Virus record (IMG/VR): IMGVR_UViG_3300027852_000107
Location: 1-37,361 of that record
Length of the DNA stretch: 37,361 bases
Strand: one strand, 5' to 3'
Source: a virus
Shown: piece by piece, positions 1 through 37,361 of the stretch
How the letters are laid out: every line of letters begins with the position of its first letter
How positions within the stretch are numbered: position 1 is the stretch's first letter
The notes under the pieces: model-generated
Told to the model about the DNA's origin: nothing
Database searches by the model: none
What the model saw: only the letters and a program-made list of their open reading frames with translations
Position numbers and translations under genes: made by a program

Positions 1-13
1 AATAAAAAAACAC

Positions 14-42
14 TTGACAGAATTTAATCAATTTTATAACAT
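14..42 (+). promoter_or_regulatory. Early sigma70-like promoter
   Basis: A perfect -35 box TTGACA lies at 14-19. The best -10 candidates are TAACAT at 37-42 (17-base spacer) and TATAAC at 35-40 (15-base spacer). An A-rich tract sits just upstream at 4-10, like an UP element. The first plus-strand gene starts at 99 with a good ribosome site, so a leader of about 50 bases is expected. Bases 1-98 hold no gene. This is the only promoter-like sequence I see ahead of the tightly packed replication genes. It mirrors the promoter at the right end. Confidence 0.6.
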
Positions 43-98
43 ACTTGGCATAACACTTATTATTTTGTTTTGCCGAAAAAAAATAGGAGTATCTTACG

Positions 99-320
99 AT
101 GACAACATCAAACATAAACATTCTCGATTTGTTTTCTGTGTCTGAAGCAGCAAGACATGTAAGGAAAACCCCCAATTATCTAAGAATTTTAGCACGAGCA
201 GGAAAAATCCGCCATTTTAGAAAAGGCAAACGGATTTTCTTTAAGCGATACGATTTAGACACTCACTTTCTATTAATACCATTGCCGCCAATGCAATTAG
301 AATTAGATTTAGGTTTATAA
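99..320 (+). CDS. Small helix-turn-helix DNA-binding protein (excisionase/MerR-like fold)
   Basis: This 73-residue protein resembles the HTH_17/excisionase domain over residues 12-56. That family pattern is a helix opening with SVSEAA, a recognition helix, then a GKI-RxF-RKGKR wing followed by a YDLDTHF helix. Such proteins bind DNA as architectural factors or small transcription regulators. The start is set by AGGAG at 85-89. It is the first gene behind the left promoter, so it is probably expressed earliest. No integrase is present, so a recombination-directionality role is unlikely; control of the late promoter or of replication is more plausible (inference). The C-terminal 15 residues are hydrophobic and proline-rich (LLIPLPPMQLELDLGL) and are not part of the fold. 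Confidence 0.75.
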   Translation: MTTSNINILDLFSVSEAARHVRKTPNYLRILARAGKIRHFRKGKRIFFKRYDLDTHFLLIPLPPMQLELDLGL

Positions 321-354
321 TTTATATAAAAATATGAAATAGGAGAGAAAACTA

Positions 355-747
355 ATGAAAACTACCGCTGAAAAAATAGAAGTAATGCAGGCGTTTGTGG
401 ACGGAAAACAGATTGAAGTCAAACGCGGTTTGCAATACCCTTGGATAGATGCATATGTCCCAGGATGGGAGTGGGTATTGTATAACTACCGAATAAAAAA
501 GCAAAAAGAAAAAAAACGGATTTCAGGATTAAGTATGGGTAACATTAAACTAGGTAAAAGTGTACTGAGAGAAACGTTCACTGATGATAGCCAATTAATT
601 ATAGGAAAAACACCAGAGGGGATATATACCCGCTGCGGTTTTTTATCATACCAGTACATTATGAACTCAGAAAAAGATATTGACATTGATATCGATGGTG
701 ATGGTAACTTTAAACTTTGTTGCCAATATGGGAAACACCAATCGTGA
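355..747 (+). CDS. Phage protein of unknown function
   Basis: The protein has 130 residues, and the start is supported by AGGAGA at 341-346. The first 48 residues match a pattern I know from many small phage proteins: an AEKIEVMQAFVDGKQIE helix, then a tryptophan-rich strand ending in WVLYNYRIK. Its function is not established. A very basic stretch (KKQKEKKR) follows, and the C-terminal half is unfamiliar, ending in an acidic run of alternating Asp and Ile. The stop overlaps the likely GTG start of the primase-helicase gene (GTGA at 744-747), so the two are probably translationally coupled. Position between the HTH gene and the primase suggests an early or replication-accessory role, without direct evidence. 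Confidence 0.7.
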   Translation: MKTTAEKIEVMQAFVDGKQIEVKRGLQYPWIDAYVPGWEWVLYNYRIKKQKEKKRISGLSMGNIKLGKSVLRETFTDDSQLIIGKTPEGIYTRCGFLSYQYIMNSEKDIDIDIDGDGNFKLCCQYGKHQS

Positions 748-2831
748 TTTGTAATGGCTTTGATCCAGTCAAGGCTCTTGTAGAAGCGGGATATACCCTT
801 ATTCCGCTTAAGGGCAAAGTTCCTTTTCAAAAGAATTGGCCTAATGCTCCTTTCAACCCAAATCTTACAAAAGATTCATTCCCCGATAACTATGGTGTGG
901 TACTTCAAGCCGATGATTTGATTGTTGACATTGATCCTAGAAATTTTAAGAATGGTAATAACTCTCTTGATAAACTATTAACCGATATCAACTGGACGGT
1001 AAACAGTTTTATTGTTAAAACAGGAGGAGGGGGCTACCATATTTATCTTAAAAAAGACCCTAAAATAAATATTGTAACAGGAGTGAAGAAATACCCTGGA
1101 GTGGAGTTTAAAACCAAAGGGGCTCAAATAGTTGGCCCAGGGAGTATCCACCCAGACTCAAAAAAACTATATATAATATATAATAGTAGACCAATATCCA
1201 CGTTACTGGCTCCATCTGAGCTAATTAATATGATAAAAACCAATATTGAATCAGATAGAATGTCAGTAATAGTGGACGAAAAATTAAATTTGGACATAAA
1301 TCTTTCCGGTAAAGAAAGTGATCGATATATAAAATACCTCCTAGACCAAGCACCCAGAGCGGTTGCTGGTGAGAATGGCAACAATATAACCTTCCAAGTA
1401 GCTTGCAAAGCGAGAGATTATGGCTTGACAAAAGCTCTAGCGTTCTCTCTTCTCCTAGAGCATTACAACCCGCTTTGCGAGCCCCCTTGGAGTACACACG
1501 AGCTTAGAACCCTAGTTAAAAATGCATACAACTATGCACAATCAGAAGCAGGAGGGCTTTCTGCTGAACAAGATTTTGACAAAGTAATGATAAAAAGACA
1601 ATTTAAAGAGTTAGCGTGGACGTTTAGTAGAAACGGGGCGTTAACTAAATGTTTGGCAAACACAGTGAATTATTTTTTTAGAGATGATGTAGCTCTCTGT
1701 GATTGCCTAACATATAATGAATTTTCAAATGAGATAGAATTCATGAGACCAGCTCCATGGCATAACAAAGTAACTCCTACTGCATCTCAGTGGAAGGACA
1801 CAGACACAGTATCCTGTAAATTCTATCTATCATACTACCATAAGTTTGATATATCTACTAACTATATAGAAGAAGCGGCGTATATAGCAGCACGCCAGAG
1901 AGCGTATCACCCTATAAGAGATTATATAAAAGGGCTACAGTGGGACGGGCAGGAGAGATTAGAAGAATGGTTAATCAAGTCTGGAGGAGCTGAAGACAAT
2001 GTCTACATACGAGACGTATCTAAAAAAGTCTTAGTTGCTGCAGTCGCCAGAGCAATGCGGCCAGGAGTTAAGTTCGATCACGTTTTAGTACTAGAAGGAG
2101 CTCAAAGAATAGGAAAATCCACGCTAGTTGATATCTTAGGCGGAGAATGGTATACTGACATAGCATTAGATCCACATAACAACGATACTGTAAATGCAAT
2201 GGGAGGAAAGTGGATAATAGAGATATCAGAGATGGAATGTACACGGCGGACGGAGGTCAATGCATTGAAGGCCTTTCTTTCGCGTCGTTCTGACAGAATG
2301 AGAGTGCCTTACGGCAAACATGCAGAAGACTTCCCCCGTCAGTGTATTTTTATTGGAACTATCAACCCAGAGCCAGGGGGCGGGTACCTAAAAGATGCAA
2401 CTGGTAACACTAGATTCTGGCCAGTAGAAGTAGGAAAAATTGATTTTGAGTATATCCACACCTATCGAGACCAATTGTTTGCTGAGGCGATGAAAATGTA
2501 TAAAAAAGGAGTGCCGTTATATCTCACAAATCCTACATCTATAAACCTCGCAATTGCTGCTCAGACTAAGAGACAGCCTGAAGACATGTGGGAGAACACT
2601 ATTAGCGAGTATTTGAGCAAAATACTTGAAAAAGAGGGCAGATCCTTTGTAACTGTTAATGAGATATGGGAAAGAGCGTTATTTGGTAGTGCAAAAGACG
2701 TAAAAAGATTAGATATTGTTCGAATATCAAAGATAATGGTAATTTATCTTGGTTGGGCAAAAGGAATAAGTCGATCTCCTACAGGAGTAAAGAGAGGTTT
2801 CATTAAAAAGATAAAGGGGCTGGATATATGA
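744..2831 (+). CDS. Bifunctional primase-polymerase / VirE-type superfamily 3 helicase
   Basis: This two-part replication protein of about 695 residues should prime and unwind phage DNA. The N-terminal third is a prim-pol (AEP) domain: DID at residues 62-64 is the catalytic DxD, and GGGGYH (His 99) and GVEFKTKG form the other active-site strands. A helical linker follows (about 200-280). The C-terminal half is a virulence-associated E (VirE) family helicase. It has Walker A GAQRIGKST at 452-460, an acidic Walker B strand KWIIEISEME, the sensor strand FIGTINP and an arginine-finger-like NTRFWPV. I place the start at GTG 744, coupled to the previous stop; an in-frame TTG at 717 would add nine residues and has a weak ribosome site. 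The next gene overlaps by ATGA. Confidence 0.88.
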   Translation: MICNGFDPVKALVEAGYTLIPLKGKVPFQKNWPNAPFNPNLTKDSFPDNYGVVLQADDLIVDIDPRNFKNGNNSLDKLLTDINWTVNSFIVKTGGGGYHIYLKKDPKINIVTGVKKYPGVEFKTKGAQIVGPGSIHPDSKKLYIIYNSRPISTLLAPSELINMIKTNIESDRMSVIVDEKLNLDINLSGKESDRYIKYLLDQAPRAVAGENGNNITFQVACKARDYGLTKALAFSLLLEHYNPLCEPPWSTHELRTLVKNAYNYAQSEAGGLSAEQDFDKVMIKRQFKELAWTFSRNGALTKCLANTVNYFFRDDVALCDCLTYNEFSNEIEFMRPAPWHNKVTPTASQWKDTDTVSCKFYLSYYHKFDISTNYIEEAAYIAARQRAYHPIRDYIKGLQWDGQERLEEWLIKSGGAEDNVYIRDVSKKVLVAAVARAMRPGVKFDHVLVLEGAQRIGKSTLVDILGGEWYTDIALDPHNNDTVNAMGGKWIIEISEMECTRRTEVNALKAFLSRRSDRMRVPYGKHAEDFPRQCIFIGTINPEPGGGYLKDATGNTRFWPVEVGKIDFEYIHTYRDQLFAEAMKMYKKGVPLYLTNPTSINLAIAAQTKRQPEDMWENTISEYLSKILEKEGRSFVTVNEIWERALFGSAKDVKRLDIVRISKIMVIYLGWAKGISRSPTGVKRGFIKKIKGLDI

Positions 2832-4111
2832 AACTAAGAAAGTATCAAAAGGAGGGCGTGGAGTTTTTATCGTCCCGCCATCATGCTATACTAGGAGATG
2901 ACATGGGGCTTGGAAAAACCATACAAGCTGTAAAAGCTATAGAGCGTATATCAAGTACCATGTCACATGGTCTACCCATTGTTCTAGTAATATGTCCAGC
3001 TATAACTAAACGCCAATGGGAGAGCTGCTTTTTAGATGATGGTTGGGGGTCAGAGCATATCTTTGTTTTTGATTCTGCAGTTGACGCTGATAACTATCAA
3101 TGTTTTATCCAGAAACATATAACTATAATATCCTACTCTCTTTTAAATAATGATAAAGTATTTAATGAAATAGCTAAGTATGTATTTGATGTCCTAATCA
3201 TGGACGAAGTACACTTTTTAAAGAATAAAGACTCAAAACGAACTAAAAAAATATTAACAGGGGAAAAAGCAATAGCACGCAGTTGTACCTACAAATGGGG
3301 GCTGTCTGGTACTCCGATGCTGAATAGACCTGTAGAACTATACACAATACTACGTGCTCTAGCAATAGAGAAGATCAAACCATATGATACATATGTCAAA
3401 TACACAGACAGGTTTTGTGCAGCTTACTTTGATGGCTTTCAACGAAATGTCAGAGGAGCTAGCAATCTTGCAGACTTACGTTCTCGCCTTAATGGTTTTA
3501 TGATTAGACGACTTAAGAGTGATGTTGCGAAAGAGTTACCAAAAGTAATTGAAAATATAATCACAGTTGATACTGCCGTCGCCGTCAAAACATCATTTGA
3601 TAATGCTGAAACATTAGGTGCGTTAGCTACTATTAGACGAGAAACAGGTATGGCAAAACTACCAAGTATAATTTCACATATCAAAAATGTCCTAGAGCAG
3701 AAAAAGAAAATCGTAGTTTTTGCGTATCACAGGAACGTTATATCTGCGTTACATGATGTATTTATTGAGGAAGCTACTGTACTATATGGTGAGCAGAGCA
3801 CTTTTTTTACCAAAAAGTTAGTTGTTGGCCTTTTCATAGATAATCCTGACAACCGTATTATTATTGGTCAAATGGTAGCAGCAGGAACAGGGCTCGACGG
3901 ATTACAGAATGTATGTGACCATATCATATTTGCTGAGCTTGACTGGACTCCTGGACGAATGTTGCAGTGCATAGGTAGATTGGATAGACTAGGGCAGAGA
4001 AATCCTGTTACCGTCGACTATATGGTATCAGAAAACGAACACGATCAATTGATGTGGCGATCAGTCGCACATAAAGATAAAAACATAAAGGAGGTATTAG
4101 GAGATGCGTAA
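2828..4111 (+). CDS. SNF2-family DNA helicase/translocase
   Basis: This 427-residue superfamily 2 ATPase has the compact SNF2 layout found in many phages. Visible motifs are the Q-motif region KYQKEGVEFL, Walker A DDMGLGKT (24-31), motif II DEVH (126-129, where most SNF2 proteins have DEAH), motif III LSGTPMLNRP, and RRLKSDV. The C-terminal half has GTGLDGLQ (motif V) and QCIGRLDRLGQ (motif VI, 380-390). Known SNF2 proteins translocate on double-stranded DNA and remodel protein-DNA or branched complexes. Here a role in replication-fork remodelling or in clearing bound proteins is likely. The ATGA overlap with the primase-helicase suggests coupled production. No extra DNA-binding or nuclease domain is fused. 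Confidence 0.9.
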   Translation: MKLRKYQKEGVEFLSSRHHAILGDDMGLGKTIQAVKAIERISSTMSHGLPIVLVICPAITKRQWESCFLDDGWGSEHIFVFDSAVDADNYQCFIQKHITIISYSLLNNDKVFNEIAKYVFDVLIMDEVHFLKNKDSKRTKKILTGEKAIARSCTYKWGLSGTPMLNRPVELYTILRALAIEKIKPYDTYVKYTDRFCAAYFDGFQRNVRGASNLADLRSRLNGFMIRRLKSDVAKELPKVIENIITVDTAVAVKTSFDNAETLGALATIRRETGMAKLPSIISHIKNVLEQKKKIVVFAYHRNVISALHDVFIEEATVLYGEQSTFFTKKLVVGLFIDNPDNRIIIGQMVAAGTGLDGLQNVCDHIIFAELDWTPGRMLQCIGRLDRLGQRNPVTVDYMVSENEHDQLMWRSVAHKDKNIKEVLGDA

Positions 4112-4409
4112 TGGCAAAAAGTATGATACTGAAAAACTTAGGTGGGATTTGCTACCCATATCACCTATTAGACAAGTTATAAGAGTTCTGATGTATGGTG
4201 CTAAGAAATATGGAGATTATAACTGGGAACAGGTAGAAGATCCTAAACCTAGATATTATAATGCCTGTATGAGGCACTTAACTGCCGGTATACAAAAGAC
4301 TAATGACTCTGAATCGGGATTGCCTCATTTAGCACACGCAATATGTAATTTAATTTTTTTATTAGAGTTCGAATTAACACAAAAAAAGGAGAAAAAAGAT
4401 GACAATTGA
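4104..4409 (+). CDS. dATP/dGTP diphosphohydrolase-like protein (MazZ-type domain)
   Basis: This 101-residue helical protein has the signature of the phage dATP/dGTP diphosphohydrolase N-terminal family (formerly DUF5664). Visible elements are KYDTEKLRWDLLP near the N-terminus, YGAKKYGDYNW (31-41), a basic helix ending RHL, and DSESGLPHLAHAICN (68-82) with acidic residues suited to metal binding. Relatives such as MazZ of cyanophage S-2L remove pyrophosphate from purine dNTPs. A role in adjusting purine nucleotide pools is inferred. No PurZ or DatZ gene accompanies it, so 2-aminoadenine DNA is not indicated. The gene overlaps the SNF2 stop by eight bases and the following gene by eleven. Confidence 0.75.
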   Translation: MRNGKKYDTEKLRWDLLPISPIRQVIRVLMYGAKKYGDYNWEQVEDPKPRYYNACMRHLTAGIQKTNDSESGLPHLAHAICNLIFLLEFELTQKKEKKDDN

Positions 4410-4914
4410 AAATGAATTGAAAAGAATTGCAGACGCATTAGAAGCGTTAGTCCCTGTGGACAAGTTGGTTAAGGAATCACCGCCATCACGGCTGCCAAAC
4501 GTACCCACTACTACGTCTAACGACACAGTGAGTGCTTCCCCCTCCTCAAATAAAAAGAGAGTCAGACCCTCTAGGAGTAAGGCAGCAGTGGCTGAAAGAG
4601 AAGCAGCTAAACTGAGAGAAAACAGTACTGCTATGAATGGGATATGTTTCCCAGTAGAAGACACAGAAGACGTAATGCCAGAGGCATTAATAATTGACAA
4701 AATAGTGCCATACAAAGAGGTACAGGCAGTTACTCGTCAGTTCTGTGCACCAGCTAGTGAAGCACCAGTGGCTATAGCTAAAGCACAGCATAAGAAAGTA
4801 AGAGTTAGAGAGATTCTTCTCCAAGAATGGAATGTTGACCAGCTGATAAACATCCCTGAACTAGAAAGACCAAGATATATTGATCTGATAAAAAAAGAAA
4901 TGGTGAAAAAATGA
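4399..4914 (+). CDS. Hypothetical protein with low-complexity linker
   Basis: I do not recognise this 171-residue protein. It begins with an amphipathic helix (ENELKRIADALEALV) of a kind often seen at the start of small phage proteins and suited to oligomerisation. A Pro/Ser/Thr-rich segment, a basic segment (KKRVRPSRSK) and a C-terminal helical region ending KKEMVKK follow. AGGAG at 4387-4391 sets the start, inside the end of the upstream gene. The stop overlaps the start of the DUF2800 nuclease gene as ATGA. Its place between nucleotide metabolism and recombination genes suggests a replication-accessory role, but nothing in the sequence shows a catalytic centre. Confidence 0.65.
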   Translation: MTIENELKRIADALEALVPVDKLVKESPPSRLPNVPTTTSNDTVSASPSSNKKRVRPSRSKAAVAEREAAKLRENSTAMNGICFPVEDTEDVMPEALIIDKIVPYKEVQAVTRQFCAPASEAPVAIAKAQHKKVRVREILLQEWNVDQLINIPELERPRYIDLIKKEMVKK

Positions 4915-6140
4915 TAGAAGAAGAAAAAAAACATGCAAAGTACGCCCCGTCTACGGGTAAGAGGTGGACTAATTGCTCTAAATGCATACAGTTATGCGAA
5001 AATCTTCCTGAATCTGAGACGAGTATATACGCGGCTACAGGCACTGTCCAGCATGCAGTAGCAGAATTGCTACTACAAGACCGAAAAAAAGGTCGAAATA
5101 AAATAGCAAGTGCTTACGACTACGTGGGGGAAGTCTTTGAGGAAGCTGACTTTGAGATTAAAATCACGGAAAACATGGCCGATGCTATAGATGGATACTT
5201 GGATCTAATAGCTCAAGACCTTGCAAAGTTAGGACTTGCATACAATAATTTAGATATTGAGAAGCAAGTACGATTAGATGGTGTATCAGCTGATTGTTAT
5301 GGGACTGCTGACGCTATAATCCATCAAGATTTTGGTAAACTCACTATATATGATGAGAAGTATGGCCAAAACATTGTAGAAGCTAAGGATAATACTCAAC
5401 TCATAATATATCTTATCGGAGCGTCCATTTTATACCCCGATTGTGATACTTTTGAAGTAGTAATATACCAGCCATACGCTAAACGCCCTAGTGGACCAAT
5501 AGGGAGATGGGCTGTATGCAAAGACGATCTTTTACTCTATAGGGAAAGATTAAGGATGGCAATTAAAGAATGTGAAAGTGATGACGCTAAATTTGTAACA
5601 GGCCCGTGGTGTAAATGGTGCCCAGGGGCTACAGAACAAGTATGTACTGCACTAGCGGATGATATATACAAGACCGTTATCGACGATTTTAGTAATGCTC
5701 CAGCTGTACTGACAGCTGCTAACCCTGCTAAAATTGTTAGTGCTTTGGAAAAAGTACCAATGATTATGCAGTGGTGTACCGCCGTTAAAGAATATGCCAA
5801 TAGGATAGCTGAGAATGGAGATCTCCCTGGATATAAGATGGTAGAGAAATATGGTAATAGAAAATGGAAAAACGAAGACGCTGCTCTTGATGCATTGTCA
5901 CAAATGTATGGAGCGGACGCGTATAATAAGAAGTTAAAATCTCCAGCTCAAGCAGAGAAATTGTTTGGGAAAGGGAAAAAAGGAAAGTATGAGTTTAATT
6001 TAGAGATGGGGTCATATGTCGAAATACCAATGACAGGAAAAACACTTGTTAAGTGTGACGATATCAGACTCGCTGTAAAAGATAGTGTTAAAGAAGACTT
6101 TAAAGCTATACCAAAGTTAGTAAAAGAATTGGACATATAA
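4911..6140 (+). CDS. DUF2800 family PD-(D/E)XK nuclease (Cas4/RecB-like)
   Basis: This 409-residue protein matches the phage DUF2800 family, related to Cas4 and RecB nucleases. The visible core is GTVQH (His 48), GTADA (Asp 134), YDEKYG (Asp 148-Glu-Lys 150, the D-x-K motif) and QLIIYLIG (Gln 163 to Tyr 167). Cysteines at 22, 25 and 29 and a later set at 234, 237 and 245 are arranged much as in Fe-S-cluster Cas4/AddB enzymes. A metal-dependent DNA exonuclease acting in recombination or end processing is the likely role. It is directly followed by the single-strand-binding protein gene, the usual partnership of DUF2800 with DUF2815. The C-terminal 150 residues are helical and without recognised motifs. 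Confidence 0.85.
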   Translation: MIEEEKKHAKYAPSTGKRWTNCSKCIQLCENLPESETSIYAATGTVQHAVAELLLQDRKKGRNKIASAYDYVGEVFEEADFEIKITENMADAIDGYLDLIAQDLAKLGLAYNNLDIEKQVRLDGVSADCYGTADAIIHQDFGKLTIYDEKYGQNIVEAKDNTQLIIYLIGASILYPDCDTFEVVIYQPYAKRPSGPIGRWAVCKDDLLLYRERLRMAIKECESDDAKFVTGPWCKWCPGATEQVCTALADDIYKTVIDDFSNAPAVLTAANPAKIVSALEKVPMIMQWCTAVKEYANRIAENGDLPGYKMVEKYGNRKWKNEDAALDALSQMYGADAYNKKLKSPAQAEKLFGKGKKGKYEFNLEMGSYVEIPMTGKTLVKCDDIRLAVKDSVKEDFKAIPKLVKELDI

Positions 6141-6164
6141 CAATAAAAAAAGGAAAAAAGAAAA

Positions 6165-6752
6165 ATGTCAAAACAAAAAGAAGAAAAAATCACAGTACCG
6201 AAGTTCAGAGTGTCATTTCCTCAAGTATTCGAGGCAAAAGTAGGACCAACTGGAGGCAAACCAAAGTACTCTATCACCATGTTATGGCTGAAAGGGACAG
6301 ACCTAACACAGTTAAAAAGGATTATCCAAGAAGCGATAACAGCTAAATTTGGTGCAAAAGTACCGTCAGATCTATACGTTCCTTTATCTGATGGGGATAA
6401 AAAATATAATGATAATCCTGAACTGTACTCATCATATAAAGGATGTGTAGTAGCTACTGCTAAGAGTATTGGAAAGCCAGGGGTAATATACCCAGATATG
6501 TCTAAAATAATTGACCCAAATGAATTGTATGCCGGATGTTATGCCCATGCTACAGTAACAGCTTATGGCTGGGGGCCCATTGTAGGTAAATGTGGAGTAT
6601 CACTAGGACTTCAGAATATCCAAAAATTGAATGATGGTGAGAGAATATCTGGAAAGTCTGACGCTGAAGATGATTTTGAACCTATCTCAGCACCTAATAA
6701 CCAAACATGTCTGGATACCCCTGAATTTTCAGGTGTACAATTGGACTTCTAA
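6165..6752 (+). CDS. DUF2815 family single-stranded DNA-binding protein
   Basis: This 195-residue protein belongs to the DUF2815 family, whose characterised member (Enc34 of an Enterobacter phage) binds single-stranded DNA. The core opens with FRVSFPQVFEAK and YSITMLWLK, and continues with the aromatic strand LYVPLSDGDKKY and YAGCYAHATVTAYGWG. A conserved-looking GVSLGLQNIQKL strand follows. The C-terminus is acidic (SDAEDDFEP) and ends in Asp-Phe, like the protein-interaction tails of bacterial SSBs. It should coat single strands during phage replication and recombination. The start is preceded by a purine-rich AGGAAAAAAG site. The gene abuts the polymerase gene with a one-base TAATG overlap. 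Confidence 0.85.
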   Translation: MSKQKEEKITVPKFRVSFPQVFEAKVGPTGGKPKYSITMLWLKGTDLTQLKRIIQEAITAKFGAKVPSDLYVPLSDGDKKYNDNPELYSSYKGCVVATAKSIGKPGVIYPDMSKIIDPNELYAGCYAHATVTAYGWGPIVGKCGVSLGLQNIQKLNDGERISGKSDAEDDFEPISAPNNQTCLDTPEFSGVQLDF

Positions 6753-8704
6753 TGAAAATACATATCGATTTTGAAACTAAATCAGAATTGAATATTTGGG
6801 ATGTAGGGGCATGGGCGTATTCCGCCCACCCCTCTACCGAAATACTCTGTATGGCATATGCTGTAGACGATGATGAAAATATCCAATTAGCTCGAAAATT
6901 TACAACTAATGATGCACAAAATCCGTATACTTTAGATGCACTATTACTGGCTTCCAGTAGGGGTGACCTCCTCGTAGCTCACAATGCTTTTTTTGAGCAG
7001 TGTATATGGAAAAATATTTTGGTGAAACGTTTCGGATGGCCTGAAGTACCAATTGAAAGATGGCGTTGCACTATGGCAAAAGCCAATGTAGTAGGGCTGC
7101 CGCGTTCATTAGAAAAAGCAGCAAAAGCCATAGGGTTACCAATTGAGAAGGATACCGAGGGTAGACGTATTATGCTTAAATTGTGTAAACCAAGAAATCC
7201 AACAAAAAGTAACCCAAAGAAATGGCATGACGACCCAGAAGATTTTGAGAAGTTGTATAAGTATTGTATGATGGATGTAGCAGTAGAAAGAGCTATAGAC
7301 AAAGCCCTACCTGAACTCAATCCCGTAGAACAGAAAGTGTGGTTTTTAGATCAGAAAATTAATATGAGAGGCGTAAAGATAGACAAAGACTTTATCGAAG
7401 CGGCTATCCAATTATCGGAGGAGAATAGAAATGAGCTTATTGAGCGAACAATTAGAATCTCTAAAGGATATCTTGATGGAGTTTCAAAACGGGCCAGAGT
7501 GCTCCGGTGGTGTGCCGACCAAGGGGTTATACTTCCAGATTATACAAAAGCAACTGTGTATGATTATGCGAACAGAAGCGACACTCCAACGCAAGTTAGA
7601 GAGGTGCTCAATATCAGATTGCAATTGGGCAAAACAAGTATTAAGAAGTACAATGCCATGCAGGCATCAATTGGATCAGGATCCAGACTCCGAGATACAC
7701 TCATGTACCATGCAGCAATCACAGGCAGATGGGGAGGAAAGTTAGTTCAACTACAGAATTTACCTAGAGGTAACGTAAAAGATACAGACGAAGCATGTGG
7801 TTTAGTTAAGCTACGAGATCTCGACCTTTTACGTATGTTATATGATGATGTATCGTCATTAATGAGTTCTTGTATTAGAGGAGCTATAATTGCTAAGCCT
7901 GAGCATACACTTTTTGTAGCAGATTACAGCTCTATTGAGGTGAGAGTGTTACTATGGCTAGCTGGAGATGAAGCAGGACTTAAGAAATATAGAGATGGCG
8001 AAGACTTGTATGTCGATATGGCTAAAAGTATATATCTCAAAAACGATATAAGTAAGGAGGAAAGAGCATTAGGGAAGCGAACCATCGTAGGATGTGGATA
8101 TGGTATGGGAGTAGACAGATTTTGGGAAACATGTAAAATTACGGGGCTCAACATTGGACGTCATTTAGCAGAAGTAGCAGTATATGCTTACCATAAACAG
8201 TATCAGTTAGTGCTTAAGTTCTGGCGAGAAATGGGAGCTATTATTAGATCAGTTATCTTATCTAAAAAGACAGCCTATCACAGTAAATTCCAATTCAGTA
8301 TAGTTAAGAATTTTCTCATAATAACACTACCATCTGGGCGAAACCTATTTTACCATAAACCTAAAATAACAGAACAGGGCATATCCTATATGTCTGTACA
8401 CTCTCAGACAAAACAATATGAAGAGACGCGCAGTTGGGGTAGTAAGTTTGTAGAGAATGTAACACAGGCAGTAGCTCGCGATATAATGGCTTGGGCTATG
8501 CTAAGACTAGAGAAATCTGGAGCTAGTGTAATATTGACTGTACACGACGAGATTATAGTCGAGGCGTACACACGTAATGACAACGAGTACAGTACAGAGC
8601 TAATGGCATTAATGTTAACCACAATAACCGCTCTTCCTGAATGGGCAAAAGGATGCCCCATTGGAGCGGAAGGCTGGTTTGGAAGGAGGTACAAAAAAGG
8701 ATGA
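6752..8704 (+). CDS. DNA polymerase, family A, with 3'-5' exonuclease
   Basis: This 650-residue replicative polymerase has two domains. The N-terminal DnaQ-like proofreading exonuclease shows DFE at residues 6-8, an HNAFFEQ motif near 76 and YCMMD near 175. The polymerase domain shows motif A ADYSSIEVR (Asp 391), motif B RALGKRTIVGCGYG (Arg 438, Lys 442, Tyr 450) and motif C VHDE (598-600). All expected catalytic residues are present. A short spacer of about 190 residues between exonuclease and motif A follows the phage pattern rather than that of full bacterial Pol I; no 5'-nuclease domain is fused. It overlaps the SSB stop by one base and the next gene by ATGA. Confidence 0.95.
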   Translation: MKIHIDFETKSELNIWDVGAWAYSAHPSTEILCMAYAVDDDENIQLARKFTTNDAQNPYTLDALLLASSRGDLLVAHNAFFEQCIWKNILVKRFGWPEVPIERWRCTMAKANVVGLPRSLEKAAKAIGLPIEKDTEGRRIMLKLCKPRNPTKSNPKKWHDDPEDFEKLYKYCMMDVAVERAIDKALPELNPVEQKVWFLDQKINMRGVKIDKDFIEAAIQLSEENRNELIERTIRISKGYLDGVSKRARVLRWCADQGVILPDYTKATVYDYANRSDTPTQVREVLNIRLQLGKTSIKKYNAMQASIGSGSRLRDTLMYHAAITGRWGGKLVQLQNLPRGNVKDTDEACGLVKLRDLDLLRMLYDDVSSLMSSCIRGAIIAKPEHTLFVADYSSIEVRVLLWLAGDEAGLKKYRDGEDLYVDMAKSIYLKNDISKEERALGKRTIVGCGYGMGVDRFWETCKITGLNIGRHLAEVAVYAYHKQYQLVLKFWREMGAIIRSVILSKKTAYHSKFQFSIVKNFLIITLPSGRNLFYHKPKITEQGISYMSVHSQTKQYEETRSWGSKFVENVTQAVARDIMAWAMLRLEKSGASVILTVHDEIIVEAYTRNDNEYSTELMALMLTTITALPEWAKGCPIGAEGWFGRRYKKG

Positions 8705-8919
8705 ATAAGATAGTCGTAGATAGATTTAATGATAGAAAAGAATGTCCAAAATGCGGGGAAGCACCTCGAACCGATAGCGAATCTGGAATACACAACTGGG
8801 ATAGAGACTATTTTGTAATAGGCAGTTCCACTGAGCTATTAATAGTGCGGTGTACTAAATGTGGATACGCATGGTATGAGCACACAAAAGATCATAAGGG
8901 GGATACAGAAAATGAGTAA
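8701..8919 (+). CDS. Small zinc-ribbon protein
   Basis: This 72-residue protein carries one treble-clef or zinc-ribbon pair: CPKC at 15-18 and CTKC at 51-54. The ATG at 8701 is chosen because it overlaps the polymerase stop (ATGA) and has an excellent AGGAGGT at 8682-8688; an upstream in-frame ATG at 8641 lies deep within the polymerase gene. Between the cysteine pairs are a charged loop and a hydrophobic strand (ELLIVR). Such small proteins bind nucleic acids or partner proteins; no function can be assigned. It precedes a second zinc-ribbon gene. Confidence 0.75.
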   Translation: MNKIVVDRFNDRKECPKCGEAPRTDSESGIHNWDRDYFVIGSSTELLIVRCTKCGYAWYEHTKDHKGDTENE

Positions 8920-9232
8920 AATACTTATACCTGGACAGATATGTAGCTGTCCACTATGTGATAGAAGATTTGATACACATAAGAAAAAAGATGACAAAGG
9001 GGTAGTCCACTCATACTATGTATGCCCTTTATGTCGTATTGCCATTAACATCAACGATAAAATGATAGGTAGATGGTCAGATAGCTCTTTTGTACCACAG
9101 CATGGAGAGCGTACAGACTGCGACCACTGTGGTACGGAGATGAGATTCTTTTGTCGAAGTGATGGATATGTAAAAACTCAATGCCCAAAATGTTTCTTTG
9201 CATTAGAAACAGGAGAGGAACCAGCATTATGA
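8912..9232 (+). CDS. Tandem zinc-ribbon protein
   Basis: This 106-residue protein has four CxxC pairs, at 13-16, 38-41, 70-73 and 91-94, consistent with two successive zinc ribbons; a further Cys at 11 is adjacent. The start at 8912 is supported by AAGGGGG at 8896-8902 and overlaps the preceding zinc-ribbon gene by eight bases. A longer frame from 8861 would overlap that gene much more. It is likely a nucleic-acid-binding or scaffolding accessory protein in the replication operon. I do not recognise a specific family. The stop overlaps the resolvase start as ATGA. Confidence 0.72.
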   Translation: MSKILIPGQICSCPLCDRRFDTHKKKDDKGVVHSYYVCPLCRIAININDKMIGRWSDSSFVPQHGERTDCDHCGTEMRFFCRSDGYVKTQCPKCFFALETGEEPAL

Positions 9233-9690
9233 GATACATAATGGGGATAGACCCAGGGAGTAGGTCGGGAGGCATAGCCTTTATCACTACTGGAGGCTCA
9301 CATCATGTGGCATTCAGTATGAAAAAAATGACAGAAAAGGATATATCAGAACTCATCGTTAACTGGAGTAGTCAAGTGATGGTGTGCTATATAGAAAAAG
9401 TTGGAGTTATGCCTAAGCAAAGTGTAATTGCTGCTAGAACATTCATGATACATTATGGATTTTTAAGAGGATGCGTGTCCACTGCTGGTATTAAGTGGAA
9501 CACTGTTATTCCTTACAAATGGCAAAAGAACCTAAGCTGCTTAACTAAAGGTGATAAAAATGTAAGTAAAGCCAAAGCTCAACAGCTATTTCCAAAAATA
9601 GAGATAACACATGATATAGCTGACGCCTTACTAATAGCAGAATACGGGCGTAGGCAAGAGGCAGCAAATAGTTTTTACTTAGATATTTAA
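9229..9690 (+). CDS. RuvC-like Holliday junction resolvase
   Basis: This 153-residue RNase H-fold protein has the full RuvC acidic set: GIDPG with Asp 8, YIEKVG with Glu 56, and HDIADA with Asp 129 and Asp 132. The three-residue spacing of the last two matches bacterial RuvC. It should cut branched DNA left by replication and recombination, before or during packaging. The ATG at 9229 overlaps the upstream stop (ATGA) and has AGGAGAGGA at 9211-9219. It is the last plus-strand gene. Its TAA overlaps, tail to tail, the stop of the minus-strand hydrolase gene, leaving no intergenic space. Confidence 0.87.
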   Translation: MRYIMGIDPGSRSGGIAFITTGGSHHVAFSMKKMTEKDISELIVNWSSQVMVCYIEKVGVMPKQSVIAARTFMIHYGFLRGCVSTAGIKWNTVIPYKWQKNLSCLTKGDKNVSKAKAQQLFPKIEITHDIADALLIAEYGRRQEAANSFYLDI

Positions 9691-10265
9691 AATGCACCTT
9701 CCCAAATTATTTCAAATAAGTTAGGGTCAAAAAAATCAGCAGGCAGTACATTTTCTATAGGCTTATTGAGGGGCTTCCAAAAATCTGGGAGCTCTTCGGA
9801 AATAGCCTTAGCTTCTTTAAGACTGCAATAGTTTCCAAAAAAAGGAATATTTTTGACACTCGCTAACCAATTCTTTGTACTAATAAAGTGAAGAGGCCAC
9901 CACAAAAGAGACATAAATCCATATGATATATTTAATTTGCTATTACTAGCTAAAGCTATATGGTATCTACCCTTTTGCATATATAAATCTAGTTCTTTTC
10001 TAGTGGCAAATTTCGGCCGAACCACCACTATATCCCTACCCTTATACTTCTTAGCTAAGTAAGATTCTTTTGAACTAGGCAATATTGCTTCAGATACCTG
10101 GCCTTTACCTATATAAGTAGCTACATGTGTACAACTAGCCGCTTTATTTGAGTAGCCCAATGCAAGCTGTGTCTCATATATTTTAGTCGGTAACCATTTG
10201 TCCGTCGGTAGAAATAGAACTTGATACCCTATCTTCAACATGTTCATCTTCGTTTTCATGTGCAT
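9687..10265 (-). CDS. Permuted papain-fold (YiiX/NlpC-P60-like) cysteine hydrolase, candidate lysin
   Basis: The protein has 192 residues. The order of active-site residues suggests the circularly permuted papain fold of YiiX/YebB-like proteins. CTHVATYIGKGQVSEA gives His 47 and Glu 59, and a later NYCSLKEA gives Cys 147. The end of the protein (LPADFFDPNLFE) resembles the closing segment of that family. The early strand KIGYQVLF, expected in the fold, lies inside the overlap with the upstream holin-like gene, so that overlap appears genuine. GGGGGGTG near 10270-10276 serves ATG 10265; ATG 10259 is also possible. Position after a holin-like gene suggests a cell-wall hydrolase, but the fold also includes lipid- or amide-bond enzymes, so the lysin role is inferred. 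Confidence 0.65.
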   Translation of the reverse strand: MHMKTKMNMLKIGYQVLFLPTDKWLPTKIYETQLALGYSNKAASCTHVATYIGKGQVSEAILPSSKESYLAKKYKGRDIVVVRPKFATRKELDLYMQKGRYHIALASNSKLNISYGFMSLLWWPLHFISTKNWLASVKNIPFFGNYCSLKEAKAISEELPDFWKPLNKPIENVLPADFFDPNLFEIIWEGAF

Positions 10266-10521
10266 CTAACACCCCCCATAATGTTATGATTAAACCAGCT
10301 CCCACCATTACAACACCTGCTATGGCCATGGCTCTTGCTAATTTTTTTTCAGGTTGAGCTTTTATCGCTATGATATCTTTTGTATTCCACTCCACCTGCT
10401 GGGCAGTAGCAGTGAAGTCATTTACTTTATGGAAAATACTATCTATATTCCCATCTATTCTCTCTATACTTTTACCTTGCATCTGTATCATTTTTACTAT
10501 TAGTTCTGTTTTGTCAACCAC
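10183..10521 (-). CDS. Holin-like or spanin-like membrane protein
   Basis: This 112-residue protein starts at GTG 10521, eight bases into the end of the tail-fibre gene, with GGGAAGG upstream. Residues 1-58 form a predicted helix or coiled coil. One transmembrane helix follows at about 62-84 (AMAIAGVVMVGAGLIITLW), then an acidic C-terminal tail. The layout resembles XhlA-type lysis accessory proteins and single-span holins. In T7 a holin gene also follows the tail-fibre gene. The last 83 bases overlap the hydrolase gene in another frame, so the acidic tail and the hydrolase N-terminus share DNA. The lysis role is inferred from topology and position. Confidence 0.65.
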   Translation of the reverse strand: MVDKTELIVKMIQMQGKSIERIDGNIDSIFHKVNDFTATAQQVEWNTKDIIAIKAQPEKKLARAMAIAGVVMVGAGLIITLWGVLDAHENEDEHVEDRVSSSISTDGQMVTD

Positions 10522-13399
10522 CTAACACCTTCCCTTTCACGGTTTTTCGTTCTTTATTTTTCTCAATTTGTTTTAACTCAGCTTGTATTTTTGGATTTAA
10601 TTTAAGTTTATTTTGAATTTTATTATGTTTAACTATTCCTATCTTTTTTATGACAAGAGGAATAACCTGTTTAGCTAAGTTGGTGTCATCATATAACGCG
10701 TCAACCAATTCTACTGAATTGTTGGTAGGAATGTGTATAGATGTTTTTGCGTCTAGCTTAAGATGTAATGTTTTTTCATCATTCGATAATTCTATATCAG
10801 ATACCGTCTTAGACACTTCTTCTTGAGAGTATTCTCCAGTGTGGTCACCATCTAAATCAATAATAGGTGTACCAAGCATTACTGAAAAAGCTCCAGTTTG
10901 TTCATTAAAATCTTTTATTTTAGTAAGAGATGCACATTGTGCCTGCCACATGAAACCTGCTTGCACATGCCCAGCTACAGTTGCGAATGGGTATATACAG
11001 AATCCGTCAACACTAATACTTAGTAGGTACAGTGTGTCTAAGTTATCCTCTATGGTAACAGTTGACAATATAGTAGGGATAACCCTCTTCTTTGTGGAAA
11101 ACTGAAGCATTTGTTGTATAAATTTATCTGTGTCGGTATGTCCTGCCGAAAAGTTATCTAAGTTTTCCTCGTAGTCCCTCTGGTCGATTAGATCAGCAAT
11201 TGCTGCATGTATTCTTTCTGGATTCACAATAGATGAGCCATCTACTAATTGATTCATATTTTGTACAGAAGCAGATTGAAGAGCTGTTATATCTGCAGAT
11301 GAAATTATAGTATTAAAAACTCCTAGATCTGAAAGTAATGCATCACATTCTAAATCGAAAACTCCTGTTTCTTCAGATGCAGTTTGGTAAAAATGCACAT
11401 AGTCTATATCCGCTGTTATGTTGTAGGTGCTCGCTGTCTCATCGCCGAAATGTATTGAGTCAGCAGAACTAGCAGCAGATACCCCTACTAATGATTCCAC
11501 TCCATCAATAAACAATGTCGATACTGTTGTTTTTACTGCTAATCTGTAAGTGTGATATACAGACGCATCTAAAAAATAAGTTAATGTTGTCCCATTATTT
11601 GCAATAGTCACTTTATCACTGTATATTAAGACTGTTTCTTTTTTTGTACCATCATCTGCAACTAAAGTCAAAGCCCCTGTTCCTGCTGTAACACGACATT
11701 TCATGTCAACCCAATACCCATCGGCATTAGAAACCGTCCAATTTGCACCCCCTGCAATTGTGTACACAGCTGTTGCAGTTCCACCAGAACCACCTACCGT
11801 GTCTATAGTTAGTACTCCCCCTGATACTGCACAGTCAGTACCTTCATCTGTACCAGTAAATGCCCATGCTGGAGTGTCGGCAGATGGTAACACATCCATA
11901 TCCAATATAGTGTCTCCAGCTCTTGCATAACCTGAACCAAGAATTAAGTTACACGAATCAGCCCCCACTGTAGCGAGAGTTCCAGAAGCAACCGGAGTTC
12001 CTTCAGAACTACCATCGACATAAACATTTAGTTGGTCACTACCAGCGTTATTTACTTCACCAGTTATAATTATATTATGCCAAGATGTACCTGTTCTTAA
12101 ATCAGTAGTACCAGTGGTTGTACTAGAAGTCCCATCAGACTCCAGTATTGTTGCAATTAACAAACCACTTGAGTTTATGGTTATCTTAAAACTTTTATCT
12201 GTTGTCTCCATAATGGTAGTAGACGCCACTGCTGGAGATTTAATCCAGAATGTTATACTAAACGCTCCAGATAGATCTAAATCAGATGTGACTTGAGATG
12301 ACCCAAAACTGGATTTACCACTTGGTATTACTAATGAAAAAGCTGTATTAGAAAAATCGTATGAACCTAATCCAGTAAATGGTCCGCCAGATGTTGAGAT
12401 ATTAGCCTGCGGAAACTCATATGCATTAGATGAAGTTGCAGGAAAATTAAGAGGATCATCGTTTTGGGTATAATTAGTCACAAGTCCCTTTCGTAATACT
12501 TCTTCTATTGAACTCATTAGTAAAGTAATAGTGAGATCTGACCTTAAACTGACGTCTGAGTCACCATCTTGTGCCAATCTAGCCCAGTATGCTGTTTCTG
12601 TTTCAGGGTTTTGGTTTGTGTTAGAACTTTGTAAAGACTGGAAGCTCCCCACCAAACTAGTTGTTTGGGTAAAAGTAACTATATTTCCTTCAGCATAGGT
12701 AGTCCCTGAACTCCACAGTCCCTCGTTGGTGAAATCTGCTACAGAAGCAGCAGAAGCAGCTGCATTTGTCTCAGCAGTTTCAGCATTTGTCTCAGCAGTT
12801 TCAGCATTTGTCTCAGCAAGTTCAGCGGCAGTCTGAGCTGTTTCTGCATCAGTGGCAGAAGAAGCAGCAGCAGCAGCAGAAGCAGCGGCAGAATCCACTA
12901 CAGCATCGATAGCAGTAGTAGAGTTTTCTAAGTCAGTTCCGCCAGAGTTCCATTGAAGAGCTTTACCTGCTTCTGGTTCCGGCATAGTGATATCACTCGT
13001 CTCACTTGTAGTACCAAATTTAGGGATACGCGAAAGCTCTTCGTCAAACTGCTGAAGAATCATTGTATTTTTATCAAGTCCGTTCTCAAAAGCAGTTTCA
13101 GGTAAATTCCCTTCAGTTGGGAACTCTTCTTCCTGAGTCAAAGCCATTACTCGTTTTATAAAAGAGTCCTCACTGGAAGTAGGTGCTACTACATACGTCA
13201 CAGTACCCCCTTCAGTTACTGCGTTTATTGCTACTGTATAGTCAGTAGTAATAGTTTGAAGAGTAGCCACATCTGTCGATGTGTTAATTTTATATACTTC
13301 AAGATTGGAACTTGCAAAAATTTTGAAATCAAAATCAAAATCAACTTCAGCTCCATCGCCTGATTCTTGTACCTTATTGGTTGTCTCTGTGATAGCCAT
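10514..13399 (-). CDS. Tail fibre with T7 gp17-like N-terminus and lectin-like domain
   Basis: This 961-residue receptor-binding protein attaches to the tail through its N-terminal 150 residues, which match the T7 tail-fibre family (a beta-rich start with VDFDFDFKIFASSNLEVYKI). An alanine-rich coiled coil with three AETNAET heptads follows near residues 190-215. A concanavalin/LamG-like lectin domain begins near 354 (FSITFWIKSP, NVYVDGSSEG) and seems to finish near 700 (DLGVFNTIISSADITAL). An extra beta-sandwich-like stretch of about 190 residues is inserted between those parts. The C-terminus is lysine-rich. ATG 13399 is chosen because GGGGG lies just ahead of it and the upstream gene ends one base before; a longer frame to 13441 lacks support. 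Confidence 0.85.
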   Translation of the reverse strand: MAITETTNKVQESGDGAEVDFDFDFKIFASSNLEVYKINTSTDVATLQTITTDYTVAINAVTEGGTVTYVVAPTSSEDSFIKRVMALTQEEEFPTEGNLPETAFENGLDKNTMILQQFDEELSRIPKFGTTSETSDITMPEPEAGKALQWNSGGTDLENSTTAIDAVVDSAAASAAAAASSATDAETAQTAAELAETNAETAETNAETAETNAAASAASVADFTNEGLWSSGTTYAEGNIVTFTQTTSLVGSFQSLQSSNTNQNPETETAYWARLAQDGDSDVSLRSDLTITLLMSSIEEVLRKGLVTNYTQNDDPLNFPATSSNAYEFPQANISTSGGPFTGLGSYDFSNTAFSLVIPSGKSSFGSSQVTSDLDLSGAFSITFWIKSPAVASTTIMETTDKSFKITINSSGLLIATILESDGTSSTTTGTTDLRTGTSWHNIIITGEVNNAGSDQLNVYVDGSSEGTPVASGTLATVGADSCNLILGSGYARAGDTILDMDVLPSADTPAWAFTGTDEGTDCAVSGGVLTIDTVGGSGGTATAVYTIAGGANWTVSNADGYWVDMKCRVTAGTGALTLVADDGTKKETVLIYSDKVTIANNGTTLTYFLDASVYHTYRLAVKTTVSTLFIDGVESLVGVSAASSADSIHFGDETASTYNITADIDYVHFYQTASEETGVFDLECDALLSDLGVFNTIISSADITALQSASVQNMNQLVDGSSIVNPERIHAAIADLIDQRDYEENLDNFSAGHTDTDKFIQQMLQFSTKKRVIPTILSTVTIEDNLDTLYLLSISVDGFCIYPFATVAGHVQAGFMWQAQCASLTKIKDFNEQTGAFSVMLGTPIIDLDGDHTGEYSQEEVSKTVSDIELSNDEKTLHLKLDAKTSIHIPTNNSVELVDALYDDTNLAKQVIPLVIKKIGIVKHNKIQNKLKLNPKIQAELKQIEKNKERKTVKGKVLGG
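12763..12825. repeat. Three tandem 21-bp repeats in the tail-fibre gene
   Basis: Copies lie at 12763-12783, 12784-12804 and 12805-12825. The first two are identical and the third differs by one base. Each copy codes for one seven-residue AETNAET heptad in the fibre's coiled coil, so gain or loss of a unit would stay in frame and change shaft length by a heptad. Confidence 0.9.
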
Positions 13400-13400
13400 T

Positions 13401-16400
13401 TTAATATGCCCCCTTTTTAAGTGATTTTGTTTTCTTTTCACCTTTTAAAATTTGAGTAACTAATGGAGTTCCAGTTACTTTAGCTGTAATTTTCACCGCA
13501 TTTTTTATTGCAGTTTCAGTGGTTCTTGATTTTTTTGCTCGAATAACATCTTGTACCAAACTATCTAATGGTGTGGTTGATCCAAAATCTTGGAATAAGT
13601 GCCCAATAAAAGGAACCCCACCAAATGTAGAATTTAATACACTTTGTATCATCTCTATTGGGTCTACGTCTAGGCTTCTTTTTTTAATCACTGCCATTAA
13701 ATATGCTGGTATCAGTATAGTCATTACTCCGCCTTTCATGAATTTAGCAAAAGAACCGAAAGTTTTATCCCCTCCAAATTTTTGATACTCTTCAAACATT
13801 ACATTAGGGTTTTGGTTTAACTGGTTTTTAAAAGTTGTATATAGTTTTTGCAGCTCACTTCCTCTGAAAACCCCTGGTAAGTGCAAAGTGCCTCCCATTG
13901 GTTGAGTGTTTCTTATAAGTTCATCAGCTAAGTCTATCGCTACTTCTTCCGATAACCCACTCATCCAAGCATCTTTATACACGGCTATCCATAATATCGT
14001 AGTAGTAACCTGATCTGCTTTTTGAATAGGGATCATCCCCCCTTCTTTAAATTTCTGAAACCAAGTTGATACGTCTCCTATAATTCCAGCGGCTTTCTTT
14101 TGAGATAATATCTCTATCATTTCTCTTTCAAAAGAAGAAGGTCTATTAGCCATAAGTACAGACTTACCTGCCGCAAACCTGATAGCTGCTCTTGGATTTG
14201 TGAGAAATATAGCAGTTTCTCTAGCCACACTAGTCATTCCTGCCTGATTCATCCCAGTGAAAATAGATACAGGTTGCCTAGCCATCGATGTTAAGTTATA
14301 CCCTAAAACAGCTGTCACATAGTTTGTTCTTAAGAATCTAGCCACCTTATCGAAAGCTGTTATCGCCGCTCTGTTCCCACCATATGCAACATCTTTTGTC
14401 CATATGTCTAATTGGTTCCAGTACTCCTGTCCATGAGTGTCGACTATAGCTTTTTTCACACTGACATCATTTAAGTATTTAACTACATCTCTGATAGCTG
14501 GTGTAAACGCCTTGTGGTGCTCTACCCTTTTCCAATTCTGTAATATATTTTCTAAGTATGAGAACTTCTTAAATGCTAACTCAGACCCACCTCTTGTCTT
14601 AATAAACCCTTTCGCTGTCCCTGCCTTTCTTACTTTACTTCTTGCTATAGCTTCTGCAGTTATTGCTTCTCTTGGTGTAAATCCTTCAGTTAGCCCAAGT
14701 ATAGAAAAGTAGTTAGATGTTTTTTCCAACCTGGTCCCTGCCATTGCCATATGTACTTCATTAAGTTTTACCCATTGGTCGTTCTCGTAAAAATCAAACA
14801 TGTCATGGACTGCCTGTTTTTCAGCAGGTGATAATGCATCTGACAGTAATTTAATGTCAGTAGACGTCAGCCCAGACCCTTTTAAATGTGCTAAACTTTC
14901 TGGGTTAAAACTATGAGCATACACAAACATCATTGTATCTTTAGTCACACTTTTGAATCTACCAACTTTATGTTTTTTACTTACCATTTCAGTTATATCT
15001 AACTCTTTATGGATATCTTTTACCTTGTCTAAAGTTCTTCTCCCTTCCTTCATCTCACTTTTTGCTGCGTCCCACATACGTTTCCAAAGTACTTTTGTAT
15101 TAATACCACCTTTCTTAAAAGAATCTAAGTTTTTTATGAGCCTTTCTGGGCGAATATTTGCGAGTACAAATCCTTTCGCCTTTGTAATTGCTGTGGCTAT
15201 CTTTCCTTTTTCTACTAAAGAAGCCTCAAAAGCAGTATCTGTACTTAACATCTCCCCTTTAGTGATATTGGATATCCCTTCTTTTGCGATCTCACCAAAA
15301 GATCTCTGCTCTGCTTTAGCTAATAGTTTACCTTTTATAGAACCTAAATGCCGTAAATGTTCTATAGCTTTATCAATCTCCATCAACTCAGTGAATAGTA
15401 AATTCTCAATTGGTACCTTACCGAGATCATCTATTAGCTCTTGAGGGATATTGATCATCTCTCCGGTGGCTTTGGCTTGTTCCATAAACGATCTTAATCT
15501 TTCTCTTTTTGCTAACGTTTTAGTCGTTCGTTTTTTTAAGTTGTACAGTTCTTGTATCTGCTCTATTTGGTCTTTATATCCTATTGGCGTACCCTTAGAA
15601 GGTGGTTTGCTAATTCTGGCGACTATCCTTTTAGTTTCTTTTTTAATGAATGCCTTAATACGTTTACCTTCTGTTTGCATATAATTCTTCAACTTGTCTT
15701 TCTGTTGCTGTACAGCTTTACCTTTCTTAAACCATTCTTTGGTCTTACCTTCTTGAGCTTTGTTTATTATATCAAGCAGTTGATTCTCGTTAAGTGTTTC
15801 AATATTTTTAGTGCTTTTAATATTCAACATATCATACATCTTTGTCCTAAAATCTTCTATCATTGTGACCATTTCTTGTTTAGCTTCTGGTGTTTTAGCT
15901 TCTTTAATAAGCTCTTTCTTAACCTCTGGTGTAAATTCTGGTTTAGTAACTTCATCGATAGTTACTTGCTCTATTCTTTCTGCAGTTTCAACTTCATTGA
16001 TAGCTGCTTCTTTTGCCATATACGCTGAGTCGTCTTTAAAGTGTTCCACTAAATCAGGATTACTTCGTATAACTTTATGACTAACTTTACGTCCCTCATC
16101 AATAGCCTTTATGACTGCGTCTGTGTGGTCATTCATTATGTCCTGTACATTTGTCTTAGTCGCTGTACCTTTTTGTTGTGCACGCACCGCATCTGTGTAT
16201 TCATTAAGAGGTAGTGCAGCAGGTTTCTCAACCATTGCTTCTATCTCCTGTTTACTTTTATCAGCAAGAAGACTCTTCTCTTTAACTTCAGGTTTTGGCT
16301 TAGGTTTAGGTGTGACTTTAGGTTTAGGTTTAGGCTCAAAAACGACATTAGATACAGTCTTAGCTCCTCCCCCAAGAACACCACCAAAGGCAGCTTCTTT

Positions 16401-17300
16401 AAAAGCTTCTCCTTTGTCTACTTCCCCCTTAACTATAAGCTGACTCCCTACAGATTGAAGACCTTCTTGCCCCATCTCTCCAAGTGCAGCTTTGAGCACA
16501 TTTCTACTTTCAGGAAAAAACATACCTCCAATAATATCGGTAGCTATATTTAATGGGACATTATATGTAAATACTTTAAGAGCATTTATATCTGCTAACT
16601 CTGGTTCACCTCTTTGTATAGTCTCTTCTCTAGCTGCTCCAGCTTCCAAGGCTGAGTCTATGAGCACATTCACCCCGACACCTAATGATGCCGCTATCTT
16701 AGGTGCCATTGAGAGCATTTGACCAAGTTTAACTGTACCAAAAGCTGGTATAAAAGTTAGAGCTGATAGACCAGCTGAATGAGCAAACTCCTCAAAAATA
16801 TTAGGATTCTTAACCATTAACTTATCTGCCTGCTTACCAGTGAAATCCCCTAGTACTTCTCCTAAATCGGTTACAGAAGATGTCTCTAATAATGTGTCAA
16901 TAGTAGGAGTTCTTGGAAAACCAGCTGCATCAAAACCCTTTTTAATTAAATCAGTTTGAATATTAGAAGCTCCTCTAAATGCAGAAGCTAATAGTCTTGG
17001 AGATGATAACGCTCCTGATACCACCATTTTACTTGCTCTTTTTATCTTACCCCCTACCTCATCAACAATACTCATTCTAGTTTTATCTATATCTAGTATT
17101 GCAGAAAAGAAAGAATCTGATGCACCACTCTCCCCTCCTTCGGTCTCAAGTGGTGGATTAGCTTCTTCCTCAGATATTTCTACTAAGGACGTGATGTCTA
17201 TATCAGAAGGTGCTTCTACAAAATTACCATTCGTGTCTTCAACAACCTCTACTAAATTTGCTACATCAATTGGTTGTTCGTTTATAAATTCTTCACCCAC
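13401..17300 (-). CDS. Large internal virion / DNA-ejection protein (T7 gp16-like position)
   Basis: At 1,299 residues this is the largest gene, close to the length of T7 gp16 (about 1,318) and in the same place, between a gp15-like gene and the tail fibre. It is mostly helical. Features are an acidic N-terminus, glycine/alanine-rich hydrophobic segments around 165-225, a Pro-Lys linker near 322-340, a long charged coiled-coil region (about 430-640), and a C-terminal region with amphipathic or hydrophobic helices (VMTILIPAYLMAVI). I do not see the lytic transglycosylase domain that T7 gp16 carries at its N-terminus. It likely enters the cell envelope during DNA ejection. GTG 17300 has GGAGG upstream and overlaps the previous gene by eight bases. 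Confidence 0.75.
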   Translation of the reverse strand: MGEEFINEQPIDVANLVEVVEDTNGNFVEAPSDIDITSLVEISEEEANPPLETEGGESGASDSFFSAILDIDKTRMSIVDEVGGKIKRASKMVVSGALSSPRLLASAFRGASNIQTDLIKKGFDAAGFPRTPTIDTLLETSSVTDLGEVLGDFTGKQADKLMVKNPNIFEEFAHSAGLSALTFIPAFGTVKLGQMLSMAPKIAASLGVGVNVLIDSALEAGAAREETIQRGEPELADINALKVFTYNVPLNIATDIIGGMFFPESRNVLKAALGEMGQEGLQSVGSQLIVKGEVDKGEAFKEAAFGGVLGGGAKTVSNVVFEPKPKPKVTPKPKPKPEVKEKSLLADKSKQEIEAMVEKPAALPLNEYTDAVRAQQKGTATKTNVQDIMNDHTDAVIKAIDEGRKVSHKVIRSNPDLVEHFKDDSAYMAKEAAINEVETAERIEQVTIDEVTKPEFTPEVKKELIKEAKTPEAKQEMVTMIEDFRTKMYDMLNIKSTKNIETLNENQLLDIINKAQEGKTKEWFKKGKAVQQQKDKLKNYMQTEGKRIKAFIKKETKRIVARISKPPSKGTPIGYKDQIEQIQELYNLKKRTTKTLAKRERLRSFMEQAKATGEMINIPQELIDDLGKVPIENLLFTELMEIDKAIEHLRHLGSIKGKLLAKAEQRSFGEIAKEGISNITKGEMLSTDTAFEASLVEKGKIATAITKAKGFVLANIRPERLIKNLDSFKKGGINTKVLWKRMWDAAKSEMKEGRRTLDKVKDIHKELDITEMVSKKHKVGRFKSVTKDTMMFVYAHSFNPESLAHLKGSGLTSTDIKLLSDALSPAEKQAVHDMFDFYENDQWVKLNEVHMAMAGTRLEKTSNYFSILGLTEGFTPREAITAEAIARSKVRKAGTAKGFIKTRGGSELAFKKFSYLENILQNWKRVEHHKAFTPAIRDVVKYLNDVSVKKAIVDTHGQEYWNQLDIWTKDVAYGGNRAAITAFDKVARFLRTNYVTAVLGYNLTSMARQPVSIFTGMNQAGMTSVARETAIFLTNPRAAIRFAAGKSVLMANRPSSFEREMIEILSQKKAAGIIGDVSTWFQKFKEGGMIPIQKADQVTTTILWIAVYKDAWMSGLSEEVAIDLADELIRNTQPMGGTLHLPGVFRGSELQKLYTTFKNQLNQNPNVMFEEYQKFGGDKTFGSFAKFMKGGVMTILIPAYLMAVIKKRSLDVDPIEMIQSVLNSTFGGVPFIGHLFQDFGSTTPLDSLVQDVIRAKKSRTTETAIKNAVKITAKVTGTPLVTQILKGEKKTKSLKKGAY
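16291..16336. repeat. Short-unit repeat coding a Pro-Lys linker
   Basis: Repeated GGTTTA-type hexamers on the plus strand encode alternating Pro-Lys on the minus strand, forming a stiff basic linker in the large ejection protein. The linker separates the membrane-like N-terminal region from the coiled-coil region. Confidence 0.75.
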
Positions 17301-18975
17301 GCTTTATTCCTCCGACCCTATGCGGTGTTCGAACTGTCTCCCCTTTTTTATTAATAGTCACATAAAACATGTCTCCAGTTTTAGGATCCTTCATGTACTT
17401 ACCTTTGTCCCCCATTGGTTTCTTATCCGCTGGATTCAATCGATCTTCTTCCTCTTGTGCAATACTTCGAACGATGTTGTCAATTTGGTCGTTAGTCATA
17501 GTCCCATTAAACGCTTGATCCGTAAAACCAGTGGTTATTAGGTTGTCATGAGACTCTACAAATTTAGTATATGCCCTAATTAACGCATCATCTTTCTGTT
17601 TGTCACTGCCCCACTTGACCCCGTTAGCCCAAGCGTGTATATTGTCATACCCTCGTTCTAGTTTGCTTTCAAACCAATGATTTTTCCCTTCCTCTTTTTT
17701 AATAGTGTTCCGTATTGACGGAGTTAATTTAGTTAAGAATCTGACAAAAGTTTTATTAGATAGCTTACCAGCGTCTCTTGCTATAATTATATCTCTATTT
17801 AATTTTATAAGAGATTCTAAGTTGTCTAGATCTGGACCCTCTTTTAAGCCAGCTCCTAAAGAAAAAAGCTTTCTCTCAAGATCGATTCGTGTCGTTCTAT
17901 CATCTGGTACATCCCCCTTTGATGTCTTTAGCACAATGCTTCTCATAGATTCTAATGCTTGAATATCTTCAGGGCTATCACCTCTTTCTATTGCTGTCTT
18001 AACATCTGTAGTAATCATATTTGGGGTCAGTGTTCCTTCGTTTATAGCATTTGCATATTTCTGATATTTCTGAGAAGTATTTATTGCTGTATTAAATTCT
18101 ACATTGTCTGCTCTAGTTTTAATAGCAGTGTTCGCATCTTTCTGTAATTTTCGTACATCCTTACTATCCATCAACTTATTTGCTAAGCCATCATCCAGCC
18201 ACATCTTCACCCTTACTGGGTCTTCAGTTAACTGGCCATTGATAAAAGCTTCCGTTAAAGCTGCTTTCCCCTCTTTTAAATACTCTGGATTTTTTGTCTT
18301 GTGCAATACCAATGGTGTTATGGTTGCAGCATACTGCTCGAATGCGACTAATTCTTTTGAAAAGTCCAAAAGTGCGTTTTGCCCGCTAATATTAGCCACA
18401 ACATCTGTTGCTTTACTTACCCTATCCCCTAAAGCTATACCTGCTTTAGTTATCTTCATTCGACTTGCGTCACCATTTGCTTTAAGTGACTCAGTATTGA
18501 TATTACTTCTTGTGTTCTTGTTAACTATCTGTTTGACTCTTTCAGATTTTATATCCTTTAACATATTTGTGGCTATGTCAGTCCCCATCTTTCTAACAGA
18601 TTCAGTATACCCATCGGGATCATTATAGAGAGCTTTTTGGTTGTCTTCACCATTTATGCTCTGTTGATACTTTGTTTTAAAATTATATACATGGTCAGCT
18701 GCTTCAATCACATCATATGATTTCTGCTGAACATCCAGGATAGCAGATACCTTTTCAATCTGAGAACTAACAGCATTGACAGCTTGTCTTTTCGAGTTAG
18801 CCATAGATACCCCTGTTGCAAATTTCGTTTGACCTAATCGACTAACTGCTCCACTACGTATTCTCGCTGCCTCAGAACTTCCAGCAGCAGCTATCTCTCC
18901 TGATCGTCCAAGATTCGGTACGCCTACCGCCGATGACGCCAGTTGTCTTCTTCTAAATTCCGGTATTACAGCCAT
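17293..18975 (-). CDS. Internal virion core protein (T7 gp15-like position)
   Basis: This 560-residue protein is almost entirely alpha-helical and charged, with an N-terminus rich in Arg, Ala and Ser (EFRRRQLASSAVGVPNLGR) as seen in internal virion proteins of podoviruses. It lies between the gp14-like and gp16-like genes, the place of T7 gp15, though T7 gp15 is longer (about 747). Known gp15 proteins form the middle of the ejectosome that spans the periplasm. No enzyme motif is visible. GGAG lies 11 bases ahead of the ATG. The assignment rests on gene order and helical character rather than clear motifs. Confidence 0.7.
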   Translation of the reverse strand: MAVIPEFRRRQLASSAVGVPNLGRSGEIAAAGSSEAARIRSGAVSRLGQTKFATGVSMANSKRQAVNAVSSQIEKVSAILDVQQKSYDVIEAADHVYNFKTKYQQSINGEDNQKALYNDPDGYTESVRKMGTDIATNMLKDIKSERVKQIVNKNTRSNINTESLKANGDASRMKITKAGIALGDRVSKATDVVANISGQNALLDFSKELVAFEQYAATITPLVLHKTKNPEYLKEGKAALTEAFINGQLTEDPVRVKMWLDDGLANKLMDSKDVRKLQKDANTAIKTRADNVEFNTAINTSQKYQKYANAINEGTLTPNMITTDVKTAIERGDSPEDIQALESMRSIVLKTSKGDVPDDRTTRIDLERKLFSLGAGLKEGPDLDNLESLIKLNRDIIIARDAGKLSNKTFVRFLTKLTPSIRNTIKKEEGKNHWFESKLERGYDNIHAWANGVKWGSDKQKDDALIRAYTKFVESHDNLITTGFTDQAFNGTMTNDQIDNIVRSIAQEEEDRLNPADKKPMGDKGKYMKDPKTGDMFYVTINKKGETVRTPHRVGGIKRG

Positions 18976-19002
18976 AGGTGTTAATCTCCTTTACTTTTTA
19001 TA

Positions 19003-19605
19003 CTAAGCGAAAAGTCCAGATATGTTAGTGTTAAACATTTGTGTTCGTGCTTGGCTTTTAGCCGCACGTCCTTGATACCTTACTCTTTTACGCTCTGTGT
19101 CCGCTTCAAATATTCTTGCACCAGCGATCTGCTCTGCTTGAAATAGTCTGGCTCTGCCTTCTGATCTAATAGCACCAGCTTGTGCTATCCCTAATCTTTT
19201 TATATTCTTAGCTCTTTGCTCAAGAGCTTCAACTTGTTTTTGTGTCTCAACTCTAGTCTCTTCTAATACTAGGAGAGGTGATCCAGTTAGGTCAACTCCA
19301 TTTTTAAGAAAAAGAAGTTTTTGCTTTTTCCTAAAACGCTCCCCTTCTTTAAGTACCTGACCCGATTCAATCATAGCCTCCATAGCTTGTATCTCTGAGT
19401 TTATAGTATGGAAAGTGGCGTCAGTTTGAGCACTCTGCATGGCCATTTGGCCTCCGAGTATATCCATCTCAGCAGATTCTCTTGCGTACTCTCCTGACAT
19501 TTCTGCGAAGTCATTAGCCTCGTCAGCATATCGGTCAACACTTTTTTTATTTTCATAGTTAGCCCATAATGATAGGCCTGTAGTAATAGCAGCAACAGCA
19601 GTCAT
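19003..19605 (-). CDS. Internal virion protein (T7 gp14-like)
   Basis: This 200-residue protein fits the gp14-like virion-core family. A short hydrophobic N-terminal helix (AVAAITTGLSLW) leads into long helices, then the characteristic LKNGVDLTGSPLLVLEET segment (about 105-122) and an alanine-rich helix with AQAGAIRSEGRA. Gp14 forms the outer-membrane part of the T7 ejection channel. I choose ATG 19605, which overlaps the upstream stop (ATGA) and is preceded by TGGAG; a TTG at 19620 would place the start on the ribosome site itself. It is followed by the gp15-like gene after 27 bases. Confidence 0.8.
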   Translation of the reverse strand: MTAVAAITTGLSLWANYENKKSVDRYADEANDFAEMSGEYARESAEMDILGGQMAMQSAQTDATFHTINSEIQAMEAMIESGQVLKEGERFRKKQKLLFLKNGVDLTGSPLLVLEETRVETQKQVEALEQRAKNIKRLGIAQAGAIRSEGRARLFQAEQIAGARIFEADTERKRVRYQGRAAKSQARTQMFNTNISGLFA

Positions 19606-20048
19606 ATTAATATACTCCAAACGTCATAGTCTTTTTTATCAATTGAATACTTCACAAGAGTGCTTTCCAAGCTGAATCCAAGCCAAGAAAAAAATCTTCT
19701 ATTTCTTTTATTCTTTACTGACTTAGCTTGTACTCTATGGAAGTCACCTTTTTTAATTAACTTATATAATAAAATAGTTATAGTGTTCATGTATAACTTA
19801 GTGTATTTACTAATATGCTTAGATGGGATTGACCATATCTCACATACACCTTTCCAAAAAGAAGTATACCCTAATGCTGTTATAAAAACACCGTCTTTCA
19901 TTAGCGTAAATCCTGTATGGCTTTCTTCAAATTCAAATAAAGCGTCCTTCATATTCCCTACTTTACCGAATAGCTCTCGGTCTTCATCCCTCATATCTTC
20001 TGCTTTTATATGTTTAGCTCTAAAAGGTATAAGTTTAATTTTACTCAT
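19602..20048 (-). CDS. Phage gp13-like protein with GNAT-type fold
   Basis: This 148-residue protein sits exactly between the gp12-like nozzle and gp14-like core genes, where T7 has gp13. The sequence suggests the acyltransferase-like fold of the phage Gp13 family. It has an initial FRAKHI strand, a central GVFITALGYTSFWKGVCEIWSI region, a helix with KLYMNTITILLYKLI, and near the end RRFFSWLGFSLE, similar to the closing part of GNAT domains. Whether it is catalytic is unknown. T7 gp13 is needed for virion morphogenesis. It overlaps the upstream gene by eight bases (ATGAGTAA) and the downstream gene by ATGA. Confidence 0.75.
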   Translation of the reverse strand: MSKIKLIPFRAKHIKAEDMRDEDRELFGKVGNMKDALFEFEESHTGFTLMKDGVFITALGYTSFWKGVCEIWSIPSKHISKYTKLYMNTITILLYKLIKKGDFHRVQAKSVKNKRNRRFFSWLGFSLESTLVKYSIDKKDYDVWSILI

Positions 20049-22365
20049 TAGTTGTCTCCATAAATATATCTACTAATTGGACAACACAGGGAAGTGGTAC
20101 TACTTGCTCTATGTATATGTGTTTATCTTTACTCCATTTATCCTGAAAGGTTACCCTCTTAACTCCTGAAAATAAAATAGGAGGTCTATTCATATAGTCT
20201 ACAGTACTTCTAAAAAATATCTGTTCCATATTGTACAAACTCGTACCGAATCTAGCACCTACAGTATTTAAAAATCGTATTCTCCCTTCACTAACATTTC
20301 GTTTCTTAGTTTGAGAAGCCCCCATATCCCCACCAGCTTCTATCCCCATTGTCTTAATGTACCCAGTATACCCTAATCCAATATGAACTATACTCGCTTC
20401 ATAGTCTAAACTTACTGCTCCACTCGATACTGTTTCGTTAGGGTGCACAGCCCCGTCAGTAACTACGTATACTGTTTCACCTTCTAGGTGTTCTAGCCCA
20501 GATATGGTACTAACTGTTAAAAACCAATTTCCAGAACTGACTGCATCTGTGGTATCAAATGCTTTCTTTACACGGCAAGTTACTTCTGTCCCACTAGTAT
20601 ACGCGGTTATTACAGCTCTGCCTCCTCCTACACCATCTACATACTTTTTCCAAATTTCATTTCCTACATCATCAGCTGTAAAAACAGAAGCACTCGCAGT
20701 GAATGTAACTGAATCCCCGGTAACAGCAGCAGGAGTTACATTTGCCCCAGCAGCAGTCCCACGAGCACTTCCGTCGAATGTTAAAGAGCTATCAACATGC
20801 TTGTATTCTTTCTGTTTTTCATACACTGCATTTTGAAATGTTGTTATATCAGAAGACTCATTTGCCGCTGAAGTAAAATAATCTAATTGTTCAGGATAGG
20901 TGGGTGTGTCTGCAAAATATTCGACATACCTTTTAGTTGCCCCGTTTATCGTTCGCTCTACTACAACCCAAACTTGGTCAAAAGCATCATCTTGTGGGAG
21001 TACCCCTACACTTAATACTTTCATGTCGGTACCACCTAGTATGTGTCTATGCCATCCAGATACGTCTTCTCTCGATTTAAAAGTAAGTCCAATTAATACT
21101 CCATCATTTCTGACTGCCCAAAGAATATCAGGTCTGCCAGTTTGAAATGCAATTTGAGTGATACCACTTTCAGTTATATGGTCCGCAACTAAGTTTCTGT
21201 CAATAGAAAGATAACTATCTATAACCACATCATACTCTAAACTTCTTATTATAAGTCCTCCTCGCTGAACATATATGGTAGTATTCCCAGAAGGTATTGG
21301 CATAACATTTTTATTACCAAGTGCGTCAATGGATTTATTTTGAATACTATCTGGTGCGATAGGAAGGTCATCTCTGCTTCCCGTTATTTTTCGTATACCG
21401 CCAAACGTCCCAACAGCTAAAAATCTATTCGTTCCTGACATCCAATGTATCGTATCAACTTTACCTGATTCAGGGGCTAGTGTGAAAATAACAGCATGGT
21501 CAGCATCGGCTCCAGTAGTAAAATCGTCATACCTAGGTGTCCCCGTTGAATCAGGAGCTCTACTCATATACATTGTTTCCGGATTATCATTAGTCCCACC
21601 GTATGCAAGTCTAGCTTCATAGAATGCTACTGCTCCTGGATATTTATCTGCTCCAGTAAATGGGTCTGTGGTACGAGAAAATGTTGCGATAGTAAATGCA
21701 GTCGCCCCTGTTCGTGTAATTTTTATAGGTGCATAGCTTCGATGAACAGAATACATAACATCTGCATTTTGAGCCACTTTAAAAGTAAAAAGGTCAGCTT
21801 CTGCGTATGGGGACGCTACTTCAACAACTACGTTAGCAACGCCCCCAGACGAATAAGCTGTAAACCCAGAAGTGTCTACATCGTTACCATCTATATCAGT
21901 TAATTCAAATGTATTGGCGTCACTGTTAGCTACAAGGTACGAACTACCATTTACTTCAGTCATACCAACTACATCATATAAATACACCTCATCCCCGTCA
22001 GAATAACCATGAGCTGTCGCTGTAACTACTCCAGGGTCTGCTTGTGTGATATCGGTAATAGTTTTGTCCCCCTCAACGAGTGGGCCCCCATTTACAAAAA
22101 CCCGCATGAAAAGATCAGTAAATTCTAGTATGTACGCCTGGGCGTCACTGAATTGAAATTCAACTAGTCGGGCTATTTTATTCAGTCGCGTATGACTTGA
22201 ATATACAGTGCCTGTTCTAAATCTAGCAGGTCCTTGAGTTTCAGGGATAAAATTCTCCATACGTTCCGCTCCGTTCTGAAATAACTTCAAATCGAATCGA
22301 CCTCGTATTTTAGGTGATAATTCTCCTGATGCGAAATTAATTAGAGTAGTGTTTCCGAACGTCAT
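20041..22365 (-). CDS. Tail tubular protein B / tail nozzle (T7 gp12-like)
   Basis: This 774-residue protein forms the tail nozzle. The N-terminus (LINFASGELSPKIRGRFDLKLF, then NGAERMENFIPETQGP) is highly characteristic of podovirus gp12-like proteins. An FCCH-like beta domain is inserted at about 103-180 (PGVVTATAHGYSDGDEVYL to TSGFTAYSSGG). The remainder is beta-rich, including IRFLNTVGARFGTSL and GVKRVTFQDKWSKD toward the C-terminus. It works with the gp11-like adaptor encoded just upstream to extend the portal into a tail tube. GGGGG lies just ahead of the start. Confidence 0.9.
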   Translation of the reverse strand: MTFGNTTLINFASGELSPKIRGRFDLKLFQNGAERMENFIPETQGPARFRTGTVYSSHTRLNKIARLVEFQFSDAQAYILEFTDLFMRVFVNGGPLVEGDKTITDITQADPGVVTATAHGYSDGDEVYLYDVVGMTEVNGSSYLVANSDANTFELTDIDGNDVDTSGFTAYSSGGVANVVVEVASPYAEADLFTFKVAQNADVMYSVHRSYAPIKITRTGATAFTIATFSRTTDPFTGADKYPGAVAFYEARLAYGGTNDNPETMYMSRAPDSTGTPRYDDFTTGADADHAVIFTLAPESGKVDTIHWMSGTNRFLAVGTFGGIRKITGSRDDLPIAPDSIQNKSIDALGNKNVMPIPSGNTTIYVQRGGLIIRSLEYDVVIDSYLSIDRNLVADHITESGITQIAFQTGRPDILWAVRNDGVLIGLTFKSREDVSGWHRHILGGTDMKVLSVGVLPQDDAFDQVWVVVERTINGATKRYVEYFADTPTYPEQLDYFTSAANESSDITTFQNAVYEKQKEYKHVDSSLTFDGSARGTAAGANVTPAAVTGDSVTFTASASVFTADDVGNEIWKKYVDGVGGGRAVITAYTSGTEVTCRVKKAFDTTDAVSSGNWFLTVSTISGLEHLEGETVYVVTDGAVHPNETVSSGAVSLDYEASIVHIGLGYTGYIKTMGIEAGGDMGASQTKKRNVSEGRIRFLNTVGARFGTSLYNMEQIFFRSTVDYMNRPPILFSGVKRVTFQDKWSKDKHIYIEQVVPLPCVVQLVDIFMETTNE

Positions 22366-22373
22366 ACTGCCCC

Positions 22374-23012
22374 CTATCTATCAAAAGTTGTGTACGGTGA
22401 CGCGACTCCTGCCTGCATATTTCTCCTAGAATTAGTAAAATTACTTCTTTGGATTCTTTTAGGTGGTCTCTCTTGACCATCAACTCCAGCAGCTACTTCT
22501 CGTGCTTTTTGCAAAAGCGTCTCAACTCGTTTTACAACAGTATTTTTTCCAGTTATTTGGTATGCTATGTTAGAGGCTAATTCTAAAGCCAATAGTTTTA
22601 CAAAAAGAGAATCAAATTTATTAACCGACACTTGGTCAAATATGTATATAATCTTTAAAGTTGTCGCCCCATTATTGTCTAAGATGATCTGACCATTCTC
22701 AATTTCATATTCTTTTCTATAATCATATAGAGAGTCGTCCCCTATAGATAATAAACGGATAAAATTATTAGGAAGATTATATGCGTCCGCATATCCGAAA
22801 ATTGGAGATGTAGCATTTAATGATAAATTTTTTCTAGTTTTAGCAAAGTTCCAAATATATTTTCGAAGAAGTTCCCGACGAGTATTATCATACCATCTGG
22901 CACAAAGAGTTTCAGTATCAGTTACAGGTGCCTCGATACTAGATATGGGAGCTGCCTCCACATAATCAAGAGCCAAGTTACAAATGTTAACAGCATTAGT
23001 GGCGGCGGACAT
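22374..23012 (-). CDS. Tail tubular protein A / tail adaptor (T7 gp11-like)
   Basis: The protein has 212 residues with the usual gp11-like pattern. It has an N-terminal helix (VNICNLALDYVEAAPI), a tryptophan-bearing segment (ARWYDNTRRELLRKYIWNFAKTR), and the strand YADAYNLPNNFIRLLSIGD, in which Pro-Asn-Asn-Phe resembles the conserved LPxDxLR core. A C-terminal helix (LLALELASNIAYQITG) follows. This adaptor ring joins the portal to the nozzle. AGGAGT precedes the ATG. It is the first gene after the intrinsic terminator at 23032-23061, so its expression probably depends on read-through. Confidence 0.88.
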   Translation of the reverse strand: MSAATNAVNICNLALDYVEAAPISSIEAPVTDTETLCARWYDNTRRELLRKYIWNFAKTRKNLSLNATSPIFGYADAYNLPNNFIRLLSIGDDSLYDYRKEYEIENGQIILDNNGATTLKIIYIFDQVSVNKFDSLFVKLLALELASNIAYQITGKNTVVKRVETLLQKAREVAAGVDGQERPPKRIQRSNFTNSRRNMQAGVASPYTTFDR

Positions 23013-23031
23013 ACGCGTACTCCTATATGTT

Positions 23032-23061
23032 AAAAAAGTGGCGGAGTCGTTACCTCCGCCA
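23032..23061 (-). terminator. Intrinsic terminator after the capsid-decoration genes
   Basis: Read on the minus strand, a perfect 8-bp GC-rich stem (TGGCGGAG pairing with CTCCGCCA, at 23054-23061 and 23039-23046) with a 7-base loop is followed by C and six Us (23032-23037). It lies between the decoration-like gene and the tail adaptor gene. In T7 the main terminator likewise follows the capsid gene, letting capsid mRNA outnumber tail mRNA. It is the only clear intrinsic terminator I found. Confidence 0.92.
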
Positions 23062-23093
23062 AACCAACGTGTTACGTCAGAGGGTAGTTATAA

Positions 23094-23588
23094 TTAACCT
23101 TGTATGAATTCTAGCATTACCACAACCGTAGCTGCAGTTGTGCCGATAGTTGGGCACGTAAACGCTATATCATATCTTGGTTTCTTAGTTGCGTTAGTTG
23201 CTCCAGCATGCTCATACAGTGTGTACCCAGAATTCTCAATAGCCATATTAGACAACCCATCTACAGGAGACGATCTAGCATTACCTGCACTGATGTCTTC
23301 AGCATCTAAGAAAACATTGTCATCTACCACAGCACCTGACTCTGTGTCGTACAGTCCCATGTTCCAATCTGTAGCATTTGTAAGAGCATCATTATATATC
23401 TTTGCATCAGTTATAATTAACGAACTATCAAGTCCTTTTGCTATACGAAGTACTGATGTGTCAGAATCCGCAGCAACAGTTTCAAAAACCACCATCATCT
23501 TAAGTGTTTTTGCACCACTGATAAAAGCGGAATTAGCTAACTTACCAGCTTCGGCATTTGCATTTACATATTTATCTACAACAGCCAT
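23094..23588 (-). CDS. Putative capsid decoration or minor head protein
   Basis: This 164-residue beta-rich protein is encoded right after the capsid gene with a strong AAAGGAGGA ribosome site, suggesting high expression. The layout (VVFETVAADSDTSVLRIAKGL, then LIITDAKIYNDALTNATDWNMGLYD, then GAVVDDNVFLDAEDI) is familiar from proteins that follow capsid genes in other phages and are thought to be structural. No enzyme motif is present. It is followed by the terminator, so it is co-transcribed with the capsid gene. Decoration or head-associated function is inferred from position. Confidence 0.7.
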   Translation of the reverse strand: MAVVDKYVNANAEAGKLANSAFISGAKTLKMMVVFETVAADSDTSVLRIAKGLDSSLIITDAKIYNDALTNATDWNMGLYDTESGAVVDDNVFLDAEDISAGNARSSPVDGLSNMAIENSGYTLYEHAGATNATKKPRYDIAFTCPTIGTTAATVVVMLEFIQG

Positions 23589-23602
23589 GAAATCCTCCTT
23601 TG

Positions 23603-24487
23603 TTATTCAGTGAATGTAACTTTTTGTACTAAAACGCCTTCTGTACGTACCGCACCCCAAATTCCTGTAATCTGAACTTGTTTGGTGTTTACATAATCAG
23701 GACGTTTATCAATTTCTATAGTCATGTCTTTTGCCATACCTACCACAATACCTCTGGTACTCATAGCAAAACTAGTTCTAACTGCACTAGCAATTGGGAG
23801 AACAGGGATATTAGCACCTGCCGCAAATTTGACAATGTTCATACCTACTGCATAAACCATTTGTCCTTTGTCTACAACAAACTGTCTTGAGAAGTCACCT
23901 GATGTTAATTCAGTTTCTTTCATTAACGCAGTATGCTCGTCTCCAGATATACCCATAACAATAGTTTCAGGGATATCATTTCCTACATCTGCATCGATAA
24001 AGTTTTGTTGTATTTCTAACAATTTTTCATAAGTTAGTCCTGTTGTAGCGTCTACTGTCGCTCCACCATCTGAAGCAAAAGTAACAGTAGTATCAAAATC
24101 TCTACCTGTTGCTACGCTTTCCACAGTTGCTTCTACTATAACTTTGTCGTACTTCCTCTCCATTGCTCGGATACAAGCTTGTGCGTATTCGCCTTCAGGA
24201 TTAAAAAGAACAGCAGCTACATCCATGCCGTCTATAGGAAGAGTCACCACAAATCTTCGTCGTCTGATTTTTCGTCTATTGTGTTCAATGTCATTAAACA
24301 CTGTTGCTTGTATGCGTCCACTAACCTCTTGTGCATCTACAATCCCTAAACCATCGTACGCGAATATATCTCCTGTCATTTGGATAATACGAGTGTACGG
24401 TCGTAATCTAGCACGGATTTGTTGAGCTTGGGCATGAAGCATATCAGCAAATTGGATAGGCATATTATTGTCTATTGAATTACCCAT
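23603..24487 (-). CDS. Major capsid protein (HK97-fold, Phage_capsid_2-like)
   Basis: This 294-residue protein builds the head shell. It fits the podovirus capsid family with a helical N-arm (FADMLHAQAQQIRARLRPY), the basic RRKIRRRRFVVTLPIDGMD segment (E-loop region), PEGEYAQACIRAMERKYDKVIVEA (spine helix) and a C-terminal A-domain strand pair ending GAVRTEGVLVQKVTF. The ATG at 24487 is chosen because GGAGA at 24493-24497 lies five bases ahead of it; an in-frame ATG at 24499 overlaps that ribosome site and has only an A-tract upstream. The scaffold gene lies upstream, separated by 204 bases that hold a promoter and a structured leader. Confidence 0.88.
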   Translation of the reverse strand: MGNSIDNNMPIQFADMLHAQAQQIRARLRPYTRIIQMTGDIFAYDGLGIVDAQEVSGRIQATVFNDIEHNRRKIRRRRFVVTLPIDGMDVAAVLFNPEGEYAQACIRAMERKYDKVIVEATVESVATGRDFDTTVTFASDGGATVDATTGLTYEKLLEIQQNFIDADVGNDIPETIVMGISGDEHTALMKETELTSGDFSRQFVVDKGQMVYAVGMNIVKFAAGANIPVLPIASAVRTSFAMSTRGIVVGMAKDMTIEIDKRPDYVNTKQVQITGIWGAVRTEGVLVQKVTFTE

Positions 24488-24647
24488 AGTAGTCTCCATT
24501 TTTTTTTAAGTTCAAAACCATTTTAATCAGTCTCGATACCCGTTTAAACGGACGCTACCTAGTCATGTCAGTGACATATCTGGATAGTTTAACTATCAAC
24601 AAGCGGACGCTGTACCATGTACAGAGATACCCACTAAATACCCTTAT
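24488..24647 (-). promoter_or_regulatory. Structured 5' leader of the capsid gene
   Basis: This gene-free stretch holds four compact inverted repeats: 24610-24624 (6-bp arms, loop CAT), 24583-24597 (7-bp arms), 24565-24577 (6-bp arms around one base) and the perfect palindrome CCGTTTAAACGG at 24540-24551. CGGACGCT occurs twice (24549-24556, 24604-24611), and GATACCC twice (24535-24541, 24626-24632) with a third partial copy at 24638. With transcription starting near 24641 these would form a chain of hairpins in a leader of about 150 nt, ending at the ribosome site 24493-24497. It could stabilise mRNA, be a processing site, or control capsid translation. I know no named RNA family that fits. 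Confidence 0.6.
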
Positions 24648-24676
24648 ATTAAACAAATTTTTTTTTAATTTGTCAA
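24648..24676 (-). promoter_or_regulatory. Capsid-gene sigma70-like promoter
   Basis: On the minus strand, a perfect -35 TTGACA (24671-24676) is followed by a 17-base spacer and TTTAAT (24648-24653), five of six consensus bases. The spacer contains nine consecutive A residues. It sits between the scaffold and capsid genes, so it would drive extra capsid and decoration transcripts up to the terminator at 23032-23061. Confidence 0.7.
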
Positions 24677-24691
24677 GGAAAAAAATGAACT

Positions 24692-25504
24692 TTATTTATT
24701 AATCTTTACTATAGTATCATTTATCTCGTTAAGACGTTGCATTATTCTCGGATGTTCTGCATGAAATTTATTTCTAAATCCTTCTGAGCCATATAGTTTC
24801 ACCCGTTCTGCCCGAAGGGTATTTATATTTGCAACAGGAGCTGCAGGGCCGGTGCCTTTGCCACCAATTTTATCTTCACTGATATACTCTTTTGTAAATC
24901 CATCAATAGCTGCTGCAAAAGTCAGTAATACTTCATCAGATGCCTCTTCCATTTTAGCTTTAAAGGTTTCAGGTACATACTTACTAATAACTTCTTTTGC
25001 GTTATTTAAAATCTTATCCTTACTATCTCCAAAAAGCTCAGTAGCACTTTCTTCAAAAGCCTTAATGCTATCTGTTTTATCTTGATCTTGCTTTTCAGTC
25101 ATACTCCGCACTAACTCATCAAATCCTTTTTGGATACCGACTCCCTGTTTTTTAGATAAGTTATGCTTAAAAAATAAATCTTTTACATTTTTAGCAAAAT
25201 CTTCGTCAACTTCAGCTCCTTCAGCTATCTCAAATTGGTAACCTTCCGCATTGTCAGGTTTCCCAAATGCTTTATAGAAGCTAGCTGAATCCTCTGGGGA
25301 CGTGCTATCATCAGGTATCCCTGCTGGTCTCTTTCCAATTAACGATTCAGCTCCATCTAATTTTTTGTAAAGAGATGGGAGATCGTTTATGTCTTGAAGG
25401 TACGGTTTATCTCTATACTCTTCAGGGATTGTGTCTTTAAAATTAGGAGTATTATCTCCTACAATTGGTTCTGTGTTTGCTGGTATTGTCGCTGGGTCAC
25501 TCAT
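24692..25504 (-). CDS. Capsid assembly scaffolding protein
   Basis: This 270-residue acidic, helical protein lies between portal and capsid genes, where podovirus scaffolds sit. The N-terminal part has a familiar pattern: DTIPEEYRDKPYLQDINDLPSL, then a KLDGAESLIGKRP helix, then PEDSASFYKAFGKPDNAEGY. A charged helical middle follows, and a C-terminal segment (INTLRAERVKLYGSEGF, HPRIMQRLNEI) is likely to bind capsid protein. It should template procapsid assembly and then leave. A purine-rich AAAAAAGGAG site precedes the ATG. No protease is fused. Confidence 0.85.
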   Translation of the reverse strand: MSDPATIPANTEPIVGDNTPNFKDTIPEEYRDKPYLQDINDLPSLYKKLDGAESLIGKRPAGIPDDSTSPEDSASFYKAFGKPDNAEGYQFEIAEGAEVDEDFAKNVKDLFFKHNLSKKQGVGIQKGFDELVRSMTEKQDQDKTDSIKAFEESATELFGDSKDKILNNAKEVISKYVPETFKAKMEEASDEVLLTFAAAIDGFTKEYISEDKIGGKGTGPAAPVANINTLRAERVKLYGSEGFRNKFHAEHPRIMQRLNEINDTIVKINK

Positions 25505-25518
25505 ACTTTTCTCCTTTT

Positions 25519-25812
25519 TTAGATTTCAATTTTAGATCTTATGTTTTTCGAAAGATACTTCCTTATGCTAATCCATATAGTACGACACCCTTCATTAAAT
25601 ATCATACTAGAGGCATCTAGCCCTCCTGTATGTGGGTTATGCATACAGTTACTTTGGTTGTATCCTGTACTAGTGAATATCCATTTCATGGCTCGGATAC
25701 CACCCTCTGTAGTACAGATTTCTTGAAAATCTGCAATTCTTTGTTTTTTTAATATTTCTTCTTGTTCTTGCCGGTGACTCACTTGCTTTTGTGACTGTGC
25801 TATTTTATTCAT
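25519..25812 (-). CDS. Bbp19-like small phage protein
   Basis: This 97-residue protein sits between portal and scaffold. It has a charged N-terminal helix, then the pattern CTTEGGIRAMKWIFTSTGYN and a closing MIFNEGCRTIWISIRKYL helix. This resembles the Bbp19 family (named from a Bordetella phage), where a Thr-x-x-Gly-x-x-x-(L/M) segment and a Glu-Gly-x-Arg segment bracket a loop. Members occur beside portal genes in podoviruses; their function is not established, but a head-assembly role is likely. The ribosome site is AAGGAGAG. Confidence 0.65.
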   Translation of the reverse strand: MNKIAQSQKQVSHRQEQEEILKKQRIADFQEICTTEGGIRAMKWIFTSTGYNQSNCMHNPHTGGLDASSMIFNEGCRTIWISIRKYLSKNIRSKIEI

Positions 25813-25821
25813 ATTCTCTCC

Positions 25822-27549
25822 TTACTTCGAATTTTGTCCTTGTATAGACGCCTGCCCCTGCCCGATGTTACGGACAATCTCAGATTGTTCTCTTGCATTA
25901 TCTAACTGCTCTCGCTCTTCTGCAATTTGATTTCGTGAATCGCGTATAGCTTCTACTTGTTCTTTAATTTTTAAGAGTTTGGTAGGTGCCCCCACCAATT
26001 CAGCATACATTTTAATTGCCTCATCAGCATCTATATTATCAATCATGTCTGCTTTTATCGAAACATTCTGTAGTGCAAAATCAAAAGTGGAAAGTATACC
26101 TGTTACTTCTTCACTTTTTAATACTCTAGCCGCTGGAGATATATACTGAATTGTATACGCCTCTTTACCTTCTACCATTCTTTGAACTATGATATCAGGT
26201 ATGTACATTGGCTCTATGCCTTGCTCCAATAATACTAACTCTTCTGGACTTCCTGCTACCACTCCCATTAATCCTTGTTTTAGCAGTATGTTAAAAGTTC
26301 TATTAATTAGTGGTGTGAATAATTCAGTAGTCTGTCTTGAGAAAATGGGTCCTAAAGAATCCCCTCTGATCTTATTTCGTATTTGTGCTTCTCCGAGAGT
26401 CATTCTCGTTTCATTATTGAGGTCTAAAAGCCTATCTAAAAAGAAAGCATTCATTATTGAATTCTGTATGTCTATGAGTAGTTGCTGTGCACTTTTGAGT
26501 TCTCCTACTGTGAATACCGGAAAGATCATTTTATCCGCTGAAGATATCCTTCCAGAGGGATTAAATACGTTAAGTGCTCCTGCTGATGTATCTATTACTC
26601 CTCCACCTAATCGCCCATCATCTAATACTGCCAATGGGGGATCCATTTGTTTCTCAATAGCGATAGTTATTGCTTCTTTAATAACATTAGCTTCAATGAT
26701 ATCTGGAAGAGCATTCATTGCAAAAGATCTACCATACACCTCTTTCATAGCTTTAAAAAATCTAGCAACCGCAACTGGCATTTCTTCAAAACCACTTTCC
26801 CTCAGTATCTTTTCGTCATTAAATTCTATATGAATAGATGCAATCGGCATAGCTTTATTGCCAAACTTAGTACGCTCTCTGTCAATTCTAGTTTCTATAG
26901 CATGTAGAACATCCACTTTCCTCTCTGCATCCCCTTTAGTAAATGCATCCCGTGACGTTGCACTTATGTTTTCAATCCCGTACTCTTTAACTAAAGAACG
27001 AATTGTCATAGATTTATAATTATATATTGTGTCTATTGATCCATCAGGGCCTTCATCGAGATACATAGTTTTTACATCCCATGCCTCGTACCTGATAGGA
27101 GGTTCACCCAATATATCTTGCTCAAAAATTGCTACCCCACTAGTTCCAAAACCTGTTTGATCAGGCATATACTCACCAAGGGCTACCCCTAGTCTGGCTT
27201 TTGGGTTATCCATAATATCTGTTTGCGTTTCAGTTATCTTTTCAAAATATTCTTTAACTTCCGCCAAAGTATTATCAACACCTTTAGGTGCTACAAATCT
27301 AAAAGACTCTGCCCCATTAGGCCATAGCATCCCCAGTAAAATAGACGATGACGACATGTTTGCACTTGGCCCAGTACTGTCAAATAACTCTCGATTTAAA
27401 AACTCTCCAGGAGTGATAGTAGTTGTGAATTGCTGTTTTCTTGTCATTACAAATTCACCAATTGTCTGGTAATGGTCATTCCAAACTGACTTATTACTCT
27501 GCATATCTTTAAATCTTAATTTTATTCTTTTTATTTTATCAGATGACAT
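25822..27549 (-). CDS. Portal protein (head-to-tail connector)
   Basis: This 575-residue protein matches the podovirus head-tail connector family. It has RIKLRFKDMQSNKSVWNDHY at the start, then RELFDSTGPSANMSSSSILLGMLWP, the segment GFGTSGVAIFEQD, and the wing and stem parts with ALPDIIEANVIKEAI and DDGRLGGGVIDTSAGALNVF. A dodecameric portal ring is the packaging motor dock and DNA exit channel. The C-terminus is a Glu/Gln-rich coiled coil (REQLDNAREQSEIVRN). The ATG overlaps by one base (TAATG) the stop of a tiny upstream gene whose last codons supply the AAGGAGG ribosome site. Confidence 0.92.
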   Translation of the reverse strand: MSSDKIKRIKLRFKDMQSNKSVWNDHYQTIGEFVMTRKQQFTTTITPGEFLNRELFDSTGPSANMSSSSILLGMLWPNGAESFRFVAPKGVDNTLAEVKEYFEKITETQTDIMDNPKARLGVALGEYMPDQTGFGTSGVAIFEQDILGEPPIRYEAWDVKTMYLDEGPDGSIDTIYNYKSMTIRSLVKEYGIENISATSRDAFTKGDAERKVDVLHAIETRIDRERTKFGNKAMPIASIHIEFNDEKILRESGFEEMPVAVARFFKAMKEVYGRSFAMNALPDIIEANVIKEAITIAIEKQMDPPLAVLDDGRLGGGVIDTSAGALNVFNPSGRISSADKMIFPVFTVGELKSAQQLLIDIQNSIMNAFFLDRLLDLNNETRMTLGEAQIRNKIRGDSLGPIFSRQTTELFTPLINRTFNILLKQGLMGVVAGSPEELVLLEQGIEPMYIPDIIVQRMVEGKEAYTIQYISPAARVLKSEEVTGILSTFDFALQNVSIKADMIDNIDADEAIKMYAELVGAPTKLLKIKEQVEAIRDSRNQIAEEREQLDNAREQSEIVRNIGQGQASIQGQNSK

Positions 27550-27698
27550 TATTCCTCCTTTCTCGATTTTATCTCGAGTCTTATCCTTGATAATACTTCT
27601 TGATTTTTTTGAAGTTTAATATTTAGTTTCTCTTGAAAAACTAAAATATTATATGCTATTACTTTTAACTCATCAGTGGTTTTCTCTTTAACGCTCAA
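27549..27698 (-). CDS. Small coiled-coil protein, 49 codons, TTG start
   Basis: A frame of 49 codons runs from TTG at 27698 to TAA at 27549-27551. The product (KEKTTDELKVIAYNILVFQE then KLNIKLQKNQEVLSRIRLEI) has heptad-like spacing. It resembles small phage proteins built on an ELKxxAYDI(I/L) helix followed by a second helix. GGAG about ten bases upstream supports TTG. It overlaps the preceding gene by eleven bases, ends in TAATG with portal, and carries the portal ribosome site in its last codons, so coupling is likely. Its function is unknown. Without it this 138-base gap would be unusual in so tightly packed a block. Confidence 0.7.
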   Translation of the reverse strand: MSVKEKTTDELKVIAYNILVFQEKLNIKLQKNQEVLSRIRLEIKSRKEE

Positions 27699-27936
27699 GA
27701 TCTGTCAACTCCTTTAAGTACCGCTGGTATCTTGCTAATTGGTTATACTTTGTGTATAACTCTTCTTCAAAATACTTAGTTTCTTTTTCAATTGTAGGGA
27801 TTAACTTTTCAGCAAGACATCTTTTTAAAAATCTAGTTTTTGCTTTTGCATCTTTTGATATTACAATCTCTTGATTTTCTAAAAAAAAACTATAAGGAAG
27901 TACCTTAAGTAACTCATTAATTAATTTATCTAGCAT
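27688..27936 (-). CDS. Small helical hypothetical protein
   Basis: I do not recognise this 82-residue protein. It is helical and charged, with an amphipathic N-terminus (LDKLINELLKVLPYSF) and a lysine/glutamate/tyrosine-rich C-terminal coil (EEELYTKYNQLARYQRYLKEL). AAAGGAGAG precedes the start; the same 13 bases ahead of and including the ATG also precede the Bbp19-like gene. It is followed, with overlap, by the 49-codon gene and then portal, so a head-assembly accessory role is possible. Confidence 0.65.
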   Translation of the reverse strand: MLDKLINELLKVLPYSFFLENQEIVISKDAKAKTRFLKRCLAEKLIPTIEKETKYFEEELYTKYNQLARYQRYLKELTDLER

Positions 27937-27954
27937 ATTCTCTCCTTTATGTTT

Positions 27955-28533
27955 TTAATGTTTGTCTGTGTGCTCGTACCAATCTAATTCCAATGACACC
28001 CAAGTATTAGCGTAAGTTGTTATAGACGCAACATATTTAGTATTTGGTTTTAGGATAAACTCATTAATTCCTCTCGCTCCACCACCAGTTAATGTTTTAC
28101 CATTAACACCAGTTCCCCCCGTTCTTACTGTGTATAAAGTAGTAGCTCCATCCGTTGTCCCTCCTGTTGGGGTTCTTGTAATAATTGTACCAGCTGTCGT
28201 TGGTGTTCCGACTCTATTTCTATTCACTTCAGTTAAAGCAGTCCCATCCGTTCTGTCACTCCCCTCTGTAATAAGGACAAGTATCTCACCAGTTCCGTGA
28301 ATATTAAAAAGCATATGTGAATATGTTGTAGTATCCGGTGTTGTAATCTGCCATTTCATCGTAGTAGTGTCTACATTTTGAACATCACAACAATTAAAAC
28401 TACTACCAGAATGTATTTCATGATGTGCGTACTCTATTGTTTGCAAAGAATTAGTAGACGCATCAATTCTTATGTCGTCAGTTTCACCTGCACCGCTCCC
28501 CCATCTACCAACTATATTTTTCCATCTACCCAT
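27955..28533 (-). CDS. Phage structural protein, HHEIHSGS type
   Basis: The protein has 192 residues, is beta-rich, and shows the distinctive TIEYAHHEIHSGSSFN segment (about 32-47), a pattern I associate with small structural proteins in many podovirus and siphovirus genomes. It is followed by YSHMLFNIHGTGEIL and a Gly/Thr-rich loop region, and ends in a strand pair (NTKYVASIT, NTWVSLELDWYE). The probable role is a head- or tail-associated jelly-roll-like component. There is no signal peptide, in contrast to several neighbours. The start follows one base after the upstream stop. Confidence 0.68.
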   Translation of the reverse strand: MGRWKNIVGRWGSGAGETDDIRIDASTNSLQTIEYAHHEIHSGSSFNCCDVQNVDTTTMKWQITTPDTTTYSHMLFNIHGTGEILVLITEGSDRTDGTALTEVNRNRVGTPTTAGTIITRTPTGGTTDGATTLYTVRTGGTGVNGKTLTGGGARGINEFILKPNTKYVASITTYANTWVSLELDWYEHTDKH

Positions 28534-28534
28534 A

Positions 28535-28897
28535 TTAGTACCAGCCCTCCGTTGTTTCGTATACTATAATAATAGACTCGCTATCATCTAGTGTTATGCT
28601 AGAGTTAACTCCTATCAAATTCTCTGACCCATCAGGAGATATTGTTAATTGATTCCCTGATGTTCCAGTATTTACAATTCTATACTCAGTCCCATTATTG
28701 CCTTCAGGAAGAGTGATTGTAAACGCTCCTCCGTCTGTATCGCAGAATACGTTATGATGCTCATCAGTTAAAGTCAGATTAGCTGTCGCCCTGATCGTAT
28801 GAAAACGTACTCTCCCATTAACCATTAGGGTCCCAAACGTTGAACTGTCTGAGCTGTCTTCAACACTAAAATCTGCGTATATATTTACTGAAGCCAT
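28535..28897 (-). CDS. Beta-rich virion-associated protein
   Basis: The protein has 120 residues with a pattern widely seen in phage fibre and spike modules. LTLTDEHHNVFCDTDGGAF opens a strand series, followed by TITLPEGNNGTEYRIVNTG, NQLTISPDGSENLIG and a final aromatic WY. This resembles a small beta-prism or jelly-roll unit used for appendages. GGGGAG precedes the start. It lies in the fibre cassette between a signal-peptide-bearing beta-helix protein and the HHEIHSGS-type protein. The exact role is unknown. Confidence 0.68.
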   Translation of the reverse strand: MASVNIYADFSVEDSSDSSTFGTLMVNGRVRFHTIRATANLTLTDEHHNVFCDTDGGAFTITLPEGNNGTEYRIVNTGTSGNQLTISPDGSENLIGVNSSITLDDSESIIIVYETTEGWY

Positions 28898-28906
28898 ACG
28901 CTCCCC

Positions 28907-29965
28907 TTACGTTTGATTTATCTCAGCTATGTCAGCTTTTGCAACTGTATTTACTTTTGCCATATTTGCAGCAGCTACACTATTAATTTTATGAGTCCAT
29001 CCGCCACCAGCGGAAACATACTCATCTGCCCCAATATCCCATGTTCCCGTTCTTGTATCTCCATCAATATCATCTGTATAAGAAATCCCGAAACCTGTCG
29101 TACTATTCCCACCATAGTCCAAAGCTCCTGTATCTGTTGACTCTAAATGATAATCATAGTTAGTGTCATCAACAAAAGAAAATGTTTGATTATATCTGTT
29201 ATTTGCTCCTGAATCAATGTCAGATTGAGCGTTATCTTCTGTCCAAGAACTATAATTGACAGTTAAAGTATTCCCTTCATAGGCTGCCAAAAAAGCATCA
29301 GCACTAGTTATTATAACGTTATAAAGAGTACATGTCGTATTTGCTCTTACGATAAATCTGCCTGTTGAAGTACAATTATAAAAAAGATATGTTAAATCAG
29401 TGTCATTACAGTCAATGCCATTAAAAATAGTATTGTATACCCACATTGAAGCAGCAGAAGTCGACCCCGATAAAAAACTGCCTTTGAAAATACAACTATC
29501 TACCGTGACATTACCATAAACTTGTTGTATTGACACGCTTACTGTTACGTCTATTTGCAAACTTCTGAAAACAGTGTAATCTTCATACGATAATATATTT
29601 GGATTTGTTGTCATATCCATTCGATAGTGAGATGTTGACCAAGCTCCTGTATCATTATCCCCAATAACTGTTACATTATAATCTTCACTTGTTGTAAAGC
29701 CGTTAAGAAGCAATCTCCCGCCAACATTATCTTCTGTTGAGCCTGAACAATATACAGACATTGTGTCCCCGCCACCATCCGTTAAATCCTGCCCCTCTGC
29801 GGCTTCCCATTCCACTATTCCTGCATAAGCTCTATTATCTCCAGTTGTTGCATTAGTAGTTCCGTCGCCCCCTGATGTGCTTGCAGTATTTACATATCTT
29901 TCTATTAATGCCGAATACCCTGAACAAGCAAATAAAAGAATTAAGATTAATAAATATTTTTTCAT
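28907..29965 (-). CDS. Signal-peptide-bearing beta-helix protein
   Basis: The mature part of this 352-residue protein reads like a right-handed beta-helix, with repeated short strands rich in Asn, Thr and Asp (NVTVDSCIFKGSF, NTIFNGIDC, YNCTSTGRFIVRANTTCTLY). It ends with HKINSVAAANMAKVNTVAKA, a repeat form common in phage structural proteins. The N-terminus is a Sec signal: two Lys, then LLILILLFACSGYSA. Cys 14 in LFAC could be a lipoprotein site, with the -2 Phe being non-canonical. ATG 29965 is chosen because GAGGAA precedes it and the upstream stop ends one base earlier; an ATG at 29989 lies within the upstream gene. It may be an exported or envelope-anchored adhesin or depolymerase-like protein; catalytic residues are not evident. 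Confidence 0.68.
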   Translation of the reverse strand: MKKYLLILILLFACSGYSALIERYVNTASTSGGDGTTNATTGDNRAYAGIVEWEAAEGQDLTDGGGDTMSVYCSGSTEDNVGGRLLLNGFTTSEDYNVTVIGDNDTGAWSTSHYRMDMTTNPNILSYEDYTVFRSLQIDVTVSVSIQQVYGNVTVDSCIFKGSFLSGSTSAASMWVYNTIFNGIDCNDTDLTYLFYNCTSTGRFIVRANTTCTLYNVIITSADAFLAAYEGNTLTVNYSSWTEDNAQSDIDSGANNRYNQTFSFVDDTNYDYHLESTDTGALDYGGNSTTGFGISYTDDIDGDTRTGTWDIGADEYVSAGGGWTHKINSVAAANMAKVNTVAKADIAEINQT

Positions 29966-29966
29966 A

Positions 29967-30395
29967 TTATTCCTCTTTTGTGACAACATTACTTTCTAAT
30001 TGTGCTATAGTGATTGTTATCTCTCTATCCGCTTCTAATTGATCTTTTAATTCTTGCGAAAAAGCATCTAAGTCAAAATGATATTTTCTTTTTCTATCAT
30101 ACTCTTTTTCAGTTAAATTAGTACTTGCTAATTCGCTCATATATATTAAAGCATCAGCATAGGATAAAGATTCAATTTTTATAAAATAAAACGCAGAATT
30201 TACACATTTTTCTTTTAATGTTCCATCTTTATAGACTAGAACAATATCACCTTTTTTATAATGCGTTTTGTTTTCTTTAATCTCGCTTGCATTCATGTTC
30301 TCTTTATATGAATAATGCTCTTTAGCATAAACTAAAAATTCAGCTGAATAAGCAACATTAACAACAAATATTAAAAATAATATTAAATATTTCAT
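29967..30395 (-). CDS. Small protein with Sec signal peptide, unknown function
   Basis: The protein has 142 residues. MKYLILFLIFVVNVAYSA is a clear signal peptide. The mature part contains YKKGDIVLVYKDG and, later, FYFIKIESLSYADALIYM, a pattern I know from small phage proteins normally lacking a signal peptide and thought to be virion or assembly related. The C-terminus is a charged helix ending TKEE. ATG 30395 follows the upstream stop by one base and has GGAGG upstream, while a frame from 30431 would overlap the previous gene further. Neighbours on both sides also carry signal peptides. Confidence 0.65.
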   Translation of the reverse strand: MKYLILFLIFVVNVAYSAEFLVYAKEHYSYKENMNASEIKENKTHYKKGDIVLVYKDGTLKEKCVNSAFYFIKIESLSYADALIYMSELASTNLTEKEYDRKRKYHFDLDAFSQELKDQLEADREITITIAQLESNVVTKEE

Positions 30396-30396
30396 A

Positions 30397-32094
30397 TTAA
30401 GATACCTCCACCAATACAAGACTTGGTGCAAATTTTATTACGTCAGCAGTTAATGCAATACCAACAACTTGAACTTGATCGCCCGTCCCACTCGGGGCAG
30501 TTGCTGTTAAAGTTCCAACTGTATCACTAACATATATAATTGCTCCAGGGGTCCAGTCCCATGTGTCATCTCTGATATACCCGTCAAATAAAATTGTTTT
30601 TGTTCCAGTACCAGTTTCTAATGCTAATGCTATACATGGCATTGTTGTTGCCGCATCTGCATCAGCTTCAATATAATTCCCATCAGTGTCTAAATGCAGA
30701 GCCGACGCAATTCCGTATGTATTTGCATCAACCGTAACACTTGCAATATTTCCTGCTCCTGTGTGATCTGACGCTGGAGCTATATCCCAAGTTGTATGAG
30801 ACGCATCTCCTTGAGTTGAACTTGCAATAGTTGGAGTTGTTAACGTTGGAGAAGTGAAAGCTGGTGATGCTCCACTTGACACATCTTGATCTAATCCATC
30901 TAAAAAAGCCCATTCATTTGTATCTACAGTATTTGCACCTATTTGAACTGACGTTGCAGTTGCCACTCCAATTGTAGGTGTAGTTAAAGTTGGAGATACA
31001 GAGAAAACCATTACTCCAGTTCCCTCTTCATCCGATATATTAGCTGCAATTCCTGCTGAATTTGTTAAAGAAGTTATTACCCCAGTTGTTGTAGCTACCC
31101 TCATGATACCAGTAGATAGAGCAGCTAAAGCTTGCTCTGCTGATAAATCACCATCTGCTGTTTGAGTTATATATGTCGCGTCTGTAGGTGCTCCTCCGCC
31201 GCCCGATACAACTTCAAATGTTGGTGCTGCAGAAGCTCCGTTAGATTGAAGAACTGTTCCGTCAGCCCCGAATGCTAATTCGATTAATGTTGCACTCCCA
31301 TTAGAGTAAAATACTCTCCAGTTAGTTGCAGTAAGTCCTGTCGTCACTGGTACGCCTGTAAAATTAGTTCCTGTAAAAGTAGGAGTCGCCCCACTTGTCA
31401 CATCTTGATCTATATAACTATGATCGGATCCGTTGTTGCTCACATGGCTATATGCCGCCGCAAAATTAGTTTCTTGAGTTGTCGTAATTATGGCATTCCC
31501 ACCGCCGTCAGAAAAATTATCTGCTGTAAAAGTTGGGGCTGTTCCGCTTGTTACTGATTGATTTAACCCATCTAAAAAAGCCCATTCATTTGTGTCTACT
31601 GTATTCGCACCTATTTGAATTGAAGTCGCAGTTGCTACGCCAATTGTAGGTGTGGTTAAAGTTGGAGAAGTTCCAAATACTGCTAAGCCTGTTCCTGTCT
31701 CATTAGATAGAACTCCTGCTAATTGAGCCGAAGTTGTTGCCGCAAATACACTTAAATTATCGTTTACGTTAGGGACACCAACACCCCCTTCAGTAACCAC
31801 ACCGCCTTCTAAAGTTCCTGATACAGTCCATCCCCCTGCAATTGTGCCTAACGCATTCCCCCATGTTAAGGTTACGTCCGTCCCTGATACATCAAAAGTC
31901 CATATGTTACTTGCATTCGCCCCGTCAGACCAAGTGATTGCATCTAACTGTGCCGGTGCAAAAGTTAATGTTGTGGACACTCCTGCGACATCAGCTTTAG
32001 TTAATCCTACACCAGCTGTCAGTTCTTTATCGGCATATGATGTCGCACATATCCCGCAATACATAATGATAATTAAATACTTAAGATACAACAT
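30397..32094 (-). CDS. Fibre-like protein with signal peptide and repeats
   Basis: The protein has 565 residues. The N-terminus (MLYLKYLIIIMYCGICATSYA) looks like a Sec signal cleaved after SYA. The rest is Gly/Thr/Ala-rich and resembles phage fibre shafts, with two copies of a block containing SPTLTTPTIGVATATS and QIGANTVDTNEWAFLDGL. The C-terminal 150 residues resemble a head- or fibre-associated beta domain (HLDTDGNYIEADADAATTMP, DTWDWTPGAIIYVSDTVG). ATG 32094 is chosen because AGGAGG lies five bases upstream; GTG 32100 overlaps that site. It overlaps the upstream gene by 14 bases. Confidence 0.72.
   Translation of the reverse strand: MLYLKYLIIIMYCGICATSYADKELTAGVGLTKADVAGVSTTLTFAPAQLDAITWSDGANASNIWTFDVSGTDVTLTWGNALGTIAGGWTVSGTLEGGVVTEGGVGVPNVNDNLSVFAATTSAQLAGVLSNETGTGLAVFGTSPTLTTPTIGVATATSIQIGANTVDTNEWAFLDGLNQSVTSGTAPTFTADNFSDGGGNAIITTTQETNFAAAYSHVSNNGSDHSYIDQDVTSGATPTFTGTNFTGVPVTTGLTATNWRVFYSNGSATLIELAFGADGTVLQSNGASAAPTFEVVSGGGGAPTDATYITQTADGDLSAEQALAALSTGIMRVATTTGVITSLTNSAGIAANISDEEGTGVMVFSVSPTLTTPTIGVATATSVQIGANTVDTNEWAFLDGLDQDVSSGASPAFTSPTLTTPTIASSTQGDASHTTWDIAPASDHTGAGNIASVTVDANTYGIASALHLDTDGNYIEADADAATTMPCIALALETGTGTKTILFDGYIRDDTWDWTPGAIIYVSDTVGTLTATAPSGTGDQVQVVGIALTADVIKFAPSLVLVEVS
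30886..30996. repeat. Copy 1 of a 111-bp direct repeat in the fibre gene
   Basis: This copy matches 31558-31668 over 111 bases with scattered differences, many of them silent, and no gaps. The repeated block encodes the SPTLTTPTIGVATATS / QIGANTVDTNEWAFLDGL unit of the fibre-like protein. The two copies lie 672 bp apart. Confidence 0.85.
31558..31668. repeat. Copy 2 of a 111-bp direct repeat in the fibre gene
   Basis: Partner of the copy at 30886-30996. Recombination between the two would remove 672 bp (a multiple of three) and shorten the fibre-like protein in frame. Confidence 0.85.
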
Positions 32095-33475
32095 CTTCAC
32101 CTCCTGAAGTTACATTTTCGCCACCAGACACAACTTGTTCAAGGAAGGCTGCTCCCCAATCCTGTACTAGTACTGCTGATACATAAAGTTCTAATTTTTC
32201 AGCTACTGCATTATACTCGAGGTATGTACCCTCTGCAAGAGTAATTCTGTTTGCTGTAACTGTCTCGACTACCGTTAGATTATCTGAAATAATTGTGTCC
32301 ATGTCAATAGCTAATCCTAATATATTGCTATCTTCACCTACAATATGGAAATAATCGTCAGTATCATTAATCTGAAAAGCACCATATTTAGCAGAGCTAG
32401 CGGCACTAATATACCCATAGATTTTAAAAAGTTTGTTTTCTCCAACACTAGATTCACTAAAAGCTGATACAGCCCCAGTAGCACCGCTGTTGAGAAACAA
32501 GTCAGTAGCACTATTAAAAAGTATTCCATTGTCGAAATAAAACCTCCCATTGATCTCTACATTATTGTTAAAAGTATTCACTTTAAAAAGCTCTGAGGCA
32601 GAAGTACTTTCTACTACAAAAGCTGTATTGGACTGTGATGTTATCTTAAATTGATGGTCATATCCTTCATAGGTTAGATCTCCATCATCGGTCTTAATAA
32701 CTTCAGCGTATACAAAATCAGTTTCTAAAGTCTCAATTGTCCCGACAACTGCGTCAGTTCGAACTAAAAGGTATATCTTATTAGAGTCGACATAGTCTTC
32801 TAAATTTGAGGTATAAGTACCAGATATAGTGTTATGTGTACCGCTGTTTGATGTCCCGACAGATACCCATGTTGTATTAGTGAAATCCCATATCTTTAAC
32901 GAATATGTAACTCCACTTGTATCTCTCCCTCGCCACAGTACTTTGAGAGACGATATATCAGTTGAGGCTTCATAGATATCAAATTCAAATAAGAATCCTC
33001 CGTACTCGTTCGCCGGTGTGGTGAACGTTACTGCTGTGTCATTATTAGTTGCTACATTGGTATAATCAGAGATCTCAGAGCCACCCCAGGTCGCGAGTGG
33101 CTCTTGGTTAAGATCTCCTGTTTGGGAGGAACTTTTTGTGGTTATTTGTGATGAGAGAGATGGATTATAGACATACTCATACAGGTACCTCTTCGAATCA
33201 CCACTTGGTGACATCGAAAAAATATCTGAGAATATGTTCAAAAAAGCTAAACCCGACGCCCCTAATGTGTATGTCGAGTCTATTTGCGGATATACATTCT
33301 TAACGTTAATGTCTGTAAGGAAAGGATTTGTAAATATGTCCTGTACGGACATAGTTTTTACTTTTCTTACAGAAGTGTCAAATACAGCAAAGTCATCATC
33401 AAGGGCTAAATCAGGGGTGCTTAGTCTATCTATCTCTGTCGTACCAAAGTACGCAAGTTGATTACCAGCTCCCAT
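32081..33475 (-). CDS. Fibre-like virion protein without signal peptide
   Basis: The protein has 464 residues and is beta-rich. The N-terminus (NQLAYFGTTEIDRLSTPDLALDDDFAVFD) resembles the attachment parts of phage appendages and echoes the short repeat of the neighbouring 92-residue protein. The middle (about 100-260) looks like a carbohydrate-binding-like beta-sandwich (EYGGFLFEFDIYEA, KIYLLVRTDAVVG). The later part has the phage fibre pattern (LFKVNTFNNNVEINGRFYF, DNLTVVETVTANRITLAEG). It ends with repeated Ser-Gly-Gly-Glu. AAAGGAT precedes the ATG. It is likely a head or tail appendage. Confidence 0.7.
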   Translation of the reverse strand: MGAGNQLAYFGTTEIDRLSTPDLALDDDFAVFDTSVRKVKTMSVQDIFTNPFLTDINVKNVYPQIDSTYTLGASGLAFLNIFSDIFSMSPSGDSKRYLYEYVYNPSLSSQITTKSSSQTGDLNQEPLATWGGSEISDYTNVATNNDTAVTFTTPANEYGGFLFEFDIYEASTDISSLKVLWRGRDTSGVTYSLKIWDFTNTTWVSVGTSNSGTHNTISGTYTSNLEDYVDSNKIYLLVRTDAVVGTIETLETDFVYAEVIKTDDGDLTYEGYDHQFKITSQSNTAFVVESTSASELFKVNTFNNNVEINGRFYFDNGILFNSATDLFLNSGATGAVSAFSESSVGENKLFKIYGYISAASSAKYGAFQINDTDDYFHIVGEDSNILGLAIDMDTIISDNLTVVETVTANRITLAEGTYLEYNAVAEKLELYVSAVLVQDWGAAFLEQVVSGGENVTSGGEDVVS

Positions 33476-33491
33476 TATTTATCCTTTGTTA

Positions 33492-33770
33492 CTATGCAGC
33501 TCCAAAATATGTAGCATCTACTTTTACAAAAGTACTAGCTGATGCATCCCACACTGGTATAAAATCACCAGAAGCGATTGCTGCTCCAGAGAGTGTATCG
33601 AGATTATCGATTGATTTTATGTTCATGATGTCCATTGCTGGGAAAGTTTTAACAATACCAGTTGACGCATCATATACTGGTACTGTGTCAGATGTGGCAA
33701 TCGCTGCTGCAGTTAAGTCAGATAATTCGTCCATTCCTTTATACGCTAAATTTTTTTCGTCATCAGCCAT
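33492..33770 (-). CDS. Small virion protein with internal duplication
   Basis: The protein has 92 residues made of two similar halves. DELSDLTAAAIATSDTVPVYD (residues 14-34) aligns with DNLDTLSGAAIASGDFIPVWD (56-76), each followed by a short strand. This unit is common in phage fibre-like proteins, where it forms repeated attachment or shaft elements. The preceding ribosome site is GGAGG. It stands just upstream of the 464-residue fibre-like gene, whose N-terminus has a related segment, so the two may assemble together. Confidence 0.7.
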   Translation of the reverse strand: MADDEKNLAYKGMDELSDLTAAAIATSDTVPVYDASTGIVKTFPAMDIMNIKSIDNLDTLSGAAIASGDFIPVWDASASTFVKVDATYFGAA

Positions 33771-33794
33771 AATATTTTTCCTCCATTAAGATTA

Positions 33795-34166
33795 TTAATT
33801 ACTTATTTTTTCTGCGGTAAAACTGTAAGCTGCCCCCGAATCGGTATCAAACCAAATCTGTAATGCATTCCCTTTAGTTGTTCTGAAGTCTAAAGGTAAT
33901 CCACCTAAGGTGTTAAATGTTGTGTTAGCAGCATGATAGTAATGTGGACCAACTCTAGTGGTACCGTCCAAAAGATAAAAATTGCAAGCATTCTGTATTG
34001 ATATAATCATATGCTTAATAACAATAGCATTTGCAGCATCTGCTGCCACAAGTGACGTTATACTACCTGAACTTGCTTTTGTTACCCAAGTTAGCCCCTT
34101 TGGTCCTGTACCTGCATATACTAAAACTGTAATTAGCAATACTGCTAATAAAAGATATTTCTTCAT
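33795..34166 (-). CDS. Small beta-rich protein with Sec signal peptide
   Basis: The protein has 123 residues. MKKYLLLAVLLITVLVYA is a canonical signal peptide, with VYA before the likely cleavage site. The mature part resembles small phage decoration-type beta-sandwiches: KHMIISIQNACNFYLLDGTT, HYYHAANTTFNTLGGLPLDF and TTKGNALQIWF, which is the familiar T-x-x-G-x-A-L strand. GGAGGG precedes the start. The combination of an export signal with a structural-protein fold is odd. It is the first of four such proteins in the cassette. Confidence 0.7.
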   Translation of the reverse strand: MKKYLLLAVLLITVLVYAGTGPKGLTWVTKASSGSITSLVAADAANAIVIKHMIISIQNACNFYLLDGTTRVGPHYYHAANTTFNTLGGLPLDFRTTKGNALQIWFDTDSGAAYSFTAEKISN

Positions 34167-34190
34167 CCTAGTCCCTCCTCGTTATGGAAA

Positions 34191-34613
34191 TTAATTACCT
34201 AAAAGTTTTTTACGTCCGACATTGGGAGTGCCAAGACCTTCAGCACTTCTTTCACCAGATTTAATTAAAGCCAATCTTCTCTTCCCTCTTGCTTTTCTTT
34301 TGTCACTCGCAAGTCTATCTGCTTCAGCACTTTTCGCTTTTTCTGCTTCACGTTCTGCAGATAATCTGTCTTTTTCTGCTTGAATTTCTTGGAGTTTCAT
34401 TTCGTTGTATGCACGAGTTTCTTCTAAAAAAGATCTAGCATTTTCAGCTTGTTCTTCTTGGAAAGATATAAATTGTTGTTGTTTTCTCTCAGTTGCTTCC
34501 TTCTGTTCACGTTTCTCTACACCAAGTTGCCATCTGTCATCCGCACGTTGTCTTCGCTCTTTACCACTCTTCCCCATAAATAAATTAGTTACTTTTTTAA
34601 CTACTGACGACAT
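34191..34613 (-). CDS. Coiled-coil phage protein downstream of terminase
   Basis: The protein has 140 residues, is highly charged, and has a long Glu/Lys/Arg/Gln coiled coil (about 18-105) and a C-terminal basic tail ending GRKKLLGN. Phage proteins with a similar coil and a terminal RxxLLG-type tail often lie between terminase and portal genes and are thought to be head-internal or assembly factors. No enzyme motif is visible. AAGGAGT precedes the ATG, and TerL ends 16 bases upstream. Confidence 0.68.
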   Translation of the reverse strand: MSSVVKKVTNLFMGKSGKERRQRADDRWQLGVEKREQKEATERKQQQFISFQEEQAENARSFLEETRAYNEMKLQEIQAEKDRLSAEREAEKAKSAEADRLASDKRKARGKRRLALIKSGERSAEGLGTPNVGRKKLLGN

Positions 34614-34629
34614 ACTACACTACTCCTTC

Positions 34630-36288
34630 TTACCTAGATCTGTACTTCATACTAGATGAGTTATTCCTGCTGCTGTTACCTGAATTCTTTCTCAACCTGT
34701 TTAGTGTTGAGAGAGAACTTTGATTCTGATTACTTTTATCAAAACTATTTTTCTTTGTCAACCTTTTTTTTGCCATTCCTAAAATTCTTCTAACAGGATA
34801 TGCAAAAGTAAGTGCTAACGCATCTAAAATCCCAGGGGACTTACCATAGTCTTTTTTAATTTTTTCTTTTGGTACAAGTTTAAGAAGACCATTTATAGAG
34901 TCGACTGCTGGGGGCACACACGTGAGATCTGCCATCACTTCGTCGGAATCAGGAACATTAGCCTGTCCATCACCAAAAACGTTGTGTATCCAATCCCTGA
35001 CGGTGTGGATCATCTCAGATCGTTTATTGGCATACGTGTCAAATTCCATAGCTCGCTCGTTAAAATGAACGCTTAATACAATATCACCATACCCCAATTG
35101 TTTTAATCTGGAAATCACTCCGTAACCATATGCCACATCAATAAAACATTTATCTATATTCTCTCGGTCTATGATTGCGGCAAGTTTAGCTGCCAATAGC
35201 ATTGGCTCGATATTGTTAAATATTATAGGAGTATGCATATGCAGTCCCTGTCTCTGCACTACCACGCACTCATCTTTACCTTCTCCGGACGGGTCAACTC
35301 CTAGTATTTTTGGGGCGTGTGGATCTTTTGTAGTAGCTTTTCTAGCTTTAACAATCTTCTCAGCACTTATGAGTGAAGCTGCAGAAGTTTGAAACGCTTC
35401 CATAACATGAGAAGGGTATTCTCGTCTAAACATCCAATCACCAAGTTCTACTATCTTTTTCCTTCTCCAGTATAACTGGTTAGAGGAAAGTTCGTATAGT
35501 GCGGCAATTTCCATTTCTTCAGTAGTAGGGGTAAAGTCATTGGGTGGAGTGTCGGTATAATCTTCGATCCAGAACCAAGGGACAAATACCAGTTTATACT
35601 CAGATCGTCCATGAAGTGCATTCATACATCCACGATAAAACTCATTGCCCATACCTCTTGCAGTGGATTCAAAAATTATAGATGTTTTAGGACGATCAGG
35701 TACAGTTTGAAGTACCCCTGCTATAAGTTCTTTCTCATTCTCCCATAGGGCTACTTCTGATCCATGAAATTCTTGGAACGTTCCTCCTACCCCAACTTTA
35801 GCTGACCCAGCAGTCCCTACCACATATGAGCTGTCTATTTCAGAGAACTTCATAATACGAGTATTTGCTACATCTGCAGTTGGTCTAAGTGGCTCTGGAC
35901 AATGCTCGTGATACCTTTTGACCATTCCATAAATATGCTCAGTTGTTGAAGCAATATGGGCGATAGTAAAGGCGGATCTACCTGGGGATCTAACTTTCCA
36001 GTAGATTCTTCCCTGAGCGTATGTCGTTCCACCCCACTGTCTAGCTTTAACTAAGAAGATACGGACTTTGCCCATTGTCTGCACTTGTTTTTCGATAGTA
36101 TCGTGTAAATGTTGTTGAGCACGATTGAATATGAATGGAACAATATCACCATCTTTATTCTTGATTTTAAGTACATGTTTTGCAAAATACTTAAAGTCGT
36201 TCGTCAATAACTCGTGTATCCGTCGCTGCTCTGGGGGCAAAGTGGGGATGTTAAGAGGTGTATTGTTCGTTAGGTGTTTACTACTCAT
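34630..36288 (-). CDS. terL: Terminase large subunit (packaging ATPase-nuclease)
   Basis: This 552-residue protein drives DNA into the head. The ATPase has Walker A KARQWGGTT (81-89), an acidic Walker B region HGSEVALWE (175-183) and the coupling motif FESTARG (206-212). The RNase H-like nuclease shows GVDPSGEG (Asp 332), FIDVAYG (Asp 384) and GILDAL (Asp 489), giving the expected three acidic residues. The C-terminus is Ser/Asn/Arg-rich and probably disordered. Its start overlaps the stop of the small-terminase candidate (ATGA). Confidence 0.93.
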   Translation of the reverse strand: MSSKHLTNNTPLNIPTLPPEQRRIHELLTNDFKYFAKHVLKIKNKDGDIVPFIFNRAQQHLHDTIEKQVQTMGKVRIFLVKARQWGGTTYAQGRIYWKVRSPGRSAFTIAHIASTTEHIYGMVKRYHEHCPEPLRPTADVANTRIMKFSEIDSSYVVGTAGSAKVGVGGTFQEFHGSEVALWENEKELIAGVLQTVPDRPKTSIIFESTARGMGNEFYRGCMNALHGRSEYKLVFVPWFWIEDYTDTPPNDFTPTTEEMEIAALYELSSNQLYWRRKKIVELGDWMFRREYPSHVMEAFQTSAASLISAEKIVKARKATTKDPHAPKILGVDPSGEGKDECVVVQRQGLHMHTPIIFNNIEPMLLAAKLAAIIDRENIDKCFIDVAYGYGVISRLKQLGYGDIVLSVHFNERAMEFDTYANKRSEMIHTVRDWIHNVFGDGQANVPDSDEVMADLTCVPPAVDSINGLLKLVPKEKIKKDYGKSPGILDALALTFAYPVRRILGMAKKRLTKKNSFDKSNQNQSSLSTLNRLRKNSGNSSRNNSSSMKYRSR

Positions 36289-36701
36289 AGCTTAGAGTTT
36301 CCTTGTTTCTCTACTTCGGCTTGCATCTTTAGATAGTCTGAATAGTTAACAGTTACCTTTTTGGATTCGATAGATTGTTTAGGTTTTCCAATAAATCTAT
36401 CAAGGAGAAGATTAAGTGCATCTCTATCCCCTCTGGACGCTGCTTCTTCAGCTATTTTCATAAGAGTAACCTCTACACAGGATCTTCCTTTAAATCTAGG
36501 TTCATCAATGTCGTCGGGGTCTAAATATGGCATGGACAAAGCTGCACCTGCCATATCGGAAATAACTTCTTTAGGGATAATTTCCACGACCTCAACTATT
36601 GGGGCATTGTTTTTCCATACTATTTGACGTGACTTTAGCACTTTACTTCTGCTAATTTGTACGGGGACAGGTTCTCCCATATCTAAAGGTCTAACGTTCA
36701 T
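36285..36701 (-). CDS. Putative terminase small subunit
   Basis: The protein has 138 residues and lies directly upstream of TerL, with ATGA overlap. The C-terminal half (VEVTLMKIAEEAASRGDRDALNLLLDRFIGKPKQS) resembles the helical region of phage proteins that often occupy the small-terminase slot, with the GD-x-x-A and R-x-x-GKPKQ pattern. The N-terminal half is strand-rich. It is assigned as the DNA-recognition subunit by gene order and this pattern; a separate helix-turn-helix motif is not obvious. GGAGGGG lies inside the end of the preceding gene. Confidence 0.6.
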   Translation of the reverse strand: MNVRPLDMGEPVPVQISRSKVLKSRQIVWKNNAPIVEVVEIIPKEVISDMAGAALSMPYLDPDDIDEPRFKGRSCVEVTLMKIAEEAASRGDRDALNLLLDRFIGKPKQSIESKKVTVNYSDYLKMQAEVEKQGNSKL

Positions 36702-36704
36702 TTG

Positions 36705-37259
36705 TTATTCCCCTCCATCCCCCATAATGTCTACGTTTAAGTCTAATACTTCATTTACCACATCCATGTCTGCTGCCATCTTGATATAACGTTTTTTAAA
36801 TAGCTCTGGATTGTCGTTAAAGTCCGTGATTGCTTTACGAAGGTCTACTGCTTTACGGAATTTAGTAGGGTCAAAATCTAAGGCTTCGGCATACACATAT
36901 TTAATGAGCTGATCACGAGACATAAGTCCTACGGTTAAGAATCGTGAGGATGCTTCGTCGGGAGCTACAACTTTTTTAATCTCATATGTGCGATACCCAG
37001 CATAATTATCATATTTTTTTGCAAGAGCGACATCCAGTATTTTATTCTTAATGATAGAAAGTGGTCTGTCCATCATACTAGCTGGTAGCCTTACGTCAAT
37101 TGTATATTGGGCACGACCTTTTCCTCCTCCCGATTGAGTGGCGTAGTACTGCCCCTGTACCGTTAATATAAAAACACCTTTGCTTGTGTCTTTCCTAGCA
37201 CATACAGGGTCTAGGTCTAATTCTGTAGTTACTGTTTTGCTTTTTCTTAGTGTTGGCAT
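36705..37259 (-). CDS. Hypothetical protein, first gene of the late operon
   Basis: I do not recognise this 184-residue protein. Residues 20-110 appear strand-rich (VFILTVQGQYY, AQYTIDVRLPAS, YAGYRTYEIKKVVAP) and 110-165 helical (SRDQLIKYVYAEAL, FRKAVDLRKAI). The C-terminus is acidic (DVNLDIMGDGGE-like composition). TAGGAGA at 37266-37272 precedes the ATG. As the first product from the right-end promoter and upstream of terminase genes, it could be a regulator or packaging factor, but no motif shows either. Leader bases 37260-37290 contain part of the operator-like dyad. Confidence 0.68.
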   Translation of the reverse strand: MPTLRKSKTVTTELDLDPVCARKDTSKGVFILTVQGQYYATQSGGGKGRAQYTIDVRLPASMMDRPLSIIKNKILDVALAKKYDNYAGYRTYEIKKVVAPDEASSRFLTVGLMSRDQLIKYVYAEALDFDPTKFRKAVDLRKAITDFNDNPELFKKRYIKMAADMDVVNEVLDLNVDIMGDGGE

Positions 37260-37277
37260 TTAGTTTCTCCTATTTAA

Positions 37278-37308
37278 TTGTTCAGGTACTACTGTAATGT
37301 CTGAACAA
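37278..37308. promoter_or_regulatory. Operator-like inverted repeat over the late promoter
   Basis: TTGTTCAG at 37278-37285 and its exact complement CTGAACAA at 37301-37308 flank 15 bases that contain the -10 box. One arm covers the expected start site near 37284 and the other lies in the -35/-10 spacer. The arms start about two helical turns apart (23 bp), typical of a dimeric regulator site. The early HTH protein is a candidate ligand (inference). Confidence 0.6.
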
Positions 37309-37319
37309 CGATATGTCAA
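37291..37319 (-). promoter_or_regulatory. Late-operon sigma70-like promoter
   Basis: On the minus strand, a perfect -35 TTGACA (37314-37319), an exact 17-base spacer and TACAGT (37291-37296, four of six) form the promoter. Long A/T tracts lie upstream, like an UP element. It faces into the packaging and structural genes. Confidence 0.68.
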
Positions 37320-37322
37320 GTA

Positions 37323-37356
37323 TTTTTTTTTAAAATTTTTTTTAAATTTTTTTTAA
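37323..37356. repeat. Phased A/T tracts at the right end
   Basis: T-tracts of 9, 8 and 8 bases start at 37323, 37336 and 37347, separated by AAAA and AAA, so spacing is 13 and 11 bases. Such phasing usually bends DNA. On the joined map they lie between two divergent promoters. The low-complexity sequence could also mark where assembly stopped. Confidence 0.7.
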
Positions 37357-37361
37357 GAAAG

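Follow-up and report, generated by a model that had tools for sequence, protein, structure and literature searches.

Upstream of the capsid gene in a 37,361-base podovirus record from IMG/VR (hereafter the window), we found a member of a predicted structured RNA family that lies outside Rfam, accompanies a single gene, that of the coat protein, and extends across Vibrio, Yersinia, Alteromonas and Pelagibacter phages as well as many uncultured ones. The shared unit is a helix of about 5 pairs (helix a) that ends in GG/CC and a wobble, followed by a 3-base bulge NAN on one strand (the X strand, opposite Y) and a further helix of about 3 or more pairs (helix c). Judging from the sequences compared here, this capsid-leader RNA probably sets the amount of coat protein.

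The late genes of the window lie on the minus strand in the order terminase, portal (PHROG 332), scaffold (PHROG 3742), a gap, capsid (PHROG 3437), a 164-aa protein and tail genes. The features of the region, in the direction of transcription, were as follows.

24692-25504, minus strand: gene of the scaffold protein (PHROG 3742), which may be the trans-acting partner
24648-24676, minus strand: sigma-70-type promoter TTGACA-17-TTTAAT, 11 of 12 consensus matches
24602-24635, minus strand: unit 1, strand order X-Y (from sequence, fold and the landmark-selected homologous unit)
24583-24597, minus strand: central hairpin GAUAGU-UAA-ACUAUC between the units (from the fold)
24564-24578, minus strand: second central hairpin UAUGUC-ACU-GACAUG (from the fold, seen in the window)
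24529-24559, minus strand: unit 2, strand order reversed to Y-X (from sequence and landmark-selected units with covariation)
24488-24497, minus strand: Shine-Dalgarno GGAG (24497-24494) and spacer of the capsid gene (from sequence)
23603-24487, minus strand: major capsid protein gene (PHROG 3437, E 7.7e-38)
23094-23588, minus strand: 164-aa protein of the same cassette (by position)
23039-23061, minus strand: hairpin resembling an intrinsic terminator, closing the capsid cassette (terminator scan)

The first-pass annotation had described the gap between the scaffold and capsid genes as the only sizeable internal one. By ORF coordinates it is the largest of the late gene block, but others exist, namely 138 nt at 27550-27687, which ranks second in the block and precedes the portal gene, and 81 nt at 23013-23093, which contains the terminator-like hairpin. 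The near-consensus promoter that had been placed in the scaffold-capsid gap was recovered on the minus strand, with the -35 box TTGACA at 24676-24671, a 17-nt spacer and the -10 box TTTAAT at 24653-24648. The predicted promoter is of host type, and the transcript would start near 24641. Our promoter scan, which accepts only -10 boxes with A as the second base, did not list it. In 75 homologous leaders, a promoter with at least 10 of 12 matches preceded the first unit in 51% of cases, compared with 3.2% of shuffles, and the median distance from the -10 box to the core of the first unit was 15 nt. The capsid start is most likely the ATG at 24487, served by the ribosome site GGAG, rather than that at 24499.

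All four inverted repeats reported for the gap were located (24635-24602, 24597-24583, 24578-24564 and 24559-24529), as were the duplicated words, AAACGGACGCT/AAGCGGACGCT at 24546-24556 and 24601-24611, and GATACCC at 24535-24541 and 24626-24632. The description of a unit duplicated and inverted in order was exact, since the transcript reads GGGUAUC - GCGUCCG - GCGUCCG - GGGUAUC (X-Y-Y-X). Unit 1 has the helix a AGUGGG/UCCGCU with a G.U wobble at 24630/24607 and the bulge UAU at 24629-24627, beyond which follow a C-G pair, one U/C mismatch, CUGUAC/GUACAG and an AUG loop. Unit 2 reads CG-UCCGU-UUAA-ACGGG-UAU-CG, again with a G.U wobble and the bulge UAU (24538-24536), and is flanked by tandem G.A mismatches and GU/AC pairs. 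Both units (24635-24602 and 24559-24529) carry every element of the family definition, that is, GG plus wobble, an NAN bulge and a second helix on the capsid transcript. The folding energy of 24641-24488 was better than that of shuffled sequences (-39.2 versus -30.9 ± 3.65, z -2.27, 3 of 200 shuffles at least as good), an excess that is modest taken alone. No G+C-rich hairpin with a U run, as expected of a terminator or attenuator, was present within 24488-24641. The window failed our strict unit scans because its second helices (helices c) are short or interrupted, and its own unit 2 is weak. Since the window itself displays the RNA less well, the case for the RNA rests on its relatives.

When the leader DNA was searched against phages for distant similarity, no match was obtained, and relatives were therefore traced via the capsid protein. 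These searches returned relatives at 71% identity and below, and the DNA 5' of their capsid genes carried the same element in strongly diverged sequence. Altogether, 92 capsid-gene leaders from IMG/VR and cultured phages were compared. Protein-blind scans pointed to the same location. The pattern ACGTCCGTN{3,20}ACGGGTATCGT recovered 9 loci from 2.9 million viral contigs, of which 7 preceded a capsid gene match by 33-95 nt and 2 fell inside long ORFs. With a second pattern, 30 loci were obtained, 4 of which lay before capsid genes with a second unit upstream, while most others were inside long ORFs; an initial pattern, CGTCCGN{2,30}CGGGTATCG, was discarded as too loose (120 loci, only 4 capsid leaders). 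Clear intergenic two-unit copies were found before capsid genes only, and the window and MW202485 each carried the two-unit element at the capsid leader and nowhere else. Within the genome collection, the capsid occurred on two MAG contigs only. Rfam 15 gave no match at the gathering threshold in the window, weak chance-level matches in the leader region and none in the leaders of ten relatives, and no self-cleaving ribozyme was among the matches for any of these. We found no published description of this capsid-leader RNA.

By the strict rule, at least one unit was present in 74 of the 92 leaders (15.0 in dinucleotide shuffles) and two units in 44 (1.2 in shuffles); the 18 leaders with none included the window, K300 and ZP6. 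The wobble was counted in 77 non-redundant leaders, with the flanking pairs required and the wobble position left free. This position was G.U 115 times and A.C 17 times, every other combination occurred 0-5 times, and shuffles gave 2-4 each; Watson-Crick pairs were at background level only. A unit with either wobble was found in 72 of the 77 leaders, against 7.8 after shuffling. The third base of the NAN bulge followed the wobble, being keto (U/G) with G.U at a ratio of 82:5 and amino (A/C) with A.C at 27:4, so that the rule was kept in 109 of 118 units, and the two units of a leader shared their bulge in 26 of 32 cases (7.7 shuffled); these two results are inflated by descent, and the unit, wobble and bulge counts all ignore phylogeny. 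Versions with A.C are spread over several separate groups (MW202485, L134, L135, Vibrio 1.182.O, Yersinia YeP5 and the Pelagibacter phages). As G.U and A.C wobbles are isosteric, the wobble and the third bulge base would behave as one base triple, and their joint pattern is the signature of such a predicted triple. Pairing between the bulges of the two units was rejected on inspection, the sequences not being complementary, and an RNase III site was considered, but the helices are short.

The units occur in four strand arrangements. In the window, most of its relatives, the V. cholerae phages phiVC8 and VP2, and Vibrio 1.182.O they stand side by side in reversed strand order (XY then YX), which explains the earlier impression of a unit duplicated and inverted in order, and many side-by-side relatives have a hairpin of varying sequence at the place of the central hairpin. 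In L233-L262 the units are nested, with XY in the loop of YX. Tandem YX+YX was found in L217, L221, L222, L228 and L231 and, by eye, in YeP5, and tandem XY+XY, also by eye, in Alteromonas ZP6. The Pelagibacter phages, including HTVC010P, have one clear YX unit, not two, with an A.C wobble and the bulge GAA or UAA. In nine leaders (L168, L169, L171, L172, L174, L180, L186, L188 and L191), the inter-unit segment GGUAAAGCCUACC...GGC could form a small pseudoknot consisting of a hairpin stem and GCC/GGC loop pairing. The L134/L166 leader is longer than those of its relatives and has an apparent third bulged hairpin (GGUAUCGCCCAUC...GGAUACCG).

Compensatory changes support both of the arrangements tested, nested and side-by-side. 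For the nested group, the nested fold gave 92.5% paired cells, 9 pairs changed on both sides and a covariation of 0.206, compared with 0.081 ± 0.011 after shuffling, and RNAalifold recovered this fold unaided; a tandem pairing of the same leaders was rejected (80% paired, covariation at the shuffled level). For the side-by-side group, units were chosen only by the landmarks GG[AG]NAN and G[TC]CC, with mismatched leaders as controls. The units so chosen also paired outside the landmarks, at a3 in 0.83/0.89 of leaders (unit 1/unit 2), at a4 in 0.89/0.87 and at c1 in 0.86/0.97. These three positions in both units, and c2 in unit 2, exceeded the controls with z of 4.7-7.1. Hence, the proposal of a cis-acting RNA, for which conservation and covariation had been put forward as the check, is borne out by a structure kept in dozens of relatives with compensatory changes.

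Downstream, 36 of 70 relatives had a terminator-like hairpin no more than 800 nt past the capsid gene, compared with 3.2 in shuffles; among the hairpins listed, most were 510-600 nt after the stop codon in the group of the window and 6-8 nt after it in the nested group. With the promoter enrichment, the capsid gene thus appears to form a separate transcription unit whose 5' end carries the RNA; it runs from the promoter through the leader and the capsid gene, and about half of the relatives close it with a terminator-like hairpin. The 164-aa protein had no PHROGs or Pfam match, and its gene sits where head decoration proteins often lie, which hints at such a role. For the capsid gene of phiVC8, the promoter predicted in the literature has the X strand of unit 2 (AACGGGTA) as its -35 box (PMC4802629); instead, TTGACT-17-TATAAT is present upstream of unit 1. 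The GenBank record of the same phage (L275, record positions 5460-5601) annotates unit 2 as a promoter and the promoter region, up to the start of unit 1, as a terminator. Both annotations look like misreadings of the capsid-leader element and its promoter.

The best explanation, which we hold tentatively and at somewhat less than an even chance, is that the paired bulged-helix RNA is a two-site recognition site for a phage protein that tunes capsid synthesis. The comparison itself shows a promoter-like sequence, a conserved RNA structure, the rule of two cores, the location at the capsid gene and the enrichment of terminator-like hairpins; the explanation further supposes a trans-acting protein. 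Because the bulges of the two units in a leader match, the units would follow one partner, most likely a phage protein, that recognises both copies. This partner would bind the wobble-plus-bulge core of both hairpins and thereby tune how well the capsid mRNA is translated or how long it lasts, bringing coat-protein output into line with assembly; strand order and connection would be irrelevant, and two correct cores would suffice. Small bulged hairpins in structural-gene mRNA are familiar from the coat-protein operators of RNA phages and the autogenous mRNA sites of DNA phages. The capsid-leader RNA shares with coat operators the bulged hairpin and a possible structural-protein target, but it has two copies and a wobble with a three-base bulge, and it sits in the leader, away from the start codon. 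Ribosomal-protein leader RNAs likewise are mRNA leaders with bulged helices recognised by a protein of the operon; here, in contrast, the leaders had no Rfam match and the bulge changes in concert between phages.

A different reading, which we consider rather unlikely, is a put-like element whose nascent RNA binds host RNA polymerase at the exit channel and makes it resist pausing and termination, giving a high flux through the capsid cassette. HK022 put comprises two stem-loops, about 70 nt, in which bulges and non-canonical pairs occur, and it acts without a phage protein (PMC9378689). Its defining elements include stem I/II with the A9-G35 pair and a triplex. The capsid leader resembles HK022 putL and putR as a phage cis RNA with two bulged stem-loops and non-canonical pairs directly behind a promoter (PMC9378689); as with put, the element is found in the nascent transcript just downstream, a median of 15 nt separating the -10 box from the first unit. 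The host-type promoter also fits, as does the fact that a phage RNA polymerase was not recognised among the window proteins searched. However, HK022 put belongs to the early-gene leaders of a lambdoid phage and not to a capsid gene, and a conserved core common to both would be conjectural. The capsid-leader family, for its part, has permuted copies of one unit and terminator-like hairpins in the same cassette. That about half of the relatives keep such a hairpin at the cassette end would be odd for a resistant polymerase, and concerted variation of the bulge between copies is unexpected for a conserved host target. We are equally doubtful of a 5' stabiliser or translation leader in the style of T7 gene 10, in which 5' structure slows decay and an A/U-rich stretch ahead of the ribosome site speeds initiation. 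T7 has a phi10 promoter, a structured gene 10 leader, the capsid gene and a T-phi terminator, and by sequence the separate promoter, structured leader, capsid gene and terminator seen here resemble the phi10-gene 10-T-phi layout. The structure in the window begins about 6 nt past the predicted +1, and the leader precedes the most abundant structural protein. T7, however, uses its own polymerase. The window promoter is sigma-70-like, and no phage single-subunit RNA polymerase was recognised among the window proteins searched (part of the ORFs). To our knowledge the T7 leader lacks a comparable pair of bulged units, and stability alone requires neither a conserved bulge, a wobble restricted to G.U and A.C, a base-triple signature nor matched bulges.

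Less probable still is an RNA switch, in which Y2 (the Y strand of unit 2) pairs either with X2, leaving the ribosome site open, or with the Shine-Dalgarno, closing it, a ligand or protein making the choice. In the window, Y2 (24562-24549) is nearly fully complementary to the capsid ribosome site (24500-24488, minus strand). The duplex GUAGCGUCCGUUU : AAAUGGAGACUAC has an energy of -13.4 kcal/mol and is used by the full-length MFE structure (-40.2 versus -30.1 kcal/mol with unit 2 enforced), while a shorter nascent RNA without the ribosome-site region forms the UCCGU/ACGGG stem of unit 2. Strong Y2:ribosome-site complements also occur in L261, L243, L180 and L239. Across 59 leaders, however, conserved sequestration was not significant, own Y2:SD energies barely beating swapped ones (p 0.05-0.08), and the nested group showed no effect, so that the switch is not a clear family feature. 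Among the relatives, the second unit is situated 5' of the ribosome site, and no masking pairing is conserved. Chance hairpins, or an operator array acting as DNA without RNA function, we regard as very improbable. The fold of the window alone is only 2.3 sd better than shuffles, and the direct repeats are present as DNA. Against this stand the compensatory changes, the nested fold and the protein-blind recovery before capsid genes. Chance hairpins were rejected by the excess of G.U/A.C units over shuffles and by the covariation of the nested group. The protein-binding array on DNA, raised in the first pass as an alternative, is disfavoured because pairing is kept while the sequence changes (GG/CC to AG/CU, G.U to A.C).

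Returning to a two-site recognition element for a phage protein, the first candidate partner would be the scaffold protein, whose gene lies immediately upstream. P22 offers a known example of scaffold autoregulation. No unit was present in the relatives that lack the gap (Piluca, vB_EcoM_APEC, Acinetobacter TPWB-05 and MD-2021a). The scaffold proteins of leaderless capsid relatives (L270, L278, L279 and L267) are about 203-217 aa long and lack an N-terminal segment, with a consensus of about PEEYR...LIGK...IP...ASPED...GRP, that is found in leader-bearing phages. The link between leader and scaffold N-terminus is suggestive, given that the four leaderless phages are interrelated and scaffold sequences are poorly conserved. 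In a bolder form, which we consider speculative and unlikely, a new RNA control module would couple free scaffold protein to capsid synthesis. Built from a bulged helix that can be permuted, whose base triple covaries and which is wanted in pairs, it would govern the stoichiometry of head assembly in a widespread lineage of podoviruses, HTVC010P-type ocean phages among them. It is an old question how tailed phages regulate the ratio of coat to scaffold protein, and a conserved RNA in culturable phages makes it testable, with the wobble plus bulge as a sharp target for mutation. The unit also offers a clear example from nature of a single RNA motif that persists while its strand order is permuted.

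Among the leader-bearing phages, ZP6 and phiVC8 carry PurZ (2-aminoadenine DNA), and no unassigned ORF of PurZ size was seen in the window. At 4104-4409 on the plus strand, the window has a strong Pfam match to a dATP/dGTP diphosphohydrolase N-terminal domain (PF18909).

Follow-up and report, generated by a model that had tools for sequence, protein, structure and literature searches.

The cassette lies between the terminase and portal genes of a short-tailed phage

The window spans an entire virus record (G000; 37,361 bases). It belongs to a short-tailed phage of the epsilon15/HTVC010P type, as judged from its phrog_332 portal, its tail tubular proteins A and B and a matching major head protein, and its core genes are on the minus strand (Table 1). 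The closest GenBank match of the portal is in MW202485.1 (Manatee Spring), at 40% identity. VapE-like primase-polymerase, SNF2 helicase and family A DNA polymerase genes are among the plus-strand early genes; no integrase was seen in the window, and the phage is apparently lytic. A separate virion tail fibre with a T7-type N-terminal domain is encoded elsewhere on the minus strand and is without a signal peptide (score -11).

The interval between the genes for the terminase large subunit (TerL) and the portal comprises ten genes, from 34191-34613 down to 27688-27936, among them P1 to P8. P2 is related to the N-terminus of P3 (E 2e-5), and P3 contains a GH114_assoc-like stretch (PF14741, E 5.9e-6, above the cut-off). 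P6 ends in WDIGADEY plus a C-terminal helix. P1 has no relatives in IMG/VR or among GenBank phages.

Table 1. Cassette genes, their borders and other structural genes of the window (SP, signal peptide; a slash marks the predicted cleavage site)
Feature	Coordinates	Strand	Description	Score or match
Terminase large subunit (TerL)	34630..36288	-	Upstream border of cassette	phrog_2 E 2e-27
P1	33795..34166	-	123 aa; predicted signal peptide MKKYLLLAVLLITVLVYA/GTGPKG; small domain	SP score 21.7
P2	33492..33770	-	92 aa; no signal peptide	SP score -2.3
P3	32081..33475	-	464 aa; fibre-like; no signal peptide	SP score -16.9
P4	30397..32094	-	565-aa fibre; predicted signal peptide MLYLKYLIIIMYCGICATSYA/DKELTA; tail-fibre repeats	phrog_12121 E 3e-10
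P5	29967..30395	-	142 aa; predicted signal peptide MKYLILFLIFVVNVAYS/AEFLVYAKEH; conserved P6 partner	SP score 17.8
P6	28907..29965	-	352 aa; predicted signal peptide MKKYLLILILLFACSGYS/ALIERYVNTA; predicted right-handed beta-helix	SP score 22.1
P7	28535..28897	-	120 aa; beta-rich; no signal peptide	phrog_31104 E 7.6e-8; weak PF25692
P8	27955..28533	-	192 aa; no signal peptide	Relatives in L077, L106, L006
Portal / head-tail adaptor	25822..27549	-	Downstream border of cassette	phrog_332 E 4.7e-100
Major head protein	23603-24499	-		
Tail tubular proteins	22374-23012 and 20041-22365	-		
Separate virion tail fibre	10514..13441	-	T7-type N-terminal domain	phrog_1640 E 9.4e-18, phrog_5510

Four cassette proteins very probably carry Sec export signals

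The fibres of tailed phages are taken to be virion parts that are assembled in the cytoplasm. An earlier, sequence-only reading of this locus had claimed that P1, P4, P5 and P6 begin with Sec-type N-termini. We examined these with a purpose-written, transparent log-odds scorer of the n-, h- and c-regions, which was checked on annotated genes of an E. coli K-12 stretch; Tsx scored 26.8, PsiF 19.7 and PhoA 16.0, while some E. coli transmembrane proteins also reached 11-16 (AraJ 15.9, PhoR 14.8). The coordinates and strand of the four genes were confirmed. Their scores are at least 13.6 (range 13.6-22.1), while the other 35 of the 39 window genes score below 6, and all four sit between TerL and the portal. 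Each has the features of Sec and signal peptidase I substrates, that is a positively charged n-region, a hydrophobic h-region of 8-15 residues and small residues at -3 and -1. The h-regions are short (median 10), and residue -1 is A, S or G in 26 of 27 module proteins.

The argument that several such signals in one operon are not accidental holds up numerically. None of 1021 pseudo-starts within late-gene proteins reaches 13.5 (maximum 11.2), and in 500 trials per protein, shuffling the first 30 residues matched the observed score once for P4 and never for P1, P5 or P6; thus, the four signals are not due to chance. Among distant genes of related loci, 7 of 493 (1.4%) score at least 14, and at this background the probability of finding four of ten adjoining genes signalled is ~8e-6. 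In three annotated phages, 4 of 169 genes score at least 12; these four include an annotated Rz-like spanin but no annotated fibre gene.

The sequence-only reading had also held that the best ribosome site selects exactly the signalled start in each case. The starts are in good positions overall. P1 has AGGAGG at 7 nt; the start of P4 is less sharply defined, as the AGGAGGT just upstream has a spacing that suits a TTG one codon downstream equally with the ATG, although the signal is kept at both. P4 scores 13.6 at the start in Table 1 and 14.8 from an in-frame GTG two codons upstream. P5 and P6 both start one base past the TAA of the upstream gene, which leaves scant space for a longer conserved N-terminal domain. 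We consider it very probable that the signal peptides on P1, P4, P5 and P6 represent real Sec export.

The possible lipobox cysteine that had been pointed out in one of the proteins did not survive alignment. The Cys of LFAC in P6 lies at -5 from the cleavage site set by the aligned relatives, and the F at -2 is unsuited to a lipobox; P6 was accordingly not counted as a substrate of signal peptidase II.

P5 and P6 form a conserved pair with concordant signal status

A search of related phages for the same arrangement found the P5-P6 pair conserved in dozens of uncultivated phages, in signalled or unsignalled form. P6 relatives occur on 104 IMG/VR viral contigs (80 fetched), and there is none among 50,697 GenBank phage records. 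P5 homologues, which bear the marks AELLVxAKxHW and GDIVVVxPDG, adjoin many of these P6 relatives; the P5 family, about 49 non-redundant loci, was recovered via alignments of relatives, as the window P5 alone found none in IMG/VR. Nearly all of the homologues recovered are on phage contigs. One match, lacking a signal peptide, is in a bacterial MAG (L116), and says little about the host of the window phage.

About 16 non-redundant P6 relatives have a signal peptide directly ahead of the domain, and most of the others start with Met followed by the domain. The two states differ at an exact boundary: an unsignalled P5 begins MAELLVRAKPHW where a signalled one reads ..A/AELLVRAKPHW, and an unsignalled P6 begins MATITRYVNPG where a signalled one reads ..A/ATITRYVNPG. 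As the unsignalled forms thus start with M plus the residues past the cleavage site, the signal is a precise add-on. The partners also agree with each other, since the signal status of P5 and P6 is concordant at all 42 scored loci with separate genes (6 both signalled, 36 neither; Fisher 1.9e-7, a value that ignores kinship, the tree-independent pairs being few, 2-4, and all concordant). In one of the six signalled pairs, at L057, the P5 score is marginal (12.3).

Four loci (L055, L086, L089 and L101) encode P5 and P6 as one fused protein that is preceded by one signal; the fused L055 protein has no match among GenBank phages. The fusion junction of L055 and L089 keeps a KKCFA/AEFL stretch, which looks like the remnant of a lost second signal. 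There are too few synonymous and non-synonymous changes in the L055/L089 signal region for the two classes to be compared. Concordance, exact boundaries and fusions are together what one would expect, at the level of sequence, if a unit of two proteins bears a genuine export signal.

In signalled modules, the fibre gene upstream of P5 is usually signalled as well

Where the module is signalled, P5 is usually preceded by the gene of a long fibre (~490-800 residues) that has a signal of its own and contains phage tail-fibre repeats. This is the case in L027, L028, L040, L055, L065, L087, L088 and L089 and in the window, where the fibre is P4. Counted over all modules, the immediate upstream neighbour is signalled in 10 of 14 signalled modules and in 14 of 44 unsignalled ones, compared to 7 of 493 distant genes (Fisher 7e-14 and 6e-12, respectively). 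Agreement across P4, P5 and P6 is not absolute for P4: L123 has a signalled P4-like gene, sharing its C-terminal domain with the window P4, ahead of an unsignalled P5. The C-terminal domain of P4 is 39.8% identical to the end of an annotated tail fibre of Flavobacterium phage immuto, which has no signal peptide.

Signal state has changed repeatedly within an accessory module

On a tree of 71 P6 domains, parsimony gives 12 changes of signal state, at least 4 of which are forced by well-supported branches, so signals have been repeatedly gained or lost. The contigs with signalled modules come from phages of several kinds: the portal belongs to the podovirus family phrog_332 in L027, L028, L040, L055 and L086, and to PF04860 in L087 and L101. 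Every portal that was found shares the strand of the module. The place of the module varies, from the TerL-portal interval in the window to far downstream of the portal in L040, and the terminase relatives L003, L025 and L026 have no cassette in the stretch from TerL to the following structural gene. Variable place and absence from terminase relatives together point to an accessory module that shifts from one late region to another.

Two further ideas were set aside. Lysogenic conversion was rejected, as no tyrosine integrase (PF00589) was found in the 18 records with signalled modules, an argument that is weak because these records are fragments. Cys content was considered as an indicator that the proteins reside in an oxidising compartment. 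It is lower in signalled P6 proteins (1.45% versus 2.14%, p 8e-4), but matched close pairs disagree, and we dropped this argument as confounded by kinship.

P6 is predicted to fold as a right-handed beta-helix

Structure prediction gave folds for both partners. The AlphaFold model of P6 (pLDDT 82.6, pTM 0.81; low confidence in the signal region) is confidently a right-handed beta-helix of the pectate-lyase-like kind. It matches polysaccharide lyases of families PL6 and PL9 (Z 16-17, best 16.6), the biofilm lyase RbmB (Z 14.2), the periplasmic depolymerase VexL (Z 13.8), and phage fibres or spikes (Z 13.5-14.5), with alignments at Z 13-17 that extend over about 200-236 residues. The lyase likeness of the model is one of fold only, and sharing a fold is not proof of enzyme activity. 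Nine of 53 P6 relatives match the NCBIfam model choice_anch_Q (NF041518) and some match Pfam Beta_helix, while the window P6 matches no family model above cut-off, NF041518 included. P5 is confidently predicted to be a small alpha/beta domain (pLDDT 85.4, pTM 0.77) and has no fold match in the PDB.

A proposed exported adhesin or depolymerase module, and its alternatives

Among the roles that the sequence-only reading had put forward, the export of adhesins or hydrolases to the host envelope or outside during infection is the best supported option, based on signals of the cleavable type that are boundary-exact and concordant between partners. We propose, as somewhat better than an even chance, that P1 and the P4-P5-P6 cassette together make up an accessory Sec-exported adhesin or depolymerase module directed at the envelope. 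The host Sec system would export P1 and P4-P6, signal peptidase I would cleave them, and mature P4, P5 and P6 may then form a fibre-adaptor-beta-helix complex outside the cytoplasm. Such a complex would be a tailspike-like adhesin or depolymerase that is not assembled into the virion in the cytoplasm, and would bind or trim glycans of the infected cell, either in its envelope or extracellular. The most likely gain would be that other phages are barred from adsorbing and progeny are freed from the host surface and debris; alternatively, the surrounding polymer might be opened, as by a released exoenzyme.

More generally, and with similarly guarded confidence, we suggest that in many uncultivated tailed phages the fibre, the P5 adaptor and the P6 beta-helix exist in interchangeable cytoplasmic (virion-type) and Sec-exported states, with recurrent switches in which partner genes together acquire or lose the signal precisely, and that phages thus repurpose their adhesion apparatus extracellularly. 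Phage proteins that are exported are known, and so are beta-helix tailspikes; an exported fibre module with interchangeable virion-type versions would be new. A full-text search of open-access papers, subscription journals lying outside it, found no report of Sec-exported fibre modules. If the proposal is correct, phages deploy adhesins outside the virion, and the natural unsignalled versions serve as controls: receptor masking, debris clearance and loading of virions after lysis are testable by comparing signalled with unsignalled forms. The module would also offer candidates for secreted phage depolymerases, and annotation pipelines that label all fibre-like genes as virion proteins would need to check N-termini.

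A released exoenzyme or decoy is a possible but rather unlikely alternative, in which the mature proteins act in the periplasm or medium on biofilm or capsule polysaccharide and so aid the progeny. The modelled fold of P6, with its matches to polysaccharide lyases, and the choice_anch_Q and Beta_helix matches of its relatives are consistent with such a role, and a freely released capsule depolymerase does aid engineered T7 on capsulated hosts; however, a public good of this kind was selected against in mixed populations (PMC3564837).

The main rival to the envelope-directed role is that the fibre complex is exported and folds in the periplasm, and that virions bind it only at lysis, which would make it a virion part put together outside the cytoplasm. 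This would fit the module's position on the late strand with the portal, and the unsignalled forms in other phages resemble ordinary virion fibres, their virion-like neighbours not being proof of virion membership. However, a T7-type fibre is already encoded by the phage, the mature proteins show no recognisable domain of a known virion-docking type, and close relatives do without the cassette; we regard loading after lysis as unlikely.

Choice-of-anchor Q domains are known in bacterial secreted proteins. This, and the nature of the cassette as an accessory insertion, would suit moron genes, that is host-derived secreted adhesins carried to convert a long-lived infected cell. We consider this origin very doubtful given the lack of an integrase in the records with signalled modules, the late-strand position among virion genes and the near restriction of homologues to phage contigs.

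The hydrophobic N-termini might also be membrane or virion anchors that are retained in the mature protein rather than export signals, as the sequence-only reading had allowed, and transmembrane segments can indeed equal weak signals in our scorer, as AraJ and PhoR do. The short h-regions, the signal-peptidase-I sites, the homologues in which the segment is precisely present or absent at the domain boundary and the occurrence of four cases in one cassette disfavour retained anchors, which we hold to be highly improbable. An appendage assembled across the membrane, which had also been offered, has no positive evidence.

Comparison with known systems

The proposed module resembles several known systems in part. 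P6 shares its predicted fold with beta-helix tailspikes and depolymerases such as the Pam1 tailspike (7eea, Z 13.5) and the fibre of Agrobacterium phage 7-7-1 (9rkv, Z 14.5), but these are virion parts, whereas P6 has a Sec signal and a separate conserved partner, P5. The endosialidase exoenzyme of engineered T7 is likewise an envelope-polysaccharide enzyme off the particle, an activity that is proposed for the cassette; it is engineered and released by lysis (PMC3564837), whereas the cassette is a natural module with export signals. With the choice-of-anchor Q secreted bacterial proteins, the likeness lies in the NF041518 matches among P6 relatives; the window P6 itself differs in giving no match, in its phage context and in that no bacterial anchor was seen.

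SAR endolysins and spanins, as in JG068 (PMC3765740), are also late phage proteins that use host Sec export, but they serve lysis and either retain their anchors or are lipid-modified, whereas no lysis domain was seen in P1 or P4-P6. A parallel to the proposed action is the T5 superinfection-exclusion lipoprotein Llp, which keeps phage from sticking to dying cells and their debris (PMC9586334). Like the proteins of the cassette as proposed, Llp is a host-exported phage protein that acts at the envelope against re-adsorption to infected cells and debris; it is, however, a small lipoprotein and blocks FhuA from the periplasmic side, whereas the cassette has non-lipid signals and a cargo of fibre and beta-helix.

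Signalled proteins beside unsignalled P5-P6 pairs

In several phages whose conserved P5-P6 pair (a small alpha/beta protein and a right-handed beta-helix) lacks a predicted signal peptide, a protein of 116-137 amino acids that does carry one is encoded at or near the slot upstream of P5. Judged from their sequences, these small proteins are a second group of putatively exported phage proteins adjoining the fibre genes. Some look FN3-like by eye. Immediately upstream of the unsignalled pair in locus L031 is a signalled, beta-helix-like protein of 523 amino acids. In the phage contig L101, where P5 and P6 are fused behind one signal, the 559-amino-acid ORF immediately downstream has a type IV prepilin-like N-terminus (MTHKKGFTLMELLVGGLVAFIMIF).

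Coordinates of the features discussed
Record	Positions	Feature
L032	7019-7429	small signal-peptide protein
L033	2670-3113	small signal-peptide protein
L041	7122-7472	small signal-peptide protein
L061	1033-1446	small signal-peptide protein
L077	1817-2239	small signal-peptide protein
L031	5845-7416	signalled beta-helix-like protein
L101	8228-9907	prepilin-like ORF
Window	32081-33770	P2 and P3
G013	26803-28362	terminase match; 1 TGA, 5 TAG, 3 TAA in frame

Other features of the window and its relatives

The unsignalled cassette protein P2 matches the N-terminal domain of P3 (32% identity over 73 residues, E 2e-5), and by sequence P2 is evidently a short paralogue of that domain. A similar-looking domain stands immediately behind a signal peptide in loci L088 and L012.

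L002, a 9.1-kb IMG/VR contig, encodes the C-terminal part of the portal, a head protein and a tail tubular protein B that match the window's without a single amino-acid difference; the two assembled records thus represent one phage. Terminase matches in four virus records (G013, which holds L088, and G008, G010 and G018) contain in-frame stops, which may reflect an intron, recoding, decay or an alignment artefact.
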